DNA from: Hoeflea sp. BAL378
GTDB taxonomy: Bacteria; Pseudomonadota; Alphaproteobacteria; Rhizobiales; Rhizobiaceae
DNA: 32,671 nucleotides
Direction of reading: 5' to 3'
Assembly (NCBI RefSeq): GCF_000759435.1
Contig: NZ_JRJG01000049.1
Location: 1 to 32,671 of the forward strand
The notes below the pieces were generated by a model that was not told the DNA's origin, made no database searches, and was given only the letters and a program-made list of their open reading frames with translations. The translations under genes were made by a program, and so were the position numbers. Shown piece by piece: positions 1 to 32,671 of the stretch; within the stretch, counting starts at the first letter, position 1, and every line of letters begins with the position of its first letter.

Positions 1-598
1 CCGCCAGCCGCAACGACAGATAGGCCCCGCCCAAGACATAGGGCAGCGCGCCGAACAGGGCCATGAGGCCGCCGCCCAGTTGCTGATCGGTGAGCGGGTC
101 GAGGCCGAAGGCGCCGAGGCAGAACTGCGGCGCGTAGATCAGCGCCTGCGCCAGCACCAGAAGCACGCCGAGCATGGCCATGTGCATCGACGTGAACAGC
201 ATCGCGAGCGCGCCCGCTGCCCGGGTCTTGCCGTCGCGACCTGCCAGGCAGACCCACCAGAGCACGAACCCCGCCAGGAGGAAGCTCAGTTGCTGCAGGG
301 CGAAGACCCGGTCCCAGCGCGCGGCCGCCTCATGCAGTGCCGGCGCATGCCAGCCCCAGACCACAGAAAAGTCCAGCGCGGACGCGGCGAAGGCGGCAAG
401 CAGCGGTCGGCGCGGCGCGCGCGTGTCGGGAAACAGCCGCAACAGGCCGATGACGATCAGCGGCGCGGCGACGACCATGACGCCCAGATGCAGCATCATG
501 TGGGGCGAGAATGCGCGGCGCGCCATCTCGGGAAGAGGACCGAGCCACAGCCATGCCAGCAGCAGGAGGCCGGTCGCCAGCGGCCAGGCCCCCGTCAT
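1..598 (-). CDS. ctaG: CtaG-type (caa3) oxidase assembly protein, C-terminus cut off
   Basis: Translated from the ATG at 598 the reading frame stays open to the window edge (199 codons), so the C-terminus is missing. It is a polytopic membrane protein with long hydrophobic segments and the conserved signatures of the caa3_CtaG family: HMMLHLG near residue 32, a WGWHAPALHEAA motif near residues 75-86, MHMAMLG near 136 and DQQLGG near 172. Members help assemble the copper centre of heme-copper oxidases in the inner membrane. The start overlaps the stop of the preceding gene as ATGA, so it is translationally coupled to the oxidase genes. This is the unrelated caa3-type CtaG, not the Cox11-type protein that shares the symbol. 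Family call is firm; the exact role with this unusual oxidase is inferred. Confidence 0.85.
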   Translation of the reverse strand, partial: MTGAWPLATGLLLLAWLWLGPLPEMARRAFSPHMMLHLGVMVVAAPLIVIGLLRLFPDTRAPRRPLLAAFAASALDFSVVWGWHAPALHEAAARWDRVFALQQLSFLLAGFVLWWVCLAGRDGKTRAAGALAMLFTSMHMAMLGVLLVLAQALIYAPQFCLGAFGLDPLTDQQLGGGLMALFGALPYVLGGAYLSLRLA

Positions 599-915
599 CC
601 GCATGGGGTGGTGGCCAGGGTCGGAATGAGGGTCCAGACCGTCGCCACGAGTCCCACCCAGCCGCCGGCGAGACTGACGAAGCGGACGAAGCCGGGTGCC
701 GCGCCGAACCGGGCCGAGGCCAACAGCGCCAGCAGCCCGATTTGCACGAGGATGGCCAGACCGAAGGCCAGGCTCAGAACGAGGCGCGGCCATGCAATGC
801 CCGGCCCTGGCATTCCGGGGTCGACCGCGCAGACAAGTCCGTGCAGGGCGTAAATCGCACTGAAGGACGCGAGCCAGATGACCGGCGAGACCAGGATGCG
901 CAGCAGATCCTTCAT
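595..915 (-). CDS. Small three-helix membrane protein of the oxidase operon
   Basis: 106 residues with three hydrophobic stretches (about residues 8-30, 42-65 and 75-98). Its ATG at 915 overlaps the oxidase stop (ATGA), and its own stop overlaps the start of the ctaG-type gene in the same way, so it is locked into the oxidase operon. Size, topology and position match subunit IV (CyoD) of bo3-type quinol oxidases (about 109 residues, three helices), but I see no convincing CyoD motif. It may be a small oxidase subunit or an assembly partner of CtaG. Start choice is secure because of the overlap; function is not recognised. Confidence 0.75.
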   Translation of the reverse strand: MKDLLRILVSPVIWLASFSAIYALHGLVCAVDPGMPGPGIAWPRLVLSLAFGLAILVQIGLLALLASARFGAAPGFVRFVSLAGGWVGLVATVWTLIPTLATTPCG

Positions 916-3395
916 GTGACGAGCCCCGGCAGATAGACGGCGAGGACAATGAGACACGTCACGACGAGCAGATAGGCGCCCCAGACGGAAACGATCGCCA
1001 GTTCCGCCCGACGCCGCGGCGAGACGAAGCCGGCTCGCTGCCTGGCGAACACGAAACTCGCCATCAGGCCCACCAGCAGCGCATGCGCTAGCCCGTAGCA
1101 CCCGAGCACCCAGACTGTCGCGCCATAGGCGTGGCCGGTCGGCGATGGCGCGCCCCACAGCAGCCCCGCGAACGCGGCGGACAGGCAGATGCCGCCGGCC
1201 AGGGCCGTCAGCAGAAAGCCCGACGGGTTCCCGCCCGTCCGGTTGATCCGGACCGCACCTAAGGCGCCGACTAAGGCCAGCGCCGCGCCGGCCGGTGCCG
1301 CAATCAGGACCGGGACCGAGGGCTGGATGAAGGCCGGAGGCGGCCAGCCGGGGGCGATCGTCCAGAGGAACGCATAACCGAACAGCAGCGAGCCGAACAG
1401 GGTGGCGTTGGCCACGAGAAGGAACACGGAGCCCCACCAGCCGGGCGGCCGGTCGACTTCCGCCACGGTCGCGATCCGGACCCCGTGCCCGATCGGCTGG
1501 TCGCCCAGATCTGCCTTCGAGCCGAGCCGCCAGATCCAGCGCCAGGCGAGCGCGACCACCCCCGCAACGGCGATCGGCGTGAGCCAGTAGACCTTGACGA
1601 GAAGGGAGAGAAAGAACAGGCCGGTGATCGCGGAGAGCACGATCGGGAGGCGCGTGTTGCTGGGATAGACGACATGCTGCTCGGGCTCCCCCGAGGCGAT
1701 GTCGACCATCAGCGTCTCGCGCCAGCCGTTGCGCGGCTCGCCCAGATACCCCTCGCCGCGCGCAATCCGCGCCGGCAGGCCCGGATCGTCCCACAGCGGA
1801 TCGCGCGAAGCCACCCGCGGCAGGCTCGCGAAAGTGTAGGCGGCCGAAGGCCTCGGAACCGCCCATTCCAGCGTGCCGGACCGCCAGGGATTGCGCGGCG
1901 CGCGGTGCCGCACGACGAGGGTCAGCACGATCTCGATCAGCACCATCGCCAGTCCGAACGCCATCACGAAGCCACCGACCGAGGAAATCAGGTTGATGGC
2001 GGTCCAGCCATCCTCCGGCGCATAGGTAGAGATCCGCCGCCGCTGTCCCATCAGGCCCACCCAGTGCATGGCGAGGAAGGTGACGTGGAAGCCGACGAAG
2101 ATCAGCGCGAAGGCCATTTCGCCGAGCCGGAAGAAGCGCCGGTTCCCCGTCACCAGCGGCAGCCAGTAATAGATGCCGGCCAGGACCGGAAAGACGAACC
2201 CGCCGAACAGCACGTAGTGCAGATGCGCGGTCACGAAGGCGGTGTCATGCACCTGCCAGTCGAACGGCACCACCGCGACCATCACCCCGGTCAGCCCGCC
2301 GATGACGAAGGTGACGAAGAAGCCCAGGATGTGGAGCATCGGCAGGCGCAGGTGTGGCGTGCCTTTCCACATCGTCCCGATCCACGCGAAGACCTGGACC
2401 GCCGTCGGCACGGCCACCAGCGTCGAGGCCGCGGAGAAGAAGGCGAGCCCCATATGCGGAATGCCGGTGGTGAACATGTGGTGCACCCAGAGGCCGAAGC
2501 TCAGGATCGCCAGCGCCACCGCGGCGGCCACCACCCACCGGTAGCCGAGCAGCGTGGTGGACGACATCACCGGCAGGATGGTGGAGACCACCCCTGCCGC
2601 GGGAAGGAAGATGATGTAGACCTCGGGATGGCCGAACAGCCAGAAAAGGTGCTGCCACAACAGGCTGTCGCCGCCGAGTTCGACCTGGAAGAAGGGCATC
2701 CCGAAGGCGCGCTCGAGTTCGAGCAGGATGGAGCCCAGGATCAGCGGCGGGAATCCGGTCAGGATCATCAGCGAGACCACCAGCATGTACCAGGCGAAGA
2801 TCGGCATCTTGCCGAGCGTCATGCCGGGTGCGCGGTATTTGAGGATCGTCACGGTGAATTCGACCGCGGCGCAGATCGCCGAGATCTCGACGAAGGTGAT
2901 GCCGATGAGCCAGAAGTCGGTGTTGATGCCCGGCGAGTAGATCTTGCCGGTCAGCGGCGGATACATGAACCAGCCGCCATCGGGCGCGATCCCGAAGAGG
3001 AGCGAGATCAGCAGCATCGCGCCGCCAAAGAAGTAGCACCAGAACCCGTAGGCGGTGAGCCGCGGATAGGCGAGATCGCGCGTCCCCAGCATCTTGGGCA
3101 GGAGGTAGATCGCCAGGCCCTCGATCATCGGGATGGCGAACAGGAACATCATGATGGTCCCGTGCATGGTGAAGATCTGGCTGTAGATCTCCGGACCGGC
3201 GAAGGCCGAGTGCGGGGTCGCGAGCTGCGCCCTGATCAGCATGGCGAGGATGCCGCCCACGAGGAAGTAGAAGGACGCGGTGACCAGGAACATCAGGCCC
3301 ACATCATTGTGGTTGACGGTGGAGAACCAGCCCTTCCAGCCACGCTCGGAAGACCATATTGCCGTGAGCCCGCGATGGCGTGCCAGTGAACTCAT
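912..3395 (-). CDS. ctaD: Heme-copper terminal oxidase, fused subunit I + subunit III
   Basis: 827 residues; reduces O2 and pumps protons in the inner membrane. Residues 1 to about 500 are subunit I: heme a ligands H78 and H393, heme a3 ligand H391, CuB ligands H256, H305 and H306, the cross-linked Tyr Y260 and the E258 of GHPEVY, and the D-channel Asp D107. Residues about 580-620 carry a linking helix, and 651-827 is a shortened subunit III, so two normally separate genes are fused. Oddities: the K-channel lysine expected in the VPTxxK motif is Gln (Q334), and the positions matching E. coli CyoB Arg71, Asp75 and His98 of the quinol site are V46, L50 and I70. ATGA overlaps tie it to subunit II upstream and the small membrane protein downstream. 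It is certainly an oxygen-reductase-type protein; cytochrome c versus quinol as donor is not settled. Confidence 0.93.
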   Translation of the reverse strand: MSSLARHRGLTAIWSSERGWKGWFSTVNHNDVGLMFLVTASFYFLVGGILAMLIRAQLATPHSAFAGPEIYSQIFTMHGTIMMFLFAIPMIEGLAIYLLPKMLGTRDLAYPRLTAYGFWCYFFGGAMLLISLLFGIAPDGGWFMYPPLTGKIYSPGINTDFWLIGITFVEISAICAAVEFTVTILKYRAPGMTLGKMPIFAWYMLVVSLMILTGFPPLILGSILLELERAFGMPFFQVELGGDSLLWQHLFWLFGHPEVYIIFLPAAGVVSTILPVMSSTTLLGYRWVVAAAVALAILSFGLWVHHMFTTGIPHMGLAFFSAASTLVAVPTAVQVFAWIGTMWKGTPHLRLPMLHILGFFVTFVIGGLTGVMVAVVPFDWQVHDTAFVTAHLHYVLFGGFVFPVLAGIYYWLPLVTGNRRFFRLGEMAFALIFVGFHVTFLAMHWVGLMGQRRRISTYAPEDGWTAINLISSVGGFVMAFGLAMVLIEIVLTLVVRHRAPRNPWRSGTLEWAVPRPSAAYTFASLPRVASRDPLWDDPGLPARIARGEGYLGEPRNGWRETLMVDIASGEPEQHVVYPSNTRLPIVLSAITGLFFLSLLVKVYWLTPIAVAGVVALAWRWIWRLGSKADLGDQPIGHGVRIATVAEVDRPPGWWGSVFLLVANATLFGSLLFGYAFLWTIAPGWPPPAFIQPSVPVLIAAPAGAALALVGALGAVRINRTGGNPSGFLLTALAGGICLSAAFAGLLWGAPSPTGHAYGATVWVLGCYGLAHALLVGLMASFVFARQRAGFVSPRRRAELAIVSVWGAYLLVVTCLIVLAVYLPGLVT

Positions 3396-4057
3396 AGGCC
3401 ACCCTCCAGGAATGACTGCCAGTCTTCGGGTCCATGGGCGACGACGCTGAATGTGTGGCCGTCATAGCCGGGGCCGCTGAATTCCGCGCTTTGTCCGGCA
3501 TAGGTCCCGGGCAGGTCGGCCTCTATCCTGAGCACGTTGACGTGGCCCGGGATGGCATCGAGCTTGCCCGCGAGCCGCGGCACCCAGAAACTGTGGATCA
3601 CGTCGGCCGTGGTGATGGCGACGTCGACGGGCCGGCCGGCGGGGATGTGCAACACGTTGAGCGTGGTGCGGCCCGGATTCTGATCATAGGAGAACGTCCA
3701 CGACCATCGCCGCGCCTCCGCCGTGACCCGCGTGACGTCCGGGTCGTCGCGCGGGATCAGCCGCTCGCCGAGCCAAAGGCCGTAAGCGAGCAGAGAAATC
3801 AGGATCACGCTCGGGAACACCAGGCCGAGGCCGATGATCCAGGTTCTTTCGCTCGAAGACCGCGCTGCGCCGTCCCGGGCGGGCCGCCAGGCAAGCGCCA
3901 GCAGCGCCATCACGAGGGCGAAGATGGCGGTGAACGCGATCAGCATTCCCCACCAGAGCATCGAGATCGACCGCGCCGCCGGTCCCCCGGGATCCAGCAT
4001 CGAAAGTTGTCCCGTGCAACCGGACAGGGTTACAAGCGTTATGGAGAAAACAGACAA
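3392..4057 (-). CDS. Oxidase subunit II (CyoA-like lipoprotein without a CuA site)
   Basis: About 221 residues from a TTG start. A short hydrophobic leader ends in the lipobox LSGC (Cys 14), as in CyoA, followed by two membrane helices (about 30-57 and 73-96) and a periplasmic cupredoxin domain (about 105-210). In the CuA loop, which normally reads GQCAEFCG..H...M, the sequence is GQSAEFSGPGYDGH: both cysteines are Ser (S190, S194) and the later His and Met are replaced, while His155 (VIHSFWVP) and Glu192 remain. It therefore cannot form a normal CuA centre, as in quinol oxidases. The start is uncertain: no ATG or GTG lies between the lipobox and the divergent gene. TTG at 4057 gives a leader without positive charge; a CTG ten codons upstream would add Arg residues. 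The stop overlaps the start of the next oxidase gene (ATGA). Confidence 0.82.
   Translation of the reverse strand: MSVFSITLVTLSGCTGQLSMLDPGGPAARSISMLWWGMLIAFTAIFALVMALLALAWRPARDGAARSSSERTWIIGLGLVFPSVILISLLAYGLWLGERLIPRDDPDVTRVTAEARRWSWTFSYDQNPGRTTLNVLHIPAGRPVDVAITTADVIHSFWVPRLAGKLDAIPGHVNVLRIEADLPGTYAGQSAEFSGPGYDGHTFSVVAHGPEDWQSFLEGGL
4007..4035 (+). promoter_or_regulatory. Candidate sigma70 promoter for the DUF2231 gene
   Basis: TTGTCC at 4007-4012 and TTACAA at 4030-4035 are separated by 17 bases, and the ATG at 4076 follows at a suitable distance. The site lies inside the 5' end of the oppositely oriented subunit II gene, because the two start codons are only 18 bases apart. Prediction by eye only. 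Confidence 0.3.
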
Positions 4058-4075
4058 TGTGAGGAGACGGCCGCC

Positions 4076-4591
4076 ATGCCAGCGCAGGAGATCAAGGGCG
4101 AAGAGGATGAACTCATCGATCCCATCGCCGACATGCCCGGCTTCGACGACACCGAGACGCGGATCGCGATCCTTGGTCACCCCATCCATGCCATGAGCGT
4201 GTCGTTTCCGATTGCGCTCACGTTCTGCACCCTGGCTGCCGATCTGCTCTACTGGTGGACGGGCGACCCGTTCTGGGCGCGCGCAGCCGTCTGGGCGATC
4301 GGCGCGGCCTTCCTGCTGGGGATGTTCGCGGGCCTGTCGGGAACCGCCGAACTGCTGCTGGTGTCGGGGATCCGGGCGAGGGCCGCGGCCTGGACCCATT
4401 TCATCATCGCCGTCACGCTGCTCGCCCTTCTCGGCACCAACTGGGGCTACAGGCTGCCGGCTTACGAAACGGCGGTCCTTCCCTACGGACTCCTGCTCTC
4501 GATCCTCTGCGTCCTGGTGGTTGGCTTTACTGGCTGGCATGGGGGCAAACTCGTTTTCGACTACCGGCTTGGAATTTCGAAGGGCAATTGA
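4076..4591 (+). CDS. DUF2231-family membrane protein
   Basis: 171 residues. After an acidic N-terminus (about 30 residues) comes the family signature around GHPIHAMSVSFPIA, then four hydrophobic segments (about residues 40-62, 66-92, 101-123 and 135-155). The ATG at 4076 is preceded by GAGGAG at 4061-4066, spacing 9. It is divergent from the oxidase operon and its 3' end overlaps the 3' end of the convergent CopD-like gene by 31 bases. DUF2231 proteins are inner-membrane proteins of unknown function, often seen near oxidase, heme or copper genes; I infer a role related to the oxidase but cannot say which. Confidence 0.85.
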   Translation: MPAQEIKGEEDELIDPIADMPGFDDTETRIAILGHPIHAMSVSFPIALTFCTLAADLLYWWTGDPFWARAAVWAIGAAFLLGMFAGLSGTAELLLVSGIRARAAAWTHFIIAVTLLALLGTNWGYRLPAYETAVLPYGLLLSILCVLVVGFTGWHGGKLVFDYRLGISKGN

Positions 4592-5085
4592 CCGTCCCGC
4601 GGGAGCCGAAGCCATTCGGGCATGACAATCCACCCCAGGTCGGGCTTGCCCAGCACAAACAGCAGGATCGCGATCGCGCAGACCAGGACGCCGGTCAGCG
4701 GCAGATAGGGATTGGGCGGACGGTGATCTCCCGGCTCCTCCGCGATCCGCACGATATTGTGACCGATCCAGACATGGATCACCAGAAGCATCGCGACGAA
4801 AACCAGCTTGGCGAACATCCACGGCACGAAGGTCTGGCGCAGGAAGATCAGCCAGGTTCCGGCGATCACCGCAATGACCGCCGCCGGCGTCACCACCGTG
4901 GTGTAGGTCACATGGGTTCTGTGGCGGATGATGCTGTAGTCATCTTGAGAGACTACGGCTTGAGAGACTACGGCGTCGTGGCGCGACAGCATGATCGGCA
5001 GCGAGATCAGGCCGCCGCACCAGATGCCGAGCGCAACCAGATGCAACGCCTTCAACAGCGGAACAGTCGAAACTAGCCACTCCAT
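4561..5085 (-). CDS. CopD-like integral membrane protein
   Basis: 174 residues with four hydrophobic segments (about 8-32, 60-82, 88-108 and 130-147). The first helix contains LKALHLVALGIWCGG, and later His residues (H57, H104, H109) sit at membrane borders, as in the CopD/DUF2269-like group thought to handle copper or heme. The start at 5085 has AGAGGA a little over ten bases upstream. A short tandem duplication encodes AVVSQ twice (residues 38-47). The C-terminus runs tail-to-tail into the DUF2231 gene. Copper delivery to the neighbouring oxidase is a reasonable inference, not shown by the sequence. Confidence 0.75.
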   Translation of the reverse strand: MEWLVSTVPLLKALHLVALGIWCGGLISLPIMLSRHDAVVSQAVVSQDDYSIIRHRTHVTYTTVVTPAAVIAVIAGTWLIFLRQTFVPWMFAKLVFVAMLLVIHVWIGHNIVRIAEEPGDHRPPNPYLPLTGVLVCAIAILLFVLGKPDLGWIVMPEWLRLPRDGQLPFEIPSR

Positions 5086-5137
5086 CACCGCGGTGCGTCC
5101 TCTGCTGTCACGTGATTCCTGTGCCGCCGCGCCGCCA

Positions 5138-5383
5138 TCACAATGCCGGTCGCCCGGGAACCGCCCAGGCTGCGGGAAGAGGGACTTGCCGCTCGCGATG
5201 CACCGCCTTGAACCTCTCAAGGGCTGTGGCGTGCTCGCCCGTGAAATCCGTATCCATGACCCCGCGCGCGGCCGATTCCTGCGCCACATCAGCGAGCGCC
5301 ACGGCATTCAGGGCAGCGCCCCGGCTTACGGTCCGGTGATCGCAGTCGAAGAGTTCAACCGTCCGCTTACTCGCCGGCTTCAT
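5138..5383 (-). CDS. Hypothetical 81-residue protein
   Basis: An ATG at 5383 is preceded by GGGGA eight bases upstream, and the frame codes for a soluble, mildly charged protein with an Ala-rich central helix (about residues 22-40). No family is recognised. It fills most of the gap between the CopD-like gene and the PAS-HWE kinase, on the same strand as both. It could be a spurious reading frame in GC-rich DNA; the good ribosome site is the main argument in its favour. Confidence 0.35.
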   Translation of the reverse strand: MKPASKRTVELFDCDHRTVSRGAALNAVALADVAQESAARGVMDTDFTGEHATALERFKAVHRERQVPLPAAWAVPGRPAL

Positions 5384-5391
5384 GATAGTCC

Positions 5392-5410
5392 CCTGGGATG
5401 CGCTCCCAGG
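5392..5410. other. Small hairpin upstream of the 81-residue ORF
   Basis: CCTGGGA (5392-5398) and TCCCAGG (5404-5410) form a perfect seven-base stem with a five-base loop. It lies between the kinase stop at 5550 and the start at 5383, with no T-run on either side, so it is not a classical terminator. It could also be an operator. Confidence 0.3.
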
Positions 5411-5549
5411 TAAACAAGGAAGCGGACACTTTGTTCCACGGCTCGCCTTTCAAGCGCGAATTCGCGTTGCACTGTCCCTTGCTGCCATCGGCGAGGAGGT
5501 GCCTGGGACGTTTGGTCCGACTGGTCCGAAACAGCCCGAGAGTTCCGCC

Positions 5550-6617
5550 TCACTCCTCCGCCAGCATTTCGACGGGGACGATCAGCCGGATGGCAAGGCC
5601 GTGCGGCCGCCAGTCCCGCGAGATGTCGGCGCGAAGCGACTGGCTGACCGTCTGCTCCAGCCGGCTTCCGAATCCGGCTTCGTGATCCTCATGAAGCGGC
5701 GGGCCGTTCGCCTCCACCCACTCAAGAACCAGCACGCCGTCCTTGGCTGTGGCGGAGATCTCCAGCCGGCCGTCGGCAACCGAGAGACTGCCGTACTTGG
5801 CGGCATTGGTCGCGAATTCGTGCAGCAGCAGGGCGAGGTTCGTCAGTTGGCCGGCGCCCACTTCCGGATTGTCGCCGGAGAGCCGCCACTGCCTTTCGCC
5901 ATGGATTTCATAGGGCGCGAGAATGTTGGCCAGCAGGTCGAAGAGGGTTACCGCCTTCTCCTGGAGAACCTCGTCGCCTTCGGACCCTCGAAACGTAATG
6001 TCGTGCGCCCGGGACAGCGCCAGCAACTTGCTTCTCACGTCCGCGGCAAGCTCCTTCGGCGTTTCCGCCGCATGGGCGGCCAGGGAAATGATGCTGCCGG
6101 TAATCGCGAAGGCATTCTTCACACGATGACGCATCTCCCTGAGCAGCAGGTCCTGATGTTCGGCGGCGCGCTTTCGCTCGGAAATGTCGCGCGCGATCTT
6201 GGACGCTCCGATGATCGTCCCGTTGCGCGCCCTGATCGGCGAAATCGTCAACGAGATGTCGATCAGCGCGCCATCCTTCCTGCGGCGCACCGTCTCGAAA
6301 TGCTGCACGCGGTCGCCCGCCTGGATGCGGGCCAGGATCGACGGCTCTTCGTCGAGACGGTCATCGGGAATGATGAGGGTCACCGGACGTCCGACAGCTT
6401 CTTCGGCGGTGTAGCCGAACAGCCGTTCCGCGGCCTTGTTCCATGTCGTGATGATGCCGCTCAGGCTTTTGCTGACGATCGCATCGTCGGACGATTCGAC
6501 GATCGCCGCCAGAAACGCCGCCGCATCGTGAAACGCTTCCACGCCCTGCGGCTCCGCCTGCGCGCGGCGGTCCTCGCTATCGAGTCGCTCTTGGCCGTTG
6601 CCAGGGAGAGGATTCAT
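5550..6617 (-). CDS. PAS-domain HWE-family sensor histidine kinase
   Basis: 355 residues. A PAS domain (about 32-150, ending in the typical DISERKRAAE linker) precedes an HWE kinase core: phospho-acceptor H164 in EMRHRVKN, N-box N271 in LLHEFATNAAKYG, and the family-defining W300-x-E302. No membrane segment is visible, so it is a soluble sensor; the PAS domain could hold a ligand or cofactor but the light-sensing Cys motif is absent. I chose the ATG at 6617 (AAGGGG about nine bases upstream) over a TTG nine codons earlier that lacks a ribosome site. Such kinases in alphaproteobacteria commonly feed the PhyR/EcfG general stress response. A second HWE kinase with a receiver lies just across the intergenic region. 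Confidence 0.9.
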   Translation of the reverse strand: MNPLPGNGQERLDSEDRRAQAEPQGVEAFHDAAAFLAAIVESSDDAIVSKSLSGIITTWNKAAERLFGYTAEEAVGRPVTLIIPDDRLDEEPSILARIQAGDRVQHFETVRRRKDGALIDISLTISPIRARNGTIIGASKIARDISERKRAAEHQDLLLREMRHRVKNAFAITGSIISLAAHAAETPKELAADVRSKLLALSRAHDITFRGSEGDEVLQEKAVTLFDLLANILAPYEIHGERQWRLSGDNPEVGAGQLTNLALLLHEFATNAAKYGSLSVADGRLEISATAKDGVLVLEWVEANGPPLHEDHEAGFGSRLEQTVSQSLRADISRDWRPHGLAIRLIVPVEMLAEE

Positions 6618-7196
6618 CTTGAGCAGCCCCTTCACCGAACGCAAGCAGCAAGCCGGACAACCGGGATAAAATCAGATTTGAATGTTGCCAAAGAAGATTT
6701 AATCGCCGTTCAGGACCTTAGTCAATCATCTTGGCGATCACGTGGCGAACGGGGTCGGAGCCGTATTTGTCCCGGCTTGGCGACTGCTGAAACTCCCGGC
6801 ACGTGCCCCGCGCGCGGCTCCGGCACAGCCGTCGAGCCAAGGTTTTTTGGCCTGTTTTCAGTCGCTTCGATTCCGCCAGACATCCATCGCCAGCCTCTTC
6901 GTCAGTCACCGGCAAACGCGCCCGCCCTCGCACTGCACCTTGCCCGCGCGCGCCAAAAGGCGCGGCTGACCAAGTGTGCGGGTAAAGCTTCCGCAGTCTC
7001 GATGGCCGATGCCGGCGCGCGGCGTGAGGGCTGCGCCACCCGCCCGCCTTCCTGCGCATCAAATCAGTGCCGCCGACAGTAAATGGAACACCCTGCCCCT
7101 CCGTCGCCGGGTGTTCGGTCTGCCCGGGGCTGCTGCCTGCGGGCCCGTGGGCGCTGAACCCGCCGCGCTGCCTGGCTTCTCCGCCCTCAATGGAAA
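6618..7196. other. Intergenic region between the two divergent HWE kinases
   Basis: About 580 bases with no gene I can support. An AT-richer patch at 6650-6720 is the likely promoter zone of the minus-strand kinase, though I found no clean -35/-10 pair. GCCAA (6836-6840) and TTGGC (6847-6851) form a weak hairpin around a T-run. Reading frames here are Arg- and Pro-rich and look like chance open frames of GC-rich DNA. Confidence 0.5.
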
Positions 7197-7221
7197 GGAA
7201 CCAACGCACAGGCCGTGCGTT
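7197..7221 (+). promoter_or_regulatory. EcfG-type general stress promoter
   Basis: GGAAC at 7197-7201, a 16-base spacer and CGTT at 7218-7221 match the alphaproteobacterial EcfG (sigma-EcfG) promoter consensus GGAAC-N16/17-CGTT. It lies about 40 bases upstream of the start of the GAF-HWE kinase, so kinase and receiver are probably part of the general stress regulon. Confidence 0.6.
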
Positions 7222-7223
7222 GG
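7201..7223. repeat. Perfect 9-base inverted repeat over the stress promoter
   Basis: CCAACGCAC (7201-7209) and GTGCGTTGG (7215-7223) are exact inverted copies around a five-base centre. The repeat spans most of the EcfG-type promoter spacer and its -10 element, so a dimeric regulator bound there would block the promoter; chance symmetry between promoter and spacer cannot be excluded. Confidence 0.5.
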
Positions 7224-7262
7224 CGTGCTCAGGCCACCTCCAGTTACTCGTAGGGATAAGTC

Positions 7263-8384
7263 ATGCAGGACCAACTGAAATTGCAACGGGCGGCGCTTGC
7301 CGATTTCGGCTTGTTCGCTTTTCGCTGCGATGACGTCGACGAGTTGCTTCATCGGGCCACGGAACTGGTGTCCGAGGCGTTGGACGTGCCCCTCGTGAAA
7401 GTGCTCGAGCATTGGCCGGATCGCGGCGAGATGCTCATCCGCGCCGGCGTCAACTGGCAACCGGGCGTCGTCGGCCATGAGACTTTCGGGGACGATGTCC
7501 GCTCTCCCGGCGGCTACGCGCTTCGCTGCGACGAGCCCGTGGTCTCTCCGGACCTCGACGTGGAAAACCGCTTCGAAATGCCCGAGGTGCTTCGACGCCA
7601 CGGCGTCAGGAGCATGGTCAATGTCGTCATCGCCGGCGAAGGGCCGGCTTACGGCGTTCTGGAAGTCGACGCCCAGCAGCCGCGCGGCTTCACCGAAGAC
7701 GACGTGGCGTTCCTGCGCTCCTATGCGAACCTGCTGGCCGCCGCGATCGAGCGGGTGCGGGTTCATGAGGAGCTTCGGCGCTCGGCGCGCGAACAGGGCA
7801 TCCTGGCGCGGGAGCTGGGTCATCGGGTGAGGAACCTGCTCAGCCTGGTCAGGGCGCTGGCGTCCCGGACATCGGCGCAGGGCCGGACCGCGGAGGAATT
7901 CCGCACCGCCTTCATCGACCGCCTGCAGGCGCTGTCGACCGCCGAAAGTCTGGTCTTCGAAAGCAATCGCGAGCGCACCGATCCGCTGGTTCTCGCGGAG
8001 GAAGTGCTGGCGCCCCACAGGCAGGAAGACGCCGGGTCCATCAGCATCGAGGGAAGCTCGGTCGACCTCTCCGCCCGGCAGGCCCGCATGTTCGGACTGG
8101 CGCTCCATGAGCTTGCGACGAACGCGGCCAAATATGGCGCTCTCAGCGTGGCCGGCGGCAAGGTGAGCCTCGGCTGGGACCTTGAAGCGCAAAAGGGAGC
8201 GCGGAAACGGCTTTCCATGACCTGGCAGGAATCGGACGGACCGGAGATCACTCCGCCGCAACTCAAGGGATTTGGGACCCGTCTGCTGGAGGATGTGGTT
8301 GCGCGGGAACTGAACGGCGAAGCCAAGCTCGCCTATCGCGCGCAGGGCCTCAACTACACTCTCTCCTTCACAGTGGACGGATAA
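7263..8384 (+). CDS. GAF-domain HWE-family sensor histidine kinase
   Basis: 373 residues. A GAF domain (about 15-165) is followed by the HWE core: H187 in ELGHRVRN, N287 in LHELATNAAKYG and W321-x-E323. It has no membrane helix. GAF domains bind small ligands or chromophores; no bilin-binding Cys context is evident. The ATG at 7263 follows AGGGAT by a short spacer. The receiver gene starts four bases after the stop, so the two form an operon and probably a phosphorelay pair. The EcfG-type promoter upstream suggests induction under general stress. Confidence 0.9.
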   Translation: MQDQLKLQRAALADFGLFAFRCDDVDELLHRATELVSEALDVPLVKVLEHWPDRGEMLIRAGVNWQPGVVGHETFGDDVRSPGGYALRCDEPVVSPDLDVENRFEMPEVLRRHGVRSMVNVVIAGEGPAYGVLEVDAQQPRGFTEDDVAFLRSYANLLAAAIERVRVHEELRRSAREQGILARELGHRVRNLLSLVRALASRTSAQGRTAEEFRTAFIDRLQALSTAESLVFESNRERTDPLVLAEEVLAPHRQEDAGSISIEGSSVDLSARQARMFGLALHELATNAAKYGALSVAGGKVSLGWDLEAQKGARKRLSMTWQESDGPEITPPQLKGFGTRLLEDVVARELNGEAKLAYRAQGLNYTLSFTVDG

Positions 8385-8388
8385 GACC

Positions 8389-8793
8389 ATGATTGACAAT
8401 AAAGACGGTAATCTTTCCGGGCGGAGGGTCCTCGTCGTTGAGGATGAACATCTGATCGCGATGGATGTGCAGGATATCCTCGAAGGATGGGGCTGCACCG
8501 TGATGGGACCGGTGGCGAGCGCCGCGGCGGCGCTGGAGCTGATCGAGGGTGACCTGCCGGATGCGGCGGTGCTGGACGTCAACCTCAATGGCGGGACGTC
8601 GGAACCGGTGGCCGAGGCGCTCCGGAACGGCAAGTGTCCGTTCCTCGTCATGACCGCCTACAATGCCAGCCATCTTTTCGGAGCCCTGGCCGGCGCCCCC
8701 CTGCTGAACAAGCCTGTCGACGAAACCAAGCTGCGGCAGGAGCTCTCCGCGCTGCTCGCCGACACCGCGTCCGACCGATGTTCGGGGACATGA
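8389..8793 (+). CDS. Single-domain response regulator
   Basis: 134 residues consisting of one receiver domain and no output domain. Acidic pocket E18/D19, phospho-acceptor D63 in VLDVNLNGG, T89 and K108 are all present. It lies four bases behind the GAF-HWE kinase and is presumably its phosphorylation partner, acting either as a phosphate sink or by passing phosphate or a protein contact to another regulator. The short C-terminal tail has no recognised motif. Confidence 0.9.
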   Translation: MIDNKDGNLSGRRVLVVEDEHLIAMDVQDILEGWGCTVMGPVASAAAALELIEGDLPDAAVLDVNLNGGTSEPVAEALRNGKCPFLVMTAYNASHLFGALAGAPLLNKPVDETKLRQELSALLADTASDRCSGT

Positions 8794-8856
8794 CAGAATG
8801 CGGCGGGCGATCTCGGCCGTCTTCATAAAGGCAAGGCGTAGTTGACGTACCCGGCC

Positions 8857-8871
8857 GCAGGCAACGCCTGC
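8857..8871. other. Small hairpin between convergent genes
   Basis: GCAGGC (8857-8862) and GCCTGC (8866-8871) pair around a three-base loop in the 152-base gap between the receiver stop and the convergent PLP-enzyme stop. No T-run follows, so terminator function is only possible. Confidence 0.3.
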
Positions 8872-8945
8872 AGCAGGGTATGGCCTCCCGCGGACGCCCA
8901 AGGCTGATCGCCTTGCGCCATGGCGAGCGCCGGCCCGCAGGTCCG

Positions 8946-10199
8946 TCAGTAAACCGCTTCGCTGCCGGCCTTCGCGCCTGCGTTCCGTCTTGCACCGCTC
9001 ACGGCCGATTTCAGGTCGGCGATGTAATCCGCCCGCGCCCCGTCGTGGAACATCGACAGCATGGCATGCAGGCCCTGGGGGCTCCGGGTCATGCCCGGCA
9101 ACCAGCCCAGCGCCTTCATTTCATCCGCCACCAGCGCCATGTCGACCGTGTCCGAAGTGAAGTTGATGATCGTCAGGTCCGGCGCCGCGACCATGCGCAA
9201 TTCGTCGATGGCCTCGATGTCGGCGACATAGGCGTCGACCATGGCGGCGAGCCGCTGCGCGATGTCCCGATAGCCGCTGGTACCGAGATGATTGAGCACC
9301 GCCCATGCCGCCGCAACCGAGCCGCCCGGCCGGGTGCCGACGAGTGTGGAGGTCTCGAAGCGTCCGTTCGGCCATTCCTCGGCGACGAAGGTCGCCTGGT
9401 CGCGTTCGGCGCCGTTGCGGAAAAACACGGTCGAGGCCGGTTTCGGACAGAACCCGAACTTGTGCAGATCGGCGGAGATGGAGCGGACGCCGGCGAAGCG
9501 GAAATCGAAGGCAGGCGTTGGCCGCCCGTTCATGGCGAAGAACGGGGCGATCCAGCCGCCGACGCAGGCATCGACATGCAGCCAGACCCCCCTGGCTACG
9601 GCCAGCGACGACAGGGCCTCAATGTCGTCGATCACGCCGTGCGGAAAACAGGGGGCGGAGCCGACGATGGCCATGGTGCGCTCGTCGATCAACGCCTCCA
9701 TCGCGGCGACATCGACCCGGCAGTCGGGCGTGAGCGCGGCGCGGCGGATGGTGATGTCCATGAGCGCGCATGCCTTGTCGAAGGCCGGGTGCGCCGAGAC
9801 CGGCATCACCAGGTTGAGCGCGCCGCGGTCCCCGCCATGCTGCCTGCGCCAGGCGTCTCGCGCGGCCTTCATGGCGAGAAGGATGCTCTCGCTGCCGCCG
9901 CTGGTGAAGACGCCCTTTGCCTCGGGCGGAGCGGAAAACAGGCTCAGGCCGAAATCCAGCACGTCGTTTTCCATCGCCTGGACCGAATGAAACGCCCGCT
10001 TGCGGCCCAGCGCATTCTCCGAGAAGAACTCCATGAAGGCGCGCTTGCCGATCTCCAGCGTCTCGGGGTCGTTGTAGAAGACATAGAGCGGGCTGCGGCC
10101 GTGCCTCCAGTCCAGATCGTCCGCGCGCAAATGGTCCATCTCCGCCTTGAGGCGGTCCCAGCTTGCGCCTCCTTCGGGAAAGGATTTTCTTTGGGTCAT
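8946..10199 (-). CDS. PLP-dependent decarboxylase/lyase, sphingosine-1-phosphate-lyase-like
   Basis: 417 residues of fold-type I PLP enzyme (group II decarboxylase superfamily). The cofactor-binding features are visible: TSGGSES near 99-105, D210 in HVDACVGGW for the pyridine nitrogen, and the Schiff-base lysine K247 in SISADLHKFGF, a block very like that of sphinganine-1-phosphate lyase and unlike that of bacterial glutamate decarboxylase. Bacterial relatives cleave or decarboxylate small amino compounds of mostly unknown identity. The ATG at 10199 has GAGGAG seven bases upstream. It follows the class III aminotransferase by 37 bases on the same strand, so both act in one pathway under the divergent IclR regulator. 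Substrate unknown; candidates are a beta-amino alcohol phosphate or an amino acid linked to the aminosulfonate-type transporter. Confidence 0.85.
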   Translation of the reverse strand: MTQRKSFPEGGASWDRLKAEMDHLRADDLDWRHGRSPLYVFYNDPETLEIGKRAFMEFFSENALGRKRAFHSVQAMENDVLDFGLSLFSAPPEAKGVFTSGGSESILLAMKAARDAWRRQHGGDRGALNLVMPVSAHPAFDKACALMDITIRRAALTPDCRVDVAAMEALIDERTMAIVGSAPCFPHGVIDDIEALSSLAVARGVWLHVDACVGGWIAPFFAMNGRPTPAFDFRFAGVRSISADLHKFGFCPKPASTVFFRNGAERDQATFVAEEWPNGRFETSTLVGTRPGGSVAAAWAVLNHLGTSGYRDIAQRLAAMVDAYVADIEAIDELRMVAAPDLTIINFTSDTVDMALVADEMKALGWLPGMTRSPQGLHAMLSMFHDGARADYIADLKSAVSGARRNAGAKAGSEAVY

Positions 10200-10236
10200 G
10201 TGGCACTCCTCATTCAGGTGGACAGCCGCCGTCGGG

Positions 10237-11592
10237 TCAGGCGGCGCTGCGGATTTCCGCGTTCACATCGTCAAGCGCCCGGCCCAGAACGGACACGATC
10301 TCGGACAACTGGGCATCGGTGGTGACATAGGGGGGCGCGATCATCACGGTGTCGCCGTCCCGCCCGTTGGCGGCGGCGTTGCCGGTCTGAAACAGGACGC
10401 CGTTCCGGGCCGCGGCGGCCGCGACCCGCTCGGACACCTGGGCCTCGCGCGCAAACGGCTGGCGGGTCAGCTTGTCCGCCACCAGTTCGACGCCGTAGAG
10501 ATAGCCGCGGCCGCGCAGCTTGCCGACGATCGGATGCTGTTCCAGGGGCGCCAGCAGGGCGTGGAGCCTGGGGCCGTTTTCACGCACCCGCTCGACCAGC
10601 CGCTCCTTTTCGATGAAATCGACAACGGCGGCGCCCGCCGCCGCCATGATCCGATGCCCCGTGAAGGAATCGCCGTGATTGAAGGACGTTCCGGCCCGGT
10701 CCAGCGCGCCGGCGATGCGATCGTGCAGCAGCAAAGCCCCGATCGGCGTGTAGCCGCCGCCCAGCCCCTTGGCCAGGGTTATCATGTCGGGCGCCACGCC
10801 ATCCTGGTCGATCACAAGCCAGGAGCCCGTCCTGCCCAATCCCGAGACGACTTCATCCACGATCATCAGCACGTCGTGCCGGTCGCAGATCTCGCGGATG
10901 CGTGAGAGATAACCGTGCGGCGCGACCAGCGCGCCCAGCGGCGCGCCGGCCACCGGCTCGACGAGCACCGCCGAGACATTGTCGGCGCCGCGATTGAGGA
11001 TCTCGGCCTCGAAGGCCTCAGCGCAGGCCAGGTCGCAACCGCTCTCGTCCTGGCCCCAGGGACAGCGATAGCAGTCGGGCGGCGGCACGTGCGGCATGTC
11101 CAGGAGATAGGGCTGGTAGGGGCGTCTGCGCGGGCCGGAGCCCGACAGCGACATCGCGCCGATGGTGCTGCCATGGTAGCTGTGCCAGCGGCAGATGACG
11201 GCGGTCTTGCCCGGCTTTCCGCGCGCAAGGTGGTACTGGCGGGCGAGTTTGACGGCGGATTCATTGGCCGCGGAGCCGGAGGTGGTCAGCCACACCTTGC
11301 CGAAGCCGGCCGGCGCCCGCCGGATCAGCGCAGCCGCCAGTTCATCCTCCTCAGCGCTGCCGAACTGGCCGGAATAGCTGAACTGAAGCTGCCGCATGCT
11401 GGCCATGATCCGCTCGGCGACGCCGGGCGGGTTGGCGCCGAGAATCGCCACGAACACGCTCGAAGACGCGTCCAGCCATCGCCGTCCTTCTGAATCGATG
11501 ATTTCCGCCCCCTGGCCCGCAACCGCACGGCGCCGCTGCCGGGTCCGGCGCAGCACCGGATCGGCGTCCTGTCGCGTGGCCCGGCCGCTCAT
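10237..11592 (-). CDS. Class III (omega-type) aminotransferase
   Basis: 451 residues from the ATG at 11592. PLP motifs: GSAANESA (107-114), D246 in IVDEVVSG and the Schiff-base lysine K275 in LAKGLGGGYTPIGA. A Cys-bearing insert (CYRCPWG, near 174-180) marks a subgroup of class III enzymes annotated for diamines, taurine or beta-alanine. It moves an amino group from an omega-amine to pyruvate or 2-oxoglutarate. It opens the minus-strand operon, divergent from the IclR regulator and followed by the PLP lyase. Adjacent TauABC-type genes make taurine or hypotaurine one candidate, but no xsc gene is present. The ribosome site is weak (ATCGGG), so the start is fairly but not fully certain. Confidence 0.88.
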   Translation of the reverse strand: MSGRATRQDADPVLRRTRQRRRAVAGQGAEIIDSEGRRWLDASSSVFVAILGANPPGVAERIMASMRQLQFSYSGQFGSAEEDELAAALIRRAPAGFGKVWLTTSGSAANESAVKLARQYHLARGKPGKTAVICRWHSYHGSTIGAMSLSGSGPRRRPYQPYLLDMPHVPPPDCYRCPWGQDESGCDLACAEAFEAEILNRGADNVSAVLVEPVAGAPLGALVAPHGYLSRIREICDRHDVLMIVDEVVSGLGRTGSWLVIDQDGVAPDMITLAKGLGGGYTPIGALLLHDRIAGALDRAGTSFNHGDSFTGHRIMAAAGAAVVDFIEKERLVERVRENGPRLHALLAPLEQHPIVGKLRGRGYLYGVELVADKLTRQPFAREAQVSERVAAAAARNGVLFQTGNAAANGRDGDTVMIAPPYVTTDAQLSEIVSVLGRALDDVNAEIRSAA

Positions 11593-11665
11593 CCCGATGC
11601 GGCCCCATCGGCGGCCGGGCGAATGGCCCGCAATGCCTGGAATGATCGCTTGTGAAAGTAAACCA

Positions 11666-11695
11666 TTGACGTAGCAATGCACAGCCGCGTATCGT
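11666..11695 (+). promoter_or_regulatory. Candidate sigma70 promoter of the IclR gene
   Basis: TTGACG (11666-11671) and TATCGT (11690-11695) are 18 bases apart. The predicted transcription start would fall at about the ATG at 11702, implying a leaderless message if that start codon is used. Eye-based prediction. Confidence 0.4.
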
Positions 11696-11701
11696 TCGTC
11701 A

Positions 11702-12538
11702 ATGACAAATCCAAGTTCGGCAAAACAGAACATGACACCGTCCCGAAAACGATCCGGATTGAACAGCGGTCTCGACATTCTTGAAGCGATTGCGGCAGGC
11801 TCTGCTCCGGTTTCGCTGACGATGATCGCGCAGGAAATCGGCATGTCGAAGTCCAGCGTCCACACGCTGCTCACCACGCTCGACCAGCGCGGCTACGTGC
11901 GGCGACTGGATGACCAGCGCTACACGATCGGCATCCGCGCCTGGCAGGTGGGCTGCGTGGCGACGCCGCTCTGGATGTCACGCGTGGCAGGCCCCTACAT
12001 GACCGAGCTGGTCAACAAGGTCGCGGATGGCGCGGCGCTTGCGGTTCTCGATGGGGTCGAGACGGTCTGTATCCAGTTGGTCGAGAGCACCCAGGTGGTG
12101 CGCGTCCATGACAATATCGGCAATCGCTGCCTGGCCTGGTGCGTCTCGAACGGAATCTCGATGCTGGCGACCATGCAGGACGAGGAAGTGCTGCGCCTGC
12201 TTCCCGACCCGCTGCCGCGGCCGACCGAGTTTTCCTTTGCGAGCGAGGCGGAAGTGCTGGACAAGCTGGCCGAGGTGCGCGCGGTCGGACACTCCCTCAT
12301 GCGCCGCACCTGGCGCCCCGACACATCCGGAATTTCCTTGCCCGTGCGCGGCGCCGACAACCGCACCGTGGCGGCGCTTTGCGTGTCGATGCCCGATTAC
12401 CGCGCCACCCCGGACCGGCTCGACGAAACCCTGGCCGAACTGCGCCATACCGTCCGCCAGATCGAGCGGGAATTCGGCGTCACCGAACCTGATGCATCGC
12501 CCTTCCCCATTCAGAAAGGCGTCCTGGCTGCGCAGTAG
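11702..12538 (+). CDS. IclR-family transcriptional regulator
   Basis: 278 residues. An N-terminal winged helix-turn-helix (about 18-80, with recognition helix around MSKSSVHTLLTTLDQRGYV) is followed by an IclR effector-binding domain (about 95-265, ending in the typical SLPVRG...AALCVS block). It sits between the divergent aminotransferase/lyase operon and the co-directional transporter genes, so it most likely controls both in response to the imported compound. Neither the ATG at 11702 nor the one at 11732 has a good ribosome site; the first is used here because a promoter-like pair ends just before it. Confidence 0.9.
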   Translation: MTNPSSAKQNMTPSRKRSGLNSGLDILEAIAAGSAPVSLTMIAQEIGMSKSSVHTLLTTLDQRGYVRRLDDQRYTIGIRAWQVGCVATPLWMSRVAGPYMTELVNKVADGAALAVLDGVETVCIQLVESTQVVRVHDNIGNRCLAWCVSNGISMLATMQDEEVLRLLPDPLPRPTEFSFASEAEVLDKLAEVRAVGHSLMRRTWRPDTSGISLPVRGADNRTVAALCVSMPDYRATPDRLDETLAELRHTVRQIEREFGVTEPDASPFPIQKGVLAAQ

Positions 12539-12562
12539 CCCACCCTGACCAACAAGAACGAA

Positions 12563-12579
12563 GGCCGGACAAACCGGCC
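12563..12579. other. GC-rich hairpin between iclR and the transporter genes
   Basis: GGCCGG (12563-12568) and CCGGCC (12574-12579) form a perfect stem with a five-base loop, 24 bases after the regulator stop and 36 before the transporter start. No T-run follows; it may attenuate read-through or protect the downstream message. Confidence 0.4.
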
Positions 12580-12614
12580 CCTATTCCACTTCACCTCCTG
12601 AAAGGAACGTTCGA

Positions 12615-13652
12615 ATGACCCATAAATTGACCCGTCGCGAATTCGCCCTGCTGTCGGCAAATGTCGGCCTCGCGACCTTCATCGCCACCGGCATGCCCCG
12701 TGCGGCCCGCGCCCAGCAGGTCACCGCCAAGCTCGGGCACTTCTCCTCCGCCAACCAGCAGAACTTTTCCAAGGCCACCGGCTCCATGCAGAAGGCAATG
12801 GGCGCGGGCGTCGATGTGCAATATGTCGGCGTGACCGGCGGCCCCCAGATCCTCACGGCGATGGCCTCGGAGGAAATGGACATCTGCAATCTCGGCTCCA
12901 GCCCGATGATCGTGGGCTTCGCCAAGGGCCTGCCGATTTCGATGATCTACATTCACAAGATCATCAAGGACAGCGAGGCGCTGTGCGTCAAGCCTGACAG
13001 CGGCATCGAGACCATGGCCGACCTCAAGGGCAAGCGCATCGGCTGCCCCTTCAATACCACGGTTCACTTCGCGCTCCTGGCCGGCATGAAGGCCGCGGGC
13101 CTGACCGCCAGCGACGCCACGCTGATCAACCTCAAGCCCGACGCCATTGCCGCCGCCTGGGACAGCGGCGCCATCGATGCGGCCTATATCTGGTACCCGG
13201 TCCTGCAGATCCTCGAGGAAAGCGGTGGCAAGACCATCTTCTCCGGCGCCGACCTCATCTCCGCCGGCACCTTCGTGTTCGACGCCATCGTCGTCCGCGA
13301 CGGCTTCAAGGAGCAGCATCCCGACCTGGTGCTCACCTACCTCAAGGAATTGGACCGGATCAACGCGATCTATCGCGACACGCCCGACGAGATGGCCAAG
13401 GTCATGGCGCCTTTCCTCCAGGTCACCGAGGACGTGGCCCTGACCTATGCAAAGAACACCCACACCCTCTCCCCTGAAGAGCAACTGACCGACACCTGGA
13501 TGGGTGCGCCGGGCGCCACCGAGACCGGCGCGCTCAACACCATCAGGCAACAGGCCGAATTCCTGCAGGAAGCCGGCCAGGTCACGTCGATGCCGGAGGA
13601 CTTCTCCAAGTTCATCGACAGCACCTTCCTTCAGAAGATGGTCGGCGCATAA
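12615..13652 (+). CDS. TauA-type ABC transporter substrate-binding protein (Tat leader)
   Basis: 345 residues, periplasmic. The leader starts with a twin-arginine motif, TRREFALL (residues 6-13), followed by a hydrophobic stretch and a cleavage site near ARA-QQ (about residue 33). The body matches the NMT1/THI5-like fold used for taurine, alkanesulfonates, nitrate and thiamine precursors. Tat export suggests folding before secretion. The ATG has AAAGGA eight bases upstream. It is the first of three transporter genes (binding protein, ATPase, permease) in one operon. The fold does not define the ligand; the adjacent aminotransferase suggests an amine such as an aminosulfonate. Confidence 0.88.
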   Translation: MTHKLTRREFALLSANVGLATFIATGMPRAARAQQVTAKLGHFSSANQQNFSKATGSMQKAMGAGVDVQYVGVTGGPQILTAMASEEMDICNLGSSPMIVGFAKGLPISMIYIHKIIKDSEALCVKPDSGIETMADLKGKRIGCPFNTTVHFALLAGMKAAGLTASDATLINLKPDAIAAAWDSGAIDAAYIWYPVLQILEESGGKTIFSGADLISAGTFVFDAIVVRDGFKEQHPDLVLTYLKELDRINAIYRDTPDEMAKVMAPFLQVTEDVALTYAKNTHTLSPEEQLTDTWMGAPGATETGALNTIRQQAEFLQEAGQVTSMPEDFSKFIDSTFLQKMVGA

Positions 13653-13681
13653 GACAGACCCCCAGGCCAAGGAGACGAGGC

Positions 13682-14515
13682 ATGTCCATTGAACCGATCG
13701 ATCTGAACAGCCCGGAACGGCGCCGCGATGCGAAGCTGATGATAGAGGGGCTGTCCAAGACCTATGGCGGCGGCGCCGATGCGGTGCAGGCGCTTCCACC
13801 GATCGACCTGTGCATTGGCCTGGGGGATTTTCTCTGCGTGGTCGGCCCGTCCGGCTGCGGCAAGAGCACCCTGCTCAACATCGTCGCCGGCTTCGAGCCG
13901 CCCACCAGCGGCCGCGCCGTGCTTGACGGTCGGGTCATCACCAGACCCGGCGCCGAACGCGGCGTGGTCTTCCAGCAGGGCGCGCTGTTCAACTGGCTCA
14001 CGACGCTGGAAAACGTGGCCTTCGGTCCCCGCGCCCGCGGCATTCCGGCGGCCGAGGCCCGCACCAGCGCGCAAGAGATGCTCGAGATGGTCGGGCTCGG
14101 CAGTTTCGCGCAGAAATACCCCTACCAGCTTTCGGGCGGCATGCAGCAGCGTGTCGGCATCGCCCGGGCGCTCGTCAACAATCCGGAGGTGCTGCTGATG
14201 GATGAGCCCTTCGCGGCGCTCGACCAGCAGACCCGGGAACTGCTGCAGGAAGAGGTGCGCCGCATCTGGCAGGAGACGGGAAAGACGGTGATGTGGATCA
14301 CCCATTCCATCGAGGAAGCGCTGTTTCTGGCAACCCACATCATCGTCATGTCGGCCCGGCCCGGACGCATCAAGGCCGCCTACCGCTCGCACTTCTCCGA
14401 AAATCCGGATCCGCTTGTCGGCGCGACGGCCGAGTTTACCGCCGCGCGCCGGGAAATCGTCGGCCTGTTGCGCGAGGAATCGCAAAAGGCGCGGCTCCAG
14501 GAGGAACTGGCATGA
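13682..14515 (+). CDS. TauB-type ABC transporter ATP-binding protein
   Basis: 277 residues, cytoplasmic. Walker A GPSGCGKST (55-63), Q-loop near VFQQG (96-100), ABC signature LSGGMQQR (150-157), Walker B LLMDEP (171-176) and the switch histidine in WITHS. It energises uptake with the preceding binding protein and the following permease, whose ATG overlaps its stop (ATGA). Belongs to the nitrate/sulfonate/taurine importer group. Confidence 0.93.
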   Translation: MSIEPIDLNSPERRRDAKLMIEGLSKTYGGGADAVQALPPIDLCIGLGDFLCVVGPSGCGKSTLLNIVAGFEPPTSGRAVLDGRVITRPGAERGVVFQQGALFNWLTTLENVAFGPRARGIPAAEARTSAQEMLEMVGLGSFAQKYPYQLSGGMQQRVGIARALVNNPEVLLMDEPFAALDQQTRELLQEEVRRIWQETGKTVMWITHSIEEALFLATHIIVMSARPGRIKAAYRSHFSENPDPLVGATAEFTAARREIVGLLREESQKARLQEELA

Positions 14516-15357
14516 GTGCGCGCGACGAGGTGCTGCAGGAGAGCGAAACCTATGACGCGGCCACGGTGGAAAGACGGGCCTCCCGGCGCGACCGCTGGCT
14601 GACGAGCACGACCTTCCTTGCGCTGTTTGCGCTGTGGTTCGCGGTCACCGGCTCCGGCCTCTGGCAGCCGCTGATCCGCCCGATCTTCCTGCCTTCGCCG
14701 GGCGCGGTGCTGCAGGCCTTCCTGAGCCTTGCCCAGCACGGCTATCAGGGCAACTCGCTGTGGCACCATATCGGCGTGAGCTTCTATCGCTTCGCGGTGG
14801 CCTTCTCCGCCTGCGTCGTCATCGGCGTGCCGCTCGGCCTTCTGATCGGCGCCAACCGCACGGTCCGGGCGCTTTTGGAGCCGCCGATCCAGGCGATCCG
14901 CCCGATCCCGAAACTGGCGCTGCTGCCCTTGTTCCTGATCTGGTTCGGCATCGGCAACACATCCAAGATCATCATCATCGCGGCGCCGGTGTTTCCGCTG
15001 ATGGTCATCGCCGCCATGCAGGCCGTCCGTTCGGTCAGCGACAAGAAGATCCAGGCCGCGCAATCGCTCGGCGCCTCGCGCTGGACCGTGTTCTCGCGGG
15101 TCATCCTGCCGGCCTGCCTGCCGGGCATCTTCACCGGCATCCGCATGTCGATCTCGATCGGTGTGACGATGCTGGTGGCGGCGGAACTAACGGCGACGTC
15201 AGACGGTATCGCCTGGATGTCGCTGACGGCGGCCGAGTTCCTGTCGACCGACGTGGTGCTCGTCGGCGTCGTGATCATGGCCGTGATGGGCTTCGGTCTC
15301 GACCGCGCGATCCGGGCGCTGGAGCTGCGCATCGTGCACTGGTCCGGCCGGGACTGA
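14512..15357 (+). CDS. TauC/SsuC-type ABC transporter permease
   Basis: 281 residues from the ATG at 14512, which overlaps the ATPase stop and has GGAGG within 12 bases upstream. After a charged N-terminus come about six membrane helices. The EAA-type coupling motif is at AAQSLGASRWTVFSRVILPACLPGI (residues about 183-207), as in the taurine/sulfonate permease family. It forms the membrane channel for the importer. A strong hairpin 20 bases after the stop closes the operon. Confidence 0.92.
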   Translation: MSARDEVLQESETYDAATVERRASRRDRWLTSTTFLALFALWFAVTGSGLWQPLIRPIFLPSPGAVLQAFLSLAQHGYQGNSLWHHIGVSFYRFAVAFSACVVIGVPLGLLIGANRTVRALLEPPIQAIRPIPKLALLPLFLIWFGIGNTSKIIIIAAPVFPLMVIAAMQAVRSVSDKKIQAAQSLGASRWTVFSRVILPACLPGIFTGIRMSISIGVTMLVAAELTATSDGIAWMSLTAAEFLSTDVVLVGVVIMAVMGFGLDRAIRALELRIVHWSGRD

Positions 15358-15377
15358 GCCGTCCCTCCCCCGACTGC

Positions 15378-15411
15378 GAAGGCCTCGCGCATCGGCTTGC
15401 GCGGGGCCTTC
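15378..15411 (+). terminator. Strong hairpin closing the TauABC-type operon
   Basis: Bases 15378-15391 and 15398-15411 pair over 14 positions with a single T-G wobble and a six-base loop (core GAAGGCC...GGCCTTC). It lies 20 bases after the permease stop. No T-run follows, so termination may need Rho or the hairpin may mainly protect the message 3' end. Confidence 0.55.
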
Positions 15412-15565
15412 CCATGTCATCGCGGGATGACATCCTGAACCTGATCGGCGTGGCAGATCGTGGACGCCGCGATTTCGGGCAGTGGCGGCGATCAATGGTG
15501 GACTCCATCTCACCGCTTCGCGACTGCGTGCAGGTTTGCACCTGAGCCTGTTCGTCTTCGATTCG

Positions 15566-15784
15566 TCAAAGCGCCAGGATGGCTTCCACTTCAACCATGG
15601 CTCCCTTGGGGAGGGCGGCAACCTGGTAGCAGGCCCGCGCCGGGAAAGGCGCGGCAAAATGCTGGCCATAGACCTCATTCGCCGCACCGAACTCCCCAAG
15701 GTCGGTGAGCAGGACCGTCGTCTTGACGGTTCGGGAGAGATCGATCCCAGCCTCTGACGCGATGGCGCCGAAGTTCTTCAAGCA
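15566..15784 (-). pseudogene. Remnant of a RidA-family (enamine/imine deaminase) gene
   Basis: The last 72 codons match the C-terminal two thirds of RidA/YjgF proteins well ([20 protein letters not shown], then [32 protein letters not shown]). Upstream the homology stops. Bases 15785-15883 stay open in the same frame but give an Arg/Lys-rich run only loosely alignable, and another frame shows T-E-E-M-L after a stop, as if a frameshift and nonsense mutation destroyed the N-terminal part that includes the family's GPYSQA region. RidA removes reactive enamines made by PLP enzymes, so an intact copy would fit these amine pathways. It lies 127 bases downstream of the second amidase subunit gene, on the same strand. 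Confidence 0.7.
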
Positions 15785-15910
15785 TTTCTTCGGTTTATCC
15801 TTGATCCGCCGTCGCCGTCCCGGCGCCTCGACGGTTTGCGCCTGTCCGGGCGGCTTTCCCGCCCGGACTGTGCCTGGCTTCATTGATCGCGGCCGGGCGA
15901 CCGCACCCCG

Positions 15911-17620
15911 TTACCTTGGAGCCTGGCCGGCCCGATCTGTCGCCGTCGAGGCGCCTTTGGCGATGAAGCGGTCGAGGATGTTGCGCGTGATCATCTGCGT
16001 GTAGGGGTCGTCCCGCTTCAGGCCCATGACCCATTCACACGTCGCGGCGGTCAACACCTCTCCCCTGCCGAGCGTCATGTGCACCATCATGCCGGAGCCA
16101 TGCGCATATCGGTCGAGATCCGCCTGCGCGTGGCCGCCGGTGGCGGCCTTGACGAGGCCCCGGTGCTGGAAATCGCGCACGTAATAGCGGAACCCCTCGC
16201 CCACCGGTTCATCTTCCATCAGCAGCGCCGGCGCCATGGCGAGAATCTCAATCGACTCCGGAATGCCCGGTCCCGGAACGGGATAGGGAAAGCCGTGACG
16301 GAACGTGTAGTCGAGCCCGTCGACCTCATAGGCGAATATGCGGGCCTTCTCGCCGAACACATCGGCGTAATGCAGGCCGGTTCCTTCGAAAGCCCAGTGC
16401 TCCGGCCGGTAGACTGTGAAGCCCTTCTGGCCCCCCGGGGCGAACCCTCCCCAGGAGACACACATGCCGTGCATGCCGTTCACCCCGACAGTGGTTGCGC
16501 CAGGCCAGGCGATCGACTTGTCTTCCCAGGCCGTCGTGAGCGTGTGGGCCTGGTCGGTATTCCGGACAGGATCTTCCTCCGCGGCCGTGAACTTGTAGCA
16601 GACCTGCTGGGTGCCGTTGTTCTCGAGCCGCACCTGCCAGAGGAAGTTGGCGCCGAAGCGTGCGAGGTTGCCCCCCTTCTCGACATAGGCCTCCATGGTC
16701 AGGCGCATCTCGCGCGTCCAGTACTCGTCGTGGCCGACGATCACAACGCAGGAATAGTGATCCAGCAGCTCCGGCTGAAAGTGCAGGTCCGACTGCGTGA
16801 TAATGTCGAGCGTATAGCCTTCCCGTTCGGCCCAAACGACGAAATGGCGGTCGAACTGCGCCCAGCCTGCGGCCGCATAGAACTGCCCGAAGCCGTTCGC
16901 ATAGGCGAACTCCTTCATGGGATAGCGCGGCGCATCGCCCATTTCGGGCGTCGGGTCCGCACAGATACGGGGGGCTCCGGGCGGCAGCCAGACCATGCCA
17001 CGCGTCCAGGGGCGCTGGGTGCTGAGCACCGGCGAGTGCTTGTCCTTCTCCGGGCCGGCAGCACCGAAATAGTAGTTCGCACCACCCCAGTCGTTGTAGG
17101 CGATCCATGTGCTCGTCGGCAGGATGAGCAGCATCTGCGACCGCGGCCTGCGATCCGACGGACGCACGACGAAACAATGGTGCTGGACGAAGCGGCCGCC
17201 GCTGGGCCGGTCGCAAGTCGACACGACACGGTAGAAACCGGACTGGCTGTCGTCCGGAAGCGTCCACCGGAACGCCACCGGCCAGCCGCATCCATCTCGG
17301 AAACTCGCTTCCGGCACGGGATGGTGCACGCCCTTGATATCATGCTCTTCCATCACCGTGACGGGATCGGCGCCGTCCCTGTAGATCGTCATGGACCATG
17401 TTGCAGCCGTGGAACTTGCGTGAAACGCGATCTCGTCGCCGGCATCATAGGACATGGCGTCGGTATAGACGTGGACTTCCGGGAAGGCCGGATCGTCATG
17501 CGGCGCATCATACCAGGGATAGGCCTGCCACGAGTGATCGCCATGCATCGGCACGGTCCTGGCCGGGCGCCGGTTGAAGTCCCCCATTTCTGGCGGGATG
17601 AATGAAGATTTCTTTGCCAC
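15911..17620 (-). CDS. Second N,N-dimethylformamidase large-subunit-like protein
   Basis: 569 residues from a GTG start at 17620, five bases after the stop of the larger paralogue. It matches the catalytic C-terminal part of the dimethylformamidase large subunit (TWIAYNDWGGANYYF at 171-185, VGHDEYWTREM at 295-305, GGNLARFGANFLWQ at 316-329, and a C-terminal MMVHMTLGRGEV block). It lacks the LamG-like insertion of the 757-residue neighbour, which accounts for its shorter length. Y175 and E299 occupy the places of the first Tyr and the Glu of the family's 2-Tyr-1-Glu iron centre, but no Tyr is obvious at the middle ligand; RPW (W205) stands in that area. It could be a distinct amidase, a heteromeric partner, or inactive. 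No signal peptide is visible. Confidence 0.82.
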   Translation of the reverse strand: MAKKSSFIPPEMGDFNRRPARTVPMHGDHSWQAYPWYDAPHDDPAFPEVHVYTDAMSYDAGDEIAFHASSTAATWSMTIYRDGADPVTVMEEHDIKGVHHPVPEASFRDGCGWPVAFRWTLPDDSQSGFYRVVSTCDRPSGGRFVQHHCFVVRPSDRRPRSQMLLILPTSTWIAYNDWGGANYYFGAAGPEKDKHSPVLSTQRPWTRGMVWLPPGAPRICADPTPEMGDAPRYPMKEFAYANGFGQFYAAAGWAQFDRHFVVWAEREGYTLDIITQSDLHFQPELLDHYSCVVIVGHDEYWTREMRLTMEAYVEKGGNLARFGANFLWQVRLENNGTQQVCYKFTAAEEDPVRNTDQAHTLTTAWEDKSIAWPGATTVGVNGMHGMCVSWGGFAPGGQKGFTVYRPEHWAFEGTGLHYADVFGEKARIFAYEVDGLDYTFRHGFPYPVPGPGIPESIEILAMAPALLMEDEPVGEGFRYYVRDFQHRGLVKAATGGHAQADLDRYAHGSGMMVHMTLGRGEVLTAATCEWVMGLKRDDPYTQMITRNILDRFIAKGASTATDRAGQAPR

Positions 17621-17625
17621 GTTGC

Positions 17626-19899
17626 TTACCCGGGGATGTTGAACGGAGCGGGATCCAGAAAACGGTCTGTCACTCGCCGCGTGATGGTTCGGATATCGTT
17701 GTTGTAGTCGTTGTGACTGAGGGAAAGAGCGTAGGAGATCGATCCGGTCGAGAAGACGGCCCCGCCATTCGGCGTCTCGAAGAACACCATGTCGGCCCGC
17801 ACGAGGTTGTTCTGCTCGCCGTCCAGCCCGTGCGACATTGTCCTGATCTCCTCCAGCGTCGGCAGGGCACCAGGCCCGAGCCCATGGGAGGTGGCGATGA
17901 TCAGGGAATGCTCCGGCGTTCCGAGATCGAAATCCGCCCGGTCCGTCTCGATACCGACGGCGCCGCCGACGCGCGCCGCATAGTCGCCGATCGGCGTGTC
18001 GTCCGAAATGCCTTCCAGGATATAGGCCACGCGGGGATCCCGCGCATCCGGCGTGGTCATGTAGTAGCCGGCGTGGTCATAGACCGTCGCATCGAAGCCA
18101 ACGCCGACCAGGGCCTGGGGCGCGAAGCCGCTGTGCCGCCAGAGCGCGCCTGGCTCGCCCGTACCCGCCAGATGGACTTCGCCCGATTGCGACTCCCATG
18201 TGCGGGTGCCGGCCATTCCACGGCGAACTTCGAGCACCTGCGGCGCCTGGGGATGGAAGGCGCAGCGCCAGTAGAACGAGTTCGCGCCGAGGCAGAGATG
18301 CCGTCCGCCGGCATTCTGGTAGGCCATCAGCGCATTCATCATGTTGAGCGTGGAATACTCTTCATGGGTGGGCGTGATGATCGCCTGGTAGGGTTTGAGC
18401 GCGGCAAGACCCTTGCGGTCGATCTCGACGTCGGTAATCACGTCGTAGTCGATTCCCTCCTCCTCGAGCCAGTCAAGGATGTGGGTGTCGTGGACATAGT
18501 TGAAGGGATTGGCCCGCGGCCGCATGTTGAAGATCGGGCGCAGCCAGGAACTGTAGCAGCGTCCGGAGCCGTCGATGTGATTGTCGTAGGTGGAGTTGGC
18601 GAACTGGGGGTTTTCCGCCAGGTAGACCTCGTCGAGCGACAGTTGCACGGCGTGCTCGATCAGCCCCTGGAAATGCACATGTTGCATCCGCAGCGCGCTG
18701 TTGGCGTAGGCCAGGTAGGTCGCGACAGACGCAACCACCGCAAGCTTCGCGCGAGGCGAATGCTCGGCAGGGGTGATGAAGAAGGGAATGAAGGTTTCTG
18801 CGGCAACCGTTTCCGACGGAGCGGCTTCTGTGCCGGGAACCCTGAGCCGCAGCGCGTAGAATCCCGTCTTCCAGTTCTCCGGCACCGACAGCGTGAATGT
18901 CGGCTTCCAACCGCAATCGTAGAGATCATCGGAGTGAAAATGGATCGCTCCATACTCCTGCGGCGCAAGACGCCAATCATGCACCTTTCCGCTCCAGCAA
19001 ACGCCTGTCACGGCCCGGCGCGGCAATTGGTGCAGCCTCCCGTGCAGCGCATTGGTGGAAAGGTCGGTTACCGCCAGGGTGTCGATCCCGACCGAGAAAT
19101 CCCAGAAGGCGAGCAGGCTGGACTCGGCGCAACCTGTCCGCTGAGTGGGGTGAAGGGCACGCAGGTCGCTTGCCGGCATCGGCTTGGACACGATCCGGGC
19201 AGCTTCGATCTTGCCGTCGAAGAAGCCCGCATAAGCGCCCTGCTTCGGGCTGAGATGGTGGGCTCCGATCAGGAACGGCGTTCGGGAATCGAGCTCCGTC
19301 CCTGCCTCCACGGCGAAGGTCTCCGTCGTGAGACGCTCGGGGACGCAGCCCTCTGCAAGCTGCCACTGGCAAAGGGTGAGGACCCCGGTCCCCGCATCGA
19401 ACGAGGCCGAGACCCAGTGCCAACGGCGCTCCTTGAGCGGCTTTCCGGTCTTTGCGGTAAACGCGGTTCCCGATCCGGTGCCGAGCTTCATCGTCAGGCC
19501 GTCGGCCTTGCTGATGCCCAGCAAGTAGCCCTTGCCGTCGACCTCGGACCATCGCGACAGGATTGTCTGCGTTTCCGGGGTTATCCGCGTCGGCCAGATG
19601 TAGCATCCGATCGACCACGATCCGGCGAGGGACAGCGCGCTGCCGTCGTTGACGACAACAGCCGATCCGGGCACGACGGGCTGGTCGTGGCATGCGTGGA
19701 CGCCGGATATGGCCGACTCGACGATCTCGTATTTCAGGCCGGGCGCATCGACGTCGGCGCAGCGAAGCCTGACGACTGACACCTGGACCGCGCTCTCCTG
19801 CGAGCTGATGTGGAACGTCACGTCCTCACCCAGGGCGACGCTGATCGTGTCGGGATAGCCGAGGAACAGGTTGGTATTGATCGGGATCATCTTAGACAT
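17626..19899 (-). CDS. N,N-dimethylformamidase-like large (beta) subunit
   Basis: 757 residues, close to the roughly 760 of known dimethylformamidase beta subunits. Layout: N-terminal beta domain (1-90), LamG-like sandwich (about 95-280, with WSIGCYIWPT and WHWVSASFDAGTGVL), and a catalytic domain with a glutamine-amidotransferase-like fold (about 380-757). The family uses a mononuclear iron held by two Tyr and one Glu to hydrolyse formamides to formate and amine. Y398 (YLAYAN), Y438 (NSTYDN) and E514 (HEEY) fall almost exactly at the expected positions. The ATG at 19899 overlaps the stop of the small-subunit gene by eight bases. Substrate is open: the context lacks dimethylamine or methylamine dehydrogenases, so it need not be dimethylformamide. 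Confidence 0.88.
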   Translation of the reverse strand: MSKMIPINTNLFLGYPDTISVALGEDVTFHISSQESAVQVSVVRLRCADVDAPGLKYEIVESAISGVHACHDQPVVPGSAVVVNDGSALSLAGSWSIGCYIWPTRITPETQTILSRWSEVDGKGYLLGISKADGLTMKLGTGSGTAFTAKTGKPLKERRWHWVSASFDAGTGVLTLCQWQLAEGCVPERLTTETFAVEAGTELDSRTPFLIGAHHLSPKQGAYAGFFDGKIEAARIVSKPMPASDLRALHPTQRTGCAESSLLAFWDFSVGIDTLAVTDLSTNALHGRLHQLPRRAVTGVCWSGKVHDWRLAPQEYGAIHFHSDDLYDCGWKPTFTLSVPENWKTGFYALRLRVPGTEAAPSETVAAETFIPFFITPAEHSPRAKLAVVASVATYLAYANSALRMQHVHFQGLIEHAVQLSLDEVYLAENPQFANSTYDNHIDGSGRCYSSWLRPIFNMRPRANPFNYVHDTHILDWLEEEGIDYDVITDVEIDRKGLAALKPYQAIITPTHEEYSTLNMMNALMAYQNAGGRHLCLGANSFYWRCAFHPQAPQVLEVRRGMAGTRTWESQSGEVHLAGTGEPGALWRHSGFAPQALVGVGFDATVYDHAGYYMTTPDARDPRVAYILEGISDDTPIGDYAARVGGAVGIETDRADFDLGTPEHSLIIATSHGLGPGALPTLEEIRTMSHGLDGEQNNLVRADMVFFETPNGGAVFSTGSISYALSLSHNDYNNDIRTITRRVTDRFLDPAPFNIPG

Positions 19900-20221
19900 C
19901 GAGCTTGCTTCCTGAGATCTGCTGCCAGCGAAGCGTGAATATGTGCCGCTCGGCATCCGCGAGATTGTCGAATTCCACGTCCTCGAAGCGGACGACCTTC
20001 TGGCCTGGCGCCGCGGGAAGCCGGCCAAGCTGCCAGCGGCCCGGCCCCAGAACGATCAGCACATGGCGCCCGGCGACAGGCCCCCTGCGCATGAAGTTCA
20101 GCAGCTTCCAGAGATCGGGGCTGTAGGGTCCCATGGGATTGGCCAGGAATTCGCGGGCCAGATCCGTTCGCTTGCCGTCGAAGCTGAACTTGATCGCGTT
20201 CGGATCACTCGTGTGGTCCAT
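19892..20221 (-). CDS. N,N-dimethylformamidase-like small (alpha) subunit
   Basis: 109 residues. The central block LANPMGPYSPDLWKLLNFMRRGP, then HVLIVLGPGRWQLGRL, aligns with the small subunit of dimethylformamidase (HAANPFG...L..V.NYFRMQP, then YYIYSEREWDAYRIA), followed by an acidic stretch and a C-terminal helix. Known alpha subunits are about 130 residues; this one is shorter at the N-terminus. It overlaps the large-subunit start by eight bases, supporting an alpha-beta complex. It follows the transporter binding-protein gene by 63 bases containing a large hairpin. Confidence 0.78.
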   Translation of the reverse strand: MDHTSDPNAIKFSFDGKRTDLAREFLANPMGPYSPDLWKLLNFMRRGPVAGRHVLIVLGPGRWQLGRLPAAPGQKVVRFEDVEFDNLADAERHIFTLRWQQISGSKLDV

Positions 20222-20251
20222 GATAGTGGGTCTCGCGTTTGAGGTGATCGG

Positions 20252-20277
20252 CCGGGGCCGGCATGGGCCGGCCCCGG
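20252..20277. other. Perfect 11-bp hairpin between transporter and amidase genes
   Basis: CCGGGGCCGGC (20252-20262) and GCCGGCCCCGG (20267-20277) form a fully paired 11-base stem with a four-base loop, seven bases downstream of the binding-protein stop in the direction of transcription. There is no T-run. Such hairpins after a binding-protein gene usually stabilise its message and dampen expression of the genes beyond. Confidence 0.6.
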
Positions 20278-20284
20278 AGTGCGC

Positions 20285-21328
20285 TTACTGGGCGATCCAC
20301 TTGGTCCAGCGGTCGCGCAGTTCGGCCCGGTTCTTGCCGATCCATTCGAAATCGGGGACAACCATCTTGGCGAAGTTTTCCGGCGCCGTCGGATAGAGAA
20401 CCTGCTCTTCGGGCGGCAGCTTTTCGAGGCCGCCCCGGCTGGACGTGGCATAGTTCACCGCCCGCATGAACTCGGGATGGCCATCGGAATTGGCATAGAA
20501 GAAGTCGATGTATTTGAGTGCGGCCTCAAGGTTCGGCGCGTCCTTCATGATGGACATGATGCCGGCGTCGCGGATCGTATCTTCCCAGACCATCGCCCAC
20601 GGCTGTCCTTCGCGCACCGTCGCCAGGGCACGGCCTGAATAGCCGATGATCATCACGACTTCCTTGTTGCGCATGATCTGCTGCATTTGGTTGCCGGTCT
20701 TCCACCAGACCGCCACGTGCGGACGGATCTCGTCCAGCTTCTTGTAGGCCCGGTCGAGATCGAGCGGCCACAGGTCGGCGGGCTTGACGCCGTCCGCCAT
20801 CAAGGCGATGGCGGGCAGCCACCAGTCGCGGTCGCCGGTATCCGGTAGCCCGCGGCCCCCGGGAAACTTCTCGACATTCCAGAAGTCCGCCCAGTTCTTG
20901 GGACCCTCGGGAAACACTTCCGTGTCGTAGGCAATCATCTGCGCGCCGATCGTGCGGACGACGCCGTACGGCTCGCAGCTTCCCGGCAGTCCGTTCTTGA
21001 CGACATTGGGCAGCGCCGCGCAGTCGATCTCGTGAAGGATGTCCTTCTTCTCGATCAGATCGCCACCGGTGGCGGTGACGACGTCGTACTCCATCTTGCC
21101 GCTGCGGGCCATCGCCTCGGCTTTCGCCCACTGGTCGGGCACCTCGATGTCGACCGGCACGACCTCGATACCGGTGGCCTCGGTGAAGGGCTTGTACATG
21201 TTGGCCTCCAGCGAGTTTCGCATCAGGCCGCCGGTCGTGGCGATCACGACTTCGTCTGCGGTTGCCGGAAGGGCAGCGGTCACGGCGAGGATGCAGCCTG
21301 CCGCCAGAAGCATTCTTGGGTGTCTCAT
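20285..21328 (-). CDS. PotD-type ABC transporter substrate-binding protein
   Basis: 347 residues from the ATG at 21328 (AGGGGAG nine bases upstream). The Sec signal peptide has basic residues, a hydrophobic core and cleavage near ATA-DE (about residue 25). The mature part matches the PotD/PotF-like family (polyamines, and many other organic ligands): TTGGLMRNSLEANMYKPFTEATGI at the start, NWADFWNVEKFPGGRG and WKTGNQMQQIM later. It is the last of four transporter genes, separated from the permease gene by 135 bases with a small hairpin. The ligand is presumably the compound cleaved by the downstream amidase-like enzymes; spermidine itself is not implied. Confidence 0.88.
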   Translation of the reverse strand: MRHPRMLLAAGCILAVTAALPATADEVVIATTGGLMRNSLEANMYKPFTEATGIEVVPVDIEVPDQWAKAEAMARSGKMEYDVVTATGGDLIEKKDILHEIDCAALPNVVKNGLPGSCEPYGVVRTIGAQMIAYDTEVFPEGPKNWADFWNVEKFPGGRGLPDTGDRDWWLPAIALMADGVKPADLWPLDLDRAYKKLDEIRPHVAVWWKTGNQMQQIMRNKEVVMIIGYSGRALATVREGQPWAMVWEDTIRDAGIMSIMKDAPNLEAALKYIDFFYANSDGHPEFMRAVNYATSSRGGLEKLPPEEQVLYPTAPENFAKMVVPDFEWIGKNRAELRDRWTKWIAQ

Positions 21329-21437
21329 GTTGTAGTCTCCCCTTTTTTGAACAGAGTACCAGTTGTCCACTGCGCATATTCCGTGCGCGGCAGTTCGAAG
21401 CGGGCAGCGAAGAGCGGTCGCTGTTCCCCGAGATTCG

Positions 21438-21454
21438 GCTGATTCCGGATCAGC
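21438..21454. other. Hairpin in the permease/binding-protein gap
   Basis: GCTGAT (21438-21443) and ATCAGC (21449-21454) pair perfectly around a five-base loop within the 135-base gap before the binding-protein gene. Possible message-processing or stabilising element; no T-run. Confidence 0.35.
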
Positions 21455-21463
21455 GGAATTCGT

Positions 21464-22273
21464 CTATTTCATCTCGTCAAACCGAGGCATGGTGCGGTTC
21501 TCCGCCGCTTTGCGAAGGGCAGCGGCTCCAATCAGGATGAGGACGGATATCCCGGTCAGCAGGACTGCGATGGCCGGGATGATGGGCGTGAGGTTCTGCT
21601 CGATATCGTCGAACATCATGCGCGGCAGTGTCTTGTCGCGAATGCCTGCCAGGAAGAAGGTGACGACGGGCTCATCGAACGAGATGATGAAGCCGAAGAG
21701 CGCCGCCGAGACGACATTGGGCAGGATGAGCGGGAGGGTGACCAGGCGAAACGCCTGGAACCGTGTGGCGCCGCAGCTCATCGCCGCATCCTCGAGTGCC
21801 GGGTCGACGCTGAGCAGGGCAGCCGAGACCGTGAAGACGACGAAGGGAAGCGCCAGCACCGTGTGAGCAATGATGTAGCCCGCGAGCGTTCCGCTCAGGC
21901 CGACCCGCTCGAAGAAGAGATAGAGGGCGACGGCAAGCGCCACGTGCGGCACGACAATCGGCCCGATCAGCAACGCCTGGAACAGGGAGCCGAGCGCCCC
22001 GGCGCCGCGCACCAGCGCGTAGCTCGCCATCGTGCCGATCACCGTGGATGCAATCGCAGTCGCCACCGCGATCTGGAAACTGAACTGAAGGGCCTGCATC
22101 CAGAGGCGATCGGAAAAAAATCTCCCGAACCAGTCGAACGTGAAGCCCTTCGGCGGGAAGACAAGATACTCCGTCTCGCTGAACGCCATGGGCAATATGA
22201 TCAGGATCGGGACCAGGATGAACACCAGGACGGCGTAGACATAGGCGTTGAGTATCAGCGTGCGCCCGTTCAT
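21464..22273 (-). CDS. PotC-type ABC transporter permease
   Basis: 269 residues with six predicted membrane helices. The coupling-loop motif AAMSCGATRFQAFRLVTLP (about 168-186) is typical of the PotC half of polyamine-type importers. The ATG at 22273 overlaps the stop of the other permease (ATGA), showing tight coupling. It pairs with that permease to form the inner-membrane channel. Confidence 0.92.
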   Translation of the reverse strand: MNGRTLILNAYVYAVLVFILVPILIILPMAFSETEYLVFPPKGFTFDWFGRFFSDRLWMQALQFSFQIAVATAIASTVIGTMASYALVRGAGALGSLFQALLIGPIVVPHVALAVALYLFFERVGLSGTLAGYIIAHTVLALPFVVFTVSAALLSVDPALEDAAMSCGATRFQAFRLVTLPLILPNVVSAALFGFIISFDEPVVTFFLAGIRDKTLPRMMFDDIEQNLTPIIPAIAVLLTGISVLILIGAAALRKAAENRTMPRFDEMK

Positions 22274-23184
22274 TCGTGTGCCCCCATCATGCGATCGAAG
22301 CGAAAGACCCGGCTGAAGGCGAGGGTTATCGCGGTCACCAAGAGGCTCAGCACGCCGACCAGCGCCGCCGCGAACGGCCAGTCGAGGAATTCCCGCAACT
22401 GCTGCGAGATCAGCGTGGAGATGGTCATCTCCTGGGGCGAGCCGAGAAGTGCGGGCGTGATGAAGTAGCCGAGAGACGACAGGAAAACGAGGATGAAACC
22501 CGCGACAATGCCTGGCATGGCAAGCGGCAGCGTCACCTCCCAGAAGGATCGATTGGGGCCGGCGCCGCAGATCGCCGCCGCGCGTCCGAGTTCGACGGGA
22601 ATGTTACGGAGCGCGCCATAGATCGGCAGCACCATGAACGGCATCAGGACATGGCTCATGGCGACGATGACCGCCCCTTGCGTGTACAAAAGCTTGACCG
22701 GCGCATCGATTATGCCGACGGCCTGCAGCCCCTGGTTGATGAGGCCATTGCGCTGGAGCAGCACCGACCATGCCGCGGTTCTGACGAGCACCGAAGACCA
22801 GAAGGGCAGCAGGATGCAGGCGGTGATGAAGGCCAGCTTCGGTCCGCGAGACCGCGCCATCAGCAGGGCGACAGGCAGGGCCAGCATCAGCGACAGGATG
22901 CTGACGAGCAATGCCAGTCTCAGGGTTCTGAGAAGGACGGTCGCATAGATGGGATTCTCGAATATCCGGACGTAGTTGGTGATGCCCGGCTCGGGTTCCT
23001 GCACCGAAATCAGCAGCAGGCTCAGGAGGGGATAGAGGAAGGCCACAAAAATCAGCGCGAAGAACGGCAGCATGAGAAAGACGATCGCCGCCTGGGACAG
23101 CTTTCTGCCGCTGGCCTCGAAGAAGCGCACCGGTTGCGGGTGCACTGCCAGGTCTGGGGCGGATGAGGCTGAGATCTTCTGCAT
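22270..23184 (-). CDS. PotB-type ABC transporter permease
   Basis: 304 residues from the ATG at 23184, which shares one base with the ATPase stop (TGATG). A cytoplasmic N-terminal stretch of about 30 residues precedes six membrane helices; the coupling motif AAAICGAGPNRSFWEVTLP lies near residues 209-227. It is the first-listed permease of the PotABCD-type importer and overlaps the second permease at its 3' end. Confidence 0.92.
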   Translation of the reverse strand: MQKISASSAPDLAVHPQPVRFFEASGRKLSQAAIVFLMLPFFALIFVAFLYPLLSLLLISVQEPEPGITNYVRIFENPIYATVLLRTLRLALLVSILSLMLALPVALLMARSRGPKLAFITACILLPFWSSVLVRTAAWSVLLQRNGLINQGLQAVGIIDAPVKLLYTQGAVIVAMSHVLMPFMVLPIYGALRNIPVELGRAAAICGAGPNRSFWEVTLPLAMPGIVAGFILVFLSSLGYFITPALLGSPQEMTISTLISQQLREFLDWPFAAALVGVLSLLVTAITLAFSRVFRFDRMMGAHE

Positions 23185-24290
23185 CACGCCTGTCTCGGAT
23201 AGATGAGAACGGCGTCCGCCGGGAACCTGATGCCGACCCGATCGCCTTCTCTGATCGCTGAAAGATCGGCGCTCCCCTTGCGCGCACGGATCGTGCCGCC
23301 GCACGCCATCGACGCTATGACCAGCGTACCCGCTCCCGCGTAGACGACATCATCGACACGGGCGGACGCCGTGCCCGGAGTGCCCTCCGGCATCACCTCC
23401 ACGCGCTCGGGACGAACGGTGAGCATGACAGGGCCTGCCGCGACGTCGTCGATGACGGCGGATGACGGCAGCGCCATGCTGAAGTTCTTCGCGAACGTCA
23501 CTTCCGTGCCGTTCCAACTCGCCTCGATCATGTTCATCTCGCCGATGAAACCGGCGGCAAACAAGCTGGTGGGCCGCTCGTAAAGGTCGCGCGCACCCGA
23601 AATCTGCGCCACCCGCCCGGACTGCAGGATCGCCACACGGTCGGCCATGGTAAGGGCTTCGCTCTGGTCGTGCGTGACGAAGATTATGGTGATGCCGAGC
23701 TCGGAATGGAGGCGCTTGATCTCCAACTGCATCTCTTCGCGCAGATTCTTGTCGAGCGCGGACAAGGGCTCATCCATGAGCAGGAGCTGCGGCTCGTAGA
23801 CAATCGCCCGGGCCAGGGCCACGCGCTGCTGCTGTCCGCCGGAAAGCTGCTTGGGCATACGCTCGCCGTATCCGCCCAGGCGCACGACTTCCAGAGCCCT
23901 CGCCGCGCGGCGCCGGCGCTCGTCCTTGGCGATACCGCGCATCTTCAGCGGGAAGGCCACGTTGTCGAGGACGGAAAGGTGGGGGAAGAGCGTGTAATGC
24001 TGGAAAACCATGCCGATATTGCGCTTGTGCGGCGGCAACCGGGTACAATCCCTCCCTCCGATCAGGATCTGGCCGGAATTCGGCAGCTCGAAGCCGGCGA
24101 TGCTCATCAGGACAGTCGACTTTCCCGACCCCGATGGGCCCAAAAGGGCAATGAACTCGCCGGCTGCGACGTTGATCGACACGGAATCGACGGCACGGAC
24201 GGATCCGAACTGCTTGCTGAGCCCCCGGATTTCCACCGGCGCGCCGCCTGCTTTGATGTGTGGCCCGCCGACCTCTCCCATTGCAAGCAT
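23184..24290 (-). CDS. PotA-type ABC transporter ATP-binding protein
   Basis: 368 residues. Walker A GPSGSGKST (51-59), Q-loop VFQHYT (95-100), signature LSGGQQQRV (149-157), Walker B LLMDEP (170-175), switch His in FVTHDQSEAL, and a C-terminal TOBE domain (about 285-365) usual for the polyamine/iron/molybdate ATPases. The ATG at 24290 has AAAGGA six bases upstream. It opens the minus-strand operon ATPase-permease-permease-binding protein-amidase-like subunits, just downstream of the operator-bearing promoter. Confidence 0.93.
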   Translation of the reverse strand: MLAMGEVGGPHIKAGGAPVEIRGLSKQFGSVRAVDSVSINVAAGEFIALLGPSGSGKSTVLMSIAGFELPNSGQILIGGRDCTRLPPHKRNIGMVFQHYTLFPHLSVLDNVAFPLKMRGIAKDERRRRAARALEVVRLGGYGERMPKQLSGGQQQRVALARAIVYEPQLLLMDEPLSALDKNLREEMQLEIKRLHSELGITIIFVTHDQSEALTMADRVAILQSGRVAQISGARDLYERPTSLFAAGFIGEMNMIEASWNGTEVTFAKNFSMALPSSAVIDDVAAGPVMLTVRPERVEVMPEGTPGTASARVDDVVYAGAGTLVIASMACGGTIRARKGSADLSAIREGDRVGIRFPADAVLIYPRQA

Positions 24291-24347
24291 GCTCGTTCCT
24301 TTCTCGAAGAAGGCCCGCAGCGGCGGCGGCCCAGAAAACTCGCCGTC

Positions 24348-24375
24348 ACGTTACATGATATATCAAATAGAGCAA
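24348..24375 (-). promoter_or_regulatory. Candidate promoter of the transporter/amidase operon
   Basis: On the minus strand TTGCTC (24375-24370) and TAACGT (24353-24348) are 16 bases apart, 58 bases upstream of the ATPase start. The palindrome TGATATATCA fills the spacer, the classic place for a repressor site. Confidence 0.5.
24356..24365. promoter_or_regulatory. Putative GntR operator, perfect palindrome TGATATATCA
   Basis: A perfect ten-base palindrome inside the promoter spacer of the transporter/amidase operon. Near-identical sites lie at 24519-24528 and 29761-29770. GntR/FadR-type repressors typically bind short AT-rich palindromes, and such a gene lies at 29007-29723. Confidence 0.6.
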
Positions 24376-24492
24376 GGGCCGATTTCCGTCGGTCCATCGA
24401 TTTCTGCACATAATCGTAAAACGCCGTGCTCGATCACACTCTTATGAGGAAGGGAGTGCCTTTATTTTGTTGGGCCAAGCGTTCCAGAGGGG

Positions 24493-24521
24493 TTGACGGG
24501 CTGCAAGGGCTTCGCTAGCGA
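24493..24521 (+). promoter_or_regulatory. Candidate promoter of the aminotransferase operon
   Basis: TTGACG (24493-24498) and TAGCGA (24516-24521) are 17 bases apart, about 40 bases before the start of the aminotransferase gene. The -10 region runs into the operator-like CGATATATCA. Confidence 0.45.
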
Positions 24522-24528
24522 TATATCA
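24519..24528. promoter_or_regulatory. Putative GntR operator, CGATATATCA
   Basis: Nine of ten positions match the perfect palindrome at 24356-24365. It overlaps the -10 element of the plus-strand promoter. An extra half-site-like ATATCA follows at 24530-24535. Confidence 0.55.
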
Positions 24529-24566
24529 AATATCAGATAGCGAAATCCAACATGAGAGGGTTTTAC

Positions 24567-25808
24567 ATGCATGCTGCGCCTTCACCGTCGCGCGCCTCAA
24601 TCGACCAGGCGCTGCGGGAGAGATCTCAGGTCGTCATCCCGGGCGGTATGTGGGGCCACCAGCGAGCGGCTGCGGTTCCGGCAGGGTTTCCGCAGTTTTT
24701 CATGAGCGGGAACGGCGCCACGGTGCGCGACGTCGATGGCCGGGACTACATCGACTTCATGTGCAGTTGGGGACCGATCATCCTCGGCCATCGCCATCCC
24801 GGGGTAGAAGAGGCGGTTCGCAGGCAGCTCGAGCTGGGCGAATGCTTCGACGGCCCGACTGAAAACGCCGTCGTCTTGGCCGAGACCCTGGTCGGGATGA
24901 TCCCGCATGCGTCGTGGGCGCTCTTTCAGAAGAATGGCAGCGACGCGATGACATCGTGCGTGACGATCGCGCGCGCCTTCACAGGACGCAGAAAGGTCCT
25001 GGTCGCCAAGGACGCCTATCATGGCGCCGTCCCCTGGTGCTCGCCGTCCCTGGTCGGAGTAACCAGCGAGGATCGCGCGCACATCATCCACTTCACGTTC
25101 AACGATACGCGCAGCCTGGAGGCCGCTGCGGCACAGGCCGGAGACGATCTCGCCGCCGTCATCGTCTCCGGATTCAAGCACGATATCGGACGAACCCAGG
25201 AATTGCCGGAGCCTGAATTCGCGAAGGCCGCGCGCGCCCTTTGCGACCAGGCGGGCGCAGCCTTGATCGTCGACGATGTCCGGGCGGGATTCCGCCTCGA
25301 CCTCGGCGGCAGTTGGGAATTGACGGGCGTCAGGCCTGACCTGTCAGCCTATTCGAAGGCGATTGCGAACGGTCACGCCCTTTCCGCGGTGGCCGGCAAT
25401 GACAGGTTTCGTGAAGCCGCGGCCCGGATTTTCGTGACCGGGTCGTTCTGGTACGGCGGCGCCGCGATGGCGGCATCGATCGCGACGCTGAACGAACTGA
25501 AGCGCCTGGAGGCGCCACGTTTTCTCAAGCGCGCAGGCACGCGTTTTGCGAATGGACTCCGGGAACAGGCGCAGCGCCATGGTTTTCAGCTCAACATATC
25601 GGGGCCACCCGCCATGCCGGTCATGCTGTTTGAAGACGATCCCGATGCCGCAATCGGGGAGATCTTCTGCCTGGAGGCGTTGAAGCGCGGCGTCTATCTC
25701 CACCACCGGCACAACATGTTCCTCTCCCTTGCGCACACCGACGAGGTGATCGATCGGGCCCTGGACGGCACCGAAGGCGCTTTCGCGGCGCTCGCAGGAC
25801 GTCGATAG
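24567..25808 (+). CDS. Class III aminotransferase / aminomutase (GSAM-like)
   Basis: 413 residues from the ATG at 24567, preferred over the ATG at 24552 because GAGAGGG sits six bases before it. The fold and motifs resemble glutamate-1-semialdehyde 2,1-aminomutase: DGRDYIDFMCSWGPIILGH near 57-75, FQKNGSDAM (N and S contacts to PLP phosphate), D in IVDDVRAGFR and the Schiff-base lysine in AYSKAIANGHALSAV. The location in a catabolic cluster argues against heme synthesis; it probably moves an amino group on an amino-sugar-like or amino-acid substrate. First gene of a plus-strand operon whose promoter carries the putative GntR operator; a 426-base gap separates it from the kinase gene. Confidence 0.88.
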   Translation: MHAAPSPSRASIDQALRERSQVVIPGGMWGHQRAAAVPAGFPQFFMSGNGATVRDVDGRDYIDFMCSWGPIILGHRHPGVEEAVRRQLELGECFDGPTENAVVLAETLVGMIPHASWALFQKNGSDAMTSCVTIARAFTGRRKVLVAKDAYHGAVPWCSPSLVGVTSEDRAHIIHFTFNDTRSLEAAAAQAGDDLAAVIVSGFKHDIGRTQELPEPEFAKAARALCDQAGAALIVDDVRAGFRLDLGGSWELTGVRPDLSAYSKAIANGHALSAVAGNDRFREAAARIFVTGSFWYGGAAMAASIATLNELKRLEAPRFLKRAGTRFANGLREQAQRHGFQLNISGPPAMPVMLFEDDPDAAIGEIFCLEALKRGVYLHHRHNMFLSLAHTDEVIDRALDGTEGAFAALAGRR

Positions 25809-26234
25809 CCATGCCCCGTCCGCAAGCGAGTGCGGCGCGCTGCTCGTTTCCCCGGATCGATGCCCGTGAGGGCATCATACGCACAGGCGGGGATCGCCTG
25901 CGCCGCCTTCACGGGAGTCGACGCCTGCCTGAAGCCGGCGGGAGGATTGCCGATCTTCGCGACGGTGCTCTTGGGGCATTCCTTCTCGGCTGCCTTTCTT
26001 CTGCCGATCCGGTCTCAGCGAGAGCGATGGGAGGACGTCTGGATCATCGAGCGCGCCCTCCTCTTTCATGCAAGGGCGGCCCACACCGCACGCGCAGGGC
26101 CAGCGACCACGAATGCGCCATTCAACTCAACGCAGCTCGCCTGGGGCACGGTCCGGCGTCCGAGATTGTCGCGGAAGGCCGTGACGGAGCCGCCCGAACC
26201 CCATTGACCCACCGCTTTTGAGGAGCCGCTCCGG
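25809..26234. other. Gap between aminotransferase and kinase genes
   Basis: 426 bases with open frames on both strands but no recognisable protein family, no good ribosome sites and an Arg/Ala/Gly-rich translation. It may be a decayed gene, in line with the remnants elsewhere in this region. I see no promoter or terminator with confidence. Confidence 0.4.
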
Positions 26235-27524
26235 ATGAGTCTCGTGTTTGCCGCCGTTGCCGACGACCTGACGGGCGGCCTGGAAATGGCAGCCATGCTC
26301 GTGGCGGCCGGCATCGATTGCGCTTTGGTGACGGAAGCCGAAGCAGTCGACGATCTTGACGATGTCGAGGCCGTCGTCGTCGCGCAGAAGACCAGGGTCA
26401 CGCCCGCGGACGAGGCGGTGGCAAAGATGGAGGCCGCGGCCGATCGCCTCCTGAAACGGGGGGCGCGGACGATCTTCTTCAAGTACTGCGCGACGTTCGA
26501 TTCGACCGACAAGGGGAACATCGGGCCGGTCTCGGACGCGCTGATGCAGTTGACAGGGGCACCCTACACCGCGTTCTGCCCTGCCTCGCCGGATCTCGGG
26601 CGAACCGTCTACAACGGCCATCTCTTCGTCGGTCGCGACCTGGTTTCGAACTCACCGAAGAGGTTCGACCCCCTCACGCCGATGACCGACCCTGATCTGA
26701 TTGCGGTGCTTCAACGGCAGACCCGGCACAAGGTGGGACTGTTGGAGCGGGCGGCTATAGCGCGCGGCGGCGATGCCCTGCGGGCTGCCGTCGATGGCCT
26801 CGAGCGCCAGGGATTGCGCTATTTCATCGCCGACACCATCGAGAATGCCGACCTGCACGCTCTTGCCGAACTCACGGTCGACTGGAAGCTGATGACCGGC
26901 AATGCGACCATCGTGCGGTTCTACCCCGAGGTCTGGCGGGAGCGGGGCTACATTTCCACGGAGCCGCGCCATCGCCCGCTGCCCGCCGTCGGCGGCTATG
27001 GCGTGGTGCTGTCGGGAAGTTGCGCTGAGCGCACCCTCGAACAGTTGAAGCACTTCGAACGGTCGCATCCGGTCTTGTGGCTGGACCTGACGGCGCCCGT
27101 CAGCGCTGAAGCGCTGATCGATCAAGCGTTCACATGGGTGCAGCCTCTTCTCCAAAGCGGCAGCGCAGCGATCGCCACTTCGGCCGCACCGGAGACGGTC
27201 AAGGCGGCGCAGGCCCGGCATGGCCGCGAAGGCGCTGCCGCGCTCGCCGAACAGGTCATGGGGACGCTCGCGGCGCGGCTGCGCGACATCGGCGTGCGCC
27301 GCTTTGTCGTGGCGGGAGGCGAGACGTCGGGGTCGGTGATTGAAAGCCTGAAGGTCAGGCGCCTTACGGTCGGACCCTATGGAGGGCCGGGGGTAGGCCA
27401 CGCGACGTTCGGCACCGACGACCCGATCGCGGTGTGTCTGAAATCGGGAAAACTTGGCCCTGTCGACCTTTTCGAGACGTCTCTCGCGTCGATGCAGCTT
27501 GGAAGTGGATCACAGGATGAGTGA
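26235..27524 (+). CDS. otnK: Four-carbon acid sugar kinase (OtnK-type, 3-oxo-tetronate kinase)
   Basis: 429 residues of the DUF1537 kinase family. Substrate-domain motifs ADDLTGG (9-15) and KYCATFDSTDKGNIGPVSDAL (about 83-103), and nucleotide-domain motifs VVLSGSCAERT and VAGGETSGSV (about 357-366), are all intact. Characterised members phosphorylate 3-oxo-tetronates (from threonate or erythronate) at O4. The ATG follows GAGGAG by nine bases. The OtnC-type gene overlaps its stop by eight bases, the standard kinase-decarboxylase pair of tetronate catabolism. The usual tetronate dehydrogenase partner is missing; an AroE-like dehydrogenase stands in its place, so the acid may be different. Confidence 0.88.
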   Translation: MSLVFAAVADDLTGGLEMAAMLVAAGIDCALVTEAEAVDDLDDVEAVVVAQKTRVTPADEAVAKMEAAADRLLKRGARTIFFKYCATFDSTDKGNIGPVSDALMQLTGAPYTAFCPASPDLGRTVYNGHLFVGRDLVSNSPKRFDPLTPMTDPDLIAVLQRQTRHKVGLLERAAIARGGDALRAAVDGLERQGLRYFIADTIENADLHALAELTVDWKLMTGNATIVRFYPEVWRERGYISTEPRHRPLPAVGGYGVVLSGSCAERTLEQLKHFERSHPVLWLDLTAPVSAEALIDQAFTWVQPLLQSGSAAIATSAAPETVKAAQARHGREGAAALAEQVMGTLAARLRDIGVRRFVVAGGETSGSVIESLKVRRLTVGPYGGPGVGHATFGTDDPIAVCLKSGKLGPVDLFETSLASMQLGSGSQDE

Positions 27525-28188
27525 CGACAGACACGAGCGGGAACTGCGGCAGGCGCTCCTGGAAACCGTGAGGCGCCTGGAGGAGAAAGGCTACAATCAC
27601 GGCAGCAGCGGAAATGTCAGCGTTCGCCTGGGCGAGGACATTCTGATAACCCCCACCGGCGCACACTCGGCCAATCTGACCGCGGAGCGCATGGTTCGTC
27701 TGCGGCGCGACGGATCGCAGGTCGGTGACGGCATCCCCTCCAGCGAGTGGCACATGCATCTGTCGATCATGCGAGCCAGGCCCGAGGTCAACGCGCTGAT
27801 CCACACCCATGCCGATTGTTGCGTGGCTCTGTCGTGCCTGGGCAAGCCGATACCCGCCTTCCATTACATGATCGCCGGCTTCGGCGGAAACGATATTCCC
27901 TGCGCCTCCTATGCCACGTTCGGCACGCCTGAGCTGGCCGAAAGCGCCATTGCCGCCCTGTCGGACCGCAAGGGCTGTCTTCTGGCCAATCATGGAATGA
28001 TCGTGGTGGGCCAGGATCTCGCAGCGGCCTTCAGTCTCGCCGTGAAGATGGAAACCCTTGCCCGCCAGTACATACTCGCCTGCCAGGCGGGGACGCCGGA
28101 AATCATCCGGGATGAAGAGATGCAGCGGGTGAAGATGCAGTATGCCGGCTACGGCAAGGCTCGCCTCCCGCAGCCCGGAGCGCGCTGA
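27517..28188 (+). CDS. otnC: Class II aldolase-family decarboxylase (OtnC-type)
   Basis: 223 residues of the class II aldolase/adducin fold. Zinc ligands H96 and H98 (HTHAD) and H159 (ANHG) and acidic residue E77 (SEWHMH) are visible, and the phosphate-binding GSSGNVSVR (29-37) is intact. OtnC enzymes decarboxylate 3-oxo-tetronate 4-phosphate to dihydroxyacetone phosphate; other relatives are fuculose- or ribulose-phosphate aldolases. It overlaps the kinase gene by eight bases, with the dehydrogenase gene one base after its stop, so all three are co-expressed. Confidence 0.88.
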   Translation: MSDDRHERELRQALLETVRRLEEKGYNHGSSGNVSVRLGEDILITPTGAHSANLTAERMVRLRRDGSQVGDGIPSSEWHMHLSIMRARPEVNALIHTHADCCVALSCLGKPIPAFHYMIAGFGGNDIPCASYATFGTPELAESAIAALSDRKGCLLANHGMIVVGQDLAAAFSLAVKMETLARQYILACQAGTPEIIRDEEMQRVKMQYAGYGKARLPQPGAR

Positions 28189-28189
28189 G

Positions 28190-28999
28190 ATGAGCGACGT
28201 GACGGGGCGCACCCGGATCATGTTTATCCTCGCGGATCCGGTGCAGCATGTCAGGGGCTCCGCGTTCCTCAACGCGCATTTCCGCGCCCATGCCATCGAC
28301 GCGGTGTGCGCGCCGCTTCACGTGGCGCCGGCCGACCTCGAGACAGCGGTCGCCGCCATCCGTCATACGCAAAACCTGTCCGGATTTGGCTGCACGATTC
28401 CGCACAAGGTGGCGATCGTTCCTCTTCTGGATCGCGTGACCGACCGCGCACGGACGATCGGGGCCGTGAATTTCGTCAAGCGCATGCCGGACGGAACGCT
28501 GGTCGGCGACAATCTGGACGCCGCGGGGTTCATCGGCGCTCTCCATGCGAAGGGCCTGAGCGCGCGCGGGAAGCGCGTTCTGCAGATCGGCGCCGGCGGC
28601 GCGGGGCGTGCGACCGCTTTCGCGCTGTCGCAGGATGGCGCCCGCCGGATCATCATCCACAACCGCGACATCCGGAAGGCCGAGCAACTGGCGATGGATC
28701 TGCGTGCCGCCAACCCCGATGTCGATGCGCAAGCGGGCCTGGGCGCGGCGGAGGATTTCGATCTTGTGGTGAACGCCACTTCGCTGGGGCTGAAGCCGGA
28801 GGACGCGCTTCCCGTCGACGTGTCGCGCGTGGGCAAGGGCATCGTCGTCTACGACATCATAGCCAATCCACCCGTGACGAAGCTGCTGGCCGAGGCCGGG
28901 CGACGGGGCGCGACCACGATCGGGGGCGGCGCGATGCTGGACGAACAGATGTCGCTCGTGACCGAATTCGTGTTCGGGGAGCAAGGGAATGCCTGCTGA
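28190..28999 (+). CDS. Shikimate-dehydrogenase-like NAD(P) oxidoreductase
   Basis: 269 residues of the AroE/YdiB superfamily. The catalytic lysine K73 (CTIPHK), the aspartate D110 (GDNLDAAG), N94 and a nucleotide loop GAGGAGRA (134-141) are present. However, the N-terminal substrate loop, normally HSxSP, reads HVRGS, so the two serines that bind the shikimate carboxylate are Val and Gly. The protein therefore likely oxidises or reduces a related small hydroxy/oxo compound and not shikimate. Placement directly behind the OtnK/OtnC-type pair suggests it feeds or drains that pathway. The next gene is convergent, seven bases beyond its stop. Confidence 0.86.
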   Translation: MSDVTGRTRIMFILADPVQHVRGSAFLNAHFRAHAIDAVCAPLHVAPADLETAVAAIRHTQNLSGFGCTIPHKVAIVPLLDRVTDRARTIGAVNFVKRMPDGTLVGDNLDAAGFIGALHAKGLSARGKRVLQIGAGGAGRATAFALSQDGARRIIIHNRDIRKAEQLAMDLRAANPDVDAQAGLGAAEDFDLVVNATSLGLKPEDALPVDVSRVGKGIVVYDIIANPPVTKLLAEAGRRGATTIGGGAMLDEQMSLVTEFVFGEQGNAC

Positions 29000-29006
29000 G
29001 GCTGTC

Positions 29007-29723
29007 TTACGTTGCGACCGGCGCGTTCTGCGTCCCGCCATATTTCTCAAGGACGCGGATCAGGTTCTGGCCGCCTTCGATCATGTCGGCCTGGATTGCC
29101 TCCCGGACCTTGTCGGCCCGACGCTGGCGCAAAAACTCGATCACCCTGAGATGCTGATGGACGCCTGGATAGGTGGGCGGGGCATCTGGGTAATGAAGGT
29201 TCAGAAGCGGGCCGTTCCGCATCCAGATGTCGTCCAGGATGGCGAGAACCTCCGGCAGCCCGGAGCCTTCGTAGAGAGTGTGGTGGAATTGCCAGTTGGC
29301 GCGGACGGCGTCCGACCAGCGCCCTTCGGTTTCGGCGAGGACCAGCTCTTGATGCAGGTCGGCGAGCTTGTCGATCGCGGTTTCCGAGATCTTCGTCGTC
29401 GCGTGTTCGGCGGCAAGGCCCTCAAGAAAGAGCCGGACCGTCCGCAGTTCGATATATTGCTTCGCGGTCATGTGCGCGACGATGATGGAGCGCCCCGCCT
29501 GCAGTTCCAGCGCTCGCCCTCGCACGAGCTGCATGAGCGCCTCGCGGACCGGCGTCTCCGATACATTGAGCGCGGCCGCGAGTTCACGGATCTTGAACCG
29601 GTGTCCCGGGAAGAACCGTCCTTCCATGAGAGCAAGGCGCAGATTGCCGTAGACAACCTCGGTCAGGCTGTCGCGGGCGGCGATGGGAGACACGCCTGTG
29701 AAGTCAGGTTGGCGGGCGGACAT
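29007..29723 (-). CDS. GntR-family (FadR/FCD subgroup) transcriptional repressor
   Basis: 238 residues. Winged helix-turn-helix at about 20-88 (LVSEVxY-like start, then IRELAAALNVSETPVREAL), followed by an all-helical FCD effector domain (about 95-225) with the metal/ligand histidines in the FHHTLY, H-x-x-L and H-x-x-I contexts. The ATG at 29723 has AGAGG about a dozen bases upstream. It lies convergent to the catabolic operon and divergent from the split transketolase genes. ATATATC palindromes in its own promoter and in two others in this window make it the probable local regulator, released by a pathway intermediate. Confidence 0.92.
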   Translation of the reverse strand: MSARQPDFTGVSPIAARDSLTEVVYGNLRLALMEGRFFPGHRFKIRELAAALNVSETPVREALMQLVRGRALELQAGRSIIVAHMTAKQYIELRTVRLFLEGLAAEHATTKISETAIDKLADLHQELVLAETEGRWSDAVRANWQFHHTLYEGSGLPEVLAILDDIWMRNGPLLNLHYPDAPPTYPGVHQHLRVIEFLRQRRADKVREAIQADMIEGGQNLIRVLEKYGGTQNAPVAT

Positions 29724-29756
29724 GTTCGTCGGGCCTCTTTATCCGGATTGATCTGG

Positions 29757-29784
29757 CATATAATATATCGAGCGCTTGAATCAA
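29757..29784 (-). promoter_or_regulatory. Candidate promoter of the GntR gene with operator-like site
   Basis: On the minus strand TTGATT (29784-29779) and TATATG (29762-29757) are 16 bases apart. CGATATATTA (29770-29761, minus strand) lies in the spacer and reaches the -10; it matches the TGATATATCA palindrome at eight of ten positions, suggesting autoregulation. Confidence 0.45.
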
Positions 29785-29827
29785 ACGTCTTTTGCTTCTT
29801 GTTTGCGCCGAACCGGAGATGGTTAGC

Positions 29828-29840
29828 GCGCAAGTTGCGC
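29828..29840. repeat. Short palindrome GCGCAA-G-TTGCGC
   Basis: A perfect six-base inverted repeat around one base, within the region upstream of the transketolase genes and directly before the decayed dehydrogenase. Possible operator for another regulator; no other copy seen. Confidence 0.3.
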
Positions 29841-29864
29841 ATATTAGCAAGTCAGAAGCAAGCC

Positions 29865-30074
29865 ATGTCGTGGCCGGACCCGTTCCGTATGATGGATCAG
29901 CGGGTGGAAGACGAGCGCATGATCCGGACCCCGGCAGCCGCATTTTCGGCCGACCGGCTCTCCCCCCGGATGGAGAGGGACTACCCTTGCATCTTTGCCG
30001 AGACGGGCTTGGCCGGACGCCTGGGCGTTACCCTCCCGGTGGAGCATGGCGGGCCGGGAGCCGACTGCGAGCGC
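29865..30074 (+). pseudogene. N-terminal remnant of a glutaryl-CoA-dehydrogenase-type gene
   Basis: Seventy codons read like the start of glutaryl-CoA dehydrogenase: DPFRMMDQRVEDERMIR, then AFSADRLSPR, then LGVTLPVEHGGPGAD, which corresponds to the family's LLGVTLPEEYGGAGA block. A stretch of about ten residues is missing in the middle. After residue 70 the frame stays open but turns into Arg/Pro-rich nonsense, and the remaining 300 or more residues of the enzyme are absent. It lies between the GntR gene and the split transketolase, in what would otherwise be a 460-base promoter region, and marks a deletion or recombination scar. Confidence 0.6.
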
Positions 30075-30184
30075 GCGCGAGGCGCACGCCCCCGTCCTCC
30101 GGCGCGCCCGGACCGTCGGCAGGCACTCCAACCACGGCGACCGCACGGCGGATTTCCCTCTTTCCTCCAACCATCGAGGCCCAC

Positions 30185-31060
30185 ATGAATCGAACCATCG
30201 ATCCCAAGGACAACGGGTGTTTTCCTTCTGATGAGATTGTCGCAAGGCTCAGGGAGCGCGCGCGCTTCATCCGGCTCGAGACGATCAGGTTGACCGAGAT
30301 CGCCAAGACCGGACACTACAGTTCGGTCTTCTCCGCGGCGGAAGTGTTTGCGGCCCTCTATTACGACGTCATGAAGCTGCGCCCGGGAGATCCCCGATGG
30401 CCGGGCCGCGATCGGTTCACCATCGGCAAGGGGCACGCCGCGATCGGACTTTATCCGGTCTTCGCGGATCTCGGCTTCTTCCCGAAGGAATGGCTGGACG
30501 ACTACACGCGGCTCGGGAGCCCGCTCGGAGACCATCCGGACATGCGCAAGGTTCCGGGAGTGGACTTTTCTTCCGGGTCGATCGGGCACGCCCTGTCCAA
30601 CGGGTTGGGAATGGCGCTCGCGCAACGATGGACCGGCGAGGACTATCGGGTCTTCTGCATGATGGGCGACGGCGAAATGCAGGAAGGGCAGGTCTGGGAG
30701 GCGGCATTGGCCGCCAAACACCACAAGCTTTGCAACCTGATCGCCATCATCGATCGCAATGGGTATCAGCTCGACGGGCGCGTGGACGACGTCATGACCA
30801 TCGAGCCGCTCGCGGACAAGTGGCGGGCATTCGGCTGGGAGGTGCACGAGGTCGACGGGCATGATCTCGTCGCCGTCACCGAACTTCTCCGCAGGGTGCG
30901 GGCCGATTTGGAGCGCCGGACGCCCTGCTGCATCATTGCGCGAACGCTCAAGGGAAAAGGCGTTTCTTACATGGAAACGAATCCAGGCTGGCATCTCGGA
31001 TATCTGGATCCGCAGGACGCAACTGCCGCAATCGCGGAAATCAACGGGAAGGAAATCTAG
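30185..31060 (+). CDS. Transketolase, N-terminal (TPP-binding) subunit
   Basis: 291 residues covering only the pyrophosphate domain of transketolase. H84 in GKGHAAIG, the thiamine-diphosphate signature GDGEMQEG (161-168) and N192 in RNGYQLDG are intact. It needs the C-terminal half encoded two bases further on. Split transketolases of this kind serve in dedicated catabolic routes, for instance apulose-4-phosphate cleavage in apiose degradation, besides pentose-phosphate metabolism. The ATG at 30185 has GAGG just upstream. Substrate not determined; the tetronate-type kinase and aldolase nearby suggest a small keto-sugar phosphate. Confidence 0.9.
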   Translation: MNRTIDPKDNGCFPSDEIVARLRERARFIRLETIRLTEIAKTGHYSSVFSAAEVFAALYYDVMKLRPGDPRWPGRDRFTIGKGHAAIGLYPVFADLGFFPKEWLDDYTRLGSPLGDHPDMRKVPGVDFSSGSIGHALSNGLGMALAQRWTGEDYRVFCMMGDGEMQEGQVWEAALAAKHHKLCNLIAIIDRNGYQLDGRVDDVMTIEPLADKWRAFGWEVHEVDGHDLVAVTELLRRVRADLERRTPCCIIARTLKGKGVSYMETNPGWHLGYLDPQDATAAIAEINGKEI

Positions 31061-31062
31061 TC

Positions 31063-32043
31063 ATGTCAGCGCCCCTCTCTCCCAATTCCTGGAATTACCG
31101 CGACCTGAACGCGAACAATCCCGGCCTTGATCACCTCTCCAATGGTCTTATCCACCTGGTCAAGGCGGGCCACAATGTGATGGCCGGCTCGGCGGACCTG
31201 CAATATTCGAACGGTCTGAATCGTTTCGCCGAGGCCTATCCCGACCGCTATGTGGGATTCGGCATTTCCGAGCAGAACATGGTCAGCGCGGCGGCCGGCA
31301 TCGCCAGCTGCGGCGTGATCCCGTTCATAGCAACCTTCGCGTCCTTCCTCGCGCTGCTCGCGTGCGAACAGGTTCGCATGGACATCGCCTACTGCGCGCA
31401 GCCGGTCCGGATGATCGGGCATCACACCGGAATTTCCCTGGGCTTCTACGGCACGTCGCATCACGCCACCGAGGACATCGCCATCATGCGCTCGATCGCC
31501 GACCTCACGGTCGTCTCGCCGGCGGACGGCGCCCAACTCGAGGCGGCCATTCGCGCCTCGGCCACCCACGACCGGCCGATCTATTTCCGGATCGGGCGCG
31601 GGAGGGACATCCCGGTCTATGCGTCCGGCGTGGCCTTCGAATTCGGCAAGGCCTGTGTCCACTCGGTGGGCGAGGAGTTGACGCTCATCGCCTGTGGAAT
31701 GGCCGTGCATGGCGCGCTGGAAGCGGCAAGGGCCATGAACGCGGCCGGGCGCTCGGTAGGCGTGATCGACATGGCGTCCATCAAGCCGATCGACAGGGAC
31801 GCGATCCTGGCGGCGGCGGCCCTGAGCAAGCGGATGATGACGATCGAGGAGCACAATGTGCTTGGCGGCCTCGGCTCCGCGGTCGCCGAGGTGCTCACCG
31901 AAGAAGGCGCCGGCGTGAAGCTGAAGCGGCATGGAATCTACGACGAATACAGCCTGATCGCACCGCCGACGCATCTGTATGCGCATTACAAGCTGGACGC
32001 CGCGGGCATCCAGTCGGTCGCCGAGCAGTTTCTGAATGCGTGA
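31063..32043 (+). CDS. Transketolase, C-terminal (pyrimidine-binding) subunit
   Basis: 326 residues comprising the pyrimidine and C-terminal domains. The catalytic glutamate E70 in GFGISEQNMV, which activates thiamine diphosphate, is present, as is the HHATEDIAIMR block near 142-152. It starts two bases after the N-terminal subunit with AAGGAA as ribosome site, so the halves are made together and form the active enzyme. The stop at 32043 is followed by about 300 bases of decayed sequence before the terminator. Confidence 0.92.
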   Translation: MSAPLSPNSWNYRDLNANNPGLDHLSNGLIHLVKAGHNVMAGSADLQYSNGLNRFAEAYPDRYVGFGISEQNMVSAAAGIASCGVIPFIATFASFLALLACEQVRMDIAYCAQPVRMIGHHTGISLGFYGTSHHATEDIAIMRSIADLTVVSPADGAQLEAAIRASATHDRPIYFRIGRGRDIPVYASGVAFEFGKACVHSVGEELTLIACGMAVHGALEAARAMNAAGRSVGVIDMASIKPIDRDAILAAAALSKRMMTIEEHNVLGGLGSAVAEVLTEEGAGVKLKRHGIYDEYSLIAPPTHLYAHYKLDAAGIQSVAEQFLNA

Positions 32044-32138
32044 GCGGCAAGTCCCGGCGCATGCGGCTGCGGATTGAACGGCTCGGTTGCGTGAGCCCCG
32101 GTTCGGGCTCGGACGCCGGTCAGGCCCCGGGGGTGGGC

Positions 32139-32235
32139 GATTGTCTGTAGGGGGTCACCTGGCAGGGCTTCGTTCCGGTCGCCTTCATCATCGACACGTC
32201 CGACGGCGCATCGTCGGCTTGTCGTGCCGGCCGAA
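32139..32235 (+). mobile_element. Fragment of an IS3-type transposase (OrfB)
   Basis: The frame from 32139 gives D-C-L-stop-G-V-TWQGFVPVAFIID, matching the DDE-core block DLTYVxTWQGFVYVAFVID of IS3-family OrfB, with a stop in place of Tyr. Continuing from 32204 in another frame, RRIVG matches the next block (ARRIVGWR). The gene is thus broken by a nonsense codon and a frameshift; no terminal repeats or further parts are visible. The whole gap 32044-32320 shows nothing else I can name. Confidence 0.65.
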
Positions 32236-32322
32236 CGGTGCCCGCCGCCCCGCCGCCCCTGGAGCATCCTGAACTCGCGGCGCGAACCTGGCGGATCTGC
32301 GGTTTCCGGGGCTTGGAAACGC

Positions 32323-32346
32323 AAAAAGCCCCACGAGGGGGCTTAT
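32323..32346 (-). terminator. Rho-independent terminator of the tRNA transcript (probably bidirectional)
   Basis: GCCCC (32328-32332) and GGGGC (32338-32342) form the stem around ACGAG. On the minus strand the stem is followed by TTTTT (32327-32323), a textbook terminator for the tRNA and its downstream repeats. On the plus strand TTATT follows, so it may also stop transcription from the transketolase genes. Confidence 0.85.
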
Positions 32347-32364
32347 TGGGATTGCATTGATTGT

Positions 32365-32464
32365 TGGTTGCGGGGGCAGGATTTGAAGCTGCGACCTTGA
32401 GGTTATGGTCCGTGAGGAGGATGAGCTACCTCGCCAGCGGAAGCGCAGCTTTCGCGCCAGCGAC
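32365..32464 (-). repeat. Degenerate initiator-tRNA-like repeat, copy 1
   Basis: 100 bases, 96% identical to copy 2. The 3' 42 bases differ from the tRNA at 32630 at two positions: TGG (encoding CCA), acceptor 3' strand and T-loop are kept, but one T-stem pair is lost. The anticodon CAU is readable, but the 5' strand of its stem (CACGG) no longer pairs, and the acceptor 5' strand is missing. The 5' part carries a hairpin, GCGGAAG/CTTTCGC (plus strand), not found in tRNAs. Not a working tRNA. Confidence 0.7.
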
Positions 32465-32496
32465 GGTGGCTGCAGGTGTTTGCTGGTTGTATGATT

Positions 32497-32596
32497 TGGT
32501 TGCGGGGGCAGGATTTTAAGCTGCGACCTTGAGGGTATGGTCCGTGAGGACGAGGAGCTACCTCGCCAGCGGAAGCGCAGCTTTCGCGCCAGCGAC
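32497..32596 (-). repeat. Degenerate initiator-tRNA-like repeat, copy 2
   Basis: Same 100-base unit as copy 1 with four substitutions, including one in the T-loop (TTCAAAT to TTAAAAT on the minus strand). Offset from copy 1 is 132 bases and from the genuine tRNA 133 bases; the 32-33 bases between units are not conserved. It contains the same hairpin, and it would be transcribed together with the tRNA up to the terminator at 32323. Confidence 0.7.
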
Positions 32597-32628
32597 GCCG
32601 GTGGTGAGTTCTGCCTAGTTTTCTGATT

Positions 32629-32671
<43 letters not shown>

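What the first reader, a model, noticed from the sequence alone, without database searches (positions are those of the whole stretch)
15911..21328. Dimethylformamidase-like alpha and beta subunits inside a PotABCD-type transporter operon
The small subunit, a full-length large subunit with the predicted Tyr398/Tyr438/Glu514 iron ligands, and a second large-subunit paralogue follow directly after a polyamine-type importer. No dimethylamine or methylamine dehydrogenase lies nearby, so the amide cleaved is probably not dimethylformamide. This looks like a self-contained import-and-hydrolyse system for an undescribed amide or formamide, linked through shared operators to an aminotransferase/kinase/aldolase route.
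Basis: partly seen in the sequence, partly recalled or inferred. Interest (0 to 1): 0.75.

Follow-up and report, generated by a model that had tools for sequence, protein, structure and literature searches.

The report
Iron amidase feeding an amino-alcohol pathway
This bacterium carries a co-regulated gene set that seems to import an acylated amino-alcohol, cut off the acyl group with a relative of the solvent-degrading enzyme dimethylformamidase, and break the freed amine down to a central sugar phosphate; this suggests that such iron amidases often work on natural amides rather than on the solvent.

Summary
At 15911-21328 (minus strand) lie a full-length dimethylformamidase (DMFase)-type large subunit with all three iron ligands (Y398, Y438, E514) and the catalytic His, its small subunit, and a shorter paralogue, directly after an opine/polyamine-type ABC importer. 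One correction: the shorter paralogue lacks one iron-ligand tyrosine.

In the four closest intact relatives the amidase lies with an aminotransferase related to fumonisin aminotransferase FumI, a 3-oxotetronate-type kinase and a fuculose-phosphate-type aldolase; two of them also have a split transketolase. A 13-base operator word occurs exactly twice in the 5.5-Mb genome, both copies between the divergent importer/amidase and aminotransferase operons; its core recurs before matching operons elsewhere. In a tree, FumI-linked amidases and a set linked to D-serine-dehydratase-like enzymes lie together, apart from true DMFase.

Best reading: an N-deacylase for acylated vicinal amino alcohols. The freed amine becomes an alpha-hydroxyketone, which is phosphorylated and cleaved to DHAP. 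Substrate and activity are unproven. In some rhizobial relatives the amidase small subunit is fused to the importer permease, which supports coupling of import and hydrolysis.

The parts
15911..17620 (-). DMF2: short DMFase-type paralogue (569 aa), one iron ligand missing
   Evidence: PF20254 241 bits; Y175, H297, E299, N325 kept, no Tyr at the Y440 position; follows the large subunit in L046, L050, L068 (67-71%) and L003 (93%)
17626..19899 (-). DMFL: DMFase-type large subunit (757 aa), three iron ligands present
19892..20221 (-). DMFS: small subunit (109 aa), overlaps the large-subunit start
20285..21328 (-). substrate-binding protein of the importer (ORF to 21370, likely ATG 21328)
   Evidence: SBP_bac_8 118 bits; PDB best annotated mannopine SBP 5l9s, 175 bits
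21464..22273 (-). importer permease
   Evidence: PF00528
22270..23304 (-). importer permease (ORF start uncertain)
   Evidence: PF00528
23184..24290 (-). importer ATPase with TOBE domain
   Evidence: PF00005, PF08402
24356..24369 (+). operator copy 1, TGATATATCAAATA
   Evidence: 13-base word with two copies in the genome
24519..24532 (+). operator copy 2, CGATATATCAAATA
24552..25808 (+). FumI-like class III aminotransferase
   Evidence: 6hbs aminopentol aminotransferase 401 bits, next best 183
26235..27524 (+). 3-oxotetronate-type kinase
   Evidence: NF043035 408 bits, cut-off 350; PDB relatives 5dmh, HI1011
27517..28188 (+). class II aldolase, fuculose-1-phosphate type (ATG chosen by eye; ORF from 27454)
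   Evidence: PF00596; FucA 168 bits; below NCBIfam cut-offs
28142..28999 (+). AroE-like dehydrogenase (true start probably later)
   Evidence: Shikimate_dh_N; 5-ketofructose reductase 130 bits, second best
29007..29723 (-). GntR/FCD regulator, candidate operator-binding protein
   Evidence: PF07729, PF00392; 79% in L050, 77% in L068
30185..31060 (+). transketolase N-terminal subunit (start inferred; ORF from 29792)
   Evidence: PF00456; 56% relative beside FumI in L094
31063..32043 (+). transketolase C-terminal subunit
   Evidence: PF02779, PF02780; 53% relative in L094

Best explanation
The genes form a catabolic regulon for an N-acylated vicinal amino alcohol. Step 1 (inferred): the ABC importer takes up the N-acyl compound. 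Step 2 (inferred from homology and intact ligands): the DMFase-type two-subunit enzyme, with Fe(III) held by Tyr398, Tyr438 and Glu514 and assisted by His512, hydrolyses the amide and releases the free amine. Step 3 (inferred): the FumI-like aminotransferase turns the carbon bearing the amine, next to a hydroxyl, into a ketone, giving an alpha-hydroxyketone, most simply HOCH2-C(=O)-CHOH-R. Step 4 (inferred): the 3-oxotetronate-type kinase phosphorylates the CH2OH next to the ketone and the fuculose-phosphate-type aldolase cleaves the product to DHAP plus an aldehyde; in some relatives, and in the window, a split transketolase is near, which needs the same HOCH2-C(=O)-CHOH unit. A GntR/FCD regulator probably controls the set through the TGATATATCA operator. 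The most economical substrate class is an N-acyl 2-amino-2-deoxypolyol; chain, stereochemistry and acyl group are unknown. The roles of DMF2 and of the AroE-like enzyme are open.
For: Intact ligands and catalytic His. FumI, kinase, aldolase, AroE-like, importer, DMFS, DMFL and DMF2 together in G364 (L046), G143 (L050) and Rhizobium sp. SSA_523 (L068); partial sets in G419 (L047) and G858 (L052). Amidase-signature and penicillin-acylase enzymes stand beside or in place of the iron amidase near FumI in Pseudoroseomonas and Variovorax, and the window's own genome has a second FumI-kinase-aldolase locus with Opp importer and no amidase found: the amidase therefore looks like an entry step that feeds FumI. 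Transketolase near FumI in L068, L081, L094. Operator core in front of kinase, importer and aminotransferase units; the 13-base word only twice in the own genome. Tree: 9 FumI-linked and 5 D-serine-dehydratase-linked amidases plus L053 form one 15-row side, 100/100, DmfA2 on the other side; FumI acts on an amine next to a hydroxyl (PMC2933618, passages), and so do D-serine-dehydratase-type enzymes (family knowledge). The aldolase aligns to FucA over its whole length.
Against: No substrate, product or activity was shown. The aldolase is below the curated cut-offs of FucA (199.6 of 264) and of the 3-oxotetronate-phosphate decarboxylase (116.7 of 250), so decarboxylation of a tetronate-like acid is not excluded. 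FumI-anchored loci are mixed: of 15 examined besides the window, 11 have at least one of amide hydrolase, kinase plus aldolase, or transketolase, 1 (L083) has only an Opp importer, and 3 (L089, L091, L092) have none. The operator (up to 1 mismatch) is absent from L053, L070 and L088, which belong to the clade or carry FumI. The window's transketolase site is at chance level. One relative of the clade (L053) has no FumI in the stretch seen, only on another contig.
Confidence: 0.55

Rival explanations
1. A true DMF or formamide degradation operon: DMF or a small formamide is hydrolysed and the amine oxidised elsewhere.
For: Same family, same ligands, nearly the same score to DMFase as to the acylase.
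Against: The recurring partners are aminotransferase, kinase, aldolase and importer; no PF11927 hit in the genome; PF02975 also none, but that search had no working control; other amine-oxidising routes were not searched; DmfA2 lies on the other side of the tree; the Phe described as restricting larger amides is not at the aligned position (loop alignment uncertain).
Confidence: 0.05
2. The amide is an N-acyl beta-amino acid (for example of the 3-amino-2,4-dihydroxybutanoate type): deacylation, transamination to 3-oxotetronate, then kinase and decarboxylating aldolase to DHAP.
For: Best solved relative is an N-acetyl-beta-phenylalanine acylase; the kinase passes the 3-oxotetronate kinase cut-off; beta-amino-acid transaminases are in the same aminotransferase list.
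Against: The aldolase scores higher with fuculose aldolase (199.6) than with the 3-oxotetronate-phosphate decarboxylase (116.7); FumI outscores beta-transaminase by far (401 against 112 bits).
Confidence: 0.2
3. The substrate is a long-chain base derivative (N-acyl phytosphingosine-like); FumI relatives act on sphingoid-like bases.
For: FumI acts on hydrolysed fumonisin, a sphingoid-base-like amine (passages); a Novosphingobium cluster pairs FumI with a PfkB kinase, class II aldolases, P450 and aldehyde dehydrogenase.
Against: Importers with periplasmic binding proteins of this and the Opp class serve water-soluble solutes (family knowledge); the solved relatives of the binding protein are named as opine, polyamine and GABA binders.
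Confidence: 0.1
4. Neighbouring operons without functional link; the linkage is chance or shared ancestry.
For: Three of 15 FumI-anchored loci have none of the partners.
Against: Order and strand differ between L046, L047, L050, L068 and the window while content is kept, and the operator core sits before separate units.
Confidence: 0.1

Closest known systems
N,N-dimethylformamidase DmfA1/DmfA2 (Paracoccus; PDB 6lvb)
   Same: small plus large subunit, LamG-like (pentraxin) domain, three iron ligands, catalytic His
   Different: 34.4% identity to the pAMI2 enzyme, other side of the tree, importer and FumI-type pathway beside it, pocket Phe not at the aligned position
N-acetyl-(R)-beta-phenylalanine acylase (PDB 8huy, 8i59, 8i5a)
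   Same: best PDB match over nearly full length, 417 bits
   Different: name says an aryl beta-amino-acid product; no paper on it found in the held library
FumI aminopentol aminotransferase of Sphingopyxis (PDB 6hbs; PMC2933618)
   Same: 401 bits over 396 residues
   Different: the fumonisin cluster has no DMFase-type amidase as far as I recall
3-oxotetronate pathway (OtnK kinase with class II aldolase-like decarboxylase)
   Same: kinase passes the NCBIfam equivalog cut-off
   Different: aldolase is nearer to fuculose-phosphate aldolase; an aminotransferase stands where a dehydrogenase is usual (recalled)

Membership tests
DMFase-type iron amidase (large subunit) | PF20254 domain over curated cut-off | tested here: met
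   292 bits against 27
DMFase-type iron amidase (large subunit) | 2-Tyr-1-Glu iron ligands and catalytic His | tested here: met
   Y398, Y438, E514, H512 by alignment; the metal itself is not testable here
DMFase-type iron amidase (large subunit) | small subunit encoded directly upstream | tested here: met
DMFase proper | hydrolyses DMF | not testable with these tools
   no assay; on the other side of the tree from DmfA2
DMFase-type iron amidase (DMF2) | 2-Tyr-1-Glu iron ligands | tested here: not met
   no Tyr at the Y440 position in 10 of 10 members aligned
PotABCD polyamine importer | PotD equivalog model | tested here: not met
   NF007048 37.7 bits, cut-off 582
FumI aminopentol aminotransferase | closer in sequence to FumI than to HemL | tested here: met
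   401 against 183 bits
FumI aminopentol aminotransferase | deaminates hydrolysed fumonisin | not testable with these tools
   no assay
3-oxotetronate kinase | NF043035 over cut-off | tested here: met
   408.3 against 350
L-fuculose-phosphate aldolase | NCBIfam cut-off | tested here: not met
   PRK08087 199.6 of 264; fucA 183.1 of 400.25
Shikimate dehydrogenase | NCBIfam cut-off | tested here: not met
   best model 170.3 of 252; aroE 161.2 of 200.2

The most novel reading that the evidence does not exclude
An undescribed catabolic route in which a 2-Tyr-1-Glu iron amidase N-deacylates imported N-acyl amino-polyols, a FumI-like aminotransferase makes a ketose, and kinase plus aldolase or transketolase cleave it; with a sister route through D-serine-dehydratase-like enzymes and sugar-acid aldolases; and in some rhizobial plasmids the amidase small subunit is welded to the importer permease, so that import and hydrolysis are physically coupled.
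Probability: 0.35. Interest if true: 0.78.

Novelty: new variant of a known kind. Interest (0 to 1): 0.62.

Why it matters
DMF was introduced only in 1893 (PMC7686228), so what DMFases evolved from is an open question. The partners found here (FumI-like aminotransferase, D-serine-dehydratase-like enzymes, importers of Pot, Opp, Liv and, by annotation, PAAT kind) suggest that members of this iron-amidase family release amines from natural N-acyl amino alcohols or amino acids, and they name the genes with which to test it. The permease-small-subunit fusion would be an unusual case of an importer wired to the enzyme that handles its cargo.

Tried and rejected
DMF catabolism: considered and judged unlikely (see rivals). 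A scan of named genomes gave one locus only, Oricola nitratireducens, where the large subunit is truncated behind an integrase-type transposase. Search for papers on the beta-phenylalanine acylase: none held. Searches for N-acetylglucosaminate, for DMFase with transporter and amidase, and for two of kinase, class III aminotransferase and transketolase: none. The stretch 25811-26221 between FumI and the kinase has no family hit and no convincing reading. Transketolase promoter as a third operator: rejected as chance-level. AroE-anchored search of 372 class genomes: 9 with a match, the own genome among them; the other 8 not followed. FumI-anchored loci L089, L091 and L092 have none of the partners.
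Full report
1. What is there. The window is a whole contig (C49) of a 5.48-Mb genome in 281 contigs. On the minus strand run: importer ATPase 23184-24290, permeases 22270-23304 and 21464-22273, binding protein 20285-21328, small subunit 19892-20221, large subunit 17626-19899, short paralogue 15911-17620. On the plus strand, divergently: FumI-like aminotransferase 24552-25808, kinase 26235-27524, class II aldolase to 28188, AroE-like dehydrogenase 28142-28999; then a GntR/FCD regulator (minus) and a split transketolase.

2. Is the DMFase reading sound? The large subunit matches PF20254 and a LamG-like domain, and over nearly its full length both N-acetyl-(R)-beta-phenylalanine acylase (417 bits) and DMFase (410 bits) of the PDB. 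Paracoccus DMFase has ligands Y399, Y440, E521 and essential H519 (PMC7686228, parts 1 and 2 of 3 read). Aligned with DmfA2 of Paracoccus aminophilus, the window enzyme has Y398, Y438, E514, H512, and N540 for N547. The small subunit has no family hit alone, but a profile of it and 15 relatives finds DmfA1 at E 6e-9, 32 bits, among 1520 sequences of a local set.

3. The second paralogue. It keeps Y175, H297, E299 and N325, but no Tyr stands at the Y440 position in 10 of 10 members aligned; which residue aligns there is uncertain (F or W; W, V or R). Its site is not the published 2-Tyr-1-Glu site. It is nevertheless strongly conserved (67-71% in L046, L050, L068; 93% in Oricola L003), more than the large subunit in the first three (56-63%). 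Its role is open.

4. Is the set a unit? Large-subunit relatives were found in 56 of 297 genomes of the order at E <= 1e-50, in 17 of 394 of the family and 38 of 385 of the class at E <= 1e-140 (the samples overlap and include the window's own genome), and in 74 plasmid records at 1e-40. Around the nearest ones the neighbours recur: FumI, kinase, aldolase, AroE-like, importer, small and large subunit and DMF2 in L046 (G364), L050 (G143) and L068 (Rhizobium sp. SSA_523); kinase-aldolase-AroE-FumI-small-large with Opp importers in L047 (G419); importer-GntR-binding protein-small-large-FumI in L052 (G858). L068 and L094 (the rest of the G364 locus) also carry a transketolase pair. Order and strand differ, content is kept.

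5. Operators. A 13-base word, GATATATCAAATA, occurs twice in the divergent region and nowhere else in 5.48 Mb; the same word read backwards occurs 0 times. Its core TGATATATCA, exact, is in 9 of 104 loci, one of them the window's own: in front of kinase, importer ATPase and FumI in L050, kinase and FumI in L068, between FumI and kinase in L046, kinase in L047, FumI in L081, and in front of units of the sister set in L051, L054 and L069 (positions by comparing). With one mismatch it is also before the importer in L046, L052 and L068, and beside the transketolase in L094. Against: of the 16 sources scanned with one mismatch, 5 have none, among them L053, L070 and the own second FumI locus L088. 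The candidate binder is the GntR/FCD protein, 79% and 77% identical in L050 and L068, but no binding was tested. The site before the window's transketolase has two mismatches; the count of such sites in the window, 6, was reached by 7 of 100 shuffles.

6. Partner logic. Loci with FumI as bait: of 14 plasmid records I looked at 8, and of 7 genome matches besides the window at all 7. Of these 15, 7 have an amide hydrolase of the DMFase, amidase-signature or penicillin-acylase kind within the stretch (L052, L068, L080, L081, L084, L090, L093, the last a 32% match to DMF2), 5 have kinase plus class II aldolase (L068, L079, L080, L082, L088), 1 more a PfkB kinase plus class II aldolase (L085), 2 a split transketolase (L068, L081), 1 only an Opp importer (L083), and 3 none of these (L089, L091, L092). 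The own genome has a second FumI (56%) with Opp importer, kinase and aldolase, no amidase found (L088). This suggests that the amidase is an entry step that frees the amine used by FumI. FumI removes the 2-amino group next to the 3-hydroxyl of hydrolysed fumonisin (PMC2933618, passages). Kinase plus aldolase, and transketolase, both suit a ketone flanked by CH2OH and CHOH (family knowledge), so the amine is most simply HOCH2-CH(NH2)-CHOH-R.

7. A sister set. Five large subunits (L047b, L049, L051, L054, L069) lie beside D-serine-dehydratase-like proteins and Opp importers; four of the five have a short-chain dehydrogenase in the stretch, and various members SMP-30 lactonase, HpaI or KDPG aldolase, aldehyde dehydrogenase and RidA. 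This looks like breakdown of an N-acyl amino-sugar acid (inference). In a tree of 29 rows, the 9 FumI-linked, these 5, and L053 (whose genome G955 has FumI on another contig) form one side with 100/100 support; Paracoccus DmfA2 is among the 14 others. Rows were chosen by likeness to the window enzyme and the root is a midpoint, so this is neither a census nor a rooted clade.

8. Importers. A same-strand importer gene lies within 1.5 kb of the large subunit in 15 of 26 loci scored with my own small library of Opp, Pot, Liv and Tau proteins. On the 15-row side it is 14 of 15 (L080 fails; L047b and the window counted by hand). On the other side it is 3 of the 12 scored; by annotation L102 has an amino-acid importer upstream and L071 none. 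The twenty-sixth locus, L048, holds only a gene end. No background rate of importer genes was measured.

9. Fusion. In Agrobacterium tumefaciens pAt the second Liv permease (551 aa; PF02653 at 132-395) ends in a small-subunit domain (466-547, 49.8 bits), followed by the large subunit. The protein matches over at least 80% of its length in 26 of 26 plasmid records found: 19 at 99% or more, 5 at 95-99%, and Aminobacter at 59.5% and Ensifer at 56.5%. The linker is 78% and 69% identical in the last two, and a large subunit follows in both. So it is no artefact of one record. It is not in the window; it supports coupling of import and hydrolysis in the wider family.

10. DMF itself. No PF11927 hit in the genome (the control rang in 1 of 14 genomes); PF02975 none, but its control was silent. 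A second Paracoccus dmfA locus is already reported as not linked to DMF use (PMC4543880, passages). Of the 13 held papers that contain 'dimethylformamidase' I read one in two of three parts and two by passages; what I saw does not describe this set. That it is not in print is claimed only for the searches.

11. Verdict. Observation confirmed with one correction; interpretation partly supported and extended. Substrate and activity unproven.

Noticed in passing
L072:8278-9933, L103:7001-8656, L104:6995-8653: Liv-type permease with the DMFase small-subunit domain fused to its C-terminus, large subunit in the next gene.
   Followed up: partly
15566-15883: RidA-family ORF lacking its N-terminal part (profile 38-118 of 121): probably a remnant.
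   Followed up: no
11702-15357: IclR regulator and a TauABC/NMT1-like importer, convergent on the amidase operon, with a class III aminotransferase at 10237-11877; link to the finding untested.
   Followed up: no
L088 (G000:C38:151500-171400): Second FumI-kinase-aldolase locus with Opp importer in the same genome, no amidase found.
   Followed up: partly
L003:8874-12451: In Oricola nitratireducens the large subunit is truncated behind an integrase-core transposase while DMF2 (93%) is open over residues 1-557 of the window's 569.
   Followed up: partly
L051, L049, L054, L069, L047-L048: Sister set: iron amidase with D-serine-dehydratase-like enzymes, aldolases and often SMP-30 lactonase; exact operator core in L051, L054, L069. 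Suggestive of N-acyl amino-sugar acids.
   Followed up: partly
25811-26221: About 420 bases between FumI and the kinase with no recognisable gene.
   Followed up: partly
912-3395: COX1 ORF of 827 aa, longer than the COX1 domain (32-477): possible COX1-COX3 fusion.
   Followed up: no
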